Position numbers and translations under genes: made by a program. Below the pieces are notes generated by a model. It was not told where the DNA came from. It searched no databases and saw only the letters and a program-made list of their open reading frames with translations. From Cladocopium goreaui (taxonomy: Eukaryota > Sar > Dinophyceae > Suessiales > Symbiodiniaceae): a DNA stretch of 64,000 bases. Shown in pieces: positions 1 through 64,000 of this stretch. The DNA lies in contig CAMXCT020001502.1 in assembly GCA_947184155.2 (NCBI GenBank), forward strand, positions 401,942 through 465,941. Reading direction: 5' to 3'. Numbering within the stretch: position 1 is the stretch's first letter; each line of letters starts with the position of its first letter.

Positions 1-3000
1 TACACGATGCTTTTGGAAATTGATTTTAGACAAATTTTGTGCCATTGTTTGACGATTTTTTTTTGCGCTCGGGAAGCAAAAACATCGTAAAATAATCTAG
101 AATACAGTGTTTTTGTCCTTTTCGCATATATAAACCACAAAAACACACTGTAAACACCGTTGTTGCTCCGAGGGTTTCAAAAATAAGCGAAAGCACCACC
201 TATTTGACGATTTTTAGGGGTCCACAAAAAGTCGAAAATGAGCTGCGCTGCATTGCAGCAACAACAACAACAAGAAGAAGAAGAAGAACAAGCACATAGA
301 TGAAACAAAACGATGTGTGGTAAGATGGTTACAAACTGCGGTATGAAAAGAACATCACACTGTGCTCTGCACCGCGCGCACGCGCAGAGCACATGAACAA
401 CACCAACGCTCACACTACTATACATAACCATAACTCTTATGGCATCGCCGGTGTGCGAAGCTCTACAATTATAAAGGATAGTATAATCTCCAAACTAATC
501 ATTTCTCAGTCATGAGTCATATCCCCATATTTCTGATTCTTAAAAATGCCAAAAACATCATGAAACCCACAGGAAAAACTAGTGGTTACAGTAACCGTTA
601 CAGGAATCAACCAACAAGGCTTTTTCACGCAGCTGCTCAACTGTTCCGTCCTCCTCCCGGCGCAAGATCGCGGCTGCCTGCAGCAGGGCTGCGTACTTCT
701 CCGTCCTGACATGTCGGCAATGTCAGGGAAGCTTAGCAGCTTGGTATCAGTGACATAGCTCAGGTTGAATTCTTCAAAGCCAAGTAGCGGGGACATTGTT
801 CGTTTGGCCTCAGCTTCGCTGCAGCGAGGTTGACAGAGGATGATCTCAGCTATGTCCACTGTATCCTACTCACTGAATGCCAATAAAAGGAAGCCTTTGC
901 ACTATCTTATCTTCTCACCCAAAGCCTGGACAAGACAACAGCATCAACCAACTGTTGCCAAGGTCGGGACTTGGCTTACAGACATTGCTGGCCGGTCGGC
1001 ATCCTTGGATGGCATGACATGCATGTCATTTCTCCTCAACCTCAAAACTCCCTGGTTTATGAATTTCTTCACCCTTCAGAGGAGCCATAAAATGGGGGCT
1101 CACCACCCCAGATGTATCATCTTGGTTGTACCACTGACCATTCCACAAAATGATGAATCTGCCCATCTGCCAAAACCCCATCCGCCAAAACCCAAAACCT
1201 ATCGCATCCTTTCCGCCCGGATCTGCCAAGGCTCCAAACCGGCAATTCGACCCGCACCCAAGTTGCCAGGGCTTCCTGGCACAGCAGCTGCAGCAAGCTG
1301 CACTACCTGCACTACCCGCAGCTGCAGCCAAGGAGCCGCGCATGGAGCCCAAAACACTGGGCGTTGATTGTAGGCCACATTCAGAAGGAGCGGAAGATAT
1401 TGATGGACTTTGGTGGTTCTCCTGCAGGATATGGAAGTTGATTAAATTAAAGATGATTAAAGTGGCTGAGACTGTGAAGTACAACCTCCATCTGTGTCAC
1501 TTCTGTGTCACTTCAGTCCGAGTTGGCTCCTGCCACGATTGCGTTGTGCTCAAATCTTGGATGAAAAGCACCACCGTCATGCTCACATGCTGGTGTACCT
1601 GAAAGTCTCTTTTGCAAACTCCGCACCATCCGCACCCGCTTGCTGCTTGGTGATGCTCATCCTCTCCAGTCGAGCTCAAATCAGCATGTGTTAGTTATCT
1701 CATTGAGATTCATTGAGTCTAGATATGTCTAGATAAATGATGATGAATAAGTGTGCATGTCACAATGTGATGTAATGAGGCCCCGATAGTAAACCACCCC
1801 CACAATGGTGATGTAAAATGACCCCTTTTTTGTTGCTTTCTCACATGGCTTCTCCGACTTCATGCCATGATCAGCTCATGTTCGCAGCGCCACAGGGCAC
1901 TTTGTCGATCATCCCAGTTAAAAAGGCGAACCTGTCAGCAAGCTCAGTCGATGCTTTTCGTGAAGCTATGCAGGTGGGTTACCATGGGGAGTTCTAACCT
2001 GTCATGGGGGATCCCCAGTGGCTACCATGAGTTAACCTTTTTACCAATCGTCATGTACGGTAATGGTCACCAGGAGGATTTGGGGGGTATCCCCATGACT
2101 CCCTGACACTGACTTTATCCTTCCAAGATACCACTCTGCGGTGTCCTTCTGGCCCTGCATCACGGAATCCCTCAGAGAATTCAGGGCATGGTTGGAATAA
2201 ACATCTGCCAAGGCTTTGTCTGAAAATGGTGTGTACCCCCCAAATGGCCTTTTCACATCTTTTCACTTGGTTTGTGGACCCTATCTCTGTCCGTTACTGA
2301 CCAAGACAGGACCCTTGCCCCCCAAATGTTCATTTTAATTCGGAAAAAGGGTCATCAATCAAGTTTCAGGATCCTTCAAAACTGATGAAACCTGTAGTTT
2401 GTCGATGGAGAGCTAGTGTAGAAGTGGATACAAATTCGGATTTCTGTGAGGTCGGTAGAACCGGTGCATTTCCAACTTATGGCTGCACAGGTTGGCCATC
2501 CAACCAGCAGTTGGACCCTGAGAATACCCCTAGAAATGGGACGCTGCAAATGATCCCCAAATGGTTGGCTGGAATGGTGTATTGGGTGAATCCCACAGTC
2601 TTCCCCAACTCACAAGGTCAACGAAATTGCCAGAAATCTGGTGATCTTTTCAACCAAGATGCTCAGCCCGTTCAAGTGCTTGGATCTCAGAGGTACTCAG
2701 TATTGCTTCATCTGCCAGCCTCCGCATCTTCACGAGATGAAACCCCGAAGTTGCTTTGTGAACCCATTTTAAAAACAGTTGTAAACCCAAACGAACTTAG
2801 CATGGTTCATGGTTGAGTCACCCATCCAAGACTAGCCGAATCATGAATTAGGAGTCTCATTTTCGGGATGGATAATGACGACCATCTCAACACCCAAGAA
2901 TCCAGGCTGAACCCGGGCTGAAAATGCACGAATTTCTCTGAAAACTGTCTTGCAAAAGTTAAGAAATCAAAAAAAGACATCGGTCCTCAAGCTAGGCAAA

Positions 3001-3030
3001 AGTCCATTTGCTGTGGAAACCACTTCGCAC
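1..3030. other. Intergenic or intronic, no confident gene
   Basis: Short open frames occur on both strands but none shows a recognisable domain or a convincing splice-bounded exon. The stretch near 2216-2270 resembles a repeat seen again near 30.7 kb and 37.8 kb (a TTTGTCTGAAAAT motif followed by CCCCCCAAATGGCC). Otherwise I see only ordinary non-coding sequence. Confidence 0.5.
257..290. repeat. (CAA)n(GAA)n compound microsatellite
   Basis: Runs of CAA change directly into runs of GAA/AAG. This is simple-sequence repeat. The minus-strand frame through it reads as poly-Ser/poly-Cys and is not treated as coding. Confidence 0.85.
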
Positions 3031-3231
3031 CTGGACACGAACGTTCAGCAAAGTGACAAGCACTGCCACTTTCAAATGCTGAACTGACAGGAAATAAGCA
3101 GCTGTTCTCGGGCCGTTGAATTCTTTTTGACCATCCTTTCTATCCAGGTCAAATTGAACATCAATACCTACTAGCTGCCTGATGTGGCTAAAGGTGCTAA
3201 CAGGCGCTCTATCTACTGCGATTGAGAGCCC
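3031..3231 (-). CDS. Candidate internal exon, unrecognised
   Basis: On the minus strand an open stretch of about 67 codons has protein-like composition (it contains STFSHIRQLVGIDVQFDLD). Its low-coordinate edge is a plausible donor (CAG|GTGCGAAG) and an AG acceptor lies near 3232. I do not recognise the family. It is on the same strand as the exon candidates at 4.2-4.7 kb and could belong to a downstream gene. It could also be chance: only one frame is open and there is no homology evidence. Confidence 0.3.
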
Positions 3232-3739
3232 TTGCAAGAATGAGCTCTGAAAGGAAGCATCAAGTTACGCTTTCTGGCAAATTCCAGTTTTTGCTTTTGC
3301 CTCTTAGTGCGTCTTTCAGAAGGAATGCAAAAAAGATTGTAAATAAATGAAAATGATAAACCATGCTAAATCCCATGTTCCGCATCATGTCTGTATATCA
3401 CAACCGGCTCACTTTTTTCTTTTAGTTGGATCAGGCCAAAAAAAAATCGATCTGAGACGCAGACTGAAGGTATGGGGATGAGCTGCCTACCAAATATTGC
3501 CTGCCACCAGAGACGCATGAGCAGAGATCAAAATGCTCATTTCCTAGCTGCCTAGTAGAGGATTTCCCCGATGAGACTGTGGGACTGCAACATTAGCGTC
3601 TCAATGTCAGCTCCATGGCTGAAAAATCATGAAAAATCCCGCAGCTATAGTCACTACAGTTTCATGAATTTCGCAGCTATAGTCACTATAAACCTCCATT
3701 TAGTTGGGGGATTCCCAGCCACGGTTGACACCTAAGGAC

Positions 3740-3960
3740 CTAACTGTTTCGAGATGAGAAATCTCCTGCGCCCCACCTGCATCCCTGGATCTTGGCAAAG
3801 CGCAGCTGCGCGTTCACCGAACGGATCAGCTCTGGACGGCCTGCTCCGAGTTTGGGCCGACACCCACGGGACGACACGCCGCGACGGCTGAGACGACTGC
3901 ACCTATGTGGAAGGACATAAAGCCGCGCTCACGGCCGAGCTGTTCTGCGATATGCAACAA
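3740..3960 (-). other. GC-rich island, possible exon
   Basis: This is a local GC-rich island in an AT-richer surround. A minus-strand frame (containing RPELIRSVNAQLRFAKIQG) is open for about 60 codons, and a plus-strand frame is also open. Exons in this window tend to be more GC-rich than the introns, so an exon is likely, but strand and product cannot be settled. Confidence 0.25.
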
Positions 3961-4187
3961 CATCCTGCCAGGTTTGTGCCAATAACTTCGCTCTTTCTAT
4001 AGTTGAAACATGGAAAACAAATGATTTACAGCCCAAGAGGGCTGGTAGGTGCTGAGTAGAATGATTCCAAGTGAAAGTCCCACACAAGTTTTTACCTGCA
4101 CCAATAAATTCAATATCAGCGCGCCTGATTTTGATCTCCGGGGTCGTAACAACGAGATTGTCGCCTCACCAGGTCACCAAGGATGGC

Positions 4188-4691
4188 TTAAAGGATCTTA
4201 AAGGCCCTCGGTGCCAGGGCGCCTCTGAAACCAGCTAGCAGCGAGCCAATCAAATCGATCACCTCTTCATTCAGCTTGCAGTAGCCACTGAAAACCTCAG
4301 GGAAATCTGAAAGTGGCACAAGAAAATCGTATTCTGTTCAATCGACAAAGAGTGTCCAACTAAAGTGAGCTTCTCGACGATGTTCGGCAAGGACGTTCCA
4401 TCAGGTTTGGCAACTTGCAATACGTAGCTTGAGACTGTTGAGAGGCCCCCCCAGTTCTTCGTTGGATTGCAACCCATCTGAAACAAATATCTCCATACTA
4501 GACTAGACCATATATATATATTTCTTTTTCCATACGTAATAGTAAACACATAGCTTCATACCATACCCCACAAACATACTTAGGCCAGGTCAAAGGCCAG
4601 TTCGAAAACAACTTGCCTAGGACACAACTCGAATGCCACCATGTCGCTTCGTCAAAGGCCTCCAGGAAACTGTCCGGGGCATCACCATTTC
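4188..4691 (-). CDS. Three-exon 3' end of an unrecognised gene
   Basis: Three minus-strand exons join in phase. Exon 4617-4691 encodes a piece containing GDAPDSFLEAFDEATWWHSS and ends at a GC donor (CTAG|GCAAGT). Exon 4424-4477 follows a strong acceptor (TTTGTTTCAG) and encodes GLQSNEELGGPLNSLKL before a GT donor. Exon 4188-4306 follows TTTCAG and encodes FPEVFSGYCKLNEEVIDL, then a C-terminal segment ending ...PRAFKIL and a TAA stop. The phases match at both junctions (leftover G + AT, then C + AT). The 5' part should lie above 4691 but I could not trace it; a weak candidate piece (LHLRNIFQFTKAIALDL) is at about 5655-5745. I do not recognise the protein family. The stop could instead be intronic if a GC donor inside the last exon is used. 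Confidence 0.45.
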
Positions 4692-6128
4692 CTCATTCAT
4701 ATGGCCACAAATTATCATCAATTGGAATCAATTGCGGTGTCCCATGGTATCTGCTATTTTTGGACAGGCCCAACTGATGTTGTTATTGTTCTGTTGTTCA
4801 TTTCGAGGACTTCAGCACATCAGAACCTCTACACGCCCTGTTTACAGACCGGGCACTTCGATTGCAGCGACCGCGTAGGCGAGCTGTAAACTCCCGGAGT
4901 TTCAAGATTTGGCTTGCAATGTCGACCTGACATTTGAGATGAGAAATTGAGCTGATAGACTGATAGACCTTCCAAATCACTTGGTCACTTTGGAAACCAA
5001 AGGGGCAGAATGTGGGTAGACTGTGTATCGGGTCCAAATTAGAGAAAGAAAGCCTTTCTCAGGGTAATGCGAGATTCAACCCCATAAACCTACCATTCGT
5101 GGTTAAAAACCATCCATTTATGGCTTACTCGGTGGGGTTATCGGATAACCCGTGTTTCTTGTTACCATATTTTGGGGGGGAACCCAGAAAAGAACCCTCC
5201 TGTAGTGTCCAAGTCTCCATCGAGTTTTCGAGTTGCAAGTGCGACAAGTTCTCCTGAGCGGAGTGGCTGATCATATGGAGGTTTCCTATGGGGCCCGGGC
5301 TAATAGCTGGATGGTTTATTGAAAATGGAAAATCCTAGGAGAATGGATGACTTGAAGGTACCCCCATTTTAGGAAACCTCCATATTGATACTTAGCTTAT
5401 TGATCCTTATTGGATTATATTGATAAATATTGATAATATGTTCTGGATGATATTGATAATATGGTGAAAAAAACTTAGTGCACCACTTACTTTACCACTT
5501 GCTGTACCACTGATAATAATGATCACATGGCAGGAAACACTCACCGCTTACCACTCAGGCTCAGTGTCAGCTGCTGAATATTGTTACTATTTCAGAAGTA
5601 TGATCATTGTCCACCAAATCGTACATAGCAAACCGTTATCGTCAGGGCAATGTCAGTCCTCAAAGTTCTCGAAGCTTGCATCTGTTGACTTTCCTCAGAT
5701 CCAATGCAATTGCCTTCGTGAACTGGAAGATGTTCCGCAAATGCAGCTGGCAATCGCAAAAAAAAACTGACAGTCATAAGAACAATTCTTTTTAGCGGAT
5801 TCTGGCAAGAACCATCTCTAGATTCCGAAGGAGTATGAACCATCACATTGCTCTTCATTGGCAGAAGTGTTACTCCTAAGCGGACCAAGATGACATTTCC
5901 AAGACGGAACCAAGAAAGGACTGGCTGACTGGCCCAGTAAGACTTCCGGATCCCCCATTTCTCCATGGTGCGAAACCAAATGCAGGGATTCTCGGCATCA
6001 GCGCCACTGATTAGCCAACAACTGGCACCACGCCTCGCCAACTTGCGACTTTTTATGGCATGTCTAAGAATCCGGCCATTTGCTGATTGGCGAATGGGGA
6101 ATCCCAGAAAGAATTATGATGATCCCCA
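4692..6128. other. Probable intron/intergenic, no firm gene
   Basis: A long minus-strand frame at 5604-6041 is open but its composition is not convincing. A different frame at about 5655-5745 is more protein-like and follows an AG acceptor, but soon reaches a stop. Short AT-rich palindromic runs occur at 5395-5465. Nothing else is supportable. Confidence 0.3.
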
Positions 6129-6188
6129 ATATATATATATATATACATATACATATACATATATATATATACATATATATATATATTC
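6129..6188. repeat. AT/TATATACA microsatellite
   Basis: Alternating AT with interspersed ACATAT units, about 60 bp. Similar (AT)n tracts occur at 7773-7793, 21500-21545, 25810-25955 and 35410-35475. Confidence 0.85.
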
Positions 6189-6939
6189 TGAGACTTTTAG
6201 TAGGCAGGGAATTGATTGCCTACTACTGCCCTAAAATGTGCAATTTGGGGTGTTTTTAGCATGTTCGTCGGGGGTGCTATTTTCGCAGATTTTGTACAAC
6301 CAGGGGTAGCAGGCAGAAGTGTACCTCAGAAGTGTGGGAAACATATGGTGTCATATTGTGGTTTCTGCTTACTGCACCTCCTTTCCATTGAGGATATAAT
6401 GAGTATATACATAGAGTTACATAGACATGATGCGTACCATATAGCTACCCCCCCAAGATCTACCGTTTTCAGTTTTTTGTTGATGTCAAAGAGGTAGTAT
6501 TTGTTGGGAACCTTTTGCAAAAACAAAGTAGGTACACTATTACTTTCAAAAAAGATGAGCACATACTCAGGTCAGAAAGCACAACAGTTCTTGAAGGAAG
6601 CAATCTGTTTTAAATTGCAGCGTTCCTTTCCATGCTTAAAAAAAGGCAACTTCATTCATAAACTGCAATTTTTCTTCCAGACAAAGTATGGCTTCGTTCA
6701 AGAAACAGTACCCCTACAAAGCACAGAGCATTCCTCTAAACACGCAGTGTTTTTTTTCTGAAGAAGTGCAGTCTTCCTTTCAAACTAATATTAAGCCTTC
6801 CTTCAGTCATACAGTATTTCTTTCAAAACACCAGATTCTAACATTTTGGATATGTCTATGTGTTTGATGCAACAGAGTAAGAATCATATCTTGATCAGAA
6901 ATTTTCAATCTACAATGAATATAGCTTCATTGTAGATTC

Positions 6940-7860
6940 CATATACTTTAATATACCAGTGAATTGACCATAAACATATCTTTAATAAACCTTTAGTAAA
7001 CCTTTGGCATACCTTCAATATCCCCTGTTAAATACAATCTTAAAAAAGCTTTAACATACCATTCCATATACCTGTAGCATTCCATTGGATAACGATGAAG
7101 CTACCTTTAATATACAATTTAATTGGACTTGAAAATACCTTTAGTATACTTTAAATATACCTTCAATGCAAAAAACTTCAAAATATCATTTAATCTACCT
7201 TGGATATACCATTTTATTGGCCATGAAAACATCTTTAATACACCTTTAGGATACCTCTCTACCTCTAGCATACCTTTTATGTTCCATTTAATTTGTCTTT
7301 AATAAACTGTTCATGTATCATCTATACTTAGCTTACCATTCAAGGACCGTTAATATTTCATGTGATGTACCATTAATTAATACTATTAAAAAAAAAAACG
7401 TTTACTACACCTTTAGTATACCTTGAAGGTATATACCTTTCATATACCATTTCATTGACCTTGAAAATACCACCATGTCTCTAAAATACCTTTTACTTAC
7501 CATTTAGTTTGCCTTTAATAAACCTTAAATATACAATCATTAGTTTACCATGTTAGAATCATTAATATTCCATTTGATATACCATTACTATATTATTTAA
7601 TATGGTTTTAGCATACCGCTATATATACCATGAATCTACCTCTAATATACAAATTGTGTGACTTTGAAAATACCTTTAATATACCTTGAGTATACCATCT
7701 AATCCACCTCTAATATACCATTTAATATACCTGTAGTTTACCTGTAATATTCCAGTCTGGCCATGAATCTATAATATATATATATATATATATCTAGTAT
7801 ATCTCTAAAATACCTTGTGTTTTCATTAAAAATGTCGCTTACTACACCTTTAATATTCCA
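6940..7860. repeat. Degenerate AT-rich tandem repeat
   Basis: About 900 bp built from diverged copies of short motifs such as ATACCTTTAATATACC, ACCATTTAAT and GACCTTGAAAATACC. Spacing is irregular, so this looks like an old, decayed minisatellite. It adjoins the left edge of the retroelement at 7915. No ORF of interest lies within it. Confidence 0.7.
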
Positions 7861-7914
7861 AGTGCATGCAGTATCTGAGAGCATAGCGCTATGTTGGCCC
7901 GCTAGCATAGAGGG

Positions 7915-7960
7915 CCAGGTACTTAGAGCAATTTTGTCACCAAAAGCGTTTGCAAACGTT
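7915..7960 (+). repeat. Left arm of 46-bp outer inverted repeat
   Basis: This 46-bp sequence starts CCAGGTACTTAGAGC and ends GCGTTTGCAAACGTT. It is the reverse complement of 13741-13786 with a single mismatch. It directly abuts the left 496-bp direct repeat. It may be the terminal inverted repeat of a DNA transposon that hosts the retroelement, or part of the retroelement's own terminal structure. I see no clear target duplication outside it. Confidence 0.8.
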
Positions 7961-8455
7961 GATAAAAGGAAAATCGAAAGCCTCTTCAACGAAAAGGACC
8001 CGCTTGCCACACAACATGTGTGCTATAGCCCACCATGAGCTTGCGAAAAAAGCAAGGGATTTCGTCAAGACTATCACTGGCACGCTCTTAAAAATGGAAA
8101 AATACTCATCAGGTATCAGCTCTTAACGCAACCAGATCAAATCTTGGGCTGATACTATCCCTGCAGATGTCAAACGCGCAGCTAAAAACCTTTTAGCTAC
8201 ACACAGAAAAATGGACATTTTTTTGCCAATACTGGCATCGCGGCCAAAAAACCCCAGCCAATTCAAGAAGCGACCAGCAGAACATATTGATTCAAAGAAA
8301 CCCTATCAAAACACATGGGCCAAAATTCAGCCAAACATAACCAAAAATTTCATCAAACACTTCCCTGCTGCCGAGCCCCTGAGTAGCGGACCTGGCAGAA
8401 GACGACGTGCAAAAAACTTGTCAAAGTGGTATTACGTGGCTTAGGGGGTGGAGAC
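7960..8455 (-). repeat. Downstream 496-bp direct terminal repeat (pLTR)
   Basis: This is a direct repeat of 13086-13581 with only a few substitutions and compensating 1-base indels; both copies are 496 bp. It starts TGATAAAAGGAAAATCG and ends GGGGGTGGAGAC on the plus strand. The ORF2 stop lies 53 bp inside the element from its edge. It contains the hammerhead-like fold at 8055-8162 and a plus-strand open frame of 77 codons (8211-8444). Confidence 0.9.
8055..8162 (-). ncRNA. Hammerhead-ribozyme-like fold, downstream copy
   Basis: Read on the minus strand, the order is: stem III 5' strand AGGGAU, an AUA cleavage triplet (NUH type), stem I GUAUCAGC, a 27-nt loop, stem I return GCUGAUAC (8 perfect pairs), immediately CUGAUGA (8106-8112), a 42-nt insert, GAAA (8060-8063), then UCCCU closing stem III (six pairs counting A15.1-U16.1). 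All conserved core blocks are in the correct order and register. Stem II is the weak point: only G-C and U-A pair next to the core, with a possible UUAAGA/UCUUGA helix inside the insert. The same strand encodes the RT. Self-cleavage is predicted, not shown. Confidence 0.55.
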
Positions 8456-8507
8456 CCTCAAAAAGCCGTCCCTGTGTGAAACCGTGCTTTTGCTTCGCAG
8501 AAACAAA

Positions 8508-11495
8508 TCAAGGTTGAATCATCACCAGGGAGTTTTCAAAGCGACCAACAACACATTCCACATCAGAAAAAAGAGTGGGGGTGGGCAGCAACTCACCCTT
8601 CGGCACCCAGGACAACGCCCAAACCTTGGAATGTTGTCTGACGAAATGCCAAGGGAAATTAGCACGATAAACAAGTGCCACAAAAACCTCCCATAGCGCT
8701 TCGCGCAGTGCAGCACGCGAGGTGGAGAAATACCAGGACCTACACAACAAACCCCTTACAGCTGTTTTAAACTGCTGTGGGGGTGCCCATGACTGCCATG
8801 GTTTGAGAGGAAAGTTGTCAGTTTCCCCATAGCAGTGGGCAGCCCAGGGATCCGACGTACAGGGCCGCAAAGAGATATATGCACCATCCCAAGCAACCTG
8901 CAAACCTGTAAAAACATTGTCATCCGCTTTATCCAAGGACATCGTGCCAACAACAAATCGCTGGCGCCACTGTACCCATGCCCAGGATCGGACAACATCA
9001 GGCGTAAGTGCCGAGCATGAACGCCATGCAAAAAACATGCGAAGATCATCACGGTACGAAACATCTAGCACCAAAACGTTAGACTGTAAAAGGTGCAGCA
9101 GCTTACACTTACTGGCTGGTATTGGCACGCTTTCAGCGACCGCAGCCACACCACAGTGGAATTCACGGTGCCATTTCCATAGCCTCAGCAGCGCAGAACT
9201 CAAGGCATCTCCTTGAGGGGCACCATGCTGTTCACGACCTAACCACGAACCTATGGCAACGTGATTAGTGGTTGCAAAAGCCAACAAAATCTTACGAATT
9301 GATGCGAAATCTATACAGGTCCAACCAGGGTCATCACATCGACCAAGGATACCACGACAGCCTAAACGCTTGTGGGGGACACTAACACAAGAAAGACCCA
9401 GCCCTTTCCAGTAAGCAGCCAGACCATCCCACATGTCGGCAAAACGCTCACAAGGAAGATGCCGGAAACAATCCTTCATATCAGCGGCAGCTGTACAACC
9501 AACATCAAACTGATAATCCTGAACATGGAGATTAAAATCACCGACCAAAGACACCACTTCACCCATGGAGAGGTAGTCACTCCATAAATGCCGTGGGAAA
9601 CTATCCAAAAGAATGTCTAGACCCCGTGAAACAAGCGAATGCAAGCCACAACACGGGGTGTAGTGCTTGTTGACCATAAGTCGCCACTTCAACCCTGGAC
9701 ATTTCCATTTTGGCAAAAAAGAAACTGTGGCAATGCACCACTGCCTTTTAGAAACGACAGTGTGCAAACCGGGAATCAAATGTGAAGGAAGGTCTGACAT
9801 GTTAGCCATGCCACTCAGCACATCCCGCTGACGACCAATATCCGAGACCGACCAAGCAAAATTCGCATCAGGTTTTTGATGATGCAAGAAATCCAATAAC
9901 TGACAAGCATGCTCAAAAACCAACTTGGGACAAAAAACTCCCAATGAAGAGGGGTTGTGGTCAAACACAGAGACGAAAACACCCTGCGCTTGGAGCCACT
10001 CCCTTGCTTCACCAACGTGAGACCAAGTTATTGGGACTCGACTGTCTTGGACAGGCAAGGACCACAAGGAGGAACAGCAGCGCTGCACTGCTTCCACTGC
10101 ACAGGAGTCCGAAATCGGAATACGGCATCGATTACGAAGCCTCCGAAAAGACGTCCGAACTGCAGAAACCACATCCTCAAAACGAGGCGGGAGGCCGATG
10201 CTTGCTGGCCACCCAGCGAGATGCTGTAACTGTTCAGGCCAAGGCACCATACCCTGGGGGGCGGCGATGTGCTCACAGCCGTCAAAAGTAACGACAGGCC
10301 AGCCAGGATTTTGCAAGCGCACAGCCTCACAGATACACTGTGGGGAAACACCCTCTTCGAGAGCTTGGCGCAAAACTGACGTGCTTGTCAAACAATCTGC
10401 CAAAGTAGGGGGAGCAGTCCACGAAACAAAGCACTTTGCATGCCTTGCTATGGGAACCCAGTGCCCCTTCCGTCTCCATGCGGAAAGTAATTCACGAATT
10501 TCACCGCGCAAAATGCGCAGTGCCGATGTGGAGCCCATCCAGGGGACAGACACCGCAACAGATGACACAAAAGGGCAAAGGTCTCTCCGTTTCTTGGAGA
10601 TGATACCTAAAAGATGAAGGCCCCGCTTTCGCCGCCAACCTGTTTCAAATTGGTCAACTCGGCGAGCCACATAAGCCCAGGCACCGGGACTCAAATTCCA
10701 TGCCGCGAGAGCGGCAGCGTTTGACTTTTCAAAACGCCGCCCAGCCAGCGCGGCAGCAATTTTTTGAAGACCATCACGCCACTCTTTCCGAATAAGACCC
10801 ACAGAAGAGGATAAAGACATTTCCCCTGCAGCAGGTTGAGAAGGGCGGAGCCTACACAAAGAGCGAAAAGAATCAAAGATACGAAGACCCTGCACTTGCC
10901 GCTGCTTTGTTTTTGGAAGCAAACTATACACCGTCGGCGGATTCAAAGTGCCCAGACTATGGCAAAGGGCGGTTTCAGCCAAAAGCCGCTCGCCAGTATC
11001 CACGGGAGCGAGATGCACCGGCAACATCATCAAAAAACTCAGGGCGGCAAGCAACTGTGTCCCTTGACAGCAGTTGTGCCGAACAACCTGGTAAAACGGT
11101 TGCTGGGTCGCACCATCTTGAGCAATGAGGCGAAGGAGGTGTTCCACCATACGCCGCCGAAAGCTCGTTGTTTCACCAATGTAAAACAAGGGCCCAAAAC
11201 GAGAACATCTTAAAGGATAAGGAAAAATAATATAAAGGCATGGTGACTGATGGAGAAGTTGCCATCCATGGGCCCACGGGTCAGAGCCAATGAGCTTCAA
11301 TAAACGCACATTTCTCCTTGAAGGCAAAACCTGTAACAACATCAGCCAAAGACTCCCTGCCAGGCTAATCAGCAGAAATTGGTCCTCCCAAGAACGGCGT
11401 GAGACTAAAAACAAACGAAAACGCAACAACAAAACAACATCAAGGGCAGCTTTCAGGGCAGCACTCAGGTCAGGATCAGCAGAAAATAGCTCAAC
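8508..11495 (-). CDS. ORF2: GIY-YIG endonuclease plus reverse transcriptase
   Basis: The frame is open for about 995 codons after the TGA that ends ORF1; the first ATG is at 11342, upstream of the nuclease. Counting residues from position 11432, residues 66-98 carry the GIY-YIG core (LYIIF, then FYIGETTSFRRRMVEHL), with Glu153 and the LN pair at 163-164 in the place expected for the catalytic Glu and terminal Asn. Reverse-transcriptase motifs follow at 580-855: WRLMVNK (motif 2 region), motif A ADMKDCFRHLP (Asp651), motif B GAPQGDALSS (738-746), motif C YRDD (793-796), and SLDKADDNVFTGLQVAW (motif D/E-like). The catalytic Asp triad is intact. The roughly 400-residue linker is unrecognised. 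Such proteins nick target DNA and prime cDNA synthesis there. The intact frame suggests recent activity. Confidence 0.85.
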   Translation of the reverse strand, partial: VELFSADPDLSAALKAALDVVLLLRFRLFLVSRRSWEDQFLLISLAGSLWLMLLQVLPSRRNVRLLKLIGSDPWAHGWQLLHQSPCLYIIFPYPLRCSRFGPLFYIGETTSFRRRMVEHLLRLIAQDGATQQPFYQVVRHNCCQGTQLLAALSFLMMLPVHLAPVDTGERLLAETALCHSLGTLNPPTVYSLLPKTKQRQVQGLRIFDSFRSLCRLRPSQPAAGEMSLSSSVGLIRKEWRDGLQKIAAALAGRRFEKSNAAALAAWNLSPGAWAYVARRVDQFETGWRRKRGLHLLGIISKKRRDLCPFVSSVAVSVPWMGSTSALRILRGEIRELLSAWRRKGHWVPIARHAKCFVSWTAPPTLADCLTSTSVLRQALEEGVSPQCICEAVRLQNPGWPVVTFDGCEHIAAPQGMVPWPEQLQHLAGWPASIGLPPRFEDVVSAVRTSFRRLRNRCRIPISDSCAVEAVQRCCSSLWSLPVQDSRVPITWSHVGEAREWLQAQGVFVSVFDHNPSSLGVFCPKLVFEHACQLLDFLHHQKPDANFAWSVSDIGRQRDVLSGMANMSDLPSHLIPGLHTVVSKRQWCIATVSFLPKWKCPGLKWRLMVNKHYTPCCGLHSLVSRGLDILLDSFPRHLWSDYLSMGEVVSLVGDFNLHVQDYQFDVGCTAAADMKDCFRHLPCERFADMWDGLAAYWKGLGLSCVSVPHKRLGCRGILGRCDDPGWTCIDFASIRKILLAFATTNHVAIGSWLGREQHGAPQGDALSSALLRLWKWHREFHCGVAAVAESVPIPASKCKLLHLLQSNVLVLDVSYRDDLRMFFAWRSCSALTPDVVRSWAWVQWRQRFVVGTMSLDKADDNVFTGLQVAWDGAYISLRPCTSDPWAAHCYGETDNFPLKPWQSWAPPQQFKTAVRGLLCRSWYFSTSRAALREALWEVFVALVYRANFPWHFVRQHSKVWALSWVPKGELLPTPTLFSDVECVVGRFENSLVMIQP

Positions 11496-12602
11496 TCAGG
11501 AAGGCCTTCGCACAATGTCAAGGGCGCGAAGCCGAGCCAGAAGGATCGGAACTTTCTCGTCAGGGCTGACATTCAAAGCATCCAAGAGCTTGTTGAGGCA
11601 TGTGTTCTCTTTTGTTTTTGCGCCGAGCTTCGGCATGATTCGCTCCAGCTTTCGCAAATAAATGCGGAAGACTGTCTGGTATAGATCACTCATGGCTTCC
11701 AAGGGCGACAGGGCCAACAAGGCCTTGGCGGCCGGGGTCTTACGCCCAGCAATGCGGTGCGCCTTGGTATCCAACTCAAAATTGGCCATAGTGAGGCTGG
11801 CAGTGTCTGTGTCGACCCGCCGTTTCACCCAGTCATGGAAATCTGGGGAGGTAGTATCCTGCTTTTTCTGAGCGGGTGAGTCCACAGCCATGGCCCTCAA
11901 TGCATCCAGGGAACCTCGGGGAGGCGAAGCAGCACCTGGAGCAGCCTCAAAGGGCAGATCTGGGGTTGCCCACTCAATATCACGAGCGTTGGGTGATGAA
12001 CGTGGTTTTTCAGGGCATGCATCCAAATATTTGAGAATGCTCTTCCATTTGACTGGATCCGTGGTATTCAACGGGATCCTATGGAAGACATCCCAGAAAT
12101 GCCGCTCAGTCAATCGGCTCATAGGTACAATCTTCATGCCATCCTCGGCATAAAAAGGGGCTGCCTGGGGTGTCGCGAGAGCTTGGATTCTCTCTCGACG
12201 AAGATTGTTGATTTTTCGACACATCTCCATGCGAGACTCTTTGTCAGAGATGGACTTAACGTCCGTGATGATGCCATCAGGAGCATCAAAGGCTACGCTT
12301 CGAAGAGATGCCGGCAAATCATTGAAAACCTTCTTGAACTCAGCAGGGGGAAGCCGAGAAAGCAAGGAAGCCACCTCATCATGCGATCCTCTGGGTGACC
12401 GCGACCGCTCATGTGAACGGTGCGTAACTGGCATTCCATGGCTAGGTGCCCAAACCCCAGGAGGGACCATCATGTGCTGAGGAAGAAAGTACCCACCACT
12501 CATCTGATTCATCTGCTGCAAAGGAAAACCGGGATGCGCAGCCTGATGAAATTCAGCACGTGGAGGCGGTGGAGGAGGCGCAGTGCCATGACCACAATGC
12601 AT
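11496..12602 (-). CDS. ORF1: Pro-rich/SR-containing gag-like protein
   Basis: It starts at ATG 12602 (the frame is open up to 12746) and ends at TGA 11498-11496, about 368 residues. The N-terminal part is low-complexity: a run of seven prolines and a Gln/Met/Pro-rich stretch. A short Ser-Arg patch (SHERSRSPRG) follows, then a globular-looking basic region with predicted helices (LLSRLPPAEFKKVFNDLP, RHFWDVFHRIPLNTTDPVKW). The C-terminal half is Lys/Arg/Leu-rich and probably helical. No zinc knuckle is visible. I know no named family. Its position ahead of the RT in the same frame suggests a nucleic-acid-binding structural protein or the N-terminal part of a fused polyprotein. The frame continues without interruption into ORF2 past the TGA. 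Confidence 0.7.
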   Translation of the reverse strand: MHCGHGTAPPPPPPRAEFHQAAHPGFPLQQMNQMSGGYFLPQHMMVPPGVWAPSHGMPVTHRSHERSRSPRGSHDEVASLLSRLPPAEFKKVFNDLPASLRSVAFDAPDGIITDVKSISDKESRMEMCRKINNLRRERIQALATPQAAPFYAEDGMKIVPMSRLTERHFWDVFHRIPLNTTDPVKWKSILKYLDACPEKPRSSPNARDIEWATPDLPFEAAPGAASPPRGSLDALRAMAVDSPAQKKQDTTSPDFHDWVKRRVDTDTASLTMANFELDTKAHRIAGRKTPAAKALLALSPLEAMSDLYQTVFRIYLRKLERIMPKLGAKTKENTCLNKLLDALNVSPDEKVPILLARLRALDIVRRPS

Positions 12603-13085
12603 AGCTTTAAAAATGCCGCCGCAAAAATCAGGAAAAAAACCAAGGCGAAATCTTGCAGAAGGAAGATTGCAACTGATCACATGTCGGGGTGACAACCTTT
12701 GCTGAAGCACAGCATTACAGTTCACAACTCTTGCTAGAATTACCAAGGCTCATTCAGAGAAGAAGCTCGAAACTTTTTCTGGGATAGCGCGCTTAAACAT
12801 GCCAGCCACACCTGCAAAGAAGGATCCAATGGTGAAGACCATCAACGTAAACTAGATAACTAAGAAAAAAAATACCTTTGTGAATAAAGTACGTACTGCG
12901 AACAAGGCAATCATGCCAATATCACGTGTCTATTTTTCCAGATCAATCATCGACCTGAGAACAAATTTGAGACTGAAAAACGCTAGTACTGCCAAGCCAT
13001 TGGCAAGAGAAATGCCTACACCAGGACCATTCCTGGGGTCCCAAGGGTCACAATACCACAAATTTGGGCACAGGCGCAAAAAATA
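12603..13085 (-). promoter_or_regulatory. Element 5' leader between upstream repeat and ORF1
   Basis: About 480 bp between the upstream direct repeat and the ORF1 ATG. The ORF1 frame remains open to 12746 without an ATG. No TATA box or tRNA-complementary primer site is recognisable. It presumably contains the 5' untranslated region. Confidence 0.4.
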
Positions 13086-13581
13086 TGATAAAAGGAAAAT
13101 CGAAAGCCTCTTCAACGAAAAGGACCCGCTTGCCACACAACATGTGTGCTATAGCCCACCATGAGCTTGCGAAAAAAGCAAGGGATTTCGTCAAGACTAT
13201 CACTGGCACGCTCTTAAAAATGGAAAAATACTCATCAGGTATCAGCTCTTAACGCAACCAGATCAAATCTTGGGCTGATACTATCCCTGCAGATGTCAAA
13301 CGCGCAGCTAAAAACCTTTTAGCTACACACAGAAAAATGGACATTTTTATGCCAATACTGGCATCGCGGCCAAAAACCTCCAGCCAATTCAAGAAGCGAC
13401 CAGCAGAACATATTGATTCAAAGAAACCCTATCAAAAACACATGGGCCAAAATTCAGCCAAACATAACCAAAAATTCATCAAACACTTCCCTGCTGCCGA
13501 GCCCCTGAGTAGCGGACCTGGCAGAAGACGACGTGCAAAAAACTTGTCAAAGTGGTATTACATGGCTTAGGGGGTGGAGAC
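13086..13581 (-). repeat. Upstream 496-bp direct terminal repeat (pLTR)
   Basis: Second copy of the 7960-8455 repeat in the same orientation and 5126 bp away. Differences are a few point changes, mainly in A or T runs. In the element's own orientation this is the 5' copy and would contain the promoter. The hammerhead-like core at 13181-13288 is identical to the other copy. Confidence 0.9.
13181..13288 (-). ncRNA. Hammerhead-ribozyme-like fold, upstream copy
   Basis: Same sequence and folding as the 8055-8162 copy: AUA site, 8-bp stem I, CUGAUGA (13232-13238), GAAA and stem III. Two identical ribozyme-like motifs in direct repeats would allow excision of a unit-length RNA from a read-through transcript. 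Confidence 0.55.
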
Positions 13582-13710
13582 TGGCTCAGGATTCAAGATT
13601 CAAGGTCCAAAAAAAACTTCTTGAATCCTGGGGCTAGGATCAGGAGAGTTTCTGGATTCAAGAAGTGTTTTTTGAATCTTGAATCTTGAACCTTGAATCC
13701 TGAGCCAGTC
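13579..13710. repeat. Foldback hairpin beside the retroelement
   Basis: Arms of about 50 nt (13579-13630 and about 13655-13710) are near-perfect reverse complements, starting GACTGGCTCAGGATTCAAG and ending CTTGAATCCTGAGCCAGTC. It starts exactly at the outer edge of the upstream direct repeat. It could be a MITE inserted at the boundary or a structural part of the element. Confidence 0.8.
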
Positions 13711-13740
13711 TAAGTACTTGGGCCCCTGGACTCGTTTGCA

Positions 13741-13786
13741 AACGTTTGCAAACGCTTCTGGTGACAAAATTGCTCTAAGTACCTGG
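13741..13786 (-). repeat. Right arm of 46-bp outer inverted repeat
   Basis: Reverse complement of 7915-7960 with one mismatch. It includes the small palindrome CGTTTGCAAACG. It is separated from the upstream direct repeat by the hairpin and about 30 bp. Together with the left arm it brackets a 5.87-kb unit. Confidence 0.8.
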
Positions 13787-15233
13787 GTTCAACAGTAAGA
13801 CAACAATTAATACACACATATGTGTGTATATGTATATATGGTACCCCCCACTGGAACTCAAACTGAACAGGGTAATTTGTCCCAAAAGCGTTGCGACCTC
13901 AAAGACGTCGGTTTTGGGGGGTTACCATATATATATATATATTTGTATATAGGGTAGTAACTGGTAGTATGAGGCCCTATAATCATCAACCAACAGGAGT
14001 TTAGCAGCTACTGCTCAGATGCCTTGAAACTCGTTAAACTTCTCACCGGCATTGCGCCACACATGAATGGCACCCACCCGGATGTGGGCTTTTCCAACCA
14101 GTTCCCGCTTTCCAGCAAAACTTGCCCAACAAAACAACCAGTACATGGCACGTGTTTAAAACATGTTAACATACCTTAAAAGCACCATTTCTGATGTGAA
14201 AGACCACCATTTTCCATGCTTCAAGCTGGCATTTTGTGGTGCCAAGGCTCTCTCTTTGCAATGCCTTGTTCAAGGATTGCGCCGACAACAGGACTTGCAT
14301 CTCCGTCTCTCTATCCATGGGTGTAGGTGTCTTCGAGCTCCTGACATCCCGTTGGGATCATCGAGGGATCCGATCGGACTGGTGAACTATCGTGGGAATA
14401 CCATAGGTGTATGATGGCGATAGGGATATAATGGGGATATGTTGGGGATATCATGGCTATAGCATGTATATATATATATATAATTAATGGGGATAGAATG
14501 GGATATGATGGGATAATGAGGTCGCAAGCCTGAAAATCAAGACTCATGGGCTTTTCTCTACACCTTTTCTTGGTGAGGCCTGAACAAGTTATTACACATT
14601 GCTATATACCTCGTCAGATGACGCTAATATTCGGATGTGTTGCTTGACAGGCCCCAAGGGTTCTCTGAAGCTTGAAGTGTCACCCAGATTGACCCCAAAT
14701 TTAGCGGAAAAATATCTGGGATTTGGATAGCAACATGGGGATTTGAGATGAATATCCTGGCTATATACACCAAAATCAGGGGATTTGGATAGCAACATGT
14801 CAAAATATCGCCAGGCTCTTTTTGTGGCTATTTGTCTTCCCGACCAACGGGCTCCTTGTCGCCGTACTACCTCAGAGTCCAGGAAAATGGTCTGGTTTGT
14901 CGGGTTTCTTGGTGTCCCTTTGTCGAACATTCGACAGCAAATAGCCTTCAATAGCTATCACATTGGAGCCTTACGAACTTGCAGTCCGACTTAAATGGCT
15001 TAAGCTCTTTGCAGACCTTGAGAATCCATGCCCCAGACATGTGTCTGGAGGGGTGCAAAAAAGGTCAAAAAAGGTCAAGGTTTCGGTCAAAGTATAGCAA
15101 CCCCCAAGTTGCCTTCAAGAGGATAGGAAAGTACTTCCTAGTAGTGGTAAATTACATTTCCATAGATTTGATCTATTTTTGGGGGTAACTATAATTGGGT
15201 AATGTTTGACACTCACCGACCTAGTCATGTCAC
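13787..15233. other. Spacer with small foldback
   Basis: At 13831-13940 an inverted repeat (ATATATGGTACCCCCC ... GGGGGGTTACCATATAT) forms a small foldback. At 14405-14520 there are imperfect GGGATAT/GGGGATATGTT repeats around an (AT)n tract. The phrase GGATTTGGATAGCAACATG occurs twice (about 14715 and 14780). I found no supported gene; downstream kinase exons or its 3'UTR may lie at the right end. Confidence 0.45.
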
Positions 15234-18200
15234 CCTTGTGACAGAGCCATGGATGTTGTAGCGCATCAGCCATAGAAAGTCGCTTGAGCCTGGGAAAGGG
15301 GCAAACCGCGCCACTCAAGGCATGCAGAAGAGTCCGGACTCTGATTTCTCTCAAGCATACTGTGTATATAGGAGGTTAGGTGATAGTAGCTGGGAAGCTA
15401 TGACGACTTTAAGAGTGACCCTGCTGGTGAAAATCATCTGCCCCTCAACGCAGATCTCTGGGAACCGGACGGATCAGGTTCTAACAAGCCCCTGATGAGA
15501 TCTTGCACTGGACTTGACAGGCTTTTCCATTTGGGGTGCTTCTCCTCAGAGATGCCACAGCAAATGTTCACCTGATGGATCTCCATATGGCTCCATTCAG
15601 CCAAGCTGCAAAGTCGCCTGGCTCCTTTGTTTGCGGCCAAGCACTCATCAACAGCGCATAGAGGACCACCCCAACCGCAAAGCAATCCTGGAGCATGGCC
15701 AGCATGGCCCTGCGAATTCACCGTCAAGCTGAGGGACATATTTTTGAAGGGACAACAAAACAGATGTGATGAAAGCATGCTGAGGGTTGATGCAGGGTGT
15801 AATGCCAAGGTTCAAGTTTAAAAGCATCGTAGCTCAAGTCTTCCTCAGCTAGACTCGACAAGGCTCAAGAGAGAAACTGCTACAATGCTTCACGTTGAAC
15901 TTGACCACTTGGAGCTGAAGCAGCTCATCAGACTGGAATGGTGCATGTTTTTTCTTGCAAACACCTGCCGATCTCGGGACAAAATTCACCCAATTGTAAA
16001 TTCCGACAGATCTTCACCTAACATCCCCCAATATACCTTAACAGCAACAGTTTCAACAGCTCTTGGCTTCAAAGATCTTCACCTCAACAGTTCCACCTTT
16101 TTGGAACCAGTTTTTCCAGCCGAGGCGCAGGAGCTTTCGCCTTGACCTCTGGCGGATTGTACACAGAAGTTGTGGTCAGCGTCTTGGCCTCGAGGGCCAC
16201 CATGGATTCACCAAAAAAAGGAGGGGGATCACCGGATCACCATCCCCTAGAATCTCCAATTTGTTTTGGAAAATTTATTGCATCAGATGGAAAAAATTTA
16301 TGGCATCCAAAAAAAATCGACCATAAAAAAGCCATGTCGCCTTTTTTATTCGTGGTGACGTGAGTGTTGAAAAGCCCTCTAGGAATCAACCAAGCAATGG
16401 GAAAAGGACTTCTATGAATCCCATGATGAGAATTCTGCAGGAAAACAAGGCTCAGTCAGCGGGAACTTTGGGCTTTGCAGTTGAGACAATGAGCGAAACA
16501 TCAACATATCTGCCACGTCCGAGCCTTCCCAAGAAATTTGGCAGATGTCTCAATTTTTGAAAAGTTTGATGTGGCGAGTGGGAGAGTATGCTGAGATTTT
16601 TGGCACACATTCTTGCATAGAGTTGTTTTGATTCCTGTATCGTGTTGATGCAAGACTCACAAATGGACATCGCTGAGCACTAGACCATGCTCCGCATATG
16701 CTCTGACCGCTGATCATGCATGATTGCCTGGCCCGAAATTCGGTATCCACAGCTCCTTCCCAAATGAGAGATGTGGCATTTCAAGGGCTGCCTGACCAAA
16801 ATCAATGAGCTTGATCACGAATGGTGTCACACTGGCAACCATCACGTTCTCCAACTTGATGTCCTCCGAACTGTTTTTCAAACCAACAGAAGAAGTCAAC
16901 AGCCGCCATAAGACCCTCAACTACAAGCAATCTAACCGAAGTTTAGTAGCTGATTCACACATAGTTGGAACCAAAAAAAGCACGGGGGTGTTCAAAAAAT
17001 TTCAGGAGGGATGGGAGCGGATGGGATTATCCCTGTGGCCCAGTGTCCCGATGTGCAACACCGCGACGATGGCAGTGCACCACAGCCATCACCAGCTGCG
17101 AGACTGCCTGACACGAAAAGCTGTTACACAAGTGAACCATACCGACCTTACCCATCTTTCTAACCCTCTTTGATGAAATATGATGAAATCTAATGGCTTA
17201 TCAATTGTCAACAACTCTAGAAATTCCTTAAGAATATGCGTGGAGTCAATGGAGTCCATAATATCTAGTAGAATCTACACATTTTGCTCAGCAGTTCCAG
17301 CAGTTCCACAGGTCCCAGACTTCACCGTGACTTCACCGTGACTTCACCGTGCACCTCTCGTGCATCGCGCTCATTGAATGGTTGTCTTCGGCGCAGCATC
17401 TCTGTGAATAGGTCGCTGCATTCAAGCAGCTGCCTCAGCTGAAAACCAGGCCTCCCAGGTGTTCCCAAAATGATGGGGACCAACTGACCAAACCGCTGGA
17501 TTCACTGGACTTTGGGGCACCTTCGGACAAACCCAACAGGGGCTGCCCTTGGAAAGTGGTTCTTAAGATTTCTTAAACACCATCAACCCGTATTGAAAGC
17601 ATCTTAATCCGTTATTGTTAGTTTCTTTTGCGATTCAACCAAATCCATGTACCCCCCAATCACCCTCGAAATAGCTTGGATGTGTGTGGGTCTTCGCCCC
17701 CCAGAGGCAACGCAATCCATCCCCATATGGCTTTGTCTGGAAAATCCGGCGATCTTTAAATGCGTGGCTTTTCATCACCATTCTGCTGATTCAAAATTGG
17801 CTCCCATCCCGTCATTTGGGGGCTTCCTAAAATGGGAGTACCCCGCCCAAATCATCCAAGTAATTAGACTCATTAGACCATGACTAAGTCTTGAAACAAC
17901 CATGGTGACTTTGGGATCCCCCATTTTAGAAAACCTTCATTTTGGGAATTCCATCACCATTCCGGTGTCACGAAGAATTGGCTCCCAGACATTTCATTCA
18001 TCAATATATCATCAATATTCATTCATCACCATTACCCTCTGGTGAACTAACATAGCTGTTGAAAATGGCCATTTATAGTGGATGTTCCCATTAAAAATGG
18101 TGATTTTCCATAGTTACGTTAGTTTACCAGAGGGTATGGTCACAAAAAACTAGGATAACTAGGTTCCCAGGAGTCCCATCGTGATTTTTAAGCCCAGGTA

Positions 18201-19542
18201 CATCACAATATAAATCCGCAAGGTCTCTTGAGAAACTGCTGCGCAGCGCAGCTGCACAATGTTAGGATGGCCTCCCAGACATCCCAAGATCTCTGGCTCT
18301 TGCAGCATCCGCCTGGGGGCGGAAGAGACACTTGGCTGCCATGGATCATGGTAATCATGATCTACCCTCTGGTAAACTAACATAGCTATGGAAAATCACC
18401 ATTTTCAATGGGTAAATCCACTATTTCTATGGTCATTTTCAATAGCTATGTTAAATTACCAGAGGGTATTTCTAGGAAAAATTAGGGCATAGAACTTTTA
18501 AAACCTATATCAGGGAAAAACCAAGGGATAGAACTAATAAAAAACCTATATCTCATAGACAAAAATACCTCTGGGAGAAAATTAGGGGATATAACTTTTA
18601 CGACGTGTGTGGGAGAAGATTAGGGAAACTTGCATAACCTATGTCTGGGAGAAGATAAGGGGATAAAACTTATACAACCAGCCAGCAAGGGTAATGGAAT
18701 ATGTGAATATGTCATGGGTGATGGGATATACCATCCTTCCAACTAACACAGGCCCTGGGTGAATGGGGGGTGATTTAGACGGTTTAGACTACTTTCCTCT
18801 AAGAATTGGCTATCAGTCTATGGGGGAATGGTACCGTTGGGAAAATGAAGTAGCAGTGAAATCCGTCGGATATGCCATCCTAGGTGAAAAGTCTAGATGG
18901 CCCAATGACCCTTCTTCGAGGTATCTATCTGATATCATATTTAGACCGGATCCTTCGTTCTAGCCTCATCCCCCAAAGAAGCATTGCAAGGGACCTCAGT
19001 ACAATGTCCTGCGCACAGTTGGTCATCATGGCGATCCTTTCCTCAGCCAGGATCGACTGGTAGCACCGCTGTTTAGTCAAGGGATATTGACAACAGTGAA
19101 GACTAAGGACTCACTTGACTACTTGACTTACCATGGCAAAAATCGTTTCCAAGGTCCTCCACCACACACAGTGGACATGGCGAAGGCATTCCTGTTGACC
19201 TCCTTCCATGGCATTCTCGGGGCAGCTCGACACCGTGTTTCTAAAAAATCCGTGTGCTCCAATGATTATCCCATTTAGAGTAATCAGTCACATGGCTGGA
19301 AAATGACTCATTTAGAAAATTTATGTAGTAATCAAACATGATTTTCCCAGCCAGCCATGTAGTAATCCTCCAATATCCCCCATTTGAGGATTCAAAAAAA
19401 TTGCAGGTTGCTTCCCGCGTCTCCCGGGACCGGATCCCCCGCGTTTCACCGAACCCAGTCGCTGTGCTCAGGATCTTGACCGCCATCTGATGCCCTTCAC
19501 AGGAACATCGGTAGACTGAACCGAAGCTGCCTTCTCCTGCAG
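15234..19542 (-). CDS. Multi-exon Ser/Thr protein kinase
   Basis: Kinase subdomains appear in correct order on the minus strand, split over several exons. An exon starting 19542 after TTTCAG carries the Gly loop GEGSFGSVYRC and AVKIL. Exon 18312-18202 carries EPEILGCLGGHPNIVQLRC and ends in a GT donor. An exon starting 16863 after AG carries DIKLENVMV and LIDFGQA (DFG at 16803-16795). An exon ending at 15572 carries DCFAVGVVLYALL. A piece from about 15544 has SSPVQDLIRGLLEPDPS. Exon 15289-15234 has RLSMADALQHPWL. The HR of HRD and the activation-loop APE exon were not located. The frames of the 15572 and 15544 pieces are offset with only 27 nt between them, so that junction is unresolved or frameshifted. 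It resembles CAMK/SNF1-like kinases; the subfamily is uncertain. Confidence 0.8.
18033..18136. mobile_element. Foldback MITE, copy 1 (TACCCTCTGGT family)
   Basis: About 104 bp bounded by TACCCTCTGGT and its complement ACCAGAGGGTA, with long inner inverted repeats. A TA flanks each end, as in Tc1/mariner-type (Stowaway-like) insertions with TA duplication. It lies in a kinase intron. The middle differs from copies 2 and 3 and is the most diverged. Confidence 0.8.
18363..18468. mobile_element. Foldback MITE, copy 2
   Basis: 106 bp with the same termini and TA flanks, in the intron just upstream of the HPNIV exon. The centre (TTTCAATGGGTAAATCCACT) is shared with copy 3. Confidence 0.85.
18469..19380. 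other. Kinase intron with short degenerate repeats
   Basis: At 18470-18680 there are diverged repeats of a motif like GGGAGAAAATTAGGGGATATAACTTATA. No coding segment is convincing between the Gly-loop exon and the HPNIV exon, although an alpha-C-helix exon could be hidden here. Confidence 0.45.
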
Positions 19543-20413
19543 CTGAAACAGACCGGGTCGACAGTGGTGGTTCAAATTGAACTGACATCAGCGTGAAAAG
19601 TAGACCCAAAAAAAGTCTACTAACCGACAGATATGGTGAGGTCCAAAGATAAATACTCAATATCGGCCATAAAACATTGACCCCAAAAATGGATGGTTTC
19701 AGCTCCCATTGCCGATTCAGTTATCTTCATGCATCATAGGTTGGGTTGACCAGGTCATATGGCTGGGTAAACAAAATCCTGGCTGTGAGCTTAGTCAGGC
19801 TTCGTCATTTGAAGATGGACGAAGATGGACTGGGGGCTTCGAGTTGTAGCATTGAAGCATGGGGCTATCTGGTGATGTCATGTGGGGATGAACCAAAAAA
19901 ACACCGACTGATGCGCCTAGCAAGCCAGAAATAATGAAGTGCTCATTGTTGATGCTAAAGCCTTCCTGCAAGGGGTCGTTGCGGTGTGAACGATGTGAAC
20001 CTCCATATGCCAGGCAATTCTGAGGCAAAGTGCAATCCTTCGTAGTGAGATTTCACTGAGTTCACACAATCAGAAACTATCAGAAACTATCAGAAACTGA
20101 GATTTCAGGATTTCTATCGACATATCTGAGACATTGCCCTTTCTATTTCGGTGACTCGTCGCCATATTTTCCCAGGTCGCTGCAGCGGCCTCAGACTCAT
20201 TAGTCGCCCAGGTGAAGGCCCCACCCAATTGCAGCTGCAGATGCTGAAGCCACTCCTCGACACGACGACACGACGCGGAACAAAAAGCTGGAGCAGTTCT
20301 GAAGTCCCTTAAAAATCCAGGAGTCTCCGGTGCAAATATATATATATATGTGAATCTGCAAGAACTGGATTTTCAAATTACTGAGATCTAGAATCTGAAA
20401 TCTGTCAAGTGCC

Positions 20414-20523
20414 TACCCTCTGGTAAACGTTTACATAACTGTGGAAAATCACCATTTTCAATGGGTAAATCCACTATTTCTATGGTCATTTTCAATAGCA
20501 AACTGTTAAATTACCAGAGGGTA
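20414..20523. mobile_element. Foldback MITE, copy 3
   Basis: 110 bp with TACCCTCTGGTAAAC / TTACCAGAGGGTA ends and TA flanks. It is nearly identical in the centre to copy 2 but has small insertions in both arms. It lies upstream of the kinase Gly-loop exon. Confidence 0.85.
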
Positions 20524-21544
20524 TACACTTTCCAGAGATCAACGTTCCTGTCTTCACTCTGAGAACCGACCAATGCGACTCAGCCGCCGTGCACGCACCC
20601 GCGCTTTCAACCGGACGGACATAACCACTGGCGGAAAATTGGCTGAACCTCGAGGCTCTAGCAGAAAGCAACTACATATTTATAAATATATATATATATA
20701 AATATACATACACATAATATAGTTGTTTTAAAGAGAGCACAAGCCGTTTTTGACGCCATGATGTTTCTGGTCGATCGAAAGGAGAAGAAAAACATGTTCA
20801 AAAAATTACAAGACTACCAGGGAACAGCTCAATGTCAACTGGCCAAGCTGCTCCATCTTTTCGAGCGCTCATGGCACGCTCCGAATCATCATCCCACACT
20901 TGTATGCGCTAAGACACAAAGTTTCGCGAATGAGCCACAAGGTCAGGTAGTAACGGCAAGCGGTTGGCTCATCAACAGACAAATCTGCCAAAGGCTAGAT
21001 TCGTCAAATGCATAGGTAATCATCAGAGACCTGCTCAGAAATAGAGGAAAATGTTTCTGAGGCATGCAAACACGTTGTGTTCACACTTATTGGAAGAAAA
21101 TGCCTAATTTTTTCCAATCACATTGCCTCATTGCCTGGTCACTGACTGGCTCTCCGGTGCTGAGCATATCTGAGCGTCCAAGCAGCTGCTTGTGTCAGCT
21201 GGATCTGGGAGCGCTGCGGTTTTGATGAGTTTCCTCACCCGGTTGTGTTTCTGCCACAGGATTCACACCCTCTGCGCACTTGATGTGTCTATGTGATCTA
21301 TGTGCGTTCGTGGGGCTTAGTTTTCAAGGACATGACTTTCATTTCCATCTGACAGGTTTCCGCAAAAAAAGGTTCCAAACTTGACACCTTTCGCAGATTT
21401 TGAGAGGACAACGGTGGGGGTTTTAAAAAGAGTCTCCAACAAACGACATTTTAAAAAACTTCGACCACCCCAAATTTGCTGACCCCTAGTCTTTTTGATG
21501 TATATATATATATATACATATTATATATATATATATATATACAT

Positions 21545-22190
21545 ATGGAGAATTAAACCCTTATTGAAGATCTTCAATGAATGTAGAAGTTTTACGGGGG
21601 TGGGAGAATTAAACCCTTATTGAAGATCTTCAATGAATGTAGAAGTTTAAAGGGGGTGGGAGAATTAAGCCCTTATGATCTTCAATGAATGTAGAAGTTT
21701 AACGGGGGTGGGAGAATTAAACGCTTATTGAAGATCTTCAATGAATGTAGAAGTTTAACGGGGGTGGGAGTTTAATATTCCCTAATATCTTTTTGTTGAT
21801 CTTCCCAATTGAATGTAAAGTTTAACGGGGGTGGGAGTTTAATATTCCCTAATACCGTTTTTGTTTTTCCCATAGGAATTTTGGTGTTTTGACATTTTTT
21901 TTTATAGTCCCTAGTACCTTTGTTGTTTTCCCCATAGGAATTTAAGGTTTAACGGGGGTGGGAGTTTAATATTCCCTAATATCTTTGCTGATCTTCCTAA
22001 TTGAATGTCAAGTTTCACGATTTGAGAGTTTAAAATTTCCTAGTACCTTTGTTGTTTTTCCCATAGGAATTTCAAATGTTATGCCGTTTTTGTTTTTCCC
22101 ATAGGAATTTCGGGTGTTTTGACCTTGTTTGTTTAATAGTCCCTAGTACCTTTGTTATTTTTCCTATAGGAATTACGGTAATTTGCAACA
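21545..22190. repeat. Composite tandem repeat, about 57-bp unit grading into variants
   Basis: Four copies of a unit of about 57 bp (GGAGAATTAAACCCTTATTG, GAAGATCTTCAATGAATGTAG, then TTTAACGGGGGTG) run to about 21780. Variants follow that keep TTTAACGGGGGTGGGAG but replace the middle with TTTAATATTCCCTAATA and TTTTTCCCATAGGAATTT. The palindrome GAAGATCTTC recurs in each early unit. Confidence 0.8.
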
Positions 22191-23196
22191 TCATTTGTTT
22201 GTGAATGGGAAACCTCTACGCTGCAACGCCTGGGCAAAGCGCAGGCGTTGCGCGTATATATACATATATTACATCTATTTCTATGATATACATCATGTTT
22301 TGTGCGTAATGAACCAGCACCAAAACCACGTTGATCTTAGGGCTGATTACCCTCCTCTAAATCATTGTCCTAGGGTTTCCCCATGGGTTTTCCACATCTT
22401 TTGGTGTGTTTACCCCAGGCTGAACCATCCATGCAACCAAGCATCGCCATGCAATTCGTGCAGCGCTTCAGCGAAGTGAGACATAGACAGCTCATCACCT
22501 TGGCGCTAAACAAACACGTGATAGAATGGGTATGTGTGCACAAATTATTTTTAGACAGACACGTAATATCATACACATATATTAGATGATATTAGATGTA
22601 TTAATTTACATGTATAGAAATCATTATACATCATATATATTGTATATATGCTGCACCACATACTTGGGATGATGCTGCTAAGTTACTATCTTTTATTAAA
22701 TGCGGGCCTGGTTTTCAAGTCCTAATTGTGGAACTCAAGACGAGTGAGCGAATTGACGCTGCTCAGTAATCTCGGGAAAGCAGCGCGCAATGCTCGAAAG
22801 TTCAAGAGAATCGTCGTGTGTCGGCATTCTAGTTGCAAGATTGGCCCTCAATTGAGCAGTGCTCTAATCCTACTGTCTTTCCATGTAGTACTAGTCAGTC
22901 AAAAGGGATTCCCCATATGAAGGGCAGTATAACCAAAAACAAAAAAAAAAACATCATCAACCAAGAGGGGCAGCCACTGTTCAATTACGAGTACTGCGTC
23001 AAGTGGCGCATTGTCATTGAAAACAACTCGTGTACGGAAGGAGGATTGCCTGATGAGCCACAGATGCTCGGCATGTTGACGCAACGTGACTAGGAAAATT
23101 GTCGAAAATGATTTCACATGATTTGACTCATTTGCTAAATAGACACAGAATCCTTTGCTAACATGGAGCATCGTATACATCGTATACATCGTATAC

Positions 23197-23724
23197 TCGA
23201 TCAGCAGAGCTAAGCTTTGCCAAAAATCCCGAGAGATCGCGGAGGCCTTGTTTCTTTAGTTCACCATCGCGTGCAAAAACACGCTCGAAAGAGTTCTGGC
23301 CTAAGAGTGATGTGATGAAATAGTTCAGTTCTCTGGCAAAATGTTGACGATGTCGCCATGTACAACAGCTTTGAAAAAAGTGGAAATGGAAGTGACCGAA
23401 GTCGTTGCATCACCACATTCACCATGGTGTTTGACTTCACTCAATCGTTTCAAAGATGTAGAACGCGCTGTCGCCCTGAATCGTAGCATAGCTGAATCAA
23501 AGGCCATTCAATTAGATGGTTTCGTTTCTTCCTTTGTAATCACATCTGAGTATAAATCCAATGCTACAGGCACAAAATCTAGGCATATTTTCCCAAAACT
23601 TACCAGAAGCAGCAAACCATTCTTGCCCACCCAACATGTCTGAAGGCCGGACTCCGAGCCATGGCTTAAAATCATGCCATCGGCTATCCCCAATGGCCCA
23701 AAGTGAGGCCTTTTCTAAAGACTT
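23197..23724 (-). CDS. Two phase-matched exons of an unrecognised gene
   Basis: Exon 23604-23724 (121 bp) follows TTTTTGCAG and ends G|GTAAGT; it encodes KSLEKASLWAIGDSRWHDF, then a segment including LGGQEWFAAS. Exon 23197-23330 (134 bp) follows CCAGAG and encodes LNYFITSLLGQNSFERVF and GELKKQGLRDLSGFLAKL before a GT donor. The one leftover base of the first exon joins two bases of the second, giving an uninterrupted frame. More minus-strand pieces lie upstream at about 24500-24690 and 25036-25260 (FFRDLAATTRCKLELFHALN) and may be earlier exons. I do not recognise a domain. Confidence 0.45.
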
Positions 23725-26308
23725 CTGCAAAAATGGTTGAAGATTTCACGTGCACATCCATTCCAATCACTGTATTGATGTTCACTGTTGAGGATTCCAA
23801 TTCGTTCCAAAGGTCCAGTTCGGGGACCACATTTCTTCGGTTCTCGCTTTGGTCTGGCAGGGATGAAAGCTGAAAGTGTCAAGTGATGGGCCCCTCTCTT
23901 GTGGTGTGGTGTCCTTTTGCTCCATGGCTGAAGCAGCCAAAGGCTACCAGCGGCTACCATGGCTCGTTGAATCATTGCAGAAGTAAACAGACAATCCGAA
24001 CCAGCCTATTGCTGCTTTGGGAATGTGTTGGTTGGTGACTACAGTGACTACAGATCCAATCGCACTTGGAGTGCAATGCTGTCACGAAAATTGGATCATT
24101 AGACATCCAAGTCTACTTCATGCAAATCCACAACTCAGCAAACCCCACAATACAGCACCAAGTGTGTATGGTTTACAACATCCCCAAATGTATAATCAGG
24201 CAATGTGGGTAAAACAATAATAATAATAATAAACCACCCATTTGGGAATGGCTCATACCACCTATTTATGGTGATTTGGGGGATGGTTTGTTATTGTTTT
24301 ACCCACATTATGAAATTATGCAGTTTTGGGGTTTACCATGTTGCCCCTTTCACAACCACTATCGGCAGCATCACTTGTTCAACCATTTTTCATCCAGCTG
24401 AGGTGCAGACCCTTTGCTGCCGCCCCGACTCCAAATCCCGCTGTGCTCGCAAATGAGCTGAGATGGTGTGCCATTTCCAGGGAGAAACGTCATCAGCTTC
24501 CATTGTATAAAGGTTTGCTGTGAACATCTTTCAAAGAGATACTTTTTCTAATTAATCCTGTGCAAAAAAGGAAAAGTCTGGGAAAGTCCGCCAGCTCACT
24601 GCAACTTCCGTGGTTGCTTTCCACCACCAGTAGAACGCTTTGATTCTCTGGTTGTGACAGAATCGCTTTTTGGTAAGCGGTGCCCAAGACATGCCAGTTG
24701 AAATGCCATCAGATCAAAGCTGAGAGCATTCAAGCCAGGCATGTCATATCACAAAATCACAAAGATATCACGGACAACCTCCAACTTTCGTCGCACTGTC
24801 ATTTTCCAAGTACTTCCACAATGGAGGTGCACTTCGCAGAAACCCCGCCGTTTGACCAAGTGTTGCCGTTGTGATATCCATGCTTTGCACGCCTGGTGGC
24901 CCCCTACTCCTGGTCGCTTCTTGTGGCGCAAGGATGGATGCCGCAGAATTGGAACCCCAAAAATCACTGGATCCAATACCAAACTAAGGTTTTTAACAGG
25001 GTAATATGATGTAATATGCGGGTGGATTGTATCAGCTACAGCCTCCTGAGTTTTTTGTCAATGGCTTGATTCCAAGGCTGCTGTTCTTGTAGCGACTTGA
25101 GTTGTGAGCTGGGAAACCAAACATAGGCCCCATAGGCCCCAAAAAAAGAGAGTGGCATCCATGAATTCAATGCATGAAAAAGCTCCAGCTTGCAACGTGT
25201 TGTTGCTGCCAGATCGCGAAAAAAAGCGGTACATGGCAGCCCTTTCACTACTGAACCAGGTATGGGCTGCCGTTTCACTTTGAATCTTTGAACATGCTAC
25301 TGTCTCTTTGGAGAGCGCGCTTGTGGCTGCGGGTTTCACCATACCAAGGTGATTCAATCAATCCTTGCGCAAGGTGAACCTGACAATCCCGTGGCCATCC
25401 CAAACTGCAATGCTTTGTACGTGGTACTCATCTGCATGATTTGGCTAATGAAACTTTCAGCCAAAAAATGTAGCTGAAGGTGTTTCGGGACAAAATCTGT
25501 AGCACAATCAACAATGCCCCAAACTTCGCTCAGTCACGGGCATGTTTGGGTATCAAGGCGTCATATCAATGTGAAAGGACCTACCCTGGAAATTGTCACT
25601 TTGGACCACATATCTACTGAAGAATCCCCAAGGTGCGCTTGTGTATTTCAAAGCATTTGATGGCCACGGAGTGATTCAGAAACACAAGGACCAAGACTCA
25701 TGTGTGGCCCTTGTCGCAAGCCACTGAGTACGTCTGGCAGCCTAAGTGATGCCGAGCAATCGAAATGGGGAAAGACGTGCAGCTTTCTTTGTACGTGCGT
25801 GTGTATGTGTATATATATATATTTATTTATTATTCATAATAATATTGTGTATAATATTTATATATATATACGTAATAATATATATATATTATATAGTAAT
25901 ATATATATAATTATATTACTATATATTATAATATATATTATATATATATGATATGATATGCTCTATTGCGAACGAAGATGATTTTGCTCCAATTCATGTC
26001 ATGGAGATAGGCTGATATATCAGCTTTGGTTATGGCTCCGCAATAGCGATCGCTTTATGCTCCGTGCGGGCGATTTCGAAGATCCTCATATTTGTGTGTC
26101 TTCCAAAATTCATGCCGCCACTACTTTCCCACGTTTTAGTGCCAAACATTTTGGTTTTGGGACCAACTGTCTGCATTCGTGTAACTTCCGCTGCAGTTAG
26201 TACCACAGTCCATATGGACATGGAACATGAATGAAGATTCTGTTTTCGTTCTATGCTGTTTCCGGCACAAAGGTCGCAACCAGTGCGCAACAGGCACCAA
26301 CTTGCTGC
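23725..26308. other. Introns/intergenic with exon-like fragments
   Basis: Minus-strand frames at 24493-24687, 24749-24982 and 25036-25278 have protein-like composition but no verified splice joints. Positions 25806-25955 are an (AT)n-rich low-complexity tract. A near-palindromic stretch (GGGTAAAACAATAATAA ... TTATTGTTTTACCC) at 24208-24305 forms a foldback with about 17-bp arms. Confidence 0.35.
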
Positions 26309-29300
26309 TCAGCAACAGAATTTGGCTCGTTTTGAAGACCAGCTTACCTGCCAGTGCTCATAGTCGGTGACGCAATCATACTTGATCGGGCCGTGGTGGT
26401 GGCTGTGGTGGGACTTATGGGTGGCCCAAACATGATGACCAAGCCGGGACCAGTCACTGGACCAGTGGTGCCCGAAGTGCACCTGATGCTGACTCCAGCC
26501 CTTGGGGCATCCAAGTTTGTACTTCCCACAGCAGAAGCTCTGTTTGTCTTGGGACCATCCCTTTTGCCAATTGTCATATCCCGCAGTGCAATCGTAATCA
26601 TCACTGCTGGAGATATGAAGCTCCTCCAAGTGTTCATAGTGGTCACCGTCGCGTTCGCAACCCATCCCGAATTGGTCACAACAGTAGACCATCTTTGTGC
26701 TGGACCAACCTTCCTTCCAGTTGTCATAGCCGGCGAAGCAGTCAAATTGGTGTTTTGCTCCGCATCCAGCTCGACGATGCTGACAGCACCACATAATCTG
26801 GGATTCCTGAGATGTTTCTCGCTCCATAAAAACGGCAAAACGTTTGTCATTGACTGTGCATCCTGCTCTTCTTGCTCTGGCCACTTTCTAGGGCTAGCCA
26901 GGCTAACCAGGTCAGAACAGACTCCAACGGATGTTGCGTTGAGGCTGTGACCTAGACATACATAAATCATACATTCAGATTGAATCATTAAGAACACCGA
27001 AGAAGGCAAGGTTAGAGGAAATGGTCCGCCGGAAGAAACTTCCTAAAGTCATGATCTCATTCCTCCACCTAGGTATATCATGCTGGGGGAAAGCATCCTC
27101 TTGGTAGAGTACCGAAAAAGGGCTGAGATTATCTCCTTGAAAAGGACCCTTTGCATCCCTTTGCGGCATTTTGAATTCAATTTGTGTCTGGTGATCCTTC
27201 ACGAGGTGCTTCAACAGCGATTGCAGCTGCGTTTCTGACCAAGTATGCAGCTGGTCAGTGTGGCTGCAGTCGTAGGCGTCGTTGGCAGCACAGCCACGGC
27301 CGTAGGCGCTACAACACCAGTCCCTCAGGCCCCAGGCAGGTCTATAATCTTAAGCCATCCATGTAGGATGGTATGGGTCATTTCACCCTGGTTGCTAGCG
27401 AACATCTCAGCAAATGAAGAGAAGAAAAGAAGATCGACTATCTTGGGATGGTAATTTAGCAATTTTGGGGTATTCTTCTTGACCCCCACCATGAGGCAGG
27501 GCTGCGCCCACATTTCTGTCAGGGTGCTTTTTGGCTGATGTCCAAAGAACTTTCCAGTGATTGTAGCCTGCCTTGCAATCAAAGCTTGCTGACCTGAGAA
27601 CATAAAGCGATGGCAGGTGACGAACAAGGAACGTCGCAAAGTAACTGCTGCCATGCTTCACTCATAGTGCAAATTCTGCTGATGGACCGTCAAGCTCAAA
27701 CTGGTTTTGGATGGGAGTGCAAGCCGCAAACTGTAGACATCTGAATACCCCCTCATACTGGGACCAATGTGCATCGCACGTACTGAAAGCAGTAAGTCAA
27801 CTGGGCAAGACTTTAAGAAAGCCTGCCAAGAGCTCAAGAATCCGGTGAATGGGAATGCCATGGAATGCCTATCTCACAAACATTGGGTCTGAACGGTTGC
27901 AAGTCCCGCAGTGCATTCCGAACGACCCGCAGAACTCTTTCTCTTCAGGAGACCTTGGAGCTCTGCAGAGCTCTGCAGCTGCGCAGCTTGAGGCCCGGAA
28001 GCTGGTCCGATTCTGAGAGCACGGCTGGGCCTTTTCACAGTCATAGTGCTTCTCACAGCCCTTCCCTGCTTTTGCGCAGCACCTGAGGATGCAAAGATAG
28101 TAAGAACCATGTCAACCATGCACCAAAGAACACACAGAATACTTTTTTGTGTCAACGCAGTGGAAGCGTTCGCCCGCACATGTTGCCACACATTGCCACA
28201 CAACCCTTAGCCCAGCAAGCCCTGTGGTTTCTCCGCATCTAGGGCTCAATTGAAGGATTTCCGATGTCCGGCTGGATTTGGCAGCTTCGCTACTTAGAAT
28301 CAGATAGAACAAAGCTTCTGATCTCATAGACTGGTTGACAAGTGCCAGCCAATCATTGCCCAGTTGCCAGTCTTTCTTCTGAGATGACCATCCCCTGTAT
28401 GCGAAGTCAGCTTTGGAGATAACATCTCTTTTCCGTCTCGAGATCTCTATGAGATGACACTTTTTGGAAAAAATCTGAAACACACAAGAGTAGACTTAGG
28501 TTTTCAGAATTTATGAGACCTCTGAGATCCTTTTTTAATCACTTCTACGATACGAGTTTCGTGATTTGCCCACGTGCCTTTGCCAGTTGGAGTAGCCGTC
28601 CGCGCAGTCATATTTGGCCATGATGTGTCCCGAGCTGCAGCCCACTTGCTCATTGTGGCAACACCAGGCCTTCCACTGCGACACCGTGGGTGAATCATGG
28701 TGAATCTGTGATGTCGGGGGCATCGCTTCCTTTGCGTTGTGGAAATATGATTTCGTACCACGAAAAAGACTCGATGTCCGCATTTTGGACCGTGGACCGC
28801 ACCTTTTGCAAATCAGGCCATGCAGCAATTGCATGGGCTGAAGTGACCTCAACCAGGACAAAAAATGGTGGCGCAGGAACCCAAGTACTGTCAGTACTGT
28901 ACTCGATTGGTGAAATGCATATCACCAACTGCCTTACAGTCATACAGCTTCTTCCGCTCCTGCGCAGACGAAATCAGCTATGATGTAAGGACTCTAAAAT
29001 CGAACAAACGCGCGCAGTCCTCACCGCAGCCTGTGAAGAAATGATCGCAGCACCATTGCTTTTTGCCTGGAAGGGCAGAAAGGAAACTGGCTGAAAGGCT
29101 CATATTTATTTCGAGGAAGCTGAAAGGGAAATATAGGGGTCCAATGATGCTTGTCATAGACAAAAACATGGTGCAAAAACACGCACCACATCCAAAGCTA
29201 AAGACTTCACTTATCACGGTAACCACCCAACAAAAGCATATCTAATCCTGCTCTGGACCTGGTTCACCCATTGCCCAACTTCTGAGAAAGACTTTCCAGT

Positions 29301-30581
29301 CTCAGAGCAAGAGCATGAGAGAGAAGCATTGCTACTTGTAAGTTAAATAATTAGGCCACTGAGCACAGTTTTAAGTGCTACTTCTGATAACTTCCGTGGT
29401 GTTCCCTCAAGCCAATAAAAACTTAAACACAAACCGACAAACCACTGCAGCCAAGTGACCCGGAGACCACTCTGCCCGGCTCTTGATCGTCCCAGACTGC
29501 GAACGCACATGGAAGAGCTGAAGATCTTTGTCAGATGATGCAGGAAGAAAATAGCAGAAAGGGAAATACTACTAGCAATAAAACTTTCTGCCATCTTGTT
29601 TGCTTCCCAACACTGCAACCAATCTGCCGGAGAAACAATGCTTCAACATCTTGAACTCGGCATACGCTGCACCTTGCAGTTGTACGGCGCTTGGAAACTT
29701 GGACATCCCACTTTGGCGTGTAGACAACACCACTCACGTCGCTCCTGGATCCACAATTCCATTGGTTCTGACCATTGCTACAGACTGGAGGCTGAAAGCA
29801 AAACACCAACTGTACATTAACAAACGATCACAAATGCAAGTAAATTTTGCACTTATGCATTCTCTCTATTCTGAGTTATGCCACATGCTTAGGTGATCCT
29901 TCTCCCAAAGGATAGGCTGATTGACACTGCTGGTGTGGCACTTGAAGGGAGCCTTCTCGCAGCCCTGGCATTTCAAGAGGCGTGTCCGAAATCTGAATGG
30001 TTTTGCCCATTTTTTGTGGGGGAAGTCTGAGATGACAAGTTTCATGAGACAGAACGGCCACTATTCATATTTTTTGGCAACATACGATATAGTAATGGGG
30101 ATAACATGTGGCCTCTGAAGACCAATTACCCTCCTCGTCACCGTCACTAGGCACCGTTGGTACCCAGTTGCACCTTCCCTGTGGTGGCGCAGCAGAAGGC
30201 CTTCTGTTTGCTGCTCCATTTCTGCTCCCAACCATCGGCCTCCTGTCGGAAAGTGTGTCATTTAGCATCCAGAAAGATTGAAGCGTGAGGCGCGATGTAA
30301 CTGGAAGAATAACTAAAAGGTATATCTACATACATACACATGATATAGATTGTCTACGTGGAAGATTTTTAGCTGCATGGCAAAGCTGCATTTTTTTCGA
30401 AGGAGTTGCTGCTAATGACTGAGTGAGGGACCTTACAATGAAATTCCATCGGCCGGCAGCCCACTTGCTGTGTTGCACAGCAATGAGCTTTCATCTCAGG
30501 CGACCAATCATCGTAGTGATCCAATCCTGACCGACCCCAAAATGGCGCTGAAAATGGGAAATGGGTATGGGGTCTACCCAA
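26309..30581 (-). CDS. Multi-exon Cys/Trp tandem-repeat protein
   Basis: Minus-strand pieces share a repeat of the form YDC..GY.NW..GWS..K...CC.....GC. The largest, 26309-26884, has three units (FDCFAGYDNWKEGWS, YDCTAGYDNWQKGWS, YDCVTDYEHWQ) plus CC...GC signatures and a His-rich linker (HKSHHSHHHG). Single-unit pieces lie at about 27530-27610 (FDCKAGYNHWKVLW), 27990-28090 (CCAKAGKGCEKHYDC), 28560-28690 (WCCHNEQVGCSS, YDCADGYSNWQ), 29000-29065 (GKKQWCCDHFFTGC), 29920-29975 (CQGCEKAPFKCH), 30165-30245 (WSSKQKAFCC) and 30440-30560 (MKAHCCATQQVGC). The conserved Cys spacing suggests disulfide-bonded, probably extracellular modules; I recall similar repeats in dinoflagellate proteins, function unknown. 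The last unit loses frame right after FCC. Exon edges are not resolved. Confidence 0.7.
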
Positions 30582-31529
30582 AACATAGCTACTTAAGAGG
30601 GAACAATATGAAAAAAAAATGACAAAATATGAAAAATTATGAAAATATTTATGTAATCCATTGGAATTCGGGCTACCCTATCTTCAGACAAACCCATATG
30701 TCTGATAGATAAAAGTACTGTAGATACAGAAAAATGTTCATAACAGCTGCTGTGAAGAAAGTGGAAGTGAACCGGATCCAACCTACATGCAGCCTCAGAG
30801 ATAAGATGGAAACATACTGCGGATGGAAGAAAATCCTGCACCAGCTGGTAGATGATTTACCCCATTGTACTCCCATTATTTGCAGTGTTTCACTGTGACC
30901 GAATAGTTACCAACTGGTGCTGGATTTTGTCCATCCCCAGTATGGAAACTATGTCTGCTATCAGACAAATCGAAGCCCACAAAAAATGAATGTTGGGATT
31001 TATTCTGCAACAGCGACTGTTGGAAGACAACAGGCTTTGCGCATCAGCATGTTCCAGGTGGCTGTCCAAGAGGTCCCGGCAGAAATAACCATAGACTGTC
31101 CAAAAAAACTCTTAGCGTAGATTGAACAAAGTTTTATTGCGTGAAAAGTGAGTCTCTGGCTCTGGCGATCAAATCAGAATACAAAGCAAGCAGCCTGCAT
31201 GACAGTCAACGTGGGACAGTGAGGTCGTATCACCCACCTCAGTTCTGGTGACGAATCTTCACCATTTTACCCATGGAGTTTGTCAATAGAGTGCACTGAG
31301 TCTAATTACATCGAATTACACCAAATCCACTGGTGACTCATGGGTAGAGGGTGAAAGGAAGAGTTGGTAAGAATTAACTCAGAAGGCAACTCTTGTCAGT
31401 CTGGGGGGTGATCATCAAGACATGCATGGAAGAGTTAATTCAAGAGTTAGTTCCTTGTAGTCACTTGCCCTGCTGGCCCATAAAAGCATCTTGTCTTGAT
31501 GGTGGGTAAGTGATCCTAGGGTTAACTCT

Positions 31530-32872
31530 TATTCTTTGCCTTGGAAGGATTCCGGAGCAATCAGCATGCCCCATGCAAACGGAGCTACAAGACATTTTCT
31601 GGGCTCCTGTGTCGAGTCGAAGTGTCGGTCAAGACTGGCAGCCAGGAAGACTGGAGGACCCCAGCAACTCTCGTCGATGATTGGAGGAGGACAAACTTTG
31701 CGAATGTATTCACATAGTTCCGGAGATTCTGAATCTGTGATCACCCACAGCGGGTGATGAGGAATGTGAGCTTAGGCTAGCAAACACAACTCGTCACCCC
31801 AAGAGCCATCACGTGCCATGTGGTCGCAATACTCTTATCGACCAGCAGCACGCACTGAGCCAGTGTCACCCAGCTCAACCGCTTCACAGGGCTGCCAGTC
31901 TTTACTTCTACGCCCTCTACCCATAGCTTAAGCCGTAACCACTGGTCCCGATAAGTTAATCCTTATACTCCCCACGAAATGGCCGTGTCTTGGGGCTCCA
32001 TTTCAAGATGCACAACAAAGATCAGGAAGTATCAGAATGGTCGCCCCTTCCACATCTTCCACGACCAGTTGCATGATGCACATGATACACGTGATGCACG
32101 ACATGGTCGTAGAACCCGGCATCCTCAGTCCAGTGAGATTCCATCAGATACAACTGCCCAGGGCGGCTGGAGGCTAAAACGGTGGTCTGAGAAGTCTCAT
32201 AAGGGTGAGATGGCAAACACGACAAACACAAAAGAATCAAACCTGGGCAAGATGCATTGAAGTCATTGAAGTCATTAAAGCCATTGAAGTTCGAATATGC
32301 ATCTGGAAGTTCTGGTTGATAGACTCCAAGATCATCACTATGCCAATCCTCAGACGCGGATCGGATCCAGGAAAACTACCTGGAAGATGTGCCAAAATCT
32401 GCAATCGTCCAAGGTCCAAGAGTCTGTATCGTCGAAGGATGGATGGCCCGGATGGCCCGGATGGCCCTGATAGAGTTCACCATTCCAGTCCTAAGATTCC
32501 AATCTAAAGAGAACTGCAAGAACCTAGACTGACATCCTACGGACGGCGCGTCCAGTTTTGTAGTTGCAATGCCAAAAGGCAGCTTCAGCTTAGATTTGAT
32601 CAATGGATTGATGTTCAGTGAAAAAGTCTATGGGAAACTCTTGGTAGTTCCTTAGCTCCCTTCAAAACCACCGGATAGTGGTATGTGCACAACATGTCAA
32701 ATCTATGGGAAACACCGATATCCTCAGGATCCTCAATTCCCTCTGGTTTAGATCGGGTTTTTGCTGAGAACCCCTGACATGCTGAGTCCACAAACCCTGC
32801 AGAGGCAAACCTGTGCACTCTAACTCGGCAAGCCTGAATAGCACTTCCCATACTTCCCATGGAGTCTGTCAA
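31530..32872 (-). CDS. Unrecognised minus-strand exon cluster
   Basis: Several minus-strand frames are protein-like: 31530-31734, which follows CACAG and contains CPPPIIDESCWGPPVFLAAS; about 32050-32200 (SSRPGQLYLMESHWTEDAGF); about 32490-32600 (KLPFGIATTKLDAPSVGC); and 32620-32800 (KTRSKPEGIEDPEDIGVSHR). They are spaced like exons of one gene but joints were not verified. I recognise no domain. They share the strand of all other supported genes in the window. Confidence 0.4.
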
Positions 32873-32879
32873 TAAGCAT

Positions 32880-35800
32880 CATTAATGTGTGGGATTCATG
32901 GATATAATCAACCATTACTAAATGGTTAGAATCTACAAAAACAGTCTAAATATGTCTAAATAGGGGATGAATTTGGAGATCACAAGCCATGGGTTTAATG
33001 GGTTTAATGGGATTAAAGTTTGATCCAAGATACATGGGCTTCGCCCAACCCAGCAAAGCTGCCATCCAAATCATCAGCCTTGCGCCGGAGAGCACATTGT
33101 GGTGGGGATCCAATGGATATGTCATTGATCCTGTATCAATTATCATTCAATTATCCGTTTCACTATCATACCACATTGATAATTAATCCATATTTATCCT
33201 GTATGAAAGAGTTCCTTTATCCATCATTGAATCCATGCTATGCAATGGATATGTCCGGTATCTCGACACGCACGCTGCTGTATGATGGAAAAGTTGTTAC
33301 TGCCAACAGATGCCTCAAAGAAAGCATATGTTCAGACTGTATCACATCAACATACCTAATTGGAATGAACAACACCTTTGCTTTTCTTGACAAATATGTC
33401 GACCCAAATTCACAAGATTTTGACTGATTTGATTGAAACCTTAGATCGATTCCAGTGACCGACTTGCTTTATGTTACTTTATTGTATCTGCACCCGTGCA
33501 AACATTGTCAAAGATATCACCATCTCTCGTCTTCACCTATGGCATCCGTCACCAAACCTGACAAAATCCCTACATGATCAAAACGTCCGAGCAAATTGTT
33601 GTTTTGGCAGTGGAGTGCGGCAAAAAAACAGAAGCATAGATGCGTTCCTGCAGGAAAGACATCCCGCAGCAACAGGAACCATCTCATCTATGCCTCTCCC
33701 GCATCGAGCGAAGGCGGCTCTTCCGGCTCTTCCTGTTCTGCACAACTGAGATGCAACGACGCACTGTCACTGTTGTCAAAGCTGGGTTGAAGTCCCACTA
33801 CTCTTGGCAAATGCTATAGGTGCAAAAAACGTTGTCCTCTGTGGATGTTTCCGCGCTGTCAGCAACATCCTGCAAATGAGAAGTTCCACAGCAGCTCATT
33901 TGCTGAAGATGTCTTGGTGCCCATATTCTTGGCAATAACTTTACAAAGAGTCACGTTTCATTTGAGCAGCTGTCACGTGCATAGAATCACATTCTTGGAT
34001 TCTTGGGTTCTGCTTGGACTGCCTGTGAAACCAACTCTGGTGCAAAGCGGGGCAATGGTCTCGCAATGCAAACGATGCATTTGGTAATGGACAAAAAGAC
34101 TCAGGTATGTACTACCGATGTTCACCCCCAAGTACGGTATAGGCATAGGTTTTGATCCATCCCCATTGATCCCCATGTCTCTTTTCAATGTCTACCATCC
34201 TCCAAGGGAGAGGATGTCTCAGGCGGGAAATGGGGCGCATCCAGAAGGTCTCGATTCATGTCTGGCAGGTCCTTGGGTGTGCAGATCACGATGGAGAATC
34301 TGGCACTTGTGGTAATGCGTTGCCATAGTGTATTGTTCTATTTTTTTGCGGGGGTAGCTGCTTTGTTTGTTTTCCCTCAAAAAAACACTTCTGTGGTGTT
34401 CAGCAAGCAATCAAGAATTCTTCTATTAAAATGTTTTAACAGATCATTCCCACTCTTGGGTTTGTGCAGACATTGGGTACCCCTTGATGGTCAGTCGTCG
34501 TCGTCGTCATCATCATCATCATCATCATCATCGTCATGACCGGTGACCACTGTCCAATTAAGATTAATATTCTGTCGATATACTCCCCGATTTTTAGACA
34601 CACCCAAATATCGTATGAAGTTGGTTATACCATAGCTACTATAGCCTATCACTACATAATTGTAATGATCAAAATATCCACATAAGATATTCCAAAGAAT
34701 ATCCGAATCATTGCTGCTAAATCGTTACCCTGAACGACCCAACCCTTGTGGGATTCACCCTTCTCCAAGCGGCTTCCGAGAAGAGGTCGTGACTGTCTTC
34801 GGCCAGCCTGGACGCTTCTCCCTGAGCCGAGTGGAAAATGCGTGTGGTAAAAATTGGTGAAGAATGAAACACTTGTGAATTGCGATGTTTTCTTACGTTT
34901 AAACGTAAGATTAGAAGTCAAACTTCCGACAATATGGACAGATGGAAAAGCAGAGGTCGGACGAGTCAATGTGAAAGGAAGAAGAAAGCATGTCAGAGCC
35001 GCGAAAAGGTAGGAAGACGCGAAACACCGTGTTCTTCCAATGCTCTGTGGCTCTGGAAGGTCGAAAAGTAGGCTCACTAAAGCGGCGGGTGCATGCAGAG
35101 CCATCTGAAGCGCATTTGGTCGTCAAAAAATTGCAAAACACCCCAGGTCAGACCGCTTTTGGAAGTTGAGATGTCGAAAATTGCACGCAACTGTGGCGAG
35201 AGACGCATGCCGAAGTGAAAACGTAGAAAACACACCATTCTCATTCTCGGACCACTTTTGGAGGTTGAGCTGTTGAAAAAGTGGACGCCGCTGTGGCGCA
35301 AAGCACGTTCTGAATTCAAAACGTACAAAACACTTCAGGTTCGGAGCACTTTTGCCAGTTCAGACATTCAAAAAGTGCACGCGCTTGCGGCGCGAAGCAC
35401 ATCTCGAAGTGAAAATGCTATATACATATATATATATATATAAATATAAATATACATATACATATATATATATATACAAACTTTAGGTTCGGACCACTTT
35501 TGGGAAGTCAGATGTGGAAAAAATGCACGCGGATTTCCAAGTGAAAATGCTGAAAACACCACATGTTCGGACAACTTTTTGACGTCCAGGCGTCGTGTTA
35601 CCTGGCACGGGCAATGGTCTGCACCTTGCCAAAAGTGAACTAAACGTGTAAGTTTTGCAGCAGTTGCGAAGAGGATCCGCAAATATGCATTTTGCGTGGC
35701 AGGCGGCGCAGTACAAAAGACATCTCCATCAAACATGTTAAGAGAGAGGGGTTGCATTTTGGAGCATCAAATCTTCAGGTTTGCTAAGATGACGTTGCCT

Positions 35801-36110
35801 GACATGTGCAGCACTTCGTATGACCTGGCCTCATTTTTCGTGGCTGGCGATACTTTAGACAAATGAAGTAGAAAACACACAAAACGCATTGGCACGGGGC
35901 CGTCAGCTCTGCACTCAACTTCTCATTTTTGAATGAAGTCTCGCAGAATGTCTTGGTTTTTGTCGTTGGTAAATAGCCAAAAATGAGGAAGTCTCGCCGA
36001 AATTCGTTGTTTCAAAGCTGTGAACTTTCATTTCTTGGAGACGTCTCGTAGACGGACCTGTCAACCTCCACTTTTTGAGGAAGCCTCGCAGAATTGCTTC
36101 GTTTCAGTCA
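32880..36110. other. Intergenic, no firm gene
   Basis: A plus-strand frame at 33217-33425 (contains STRTLLYDGKVVTANRC) and short frames elsewhere are unconvincing. Contains a (TCG/TCA)n microsatellite at 34494-34534, the repeat array at 35127-35590 and an (AT)n tract at 35410-35475. Confidence 0.4.
35127..35590. repeat. Tandem repeat, about 100-bp unit
   Basis: Diverged copies begin near 35139, 35245, 35340, 35489 and 35564. Each has a variant of TTCGGACCACTTTTGG, then AAAAAGTGCACGC, GCGAAGCAC, and GAAGTGAAAA..GTAAAACAC. An (AT)n tract interrupts the third unit. Weak relatives extend left to about 34870. Confidence 0.7.
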
Positions 36111-36165
36111 GATAGATAGATAGATAGATAGACAGATAGATAGATAGATAGATAGACAGAGAGAG

Positions 36166-36219
<54 letters not shown>

Positions 36220-37166
36220 GATAGATAGATAAGATAGATAAATAAGATAGATAAATAAATTAGACAAATAAATTAGATAGATAAATAAATTAGATACATA
36301 AAAAAATTAGATAGATAAAAAATTAGATAGATAAAAAATTAGATAGATAAAAAAAAATAGATAGATAAATAAATTAGATAAATAAATAAATTAGATAGAT
36401 AAATAAATTAGATAGATAAATAAATTAGATAGATAGATAGATAGGTAGATAAATAGGTTGACAGATAGATAGGTAGCTTCATAGCTAGACAGACAGACAG
36501 ACAGACAGACAGATAGATAGATAGATAGATACATACATACATAGAAAGATAGATAGATAGATAGATAGCTAGACAGATAGATAGATAGATAGATAATGAT
36601 AGACAAATAGATAGATAAATAGATAGATAAATAGATAGCCAAATAAAAAGATAGATAGATAGATAAATTGACAGATAGGTAGATAGCTTGATAGCTAGAC
36701 AAACAGACAGACAGACAGACAGATAGATAGATAGATAGATAGCTTGATAGTTAGACAGTAAGATAGAAAGATAGATAGATAGGCAGATAGACAGATAGAA
36801 AGGTAGATGCAAAGATAGATAAAGATAGACAGATAGGCAGATAGATAGATAGATAGATAGATAGATAGCTAGCTAGATAGATAGATAGACAGATAGACAG
36901 ATAGACAGATAGACAGATAGACAGATAGACAGATAGACAGATAGACAGATAGACAGATAGACAGATAGACAGATAGATAGATAGATAGATAGACAGATAG
37001 ACAGATAGACAGATAGACAGATAGACAGATAGACAGATAGACAGATAGACAGATAGACAGATAGACAGATAGACAGATCGACAGATAGACAGACAGACAG
37101 ATAGACAGATAGATAGACAGTTAGATAGATAGATAGATAGATGGACAGACAGGTAGATAAGTAGAG
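36111..37166. repeat. 1-kb (GATA)n/(GACA)n microsatellite
   Basis: Almost pure GATA/GACA with patches of AAATTAGATAGATAA at 36240-36430 and a regular (GATAGACA)n block at 36880-37110. The long minus-strand frames through it encode only Leu-Ser-Ile-Tyr repeats and are not genes. Confidence 0.95.
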
Positions 37167-37811
37167 AAAGAAAGTCAGTTTGCTCTGCCATCCACGCGTC
37201 ACAACAACCAAACTCTCCTATAGGTGTCCTATCTTTGAAACTTCTTGTTCGGTACTGGTATGGTTTTACGCTTCTGATGGCTCTCTGTTTCCCCAGTAAA
37301 ACCAAGATTTCCAGGCTTCCCAGCACATGGGATGAGGCCCTTGGAACAGCACCATTGTTTGCCAATGTCGTCCAAGACCTTCCCACATTCTGCCACGCGA
37401 ATTGTCGAACAAGCAACATGGGCAAAAACTTAAAATCCCAATCCTGCAGCTCTTTGCACTCGAGACAGAGTTGACAGTCATTGTTCGTCAAAATAGAATC
37501 TATCTACTCTTCTTCAATAGAAATATCAGCAGCTGCAGAGCACATAGAATCTGTCTCCGAGGATTCTGGGTATCATGGCAGTCCCATGTAATGTATGTAT
37601 AAAAATAAAAATGAATAAAAAAAAACACACACACCCTTGGGTCGGCCTGTATCTACAAGAAAACCTTGAGATTTATTTCAGAATGTATTCCTGATTTAGG
37701 CATTTAGGTATTGGAAATTTCTGAATGCTGGCTTTGTTCTGAGGGCACCTCAGCTTTGCCCAGGCAGTCATAGCCTTCGGAAAGGCCCAAGACCTCGTGC
37801 AGGGTAAAGAT

Positions 37812-37922
37812 ATGGCTGTGTTTGAAAATAGGATATGGCCCCCCAAATGGCCAATTCAATGGGCAAAAATGGTGATCAACCATCAAATTTGAGAATGGTA
37901 CCCTATTTTCAGACAAACCCAT
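37812..37922. repeat. Dispersed foldback repeat
   Basis: Arms TTTGAAAATAGG and CCTATTTTCAGACAAA are complementary; the middle has CCCCCCAAATGGCC. Related segments occur at 2216-2270 and 30655-30720. The minus frame gives GLSENRVPF, a string I associate with dispersed repeats in dinoflagellate genome annotations. Confidence 0.6.
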
Positions 37923-39730
37923 GTATCTTCCAAGATGCAGAGTCAGCACAGTTCAAGAAGTACCCGGCCAACTGCTATGGGACACCCATCAATCATCTAC
38001 CCAATGCACCCCTGCGGGGCGACGAAATCAGCACCTCATCCAGACTGGCACGATGATCAAAGGCTCGCCAGCCGAGCGTCAGAGTAAATGCCTCAAAGTC
38101 ACGAGGCACATAAACATCTAGCTTCTTCTGAAATGCAAAAAGATCGCTCTTTGCTGAAGAGGAAACACTGTTCTTGTTCTGGTGCGTGTGGTTTGGGGAT
38201 TCGGGCTAGCTCGTCAATCATTGGTTACTACCTCTTTGCACGAGGTCACTACATATCAGTCCAAAAATGCAACTCTACTGGTGGGTTACTTGCAAATCCT
38301 GACTGTACTGGAACAGTTATCAGCAATATCATCAGATCATACTCTGGGGCCAAAGCAATGATTCCGACACTGGCACAGCCAATGTTCCTGGTGACCTGTC
38401 ACAGCAAAAAACAAATTGGCATAGTTACAGTATTGAATCTCCAAAGTCAATGCCTGTTTGAGTGACAATAATGGCAACGGAAATTTGCGGACAATGAACT
38501 ACACGTATGGATGGTTGCATAACATAACATGAAGAGCACAGAAATTTGGCAATGAAAGGTTTGAAAAATTGACCAGCAAAACAATCGATTAGATTGACAC
38601 GTGACACGTCGTGAGTTTGAATCGACCTTTGATCTTTGATCATCGGTGCAAGACCCCTCTCGCCTTGCATCTGCCGTCCTGCATACAGTTGGCGATTTCA
38701 AGTGATTTGAAAACCGACCCCACAATCCCCCCAACGGCTTCTTTTTTGGTTTGCAGAATGATGCACAAATCTGAAATGTGTCAATGTGTGTCTTTCTTGT
38801 AGGTATTGCATGTGAACGATCCGTTTGGAAACAAAACTGCAAATTTAAAAAAACAATGGTTCAATGTTCAAACAATTCGTGCCAGAACAAATTATTCAAA
38901 GTCAAAAGTATTGCGATCGTGCCTCTGACCATCGTGCCTCTCTTGCGATGCCTCAACGGTTTGATGGAAACAGTACTCCTTGTTTTGCCCAGACTGGGCC
39001 AAGGACGTTAAAAACACAGGGCACAACGGGACAATCATCTGGGATCCCAGCCATCTTCCAAGAATGGAATGTCATCATTTTCTATATCTTCGCTCCACAT
39101 CAGAAAACCTGCACAAACCCCATCAGACAGTCTGCACGCCCAAAAGAACGGAAGAATTGTGCATCATTTTGTGGATTCAATACTTCGAAACATTAATTTG
39201 ATGTTTCACTCATTGGATCTCTGCAGTTCAAACATGCAATTCAACCAAAGGCACACGAGTACAATTCCCAGCCTCGTGGAGCTACCCACCTCTTATTGTG
39301 GATGAACGTCAACAGCTACAGGTTGCACAGATTCAAAAGTGTAAGCATTTTTTTTTCAATATGTTGCATGTGCATGTTTGTTTTTTCACCTCATATATGC
39401 CCAAACAAGAATAAACATTGTCGTTGCATTTCAAAATTTATGTCGTGAAATTTGATACGCCACAATCAAAAATCCGAGCAATCGGCCAACTTAGAAGGGG
39501 AGAACGTCACTTTCACCAACGCAACAGCATTTTTTCAACATTTGACCATTCAGGTTTTACTGTAGACAGAATCGAACAAAAAGCCAAATTGCAATGATTC
39601 AAATTAAGCAGTTTCAGTCATGAATATATTGCCCCATAACAGTGTCACAGCAATGTCACAAAGAGTAAATATCGATTTAGTCCGGGGAATGAATTTAATC
39701 TGGGGACTAATGTAGCCCTTGAATTTATTC

Positions 39731-39878
39731 CTAAAAAGAGTAAATTTAGTCCTGCGACTAAAAAGTAAGTCGTTATTTTTGACTAAATTTACAAAGTTTC
39801 GGACCTAAAAAGAGTAAATTTAGTCCTGCGACTAAAAAGTAAGTCGTTATTTTTGACTAAATTTACAAAGTTTCGGAC
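39731..39878. repeat. Perfect 74-bp tandem duplication
   Basis: Units 39731-39804 and 39805-39878 are identical. Within each unit GTAAATTTAGTC and GACTAAATTTAC are inverted repeats, so each can form a hairpin. Confidence 0.9.
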
Positions 39879-39939
39879 TATTTGTAGATTATTTTGATTT
39901 AATACCTAAGATTAAAAAAAATCAAAAGCCTGCTTGAAG

Positions 39940-40260
39940 TTCCAAAAAAAAAGAACGTAGCATCAACAGCGTGCTGGAAGTTGCACAAAGAAGTGTGGCA
40001 TTTAGCATCGAAAACATGTACAATGTAGAGTCAAGAGCGTGCTGGACTGTTCTAAAAAAACCAAAAGCGTAACACCAAAAGCCGTTTGGAAGTTCCAAGA
40101 ATAGTTGAGAGCGTAGCAACATCAAAAGAGCGTTGGTCGTTCCAAGAACGAAACATCAAGGGTGTGTTGGAATGTCTCAGGTGAAAGCTGAGAGCGTAGC
40201 ATCAAGAGCGTGTTGGAAGTTCCAAGAAAAGGTCACAGCGTAGCATCAAGAAAGTGTGGT
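39940..40260. repeat. Imperfect tandem repeat
   Basis: Five to six diverged copies of a motif like AGCGTAGCATCAAGAGCG followed by TGTTGGAAGTTCCAAGAA at intervals of 55-70 bp. Confidence 0.7.
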
Positions 40261-41867
40261 ATGTAATGTATCTTCACTGGCCTAATAAAACCAAACACCG
40301 ACACGCCAGGAGCAGACGGCACAGCGACACAGGCCAACGACACAGCCTGCCAGCTCCTTGCCTTTGAAAGAGGCTTGGCCCGGGCAAAAGGTCCCCGTTG
40401 GGGGACTACCTGAGGGGGCGCCGCTCGCTGGCGCAGAGGAACCGGCAGCGCGCCGACCTCCTTGGCAACGAAACTGCAACACTCAGTACATATTTGTATG
40501 TAAACCAAAAAAGGAAGGACATTGATACTTAGGTATGTATATATGCGTGGACATTGATACTTAGGTATGTATATATGTAGATGTGTGCATATCCTTAAAT
40601 TCCAAGTTACCATCGGGTTGCCAAACCGTGATGTAAACTCCGAAGTAAACAAAAATATGAATGTACATCTGGGGATCTGCGTGGAGATTGATGCACATGC
40701 ATTTTTGTATGTCTATATGTACCTATATTGTCAAATTCTATGTTACCATCGGGTTGCCGAGATAGGATGGAAACATTGTCACAATACTTCACCAAGGCAT
40801 TTCCTGTTTCTGAAAGGCGTTCATGTTGGGGTGTTACCCAATGATTGAAAGTCGCCTGCCCGATCATCTGGGCTTCTGTATGTGTATCTGTATTTTGAAC
40901 ATATGCATATACATATTGTGTTGTTATTCTTATTTCATGTTGTCCTCGTTGCTGTGACTTTCAGTCTTTCGCTTCATTTGGTTTTCTGGCATGAGCCGCC
41001 GCGGCCAGCCGCCGCCGCGCCGCCGGCGCCTCCGCGAAGAGTGTGCGGCGAAAGCGCTCGGAACACAGAACCATCAATATCACAAATATACATGCAGAAA
41101 TAAAGTCGCTATCACCGTCGGCTGTCTCAGCCCTGCAATGAACATCGCTGCGAAAGATTCACTCCACCTGCAATCTCTCTTCAAATCTCAAAGTTGCAAA
41201 GCAAGCGACTAGTTCTGGAGGCGGTTCCCGAACAAAGAGCTCGCCCACCGGCAGGCACGGGCAGAGTTGGACTCGTGGGGTACAGAACCGATTGCACGTT
41301 CTGCCGTCGGTCTCCCAGGGTGCACAGTGGCAGCCGAGGCACAAGTTCCAGTACTTCAAGCGGCCATTGCGCTGCCACTTCTTGCAATGGATGGGCTGCA
41401 ATGCACTTGCTTGTTTTGTTCCTTTACAGACATGCCAAGGGGTCGCCGTCACCTTGGAGTGCGGTCTTGTAAGGCAAAGAATCACAGAAGGACATCGCGA
41501 GGTGGCTCTGTTTTCAAGATGCTGGAAAGCGATCATTCTCAGACAGCACCCTGATATTTCTGCAAAAAGGTTTTAAAACAAAAAAAATACATTACAACCC
41601 ACCAGTGAAAGGATTCACATTACAACCGATCCAGTGAAAGGTTTTCTTATGAAATGAAGTTGGGACAAACCAAAAACCAAACAAACAAACTTAAACGCAA
41701 TATAGCGTCCGGTATTTCTTACGCGCTTACAACTCTAGATGCAGTCGGATGAGGCTATCGCCACGGTGTGTGTATATTACACATGTCCACAAACACGGCT
41801 GACAGCCTCCAAATCAAAAACGCAATTTCTTTTTCCATCGCTCAGCTGAGACATGGGGAAGTTCGCA

Positions 41868-42009
41868 GTCGTCCTCGTGGCTCAGTTGGTATCGCGGCAC
41901 TCTTGTGTCGCTGACAGACTGCTGGAGGTGGTTCGATTCCCCGCTGGTCCGCGAGTAAGACTCAAGACCGTAGACCCGCCGAAAGGCAACGGGCTCGGAC
42001 AAAACAAAA
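41868..42009 (+). mobile_element. tRNA-derived SINE, copy 1
   Basis: A tRNA-like head carries an internal polymerase III A box (TGGCTCAGTTGG, 41878-41889) and B box (GGTTCGATTCC, 41930-41940), then a unique tail ending GGCAACGGGCTCGGAC and an A-rich end. It is bounded by a perfect 20-bp target duplication (41848-41867 and 42010-42029). The A-to-B spacing suits a tRNA with a long variable arm. Such elements move by borrowing a LINE-type RT. Confidence 0.9.
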
Positions 42010-42095
42010 GAGACATGGGGAAGTTCGCAAGCTCGATGCGGCAAATTGGATTTCTTTGAAACTCGTCCACTCAAAGCTTCCTTCAAAGCGAACAA

Positions 42096-42900
42096 GGCAA
42101 AGGTGCTGTGCAGGGTGCTGTCCAGGATGCTGTGCAGGGTGCTGTCCAGATTGCGGTGGCGAAGCCTGGCAAAGGTGCTGTGCAGGGTGCTGTGTAGGGT
42201 GCTGTGCAGGGTGCTGTGCAGGGTGCTGTCCACAGTGCAGTGGCGAAGTTTGGCAAAGGTGCTGTGCAGGGTGTTGTTCAGACTGCGGTGGCGATCTGGC
42301 AAAGGTGGTGTGCAGGGTGCTGTGCAGGCTGCTGTCCAGTCTGCAGTTACGAAGTTTGGCAAAGGTGCTGTGCAGGATGCTGTCCAGACTGCAGTGACAA
42401 AGTCTGGCAAAGGTGCAATCCAGGGTGCTGTGCAGGGTGCTGTCCAGACTGCAGTGACGAAGTCTGATAAAGGTGCAATGCAGGGCGCTGCGCAGGGTGC
42501 TAGGTAGGTGCAGTGCAGGGTGCTATCCAGATTGCGGTGGCGAAGTCTGGTAAAGGTGCTGTGCAGGGTGCTATGCAGGATGTTGTGCAGGGTGCTGTGC
42601 AGGGTGCTGAGCAGGGTGCTGTGCAGGGTGCTGTGCAGGGTGCTGTCCACAGTGCAGTGGCGAAGTCTGGCAAAGGTGCTGTGCAGGGTGCTGTCCAGAC
42701 TGCGGTCGCAAAGTCTGGCAAAGGTACTGCAGGGTGCTCTGCAGGGTGCTGTCCAGAAGTGTAGCAAAATTGCTGTGCAGGGTGCTGTGCAGGCTGCTGT
42801 GCAGGCTGCTGTGCAGTGGCGTGTTGTCGAGACTGCAGTGGCGAAGTTTGCAGGGTGCTGTGCAGGGTGCTGTGTGGAGGGTGCTGTGCAGGGTGCTAAC
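42096..42900. repeat. Minisatellite, 11-12-bp GTGCTGTGCAGG unit
   Basis: About 800 bp of GGTGCTGTGCAG / GGTGCTGTCCAG repeats, organised in a higher-order period of about 50-60 bp with spacers like ACTGCAGTGGCGAAGTCTGGCAAA. Plus frames read Gly-Cys-Cys or Gly-Ala-Val-Gln repeats; the minus frame reads Thr-Ala-Pro-Cys or Ser-Thr-Leu-His. None is accepted as a gene because all frames stay open as expected of a stop-free repeat. Confidence 0.9.
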
Positions 42901-43044
42901 CTTTTTTTTTGTCCGAGCCCGTTGCCTTTCGGCGGGTCTACCGTCTTGAGTCTTACTCGCGGACCAGCGGAGAATCGAACCACCACCGGCAATCTGTCAG
43001 CGACACAAGAGTGCCGCGATACCAACTGCACCACGAGGACGACT
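42901..43044 (-). mobile_element. tRNA-derived SINE, copy 2
   Basis: Reverse orientation to copy 1, with the same A box, B box, tail and poly(A) (seen as a T run at 42902-42910). A perfect 20-bp duplication flanks it (42881-42900 and 43045-43064), and that duplicated target is minisatellite sequence, so the SINE landed in the array. Confidence 0.9.
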
Positions 43045-43064
43045 GTGCTGTGCAGGGTGCTAAC

Positions 43065-43490
43065 AACATTAAGAACCATGACTACCTTTTTGCAATCAAC
43101 AGATCCTTCCACTGGTAACGTTACTTTTTTAGGCTTGGAACCATGAGTTTCAAGCTTTGGGAACCCGCAGCTCCTTACAATGAAAGCCGCTTAGCTTCGA
43201 AAACATAAATTCTATCTTCTGGGAACCGTAAGTTTCAAGGCCTGGGAACCAGCAGTTCCGTGCCATGGTAACCTTTGGTTCCCACGCTGGAAACCATCAG
43301 TTCCAACCTTCAGAAACTGGAAGCTCTTTGCAATGGTAACCTATGGTTCCCAGGTTGGAAAGCATGAGTTCCAACCTCTGGGAACCGGCAGTTGCTTGCA
43401 ATGGTAGCTTCTGGTTTTCAGATTGGGAACCATGACTTCTAACCCTAACCTGTGGGAACCGGCAGTTCCTTGCCATGAACCAAACGCAAA
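43065..43490. repeat. Imperfect tandem repeat, about 75-80-bp unit
   Basis: Repeated GGGAACCGGCAGTTCCTTGC, AATGGTAACCTATGGTTCCC and TTGGAAACCATGAGTTCCAA phrases. Many are themselves palindromic (GGAACC/GGTTCC). Confidence 0.75.
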
Positions 43491-43538
43491 CATTCTGGCA
43501 CCGGTCCATTAAGCAAAACAAATGGTTCTGTACTCCAT

Positions 43539-43691
43539 GTTTTTTTTGTCCGAGCCCGTTGCCTTTCGGCGGGTCTACGGTCTTGAGTCTTACTCACGGA
43601 CCAGCAGGGAATCGATCCACCACCCGCAGTCTGTCAGCGCCACGAGAGTGCCGCCATACCAACTGGACCATGAGGCCGACTAAAAAAAAAT
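43539..43691 (-). mobile_element. tRNA-derived SINE, copy 3
   Basis: Same family and orientation as copy 2, with a degenerate B box (GGATCGATTCC). It is flanked by GTTCTGTACTCCAT at 43525-43538 and 43692-43705, a target duplication of at least 14 bp. An extra A run (43682-43690) separates the head from the right duplication. Confidence 0.85.
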
Positions 43692-43797
43692 GTTCTGTAC
43701 TCCATTAAGCAAAACATAAAATTGTAAAGAAACTGCTTTCATATCATTTTGACATGCACCTTTTTCGTGCAAAAACATTTTTATGCCGGCCCAGCTT

Positions 43798-46459
43798 TTT
43801 TTTTCCGAGTGTGGCCGATATCGCGCTAAAGGCTCGGTCCTTACATGAGCATAAGCTGAAAGAAAGATGTTTGTACAAGGACATAACATGTCCAAATGAG
43901 CAGGCAAATCAATCAAAAACAACACACAAACCACAAAAAACAAACACACACGACGACCCGCAAATCCCCCAGCCAGACTTGCGTTTCGCCAGCGGAAACA
44001 GCGAAGCAAACAGCGAAACACCAAAAACACACCAAAAAACGGGGCCGGAGCCCAAACAAAACACCCACAAAATCGATTTGCCAGGGGATGCAGTGGCTTG
44101 TCCACTGCATCTCTCTCAAAAACGTGCCAATGAATTAGGAATCACGGCATTCGGGCAAGCATGAAGGCATTAGCTAGTGTGTTTACTCAGGCAGGTGTCA
44201 AGCTGTACAAGATAACAGGGCTACTACTTATGCCTCTCTCAGCGTCCTCTCAGATCAGCTTGTCAGAGGGCCTCCATGGACAGAGTCGTCACCATATCTG
44301 TCAGTCGTAGCCACAAAGCCGTGATGGTGAAAGGGCCAGGTCCCCCCAGAGGGGGGGCGGCCAGTGATGGCGTACGGGAAGCATCGCAGGCCAGGGAAAA
44401 AACTTCCAAAATACCATCGCAAATATCCAGCATGCCCCTAGTTTCATAGGGGAAATTGCAACCAGCAGATTGATTGGTCTCAGCCAGCGAAGCTCCTAGG
44501 CAATACTCGCAAAGCGGAGAGACATGCAGAACAAATATAACCATTGTCGTTGTGCAGGCATGATGAAGCCAAATGGCGATGACGCCACACTCGGACAATA
44601 ACTAGGCTCCGAAAGGTAGTAAGGTTGTATTCGCAAGTTCAACCATACCAGTGCAACCTTCAGCCTCGTAGCTCTCTTTGGTGAAGGTTCGCGAAATATA
44701 CAAACTACAGAACTGTTCAGAAAATTTCAGGATGTCATCGTCCCTGAAAGACCTGCAGTGCATTGCAGTATGCACAGTAGAGCCACTCACCCACAGAATA
44801 GGCAGGCTGCATAGTCACCACACTCCATCCACCAAATGACGAACCATGTAGGCAGTCTTATGCTGCTCGCGGGCGCTCCAGGCAGTCCTACAGGGAGCAC
44901 CACTGGAGTGCACCAGTGAGGCTCACTGCAGCACAGTCTGGTCCATGGCATCGGCCGACTAACTACCGCCCCTCTCGGATAGAAGCAGCCACCCATGTAG
45001 TGGACCCAGGCAAAGGACATGCCAAAGAGGCACAGAAAAACAAACGAATTCGAAACCAATTAAGCAAAAAGCCCCGTCAAGGAGGTAAGGTCAAGTCAGC
45101 AGGAGGGGCAAAGTAAGAAAACGGGCCCTAGGGGCACCAAACAAATTGGCCGTCCTGAGTAACCTTAGTGGGTCACAAGAATGCTGTGTCAGTGCCTCTC
45201 AGATAAATAACCTAAGTCAACAAACTTCATCAGACCGGTCAACAATACTCACACAATCCAATTAAAGCACCAGTTTCTTCGCACCTTAGTGGGGGCAGGG
45301 GAGGGTAACACAGGCAGAAGAGGGCACCCTGGTCCCAACCCACCTGTAAAGCAAAAGACGACCGACCGAAAGCAAAACCAGACAGACCGACCAAACAACA
45401 AACAACCATGAGGGGGGTGCCGGGATGGCAGAGGAGGACAGGGGAGGAGAAGGCTGCATCTATCACATTAGAATAGCAATAGGGCAGCTTAGCGGAGACC
45501 AATGTGGGGCCTGGATCATCATCCAGATGAATACCTCAGTGAGGCCAAACTGAGCTCCCTGACGTCACCTGCAACATGGTGGAGAGGGTGAGAACGACCC
45601 CACACAGGGCTAACTAGCCTTTGTTGCCATGAGACAGAAGACGGAAGGACGACAAAGCACAACCACACTCCCAGCACAAAAGCAGGGCAACCGAGCCGTC
45701 ACAGCTGCAACCAGATACCCAGAGGGAGGCACCAGCATGAAAAACTGGACCAGGGCGCCACACGGGACCGACCGCGGGGGAGGGGAGGCAACACCAGACA
45801 GGGAGAGGAACCAAAAAGAGCCAAACAAAGAACCAAGGAAAGCGGGGCCCTACCGCAACCAGGGAGGAACACAAGAGAAGCAGAGAAACCCAAGAGACGC
45901 ACTGACAGAAGCATCAAACAGGAGGACCGCAACCACAATAGGGCGACGCCCCAAGGGGAATGCAAAAACGCAAAGGGGACAGTGAGCGGCACATAGGATG
46001 AGGGGAGTGGCGCTCTTGACCTTAGTAAAAGATGTATTGCAGGCAATTCTGGACCTTAGTTGCGCAGTGGAGTAGTATCGTGCACGCGAAACTGAAAAAC
46101 TGGACCTTATAAGTGGTGCAGGGAAGTACGAGTGCACCTGTCACGTCTATGGACAAACACACAAGTACAAACAACAAGTGCAAGCCACAAAACAACCAAT
46201 TAAGGAGGAAGAGACTAGTGCACCTGTCACGTCTATGGACAGATACACAAATTTGGAGCAAAAGTCAAGTGGACCACGCAAGAAAGGGACATGCAGGACG
46301 CGGAGGAGCCAAAGAATAGGTCCCTACCGGAGCAAAAGGGGCCCCATCCAACTGTAGTCAGGGGGGGCCAAAAGAGAAAAAGGCATCAAATAGCAGAAAA
46401 CAAAGCAAAGCAAAAAGTGACCCTAAAAACCAGGGGAGGAGAAGGAGGAAGAAGAAAAT
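43798..46459 (-). other. 3' region and poly(A) end of left helicase copy
   Basis: About 2.7 kb on the minus strand, after the last codon of the left helicase copy. Parts are clearly homologous to 59660-62248 (for example the CCCGCAAATCCCCCAGCCAGA block and the CACCTGTCACGTC..TGGACA repeats). It ends in an A9 run on the minus strand (T9 at about 43798-43806), the point where homology to the other copy also ends. The minus strand is strongly pyrimidine-biased, so long hydrophobic frames occur by chance. Confidence 0.65.
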
Positions 46460-49392
46460 CTATGTCTGACTCCGTGTAGTGTATTCAAGGTGGTGTTGCT
46501 TGTCTGCTCGGAGAGTGTCATTCCAGCTGTTCCCAATCGCAAAGGAGACAGGGTTCGCCCTTTCTGTCCTTGCGGCCAGAAGTCGCAACTCATTGCATTT
46601 AGTCTGAAAAGCAACAAAGTCGTTATCTGGTGCTCTCTTACGTAGTTTCCTATCCGGGAAGGCCCGCTCTCTCACGTGCTGCCTCAGGATCGTTTTTGGT
46701 AAGTAGTGGGCTGGTCGCTGGAACAGCACCCTGCCTGCTAACTTTCCGCGGTTAACTTCCCAGTGCGTGAACATATGGCGGTGTTGTACTTGCTGCCTGA
46801 GTTGTGCAGCATACTGGTGGAAACTTTTGGGCGTGTGCCACAACCTCAGGAGGCTGTAGTTAGACGGCCACTCAAGTGGACACAGAGTGGCTGTCTGCTT
46901 CCACATTGCAGGAGTAAGTCCTTTGGTGGATGGTACAATTACCTCCAGGTTGACTCTCGTGGGTCCAGTGGGTTGCAGGCCCCTCATAATGTAGGGTTCT
47001 ACTAAACCCATAGTGTACCCTCGTATGAGTTCCGAAAAGCAATCGGCTGCTTGTAATTCCTCGTCCAAAGCCAGACTCAATCCAGGAGCGTTTTTGTCAG
47101 TGAACTTAACCGCCTGCAGTACTTGGTCAAAAGCCTCGCTCTGCAGCCCCTCAAACACTCGCTGGGGACAAGAGAAGGAAACCTCTTGCGGGGCTTGGAT
47201 GGGACCTCCTTCTTCCCCTAGAAAACACGGCGCAATCTTGCTGGCCCAGCTAGCCGGAAACTACGCCAGTAAGGCCGAGATCCCACTGACCAGGTCGACC
47301 CCGGTGTGACGCCGAGAATGGGGCTGGTTTGTGACGACAACTTTCACAGGGCCACTGGGGGCACGTTTTCGGTTTACTTCTGCACTCTCTTTGGCTGCCC
47401 CAATTAGCTCAGAGAGGATTGGACGAAACCAAAACGTGGCGTACAACAGGCATTCCGTCTCTGGGGTAGCCAGAGACTCAGCTCGTCGAGTGAGCGAGCA
47501 TATGTACTGCGAAAGTGTTTCAGCCAGCCGGAGTGTGAAACTTCGGGCGGCATGTGCAAATACCCTCAACAGTATCGATCGCATCCCTCAGCCACAGTTC
47601 TGACGCAATTGACATGAAAAGGCGGGCAAACTTTTCTTGTATGGACGTCAGGGAGATAGTAAGCTTGGCCTGCAGCCACAGGTGTGGAAGAGCGCCTAGG
47701 TTGTCGGGCTGGAAGAAGACGTTGGCGTGAGGCTGTGAACTGTTCATCATGGTGGCCAGCTTGTCAGCTGCACCTTTGATTTCCATTTCCGTAGGGTCAT
47801 CAAGGGCAGGTGGGATTGGCGGGCGCCATGGTTCCTTAGGAGGTATATCCGCTTCATCGGCTTCCTCCTCTATATCAGATTCACCATCAGTGGTGGCTCG
47901 CTCTTCCTCTGACGAGGGATCATCCACTGTCTCGCCAGCCCCTTCAGGGCCTACTAGAGGGCTCTCTCTCATATGCACTTGCAGTGTAGGAGCCTGCAGT
48001 AGCAGTGGTTGCAGTCGGTGAGCATCAAAAATAGTGGATACCTGGTATGAGTAATATCCGCCGGTCTTTGGTGGCTTGATGAAAGTACATCTTGCTTCCT
48101 CTGAGCCTGTGGACAAGAACCGGGGGGCCATTGTGGGAAGCACACAGCCACAGTGGAGAGCGATATCCATCGCCGGCATAGCCATACAGGTATTCCCTAT
48201 CAATAGAACCTACTCGCCGTGAGGCGATGGTCACGACTGTGGGAGGCTAATGCTGCAGTGACTTCCTGCGTAAGCCGCAGCTTTGACTTCTGTGCAATTA
48301 CCAGCCGATATCTTCTCGGGGATCGCACTCCATTCAAGGTCACCACCATAGCAATGGCAAGGGGCGGTTTGTCTTGTGAGTTGAAGGGTGGATTAAGTCT
48401 CCACTCTAAGACCGCTTCTGCATCCGATGGTACGCGCTTTGGTTCATGAAACTGGACAAGCCTATCTTTGAGAGTATAGTACCCATAGTGATTTAGACCG
48501 CAAGCGTCTGAGCCATCCCGATCAGCCCAGCCATATCAATGGGGGAGACGATGTACGTATGTTTAATGGCTCTGGTGAGCGCGACAGTGGCTCGCCCAAA
48601 ACAGTCTTCCTTGGCCCCCGCTGAGGAATCCACACCCTGTCTGAACAACGACTGCTATTCGCGCGGTAGCCCCTGCTGCAGACGAGGTGGTGGCTATTCT
48701 AAGTCATCCAAACCAAGCTGCCTGAAAACCATGCTGCAGGAGTTGGGTGTGCACCGCCGTGCGATTACACATTACCAGGAGCTGCGCTGTCGCTCCTTGA
48801 TTGAGGTCCCGATAGCACTTTTGGAGGTAGTTGAGAAACACTACGATGTCCTCAATGGCAGCCATGAGATCTCTGGGGTCTCTAGGTACTTCCCATAGCA
48901 CCGTGCGGAAACCTCCGTGCTCGGCAGTGTGATCATGAGGGACAAAATGGCCTATTTGGATGGGATCCTGATCATGTAGCACCAGTTCCGGGTACCGAAC
49001 TGCGACGATGGCTTTATACGTCAACAGGGACACTCTGGAGCTGTTGGGCAGTATGATGCCCCATCTATGTGGGCCATCCAAACCGGCTGCTTCCACCGTA
49101 GTTGTACACTCAGGGATGCCAAATTCTGGCGCAGTAGCAATAAGCAGGACAGCTAATATTGCAGAAATCAGGCAACTATTAACATTCAGGTGGCTGAGTG
49201 TTTCCTGACTGAAAAGGCGCGCCAGTGAGGTTGGCAGGTTGTTGCGGTAGTCCAAACTCCTGTATGTGGTGCTTGGCCAAGGCTGAGCAGCCAAGCCACC
49301 TCAGGGTCATTATCCTGGCTCGCATCTGGCCAGAGAAGGGCAATTAGCTTGGTGAGCCGGGCAGAGGGCAGATAATCACCAGTGCGATTCTG
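46460..49392 (-). pseudogene. Frameshifted SF1 (Upf1/NAM7-like) helicase-family copy
   Basis: Intronless minus-strand coding homology passes through at least six frames. From 5' to 3': YRNNLPTSLARLF and LLVMCNRTAVHTQLL (49290-48704), motif V/VI-like GRATVALTRAIKHTYIV with IDMAGLIGMAQTL (about 48588-48508), HYGYYTLKDRLVQFHEP (48510-48210), IDREYLYGYAGDGYRSPLWL (48210-48025), then 48060-47520, 47584-47261 and 47260-46460. The VALTRA..IV segment matches SF1 helicase motif VI (AAA_12-type C-terminal lobe). The remainder is a C-terminal extension shared with 62249-64000. The Walker A/N-terminal half is absent because the LTR element begins at 49393. The shifts mark it as decayed. Confidence 0.7.
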
Positions 49393-50783
49393 TGAAAAAA
49401 CGTCATATCTAGGTACACCTCGTGTGTACCGCAATCAACGCTTTCGTTACTTCACTACGCCAGATGCGAACACCTATTGTGTTTGCAGCTCCGCAGTTAC
49501 TTACTTCCCCACAAAGTCAAGTAAAGGAACTCGTTCCACCCCGACTCCTAAGTGCACGTCAGACTCCTTCTTTTCTCTCCAGACGCCACGCACAACGGAA
49601 CAGGTCAACAAGATCCAAGGCAGGCACACGGCCACAAACCACAAGGGAAGCAACACAACAAGTTCCAAGTGTGGCTACTGTTTCCAATGCCCTAGGTGAC
49701 ACTGCAGTTCAGTTCGCTTCGGAACAATTGACACCACTCCCTTGAGCCGATGTCTCAACTGGAAAACTCGATTCCAGGATTCCAATACACAACCTTCCCT
49801 CAAAGGTTGTTGAAACAATTCCGAACTGCTATGATATACAAATCACCTAGTCACAAAACGTCAGAAACATCTCCAAAAGTTCTCAAGTCAAGCTGGTCCT
49901 CGTCCAAACGCAAGTAACCAGCTAGCCGGTGTTACTAGTCTCTACCAAACGTCTAGACTAGTCACACGGCTAGTTAAGAACGAAATGTTCCACTCAAATT
50001 CCTATACAAAATCCTCTTGCAATACAGAACAACATGGGAACCTCATGGCATCTCCAAAACAGTTCTTCACATAGATATGTGCTCCCATAGTGCCAAACTA
50101 CCAAGGAGAGTAAAAATGTTCTGCTCGACTTCTCCACAACAGTTCTTCACACAGAGATATCTTCTCATAGTTCCAAACCGTCGAGGAGAGTAGAATACTC
50201 TGCTCGACTTCTCAGCTAATATCCAGTCATAAACAGTCATAGCGCTAAAGTAGTTCGCTTACTGTCATAACCAAAAGTCAGCAACAAGTCACAGGCATAA
50301 AGATCATAATGCAGCTCTCCAGATCAAGTATCCGGAGGTTGAATAAGATACGTAGGCATTGTCCTCACAATGCCGAAGTATCTCACATACTCAAAAGATC
50401 TGCTTGACTTCTCAGCTAATGTCCAGTCATAAACAGTCATAGCGCTAAGGTAGTTCGCTTACTGCAATAACCAAACGTCAGCTATAAGCCACAGATATAA
50501 AGATCACAAAGTAGATCTCCAGATCAAATACCCAGAGGTCAAAGAAGATACGTAGGCATTGTCCTCACAATGCCGGAGTATCTCACATACTCGCAAGAAG
50601 TAATCAAATAGGCTTCACCAACATCTCAGATGTACGAAGCAATGACAAGAATCGAAACGGATGATCCAAAACCATCTCAGTTAGATTCATACTCCTCCAA
50701 GAGGTCAAAGAACTTCCGAGATCGATGGAATCATAGCATCCCGACTCAACTGCATAGCGAATGCTTCTGGAAGCATTCGCTCA
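49393..50783 (-). repeat. 3' LTR (1391 bp)
   Basis: Direct repeat of 57612-59035, about 98% alike over most of its length but clearly more diverged in the last 60-70 bp (49393-49460). It includes a 200-bp internal tandem duplication (starting 50211 and 50411, CTCAGCTAAT..TCCAGTCATAAACAGTC), hairpins GGCATTGTCCTCACAATGCC, and a terminal palindrome GCGAATGCTTC-TG-GAAGCATTCGC (50757-50780). Confidence 0.75.
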
Positions 50784-52920
50784 GTATCATAAAGCTAAAT
50801 AAAGCTCCAAACTGTACTTAAAGTGTCTTGAACTCCGTGTAGATTCACTTAGACCCACAGGTCGATATCTCAGAGCAACTCCGGCAGCTTCAAATACTAC
50901 AAAGCAATATCGAAACTGTTCAAGTCTGTTGCAGACATCTTCCCATAGTCCAGTTCCACTACCAAATACTCAATGAATGGCAGGTCGCACCAAAGCCAAG
51001 TTGTAACCCTGTAAGGGACACAAACTTTCACACCCCCTTTCGAGATGTCATTCATTCTTCTCTGTACACACATACTAAAGTCACATCCAGCATGAACTTC
51101 GCCATACCTTCAATGTCAAATGTGTAGAAGACTTTGTATTCACCAATAGACTTTGACATTCCATCAGTGCAGTACATCTTCAAGATAATGTCGAGGACTT
51201 GTTTGAAGTGCTCGTAGATGTTCTTCATCCACCAGCAAAATGAAGTCCAAATTCTTCTGAAATAACTGTCTCTGAGAATTCAACTGATTTCAGTCCACCT
51301 TCAGCTTGGAAGCCCGGTTGAAAGCAAGATAGAATTGATCCAATTCTGGATGATTCTCAAAATAGAAACAGTTGTCTTTCCAATGCTTCGCTCTTCACAA
51401 TGAAATAGTCGATCCAAATCCATAACCATCGCCATCGCTGATTTCAGCAATACTCCAGGGATATCTCCAGAAGCAAACTTCCACCAATCTTCAGCCAGTC
51501 GAAAATCATCAATTCAGAATCCATCAATCGTACCAGGTATCTCTTCAGAACGATATCTATCTTCCAATACCAGATCATCAACTGATCGAAGGAACCATGG
51601 CGTCAATTCGCGACCAACTACGGTGCTGTTTGTGGTTCCCTAGAACAAACGAAAACACCAACAACACACACACACACGAGATCCAAGACGAAGACAGACG
51701 AAGCACTGTCGGAGTCAACACAAAAAACAAGGCCGACTGTTTCAGCTAATCCGCATCCTCCAATGGAAGATAAACATGTCAGACAAGCGAAACTGTCATC
51801 AGCCTCAAATACTCACAGTCCAAAATCCACATTCGTGGTGTCACTAGTTTTGAACGTGAATACATTGATGCACCAGGCAAACTCAGCTTCAAACAAGCTA
51901 TATACTAGATGTGCTGAGCTTCGGACACGCTAGATACCAAGCGCTTTAAGTTTCGGGCACGCAGGGTACTAGATGCGCTAAGCTCAGGGCAAATCTCCAA
52001 GGCTGGACCTTGTCCCCCTTTTGAGATAAAGTCCATCAACCTTCAAAAATGAATTCTGGCCATCATAAAAGCTGATCTATTACATAGTCAAACAAAGAAA
52101 ACAAATACCAAAACACTCTACAAGCATACTACTTACAAACACATGAACCGCGTCAGGGAAATCCATTCCACTGACATCAATAAAGATATATATTCACACA
52201 TCAAGAATACAGTTCCAACAAGATTGACATGTACCTCAAGCCAGGGATGTCCAATCCACTGCCATCAACGGACAAGATAGCGACTAAACGTTCAGATCAA
52301 ACACAAGATCTTACAGGTGTTTCCATCAGACATTTAGCCTGGATCCTTACTGATTCTTCTTTCATTCAAGAATCGGATCTGGCCATGTCATCATCTGGAA
52401 AAATGGCGGCAAACAAAAAAACACAGAATTAAAGACAAGCCACCGTCGACATCGAAACAACCACGATGCACAAGCTCACAACAAGTTCACACACATGTCC
52501 ATGGACAGCACAGACATGAAACCTTTCCTACCAAGAGCTGATCCTTCCAGGATACAACTCACATACATGTTCATGTGCAATACATGCATGAGACCTTTCC
52601 TACCAAGAGCTGATCCTTCCAGGATACAACTCAACCCCACAATGCAAGCTTCTCACCCCCTTTCAAGATCTGCTTCCCTTCTCTCCCTTTTGCAGCGCAA
52701 AAGGATCCAGAGTGATCATAGCGAACACGTGCAAACTAGAGTGAACCTCGAGCTGGCCAGCGGTTGTCAAACCAATTACCAACTATTCTCTCTATTGCAC
52801 AAACTGCCAGGAATTGACAAGATATACAGACCCTGGACTCCATCCAAAGAACAGGAAACGGATCCCTTTCACAGCACTCAATAGAGGACCTCTGAGAATG
52901 CTCCAGCCATTCTTGTCCTT
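50784..52920. other. Non-coding 3' internal region of LTR element
   Basis: No coding segment is supported. A 73-bp tandem duplication lies around 52518-52633 (CCTTTCCTACCAAGAGCTGA in both copies). Related phrases TACTAGATG(T/C)GCTGAGCT recur at 51900-51985. The sequence is CA-rich on the plus strand. Confidence 0.5.
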
Positions 52921-54255
52921 CTAATAGATACGGCGGTACTGCTGCTTGCCGTCTCTCAGCATGCCGAGTCCATTCGGGGCCCACAGGGCCGTAATGGCTG
53001 AAACCTGGTCGCCACGATAAGGAGTGGGTGAAAGCGTTCGTAAAACGCCACTGCCTGGGTCCCTCGTGACTATCCCAGTTCTCTGACTGGGAGTTGAAAT
53101 ACCCATCGGGGCAGTGGGACGCTGTTCACCTGGACGTTCTGGGCAATAAGCCATGAACAAAGAATCCGGTAACGTTGGCGGCGGGGGCAGCCCCGCACCT
53201 ACTCCCGCAGGCATTGGATGTCCACTGGCAGGTGCTGCAGGCATTGGGTGTCCACTGACAGGTCCCGCAGGCATTGGGTGTCCACTGACAGGTCCCACAT
53301 GCATTGGGTATCCACTGGCAGGTGCCGCAGGCAATGGATGTCCACTAGCAGGTGCCGCCGGCATCGGAGGTCCACTGGCAGGCGCGGCAGACATTCTCAT
53401 AGATGGTGGAGTGCCTCCAGGTAACCCCGCCCCGGGCACGGCAGCTGTCCCTGTCTGCCCAACCATGCCAGGAGGATTGACAGGTGGGTTCGGTGGAAAG
53501 AATCCACCCATCTCCACCCTCTCAGGCGTCTCAGGTGTGTCCATATGGATCCCTTCCGGTGTCCCCATCACACGGACAAGCTCCTTGAGGTGTCGGCTGA
53601 CTTCCTCAAAACCGCCCTGAAGACACTGTTCAAGCCTTTCACCCTGAGTCTTGATCTCTTCCGATTCCCGAACAGCTTTGACATTGTTCTCGATCGTCTC
53701 ATTCCCCGACATGGCCCACTTCCCAACATGGGAGAATTTGTCGAATGCTTTCAACAATTTCACAATCTCGGCACTCTGGTGTGACACCGCTCCCGTCACG
53801 GCAGTAGTACCATATGACTGGGCCTTCAATTGCTCTCGAAGCTCGCTGAATCCTTTCGAGAGCTCTTTGCGGGCGTCACTAACATTGTCCACAGCCAGAC
53901 CCAAGTCCTCTGTCAAGGTGGTGAGCTTGGAAGCGCAGTCACCGATGTTCTTTGCCAGAGCATTACTTACCATCAAGACTGATTTCTCAGCTTCTTCCGG
54001 CAATGCCTCCACTGGTGGTATCTCTGCTCCTGGACCAACATCCTCATTCAAACCTGGGCTTTCATGGGCTTCGGTCGCGGTACGGCCACGCGACCGTGAC
54101 CGCCCACGGTGCTCATCACCTTCTTCCCCATGAGCTCCATTGCCATGGGCACGGGCATCTCCATCGGCCGACATTCCTAGCAGTACCCGTTCGAGACGAT
54201 TGCGCAGAGCTGACACTACCCTGTTCGACAGGCCAGGCTGATGATAGAGCCGCAT
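52921..54255 (-). CDS. Coiled-coil, proline-repeat gag-like protein
   Basis: ATG at 54255 gives about 444 residues. The N-terminus has a basic/RS-like patch (RGRSRSRGR). The middle (about residues 95-225) is heptad-like and probably coiled coil (LTTLTEDLGLAVDNVSDARK, GFSELREQLKAQ). A Pro/Gly/Met-rich domain follows, with at least seven copies of a 10-residue repeat of the form (P/A)ASGHPMPA(A/G). The C-terminus ends RDGKQQYRRIY. No zinc knuckle, protease or polymerase is visible. Size, order and composition suit a structural (gag-like) protein, but no family is recognised. It is the largest ORF of the LTR-bounded unit. Confidence 0.6.
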   Translation of the reverse strand: MRLYHQPGLSNRVVSALRNRLERVLLGMSADGDARAHGNGAHGEEGDEHRGRSRSRGRTATEAHESPGLNEDVGPGAEIPPVEALPEEAEKSVLMVSNALAKNIGDCASKLTTLTEDLGLAVDNVSDARKELSKGFSELREQLKAQSYGTTAVTGAVSHQSAEIVKLLKAFDKFSHVGKWAMSGNETIENNVKAVRESEEIKTQGERLEQCLQGGFEEVSRHLKELVRVMGTPEGIHMDTPETPERVEMGGFFPPNPPVNPPGMVGQTGTAAVPGAGLPGGTPPSMRMSAAPASGPPMPAAPASGHPLPAAPASGYPMHVGPVSGHPMPAGPVSGHPMPAAPASGHPMPAGVGAGLPPPPTLPDSLFMAYCPERPGEQRPTAPMGISTPSQRTGIVTRDPGSGVLRTLSPTPYRGDQVSAITALWAPNGLGMLRDGKQQYRRIY

Positions 54256-54914
54256 TCCCTGCACTCTTCAGGTCTCCACCAAGACATCAAATCAATCCAA
54301 CAACCAACATGAGATGCATGCTTAACAATACACAACAACTAACAAGACTGTTTCCCAAAATTCCAGATGCTACCAACATACCGGAATTTTGCGAACCAGT
54401 AGCACATGTCCCAACATGCAACCAAAGTCTGGATTCATTTCCAACACAGCAAAACAGGGAAACTGACTGTCCTTCTCTACAAAACGCCAGAACAGTCACC
54501 ATCCCTAAAACAAGTCAAAACGAGTTCTCGTGAGTTCACTGTGCACTCCCTGCTATATGCAGCACAAACTCAAAATCAAATCGATTGACAGGCATGCAAG
54601 TGTTCTGGAAATGAACCTGTCTCCGTGGTTTTGCAAGAACCCTTCAACAAGTCATCTTCGCAAAAACTGCACTCGCCAACTGACAAACTGACAAATAAAA
54701 ACCTAACTGCAAAACAAGGAGCATTGCACAAAACACCCAAAATTGTTTGTGTTTCATTTGTTTGTTTCGTTTCGTTTGTTTCGTTTCGTTTTAAAATTGA
54801 GATTCCACATGACTGCATTCCACACTCTTGCAACATGACCGCATCAAAATACTGAAATGTGCCAATCACCGATTGCACGCACTCAAACCGCACTTTCCAC
54901 CATTTTGCAACAAC

Positions 54915-55238
54915 TCACACAGCTGAGCCTAGAGACCTAAAGTACACTAATCTACAACTCACCCACGCTTTAGTTTCGATCAGGACGTTCACGAACTGGC
55001 TCATAGACAACCATCTGATCGATGATCCGATAAAGCAACCTTCCTTGCCCATCATATTCTTCAGGAAGAAGAAGTCCATACCAACGGAACTCACCTTTCT
55101 GAACTTTCTCCAGTACATTTGAGTCGCACTCAAATCGATCCTGGAGGTATGGATATCTGGTGAGATCCTCTGAAGCGTCCGCAGTTCTTCCAACTGTGGT
55201 GGGGCGACAGCGATCCAAAGGCGGATGCTATCCTCCAT
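54915..55238 (-). pseudogene. Broken paralogue of the 55657-56031 protein
   Basis: ATG 55238 starts SIRLWIAVAPPQLEELR, aligning with the start of the neighbouring ORF. After about 37 codons the homology moves to another frame (55130-54980: NVLEKVQKGEFRWYGLL, GRLLYRI). About 40 codons of the relative are missing. So this copy has an internal deletion and a frameshift, unless a small intron restores it. Confidence 0.6.
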
Positions 55239-55656
55239 TGCTCTAAAATCAAAAACAAATTAGATCCCTTCACTCAGCAAAAGCAAAACAAATGGCTTCG
55301 CGGCATCGATGCAGACATGCAATGCAACTAATGCTTCATGTGGCAAACAAAACACTCACTGCAAATCTCAGTACAGGCTGATCTCTTGACTGTGATCCTT
55401 GCCGCATACAGTTCCTCTGAACCAACGACCCATGACCCTGCAGTCAAGCTCCAACTCCGCATGACAACTCCACGTGCCCAAATGCACAGTTTCCCCACAG
55501 CAATGCAAACTGTCCGTTCATCACATGAGCAACGCAGACCCTCCAGGCTGCCGAAGGAACTCTTTCTTCTTTCCCTTCCGCATTTCAAACTGGGACTCAA
55601 AAACTATACCTAAGACTCCATGGTCTGCCCGATTGCTATACTTGGACCCTGACCAG

Positions 55657-56031
55657 TTAAATGAACTTAACAGCCATCTCACTAATGCGGTACAACAAGC
55701 GCCCTTTGCTGTCCCACTCTTCACATTTCACAGGCCCATGCCACCGGTACTCAGTGGGCTTAGTCTTCTCCAAGATTCCACTCTCAACCTTTTGAAGGTA
55801 CCCGAGCGCAAAAACTTCCATTTCCATCACCGCATAGTCTTTCTGATGGTGTTCACCCTTCAAACCTTCAGGCGTCCAATCCATAAAGTACTGGGCACGA
55901 TCCACAGCCTCCTTAGGTCCCAAGCGCAGGTCAAAGCGACCAGAATATTCATCTGGAAACACCTCATTGCCCTTGTTCAACTCTTCCAACTGCTTAGGCG
56001 TCAAAGCAATCCAGAGCTTGAGCGACTCCAT
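55657..56031 (-). CDS. Small conserved protein, LWIALTPKQLEEL type
   Basis: ATG 56031 gives 124 residues starting MESLKLWIALTPKQLEEL and ending SKGRLLYRISEMAVKFI. It is a compact, mixed alpha/beta-looking protein with no signal peptide or membrane segment. The next ORF downstream is a decayed relative, so the family duplicated within this unit. The TP.QLEEL..G..F opening and the E(Y/F)RW(H/Y)G..EE segment are conserved between the two. I do not recognise a Pfam-type domain and give no function. Confidence 0.6.
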   Translation of the reverse strand: MESLKLWIALTPKQLEELNKGNEVFPDEYSGRFDLRLGPKEAVDRAQYFMDWTPEGLKGEHHQKDYAVMEMEVFALGYLQKVESGILEKTKPTEYRWHGPVKCEEWDSKGRLLYRISEMAVKFI

Positions 56032-56381
56032 GTTTGAAACGCACACACACGGCCACGGTCTCAGAGCTCTTGACACAAAACAGTCACAAACAGCTGCGGA
56101 AACATGAGTAGAGGTTCATCCAAAGCTCATACTCTTGGAAACCAAAACTCCCACACTTCTCATGTGCAAACATCACAAGACTGACCCAACGGCTTTCTCT
56201 GTCGCTTCCAGCTTTACCTCTCTCAGCCAACGACCTTATACACCTCTAGGTCACAAACAGTTCAACGTTTCAAACTCCCGCATCAAACAGAGCTAAACGG
56301 GTCATTTCTTTCCAGGCAGCCAACCGCAGAGCACAAAAGCTATTTCTACTGACGTCTCCTCCTAAACCAGCAAACTATGGC

Positions 56382-56810
56382 CTAACTAGGATCATTCAGC
56401 CCAACCTCTCTGAGCAGGTCTTCCTCAGCTGTCATCTCCGGGACGTCACTCACACTCGTCAACTCATCGTCCGAGTTGGCACGTGTATCACAGTGACCTT
56501 CCTTCCCAGACGTCGACACTGTCGCAGCATCAATCAACGGTGGCTCCCTTCTGACGCCCGCCACACTTTCTTCCGCATCAATGACAACAGGTGCGGTAGC
56601 CGCGTCAATGGGATATGCTCGACGCCGCACAGCTTTGGAAGACTGGCCCTTCTTGTCGAAGCTGTTCTTGATCACTGGTTGCTTAGCGCGAGACGTTACA
56701 GATGTTGGCTCCTCCTTAGAGACTTCCTTCTGGTCTCCCCGATCGGACATGGCAACCAGATCTACCTTTGACCTTCTTGAACAATACTTGGCGTCATCAG
56801 TGACAAGCAT
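56382..56810 (-). CDS. Small acidic/basic protein, unknown
   Basis: ATG 56810 gives 142 residues; a second ATG is at 56750. A Lys/Arg/Ser-rich half is followed by an acidic C-terminus (ELTSVSDVPEMTAEEDLLRE). Two related segments, YPIDAATAPV and PPLIDAATVST, suggest an internal repeat. It looks largely disordered. It is the first ORF after the 5' LTR and may be the 5'-most product of the transcript. Confidence 0.45.
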   Translation of the reverse strand: MLVTDDAKYCSRRSKVDLVAMSDRGDQKEVSKEEPTSVTSRAKQPVIKNSFDKKGQSSKAVRRRAYPIDAATAPVVIDAEESVAGVRREPPLIDAATVSTSGKEGHCDTRANSDDELTSVSDVPEMTAEEDLLREVGLNDPS

Positions 56811-57597
56811 GACTTCCACCTTCAATCACCCACAGTGTACTCCAAAGACAAAGTTTCATGCGTATTGGGCTCAAAATCAAATCTACCTTCAGATTGCATA
56901 ACACTGCCATGACAACTCAGAAAGCGCTCTTCACATGCTTATTCCAGCCACCTGATACACCTTTTCTCACTACCCCTCTTCTAAAGACCAACTGAGTTCA
57001 AGACCCAAGACGTGCCTCAGTTGTTCGCAAGAACCATGTACCTGACCCCATCAGTTCCCAACCTTTGCACCTTGATCCAATACCTCAGTGTCCGAGGATG
57101 TCAAACCTGGCAATCAGCTGCCCCACCCTCAGGGAGTTCCAAGTCACAATCCTGCCCAGGGCTGACAAATTCTACATGTTCTCCCACAGGTACCACTGTC
57201 GACAGCTTACCATGGATTCATTTCTGTCCAGTCTACCAAGAACAAACCCTGCTGAATCTTGCCCAACTTGCAAACGAAGAGTCGTTCAAATAAAACGATA
57301 CGTCCACGATCCTCATGATCCGTAAAAATCTATACAAAAACTAAAACAGGATCCCAAAGTCACCTGAACCCAAACAGACTCAAACCAACTCCACACTCCC
57401 TAGTGACCTCACACTCTCAGATCATCACCCCTGTGACATAGGTGCACCTTAGTACGAGCTCATCTCTGCATCTGCGTCCAGATCACGGAGCTCCAATACC
57501 CAAGATCCCAATCTCACCTTAGCCTTAGATGACGTCCTTAGTATCTTGTCACACACAAGGGTCAGCGGAAGATGGTGTGGGCAGCCCTTCTTTCAGG

Positions 57598-57609
57598 GCT
57601 CCGCTACCA
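57598..57609 (-). promoter_or_regulatory. Primer-binding-site-like sequence
   Basis: On the minus strand TGGTAGCGGAGC starts two bases after the CA end of the 5' LTR. TGGTAGCG is complementary to CGCTACCA, the 3' end of many initiator tRNA-Met. A second copy of CTCCGCTACCATG lies at about 59127-59140. Confidence 0.55.
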
Positions 57610-57611
57610 TG

Positions 57612-59035
57612 TGAAAAACGTCACATGCAAGTACACCGCATGTGTACTCAAATCAACGCTTTCGTTATCTTACTACGCCAGACGCAAACACCTACTGTGT
57701 TTGCAGCTCCGCAGTTACTTACTTCCCCACAAAGTCAAATAAAGGAACTTGTTCCAGCCCGACTCCTAAGTGCACGTCAGACTCCTTCTTTTCTCTCCAG
57801 ACGCCACACACAACGGAACAGGTCAACAAGATCCAAGGCAGGCACACGGCCACAAACCACAAGGGGAAGCAACAGGAAAAGGTTCCAGGTGTGGCTACTG
57901 TTTCCAATGCCCTAGGTGACACTGCAGTTCAGTTCGCTTCGGAACACTTGACACCACTCCCTTGAGCCGATGTCTCAACTGGAAAACTCGATTCCAGGTT
58001 TCCAATACACAACCTTCCCTCAAAGGTTGTTGAAACAATTCCGAACTGCTATGATATACAAATCACCTAGTCACAAAACGTCAGAAACATCTCCAAAAGT
58101 TCTCAAGTCAAGCTGGTCCTCGTCCAAACGCAAGTAACCAGCTAGCCGGTGTTACTAGTCTCTACCAAACGTCTAGACTAGTCACACGGCTAGTTAAGAA
58201 CGAAATGTTCCACTCAAATTCCTATACAAAATCCTCTTGCAATACAGAACAACATGGGAACCTCATGTTCCATCTCCAAAACAGTTCTTCACATAGAGAT
58301 GTGCTCCCATAGTGCCAAACTACCAAGGAGAGTAAAATGTTCTGCTCGACTTCTCCACAACAGTTCTCCACGCAGAGATATCTTCTCATAGTTCCAAACC
58401 GTCGAGGAGAGTAGAATACTCTGCTCGACTTCTCAGCTAATATCCAGTCATAAACAGTCATAGCGCTAAAGTAGTTCGCTTACTGTCATAACCAAAAGTC
58501 AGCAACAAGTCACAGGCATAAAGATCATAATGCAGCTCTCCAGATCAAGTATCCGGAGGTTGAATAAGATACGTAGGCATTGTCCGGAGGTTGAATAAGA
58601 TACGTAGGCATTGTCCTCACAATGCCGAAGTATCTCACATACTCAAAAGATCTGCTTGACTTCTCAGCTAATGTCCAGTCATAAACAGTCATAGCGCTAA
58701 GGTAGTTCGCTTACTGCAATAACCAAACGTCAGCTATAAGCCACAGATATAAAGATCACAAAGTAGATCTCCAGATCAAATACCCAGAGGTCAAAGAAGA
58801 TACGTAGGCATTGTCCTCACAATGCCGGAGTATCTCACATACTCGCAAGAAGTAATCAAATAGGCTTCACCAACATCTCAGATGTACGAAGCAATGACAA
58901 GGATCGAAACGGATGATCCAAAACCATCTCAGTTAGATTCATACTCCTCCAAGAGGTCAAAGAACTTCCGAGATCGATGGAATCATAGCATCCCGACTCA
59001 ACTGCATAGCGAATGCTTCTGGAAGCATTCGCTCA
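57612..59035 (-). repeat. 5' LTR (1424 bp)
   Basis: Counterpart of 49393-50783; its extra 33 bp is a tandem duplication at about 58555-58615 (GGAGGTTGAATAAGATACG and following, repeated). It has the same terminal palindrome (59009-59032) and hairpins. In element orientation it precedes the primer site, so it would contain the promoter. Confidence 0.75.
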
Positions 59036-59659
59036 GCCATACCTGGACCAGGACAACCTTGCACACCTTGACTCACACTACCTGAATCCATTCCTACTTA
59101 CGCGCAGCAAGCAGGCAGCTCCGCTACCATGCGGAAGACGACAGCCTTCGAAACCCACTTGGGTCAGCGTCCAGGACGTCGTCCTTAACTCACTAAGACC
59201 GTCCACGCAACCAAGTCAACCACTCCCAGAGCTCAGCCACTTTTACCAAACACACAAGCAACAAGGTGTCTTGCTCATGTCGTTATGGTTCTTGTTGGTG
59301 TGTCACGCCTTGACACAAAATGACGCGGAGTCGCCATCTTTCTGCTAACTTTCACAAAAGCGATCAAAAACACATGTCCTCACAAAAAGTCTTTACATCA
59401 AGACATGGTTTGTTTGTTTAAATAAGTTTGAGTGTTTGAAAACTGTTGAAACATTTCAAGCACCAAAACATGATTCATGATGTCTCCCTCAGATCTGTTA
59501 GCAACTCCAATTCTGAATTCCTTTCAGAATGTTGCTCTCGCTATCATCATTGAGAGACAAAACAAACTGCACTTCTCCGTTCAATGTCAATCTCCAATAA
59601 AACGTGCAAAACATAAAACGTGCAAATACGATGTCAACCATCATGGTTGAGCTCATCAT
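59036..59659. other. Spacer between LTR element and right helicase copy
   Basis: No ORF is accepted. A second initiator-tRNA-like primer site (minus strand TGGTAGCGGAGC at about 59128-59139) suggests that 59140-59660 may be the LTR of another, interrupted element. This is weakly supported. Confidence 0.35.
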
Positions 59660-62248
59660 CTTTTTTTTTCCCTCCGGTTTGGCCGATTCGCACTAGGCAC
59701 GGTCCTTACAATTGCGTAAGCGGTGAAAAGCATTCAGAAAAAGGACACGTGTGGTCCCACAACGCTGGCAAATCATTACATCAACACAAACCAAAAGACA
59801 CAACCAAAACGACCCGCAAATCCCCCAGCCAGATTTGCGTTTCGCCAAAAAGCAAAACAGCGAAGCAACAAAGAACGGGGCCGGGCCCAAACAAAAACCA
59901 AACAAAAACAACCAGTGATTTGCCAAGGATACAGTGACGTAAGCCACTGCATCATCATCAAAAACATGCAAACTAATTAAGTGCTGCAGAGCGAAAAATA
60001 TCGTGCACGATCACCCAGAATCTCATCGCCTATAATCCGTGACTGCCGCTCCAGCTCTCTGATAGGTGGGCAAATCAGGAATAGTTGACAGTACAGCTCG
60101 TACCAGTTGCCAGTCTCATGGTCACAGTTGGTCATATGATGAGAAGTGAAGTCGGAGTCCAGTCTCTGTAGTGAGATACTGCTGCAGTGGTGATGTGACT
60201 TAATACCCCCCTCAAGGGGGGTAAGGATTGACAGCCTGTAGGTCATGCAAGACAAAATGTGTAATTCATCACAGATGCTGTCAAATTGTAGGAAACCAAG
60301 AGGACCTGAAAAGGTGCCAATGGTAAGCGATTGCCGCAAAAAACTGATTCTCTCCGTAAGGTCATTGCAAATGAATAAAATACACTCATGCAGAGGGTAG
60401 GCATAAGCAAAGAGAGATTGCTACAAGCGACCTGTACTCAATTGTGCCGCTCTCGCATGTCAGTCGTACTCACGCCACAAACTTGAAGAGGTGGCTAGGT
60501 TCGCTGTACCAGCACCAGATGGACAAGCAGGATTCACAAGGTGTCATCGTCCCTGCAAAAAAAACTGCTGCAAATCAGATGTTCCAGAGGTTCGCAGTGC
60601 ATCTCGCATAGGGCCACTCTCCCCTAGAGTGAGCCAGTAGCAGAATCACAACGTCCCATCAGCGCACCGATCCATGTTGGCAGGCTTTGCTGCACGAGGG
60701 CGCTCCAGACTGAACAGCAGGAAGCACCACTGGACAGCGCCAGTAGAGCTCACTGCAGTGCAGCCTGGTCCATGGCTCTAAGGGGATCTACCGCCCTTCC
60801 CGGAGAAAACGCAGAAACAAAACAGAGTGAGAAGGGCCCTCCCCAGACAGCCAACCAAAAAGCCACATGAATCAAACAGCCTAAAGACAAAAACAGGACA
60901 AAAACGAGGTAAAACGGAGAGGGGGGACGGAGACAGAAGTCAGCCCCACCGCAAACGAATTCATAGGAGCTAAAGCAAAGACCAATGTTGTGAGGTGAAA
61001 TAACAGAGCAGTGATGTAGGGCGGTAACCTCAGTATCCAGGCAGCAGGTTAACCAGAAGACACAAAAACCACCAAAGAGAACCCTGCCATCATGGGGGGA
61101 AGGAAACCAACACAAGGGGGAGAGGCCAAACCAAAAAAACACAAAACGACACCGGCCACACAGAAGGAGCGAGGAGAGGAGCCAGGAGGCAGCAGAGGAC
61201 AGAGGGAGAGGGACACACCCGCACCAGAAGGGGTACAAATGCGCCTTAGCGGAGTTCAAAGAAGGGACCAAGGATCATACAATGATGAATACCTCAGCGA
61301 GGGTGCACACAGCACTCCAACATCACGGGAAACATGGTGTAGAGGGAAAGATCCCCACACAGGGCCACAGGCCTTTAGTGCCATGAGACACAATGAAGAG
61401 GAGAAATCAATGCACAGCAATCACTCCAAGCACAGAGGCAAGGCAACAAGGCCGTCGCCGGAAGCAACGATACCCCGAGGGAGGGACCAGTAAAACCTGG
61501 ACCAAGGCGCCAAGGAGGAACATCCGAGGGGGAGTGAGGGTCACGTCTGGCAGGGAACAGTAACCTAAACAAGAAAAAGACAGAAGCAGGCACCAACACC
61601 TACTGTAGCTCTGCAGATGGTAAAATCGATATGGATGAATCAACGAATTCAAGTGCCTTAGTGGGTGGAAAGGGTGGGGGAGTGGGTGGCTCATCAAGAC
61701 GACATCTGGGGACAACAGCAGCATCTTTACCCATCGATGATTGTCAGGCAAAGCCTGCGAGAAAGCGAGTGCGTGCACTAGGCTTGCCTGGCAGGGGCAA
61801 CCTTAGTACAAGCTAGGCTCTCGACGGGACAGCCCATTGAGAAAACAGGTATTAACGGAGCCATGGGCCCGAACTGTTAAGCCTAAGCTGGCACTCGCAC
61901 ACAAAGCCAACTATGGCTCACAACTGCTGGAGAGATCTGGGTTGGTTGGAGCCAGGCATGTGTCGCATGAAGAACCTAACAATTATAAATGGGGAAGCTG
62001 TGTCTCCTGCTGCATACCAGTGCACCTGTCACGTCCTTGGACAGACACACTGGGTATGCACAGTTCACTGAAGTAGATGTGACAAATGAACCTATTAGAC
62101 ACGAAAGTCATCTTCCACCACCATGATTGATGAAACTAAAGTCAACTAATGGGTGAAAACCCGGAGTGAAACAGAAAAACGAGAAGAGGAGGGGGGAGGG
62201 GGGTGGACACACGGAGGAAGGTGTGAAAGTAAGGGGTTGAGCTGGGGA
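59660..62248 (-). other. 3' region and poly(A) end of right helicase copy
   Basis: About 2.6 kb homologous in patches to 43798-46459, ending in the same way with a run of nine A on the minus strand (T9 at about 59660). It includes one copy of the GTGCACCTGTCACGTCC..TGGACAGACACAC phrase (two in the left copy). No ORF here is accepted. Confidence 0.65.
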
Positions 62249-64000
62249 TCATGTCATACCTCTCATGAAATGTTCAAGATGGTGTTTTTTGTCTGCTGTA
62301 ATGGTATCATACCATTCATTGGTGAGCCCAAATGAAACTGGGTTCACTGCTTGCTGGGCAGTGGCACGCTGATGAAGCGCTCTGAGCGCCCTTCGGTGTT
62401 CGTCCAGATCCTCAGGAGGGACCCTCCTGCGGACTCGCCTGTCGGGGAAATTTCGTTCCCGCAGGTTGGTTTGCAAGGCATGTTCCGCTATATAAACTGC
62501 TGGTTGCTGGAATAAAACTCGCTCCGCAAATCTGTCGAGATGGACTGTCCACTCAGCAAACATATGGTTGTGTGACAGTTGCTTCCTGAGTCGCGCCTCT
62601 GTTTGATGAAGGCTCCCATTCATATGCCACAAAAGTAAAAGACTGTAATTGGAAGGCCAGTCAAGTGGGCGCAGTGTGGCTGTTTCTTTCCATTTTTCGG
62701 GGGTAAGCCCTTCTGGCGAGGGAATGATCACCTCCAGAGTAGTACGATTAGATCCGAGGGGTTGGAGACCTCGCATCATACATGGTTCAACGAGCCCTGC
62801 GGTGTACCCATGGATGAGCTCCTGAAAGCTTCCAGCCATTTGAAAGTCTTCATCCAACCCCAGGTGAAAACCAGGCAAATTTTTAGCAACAAATTTGACT
62901 GCTTGGAGCATCTGTTTTTCTCCTTCCACGGAAATCTCGTCACAGGAACGTTTCGGGCACGTGAGGTTGATTTCTTGAGGTTTCTGTGCATTCTCGGGAG
63001 CATTCTCGAGAAGTTTGGGAGCAATTTTACTGGCCCAACTAGCCGGAAACCATGCCAAGAGGGCAGAGGCTCCACTCGTAAGGTCCACTAGCCCAGTAGT
63101 GCGCCGATGCGGCCGATCTGTGACTAGAACTTTAACAGGGCCACTCGGCGCTCGACTTCGATTCACCTCGGAGCTCTCGCGGGCTGAGCCAATGAGTTCA
63201 GACAGGATGGGCCGAAACCAGTATGTGGCATACAACAGGCATTCCGTTTCTGGAGTCACCATGGATTCAGCCAATCTCATCAACGAGCTCATCGCCTGGG
63301 CGAGCTTCTCTGCCAAACGAATTGTGAGTGCCCTGGCTGTTTGCATAAGGACATCCTCCACCCTGGCACCTTGCCCGCGCAACCACAGTTCACCGGCCAC
63401 ACTCAGCAAGACACGCGCAAACTTTTCTTGGATGGCAATCAAAGACAAGGTCAATCTCGCCTGGAGCCACAGCGGCGGGAGAATGCCAAGGTTGTCTGGT
63501 ATGCAGAAAGGGTTTCCATCAGGTTGGATATTGTCAATTAACATTGCTAGCTTATCAGCTGCGCTCCCGATCTCGTCCTCAGAGGGATCTTCAGCTGCTT
63601 CGGGTATGGGTGGACACCATGAGATGGTAGGATCTTCTGGATCACTTTCCCTATCGGTAGAGGCTGCTTCTTCATCCGAGGAGGGGTCGCTCACTGTGTC
63701 TCTTGCACCCTCTGGGCTTGCAAGTTTCATCGTGCCTGGATCAAATTGGCGATCTAGTGTGGCCAAAAGCTCTGGTTGCAACCGATGGGCATCAAAATAA
63801 TGAATACCAGGGATTACAACGAGCTGTCGATCCTGTATACCAACATGAAAGAAAACCTTGTGACCTCTATGTCGATGAACTAGGGCAGGAGACCCATTGT
63901 AAGCTGCACAAAGCCAGAGGGGAGATCTGTAACCATCAGCAGCGTAACCATATAGGTATTCACGATCAATTGAGCAGGGGAAAAATCCGCTGGTCGTCAG
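62249..64000 (-). CDS. SF1-helicase-family protein, C-terminal part (intact copy)
   Basis: One uninterrupted minus-strand frame runs from the window end to the stop at 62249, about 583 codons, with no intron. The part inside the window starts ...CSIDREYLYGYAADGYRSP, then LVVIPGIHYFDAHRLQPELL, an acidic Ser/Glu/Asp-rich linker (DPSSDEEAAS), a helical stretch (LWLQARLTLSLIAIQEKFAR), ECLLYATYWFRPILSELIG, WFPASWASKIAP and EWYDTITADKKHHLEHF. It is colinear with the broken copy at 46460-48234, whose upstream part has SF1 helicase motif VI. So this is the C-terminal extension of a helicase protein; the ATPase lobes should lie beyond position 64000. The role of this extension is unknown. Confidence 0.7.
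   Translation of the reverse strand: MTTSGFFPCSIDREYLYGYAADGYRSPLWLCAAYNGSPALVHRHRGHKVFFHVGIQDRQLVVIPGIHYFDAHRLQPELLATLDRQFDPGTMKLASPEGARDTVSDPSSDEEAASTDRESDPEDPTISWCPPIPEAAEDPSEDEIGSAADKLAMLIDNIQPDGNPFCIPDNLGILPPLWLQARLTLSLIAIQEKFARVLLSVAGELWLRGQGARVEDVLMQTARALTIRLAEKLAQAMSSLMRLAESMVTPETECLLYATYWFRPILSELIGSARESSEVNRSRAPSGPVKVLVTDRPHRRTTGLVDLTSGASALLAWFPASWASKIAPKLLENAPENAQKPQEINLTCPKRSCDEISVEGEKQMLQAVKFVAKNLPGFHLGLDEDFQMAGSFQELIHGYTAGLVEPCMMRGLQPLGSNRTTLEVIIPSPEGLTPEKWKETATLRPLDWPSNYSLLLLWHMNGSLHQTEARLRKQLSHNHMFAEWTVHLDRFAERVLFQQPAVYIAEHALQTNLRERNFPDRRVRRRVPPEDLDEHRRALRALHQRATAQQAVNPVSFGLTNEWYDTITADKKHHLEHFMRGMT

Follow-up and report, generated by a model that had tools for sequence, protein, structure and literature searches.

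A probable Penelope-like retroelement of a dinoflagellate lineage, with an N-terminal GIY-YIG endonuclease and predicted hammerhead motifs in its pseudo-LTRs

Penelope-like elements (PLEs) with an N-terminal endonuclease (EN), Naiad and Chlamys, were reportedly described by Craig et al. in 2021. In these N-terminal EN+ PLEs, a GIY-YIG domain is followed by a CxC domain and a C-terminal reverse transcriptase (RT), with an insertion in the fingers domain between RT motifs A and B. The EN of Chlamys does not contain the CCHH motif of other PLEs, and, to our knowledge, N-terminal EN+ PLEs carry no canonical hammerheads. Another family, with a C-terminal EN and the motif C variant YRDD, presumably corresponds to the 'Hydra' clade.

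The hammerheads of PLEs are described as minimal type I motifs, devoid of helix III or tertiary contacts (PMC7761336), insertion of canonical Penelope/Poseidon elements in vitro does not need the hammerhead (PMC11167929, PMC3846280), and the 30-40-bp tail on some PLE copies is optional (PMC3846280, PMC11167929). Chlamys occurs in the brown alga Ectocarpus, and a 2025 paper states that PLEs were unreported in TSAR, the assemblage that includes dinoflagellates, before its own brown-algal find (PMC12477816).

Here, we analyze a 64,000-nucleotide stretch of the genome of the dinoflagellate Cladocopium goreaui (the window, contig CAMXCT020001502.1, positions 401,942 to 465,941; coordinates below are those of the window), which contains, on the minus strand at 7960..13581, an inserted element with two open reading frames and an N-terminal GIY-YIG domain. 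We consider it probable (roughly 0.78) that this is a recently active, autonomous PLE-like retroelement with an N-terminal EN, which represents a dinoflagellate lineage and moves by the mechanism proposed below. A preliminary description had already suggested a PLE-like element with an N-terminal GIY-YIG, pseudo-LTRs (pLTRs), ORF1 and hammerhead-like motifs that belongs to a dinoflagellate lineage, an identification that further genomic copies, relatives, covariation and the predicted structure now support. The span it assigned, 7915-13786, was too long: when the window is compared with the 10 other copies and with target repeats that carry no insertion, the inserted DNA runs from 13581 to 7960, and the outer parts are target DNA. 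The 46-bp inverted repeats, previously taken for element ends, and the 5' hairpin are missing next to the 10 other copies and are part of the target, a foldback repeat present in many copies, which is found uninterrupted at L047 and L048. The left part of this repeat, consisting of a 46-bp terminal inverted repeat (TIR) and the hairpin, lies at 13582..13786 and has 158 reported matches in the genome; the right TIR lies at 7915..7959. Because L047 and L048 resemble the window outside the TIRs on both sides, the target repeat may exceed the TIR-to-TIR length. At the window site, about 7 bp of the target are gone, and the 5' junction displays GTCTC microhomology.

The genome of the host, probably an algal symbiont of corals, contains 11 copies of the element, 99.3-99.9% identical, at 10 sites, given that L017 and L018 share one site. 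ORF1-TGA-ORF2 is open in eight of the 11; L017 and L018 lack part of ORF2, and L015 is frameshifted. In every copy, a full unit stands behind a 5'-truncated unit, which accounts for the pLTRs of about 496 bp and is an arrangement characteristic of PLEs, with a full and a partial unit in tandem. The upstream pLTR (pLTR5), the 3' remnant of the truncated unit, lies at 13086..13581 and the downstream one (pLTR3) at 7960..8455, both on the minus strand; these are the direct repeats reported earlier (13581-13086 and 8455-7960), 98.8% identical over 497 alignment columns. The 3' end of the element is fixed (...TTTTATCA), the downstream pLTR ending in CTTTTATCA in 10 of the 11 copies and in CTTTTATC in L015. 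The left boundary of the upstream remnant differs among the 10 sites, ranging from element position 4642 to 5332, sometimes inside ORF2. Copies without the direct repeats or the GIY-YIG domain had been named beforehand as contrary to the identification; all 11 have both features, and the optional 30-40-bp tail was not seen in any of them.

It is highly improbable that the repeats are true LTRs and that the element is an LTR retrotransposon with GIY-YIG in place of integrase. Such an origin would be in keeping with the two direct repeats, the Gag-stop-Pol-like succession of ORF1 and ORF2, the closer similarity of repeats within a copy (mean 2.5 differing columns) than between copies (4.2-5.1), and the 6-bp direct repeat that L010 carries near its two junctions. 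However, fixed LTR ends combined with a target site duplication (TSD) were not found: the boundary of the upstream repeat varies and may enter ORF2, and most of the 11 copies show no clear TSD. Moreover, the two window repeats differ at 6 columns, each resembling different copies, and the predicted ORF2 fold is telomerase-like. As a separate observation, L022, from a lineage with about 39% identity, has an apparent flanking direct repeat of about 75 bp, unlike the window family.

ORF1 and ORF2 of the PLE-like element share one frame of the minus strand. The separate in-frame ORF1 had been recognized before and is intact in 11/11 copies, whereas the conserved in-frame stop that divides it from ORF2 had been overlooked. 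The best start of ORF1 is the AUG at 12602, identical in all copies, which gives 368 amino acids (MHCGHG...RRPS; 11496..12602, stop included), with no confident match in Pfam or PDB; against a lineage at 72% identity, Ka is 0.26-0.27 and Ks is 2.6 or saturated. The TGA (11496..11498) is found in the 11 copies, in L019-L021 and in L022-L023, its position unchanged across relatives down to about 39% protein identity. It is followed by ORF2, with 995 open codons plus a stop (8508..11495) and 14 related proteins; the program-listed 974-amino-acid ORF begins at 11432. Comparison with L019 indicates purifying selection on the codons from the TGA to the first in-frame AUG and, together with the conserved TGA, this suggests readthrough, by which, judging from the sequence, ORF2 may be produced. 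Bypass of the TGA in a PLE-like element by splicing, or by re-initiation or non-AUG initiation, is a possibility to which we give somewhat less than even odds: gene models P0005 and P0010 fuse ORF1 with ORF2 and omit the stop region, and no stimulatory RNA structure was found, but splicing out would not explain selection on the codons between TGA and AUG, and there is no in-frame AUG near the stop. Sequence set A3 excludes P0005, P0010 and P0014, and set A5 excludes P0005 and P0014.

ORF2 combines GIY-YIG and RT in one open reading frame, as is the rule for PLEs, and the joint presence of the GIY-YIG core and RT motifs, noted previously in the window, is conserved in 12 aligned sequences (the window and 11 relatives). 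The EN domain (10935..11243, minus strand; residues ~64-166 in 974-residue numbering) gives a sub-threshold match to Pfam PF01541 and matches PLE endonucleases with E=1.6e-8 (hhalign), and its catalytic residues are kept in 11/11 sequences that reach that far. None of its cysteines is invariant or nearly so across the 12 sequences, and H98 is the single conserved histidine; the CCHH motif is missing here, as in Chlamys. The linker of about 400 residues described earlier does separate GIY-YIG from the first RT motif, but it is not loose, being conserved and, for residues 205-500, predicted to be folded (pLDDT 86.5). It includes a connector region (10248..10580, minus strand) with a CxC motif (C366 and C368, codons 10337-10329) invariant in 12/12 sequences, so that the order N-terminal GIY-YIG, CxC, C-terminal RT is that of N-terminal EN+ PLEs. 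Comparisons were made with 20 canonical PLE proteins taken from the best 120 of 5643 matches (A2) and with 16 C-terminal-EN, YRDD proteins from the best 120 of 3381 (A4); for the domain profiles, rows with less than 60% coverage were dropped, leaving 12, 19 and 15, and 11, 19 and 15, of 12, 20 and 16. The connector profile weakly matches that of A4 (E=0.004, probability 8%) and does not match canonical PLEs (E=0.24).

The RT and thumb region (8511..9980, minus strand) has the motif A aspartate at 9482-9480 and motif C YRDD at 9056-9045; Asp651, Asp795 and Asp796 are invariant in 12/12 sequences. For the predicted ORF2 fold (AlphaFold2 with Foldseek and VIA-align), telomerases rank first, over R2 and LINE-1, and, by predicted structure, the RT is telomerase-related. 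The profile match to PLE RTs is colinear and non-significant (E 0.19-0.33; global 0.77). From motif A Asp651 to motif B Gly737 there are 86 residues, compared to 59 in A2 (D393-G452) and about 62 in A4 (D276-G338, register uncertain). The non-significant RT profile match to PLEs, along with signs reminiscent of target-primed reverse transcription (a 3' end that is fixed and a 5' end that varies, microhomology, and a small deletion of target DNA), would fit a LINE-like, non-LTR element that gained GIY-YIG independently of PLEs, its repeats being mere tandem insertions. We regard this as improbable: the predicted fold puts telomerases ahead of R2 and LINE-1, the EN resembles PLE ENs, each of the 11 copies is a partial tandem bearing pLTRs, and no window-family copy truncated within the full unit turned up among 28 pLTR matches.

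Both pLTRs of the PLE-like element contain a hammerhead-like block, as reported before; what had been missed is its type III order, and the motif does not fit the minimal type I of canonical PLEs. From the sequence, we predict self-cleaving, type III-order hammerheads with a pseudoknot, new for such elements, at 13181..13288 in pLTR5 (cleavage between 13282 and 13281) and at 8055..8162 in pLTR3 (between 8156 and 8155), both on the minus strand. The core CUGAUGA/GAAA is complete, the NUH at the cleavage position is AUA or GUC, open stem III has 6 bp, closed stem I 8 bp and stem II only 2 bp, and the loops pair CAAGA with UCUUG in a Watson-Crick pseudoknot. The alignment (A6) comprises five of the 22 window-family blocks, one of the two of L019, and those of L020, L021, L027, L028 and L029; the L021 row ends before stem III', which is mismatched there. 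Across 10 distinct rows, six of 21 pairs show compensatory changes, with stems I and III and the pseudoknot covarying. A non-cleaving conserved cis-element with another role, such as RT binding or initiation, is an unlikely reading of the block. It would agree with integrated copies uncut at the predicted site, stem II broken in two of the 10 rows, minimum free energy folding that favours another structure, and failure to find the exact core in the ~39% lineages. The complete core, NUH and covariation argue for cleavage instead, as does the rarity of the motif: the descriptor with the pseudoknot had no matches in 100 random windows, that without it one in 100, and a looser one two in 60.

The element shares with Naiad and Chlamys an N-terminal GIY-YIG, CxC between EN and RT, pLTRs, partial tandems and a protist or algal host and, with Chlamys, an EN without conserved cysteines. 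It departs from them in its alveolate host and in having a distinct ORF1 upstream of a conserved in-frame TGA, and from N-terminal EN+ PLEs generally in its type III-order, pseudoknotted hammerhead; its RT profile is highly divergent from the PLEs compared (A2 and A4). The A4 family shares YRDD, a degenerate GIY-YIG and CxC before the EN; it differs in the C-terminal EN, and the RT profile match is non-significant. Canonical Penelope/Poseidon elements have a GIY-YIG of the same family (E=1.6e-8), telomerase-like RT and pLTR partial tandems, but a reversed domain order, a single ORF, a minimal type I hammerhead and the optional tail. They also resemble the window element in a hammerhead at the pLTR, one that insertion in vitro does not require, and, in one described copy, in 5' junction microhomology without TSD (PMC11167929, PMC3846280). 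According to PMC6155905 and PMC7761336, plant LTR retrozymes have one type III hammerhead per terminal repeat, viroid-like RNAs the type III order, and HDV-like circRNAs pseudoknotted type III variants with the pseudoknot conserved. The retrozymes are small and non-autonomous and HDV-like circRNAs are not retroelements, unlike this autonomous PLE-like element, whose 2-bp stem II also sets its hammerhead apart.

In the proposed mechanism, the ORF1 product and a readthrough protein made of ORF1 and ORF2 would bind the template, either a single RNA longer than one unit or two RNAs connected through template jumping. GIY-YIG would nick the target DNA, and reverse transcription would begin at the fixed 3' end, copy one full unit and continue into a second, the other end being closed through microhomology repair. 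The hammerhead, whose two sites are separated by 5126 nt, probably cleaves some of the tandem transcripts and may thereby yield mRNA; the integrated templates were uncut at these sites, as shown by the intact state of both blocks in each of the 11 copies. If insertions do carry more than one unit of such RNA, cutting and reverse transcription would compete for the same tandem transcript. Only tentatively do we propose the full combination: a dinoflagellate PLE branch with a Gag-stop-Pol-like ORF1-TGA-ORF2 and programmed readthrough, type III hammerheads in the pLTRs of the window family and nearer lineages, their 2-bp stem II held by the loop-loop pseudoknot, multi-unit insertions through end-to-end template jumping or terminally redundant RNA, and this competition.

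The genome supplies nearly identical copies, apparently intact, of a PLE-like element whose EN is N-terminal. Thanks to the conserved TGA, readthrough of the Gag-Pol kind can be tested directly in a telomerase-related retroelement, and integrated copies that run through both hammerhead sites uncut offer a natural test of why PLE-like elements carry hammerheads. The type III-order motif appears in a PLE-like element, a class for which PMC7761336 describes minimal type I motifs. If our interpretation holds, PLEs would extend to alveolates, within TSAR, for which PMC12477816 (2025) reports none before its brown-algal find; the full combination that we propose tentatively would also connect telomerase-like retroelements to the type III ribozymes known from retrozymes and viroids.

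Comparison with 10 further copies in the host genome (L009-L018) places the element on the minus strand of the window, from 13581 at the 5' end to 7960 at the 3' end. The span of 7915..13786 assigned to it in the preliminary description was too wide, because the 46-bp inverted repeats and hairpin at its margins belong to a foldback repeat. The 496-bp direct repeats described there are real: pseudo-long terminal repeats (pLTRs) of about 496 bp, 98.8% identical, lie at both ends (upstream, 13086-13581; downstream, 7960-8455). ORF1 (12602-11499, minus strand, 368 aa) ends in a TGA directly past which ORF2 (11495-8511, minus strand, 995 codons) opens in the same frame, as had been proposed. The 14 related proteins of the ORF2 region include two with a named source, P0005 of Cladocopium goreaui (99% identity across 46% of the query) and P0010 of Polarella glacialis (39% across 99%). 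These matches indicate a dinoflagellate host, probably a Cladocopium. We class the element as Penelope-like (PLE-like) and most probably a divergent N-terminal EN+ PLE; we found no description of such a dinoflagellate element among the titles and abstract openings searched, with subscription journals mostly outside the coverage.

Across the 1.166-Gb host genome, units at 11 loci, two of which (L017 and L018) represent one common site, share 99.3-99.9% identity; ORF1 and ORF2 are both open in 8 of the 11 copies, and ORF2 is disrupted in L015, L017 and L018. A pLTR search returned 28 matches, namely five short ones, a lone 78% relative and 22 of at least 98% identity that fall precisely two to a locus, extending the direct repeats of the preliminary description to all 11 loci. 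The full unit starts identically in every copy, immediately after an upstream unit's 3' end, whereas the cut point of the upstream unit varies (BLAST element positions 4642, 4775, 5192 in two copies at one site, 5273, 5301 in two copies, 5305, 5316, 5323 and, in the window, 5332). The 3' end of the element reads CTTTTATCA in 10 of 11 copies and CTTTTATC in L015. PLEs show the same arrangement of pLTRs in a partial tandem. The window's two pLTRs differ in 6 columns and each resembles the pLTR of a different copy, a pattern that fits template jumping, or a tandem source of mixed origin, better than LTR synthesis; mean differences are 2.5 columns within a copy versus 4.2-5.1 between copies. The mismatch could also arise from collapsed assembly. 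Diverged copies with direct repeats at their ends were also observed at L030 (5794-8783; 299 bp, interior shortened) and L031 (294-4789, reverse strand; 241 bp).

The element splits a high-copy foldback repeat, for which 158 genomic matches were reported and whose parts (7915-7959 and 13582-13786) comprise the 46-bp inverted ends and a AAGATTCAAG hairpin. Two uninterrupted copies, L047 and L048, reveal the empty site; compared with these, the window site has no target-site duplication and lacks about 7 bp within a repetitive stretch. GTCTC at the 5' junction is common to target and element, similar to the microhomology junction described for a rotifer Penelope copy (PMC3846280). No clear duplication was seen in the other copies of the family; L010 has a 6-bp direct repeat close to both junctions. 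The ~39% diverged copy L022 (2051-8303 in element orientation) lies between direct repeats of ~75 bp (96% identical) that may represent a long target-site duplication.

Other repeats occur in the window. A 1.4-kb pair (49391-50784 and 57610-59036, 95% identity) contains internal 200-bp tandem units, and related proteins at 46460-48203 and 62249-63781, with no Pfam match at E 0.01, mark two diverged copies of an apparent other repeated element; the AT skew is strong between 44 and 46 kb and between 60 and 62 kb. An open frame at 26309-26884 encodes repeated Cys-rich units (YDNWxxGWSxxKxxxCC), likewise with no Pfam match at E 0.01.

The TGA between the ORFs is kept in all 11 copies and in the ~72% (L019-L021) and ~39% (L022-L023) lineages, with the frame continuing beyond it. 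Over the first 60 codons past the TGA, Ka is 0.19 and Ks 1.37 against L019; against L020, which is frameshifted there, Ka is 0.59. For ORF1, Ka of 0.26-0.27 with Ks of 2.6 or saturated points to purifying selection. Given the conserved TGA, the continuing frame and Ka below Ks past it, we read the codon as a candidate for translational readthrough. Splicing or unusual initiation may instead bypass it; the first in-frame AUG in the window is codon 52 past the TGA. A search for RNA structure that might aid readthrough at the TGA found none.

The hammerhead-like motifs of the preliminary description correspond to a CUGAUGA/GAAA block in both window pLTRs, which reads, 5' to 3', GGGAU, A (the predicted cleavage site), an 8-bp hairpin stem, CUGAUGA, 42 nt beginning with GU and ending with AC, GAAA and AUCCC. 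Judged from sequence, this is a hammerhead with an open stem III, in which the stem I loop CAAGA would form a pseudoknot with UCUUG immediately 5' of AC-GAAA. All 22 pLTRs of the window family carry the block, as do L019, L020, L028 and L029. Paired changes affect stem III (GGGAU/AUCCC to GGGGU/ACCCC in L019, L020 and L028, and to AGGGU/ACCCU in L029), stem I (U-A to C-G in L019-L021 and L028) and the pseudoknot (CAAGA/UCUUG to CAAAG/CUUUG in L029). In an alignment of 10 distinct rows, pairing holds in 99.0% of the 204 cells and 6 of 21 pairs show double changes (15 cells), values as high as these being reached by none of 500 shuffles; slid controls gave 35-40%, a comparison biased towards the structure because it was drawn from these same sequences. 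A strict descriptor matched only the two pLTRs in the window, each with the pseudoknot, and in 100 random windows gave one match without and none with it; a looser descriptor gave 2 matches in 60 random windows. On the other side, an Rfam search returned nothing, minimum free energy folds of the block differ from the hammerhead and exceed shuffles in stability by only a small margin, and stem II has 2 bp and is broken in two rows. The exact core was not found in the pLTRs of L022 and L023, the block is lost from the upstream pLTR of L020, stem III is broken in L021 and the core is altered in L027. Separately, L029 (7465-8603) represents a third lineage that carries the block with the first 140 residues of ORF1 (46% identity); the remaining 400 bp of the stretch examined gave no further match.

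Published descriptions (PMC7761336, PMC6155905) present the hammerheads of PLEs as minimal type I motifs that have neither helix III nor loop contacts, assign type III hammerheads mainly to plants and viroids, and record pseudoknotted variants of type III in HDV-like RNAs; the predicted open stem III and loop pseudoknot of the window element differ from the PLE form so described. The predicted cleavage sites of the two pLTRs lie 5126 nt apart, and because all 11 copies read through both uninterrupted, the integrated template was not cut at these sites. Likewise, hammerhead mutations had no effect on insertion of an anole PLE in vitro (PMC11167929).
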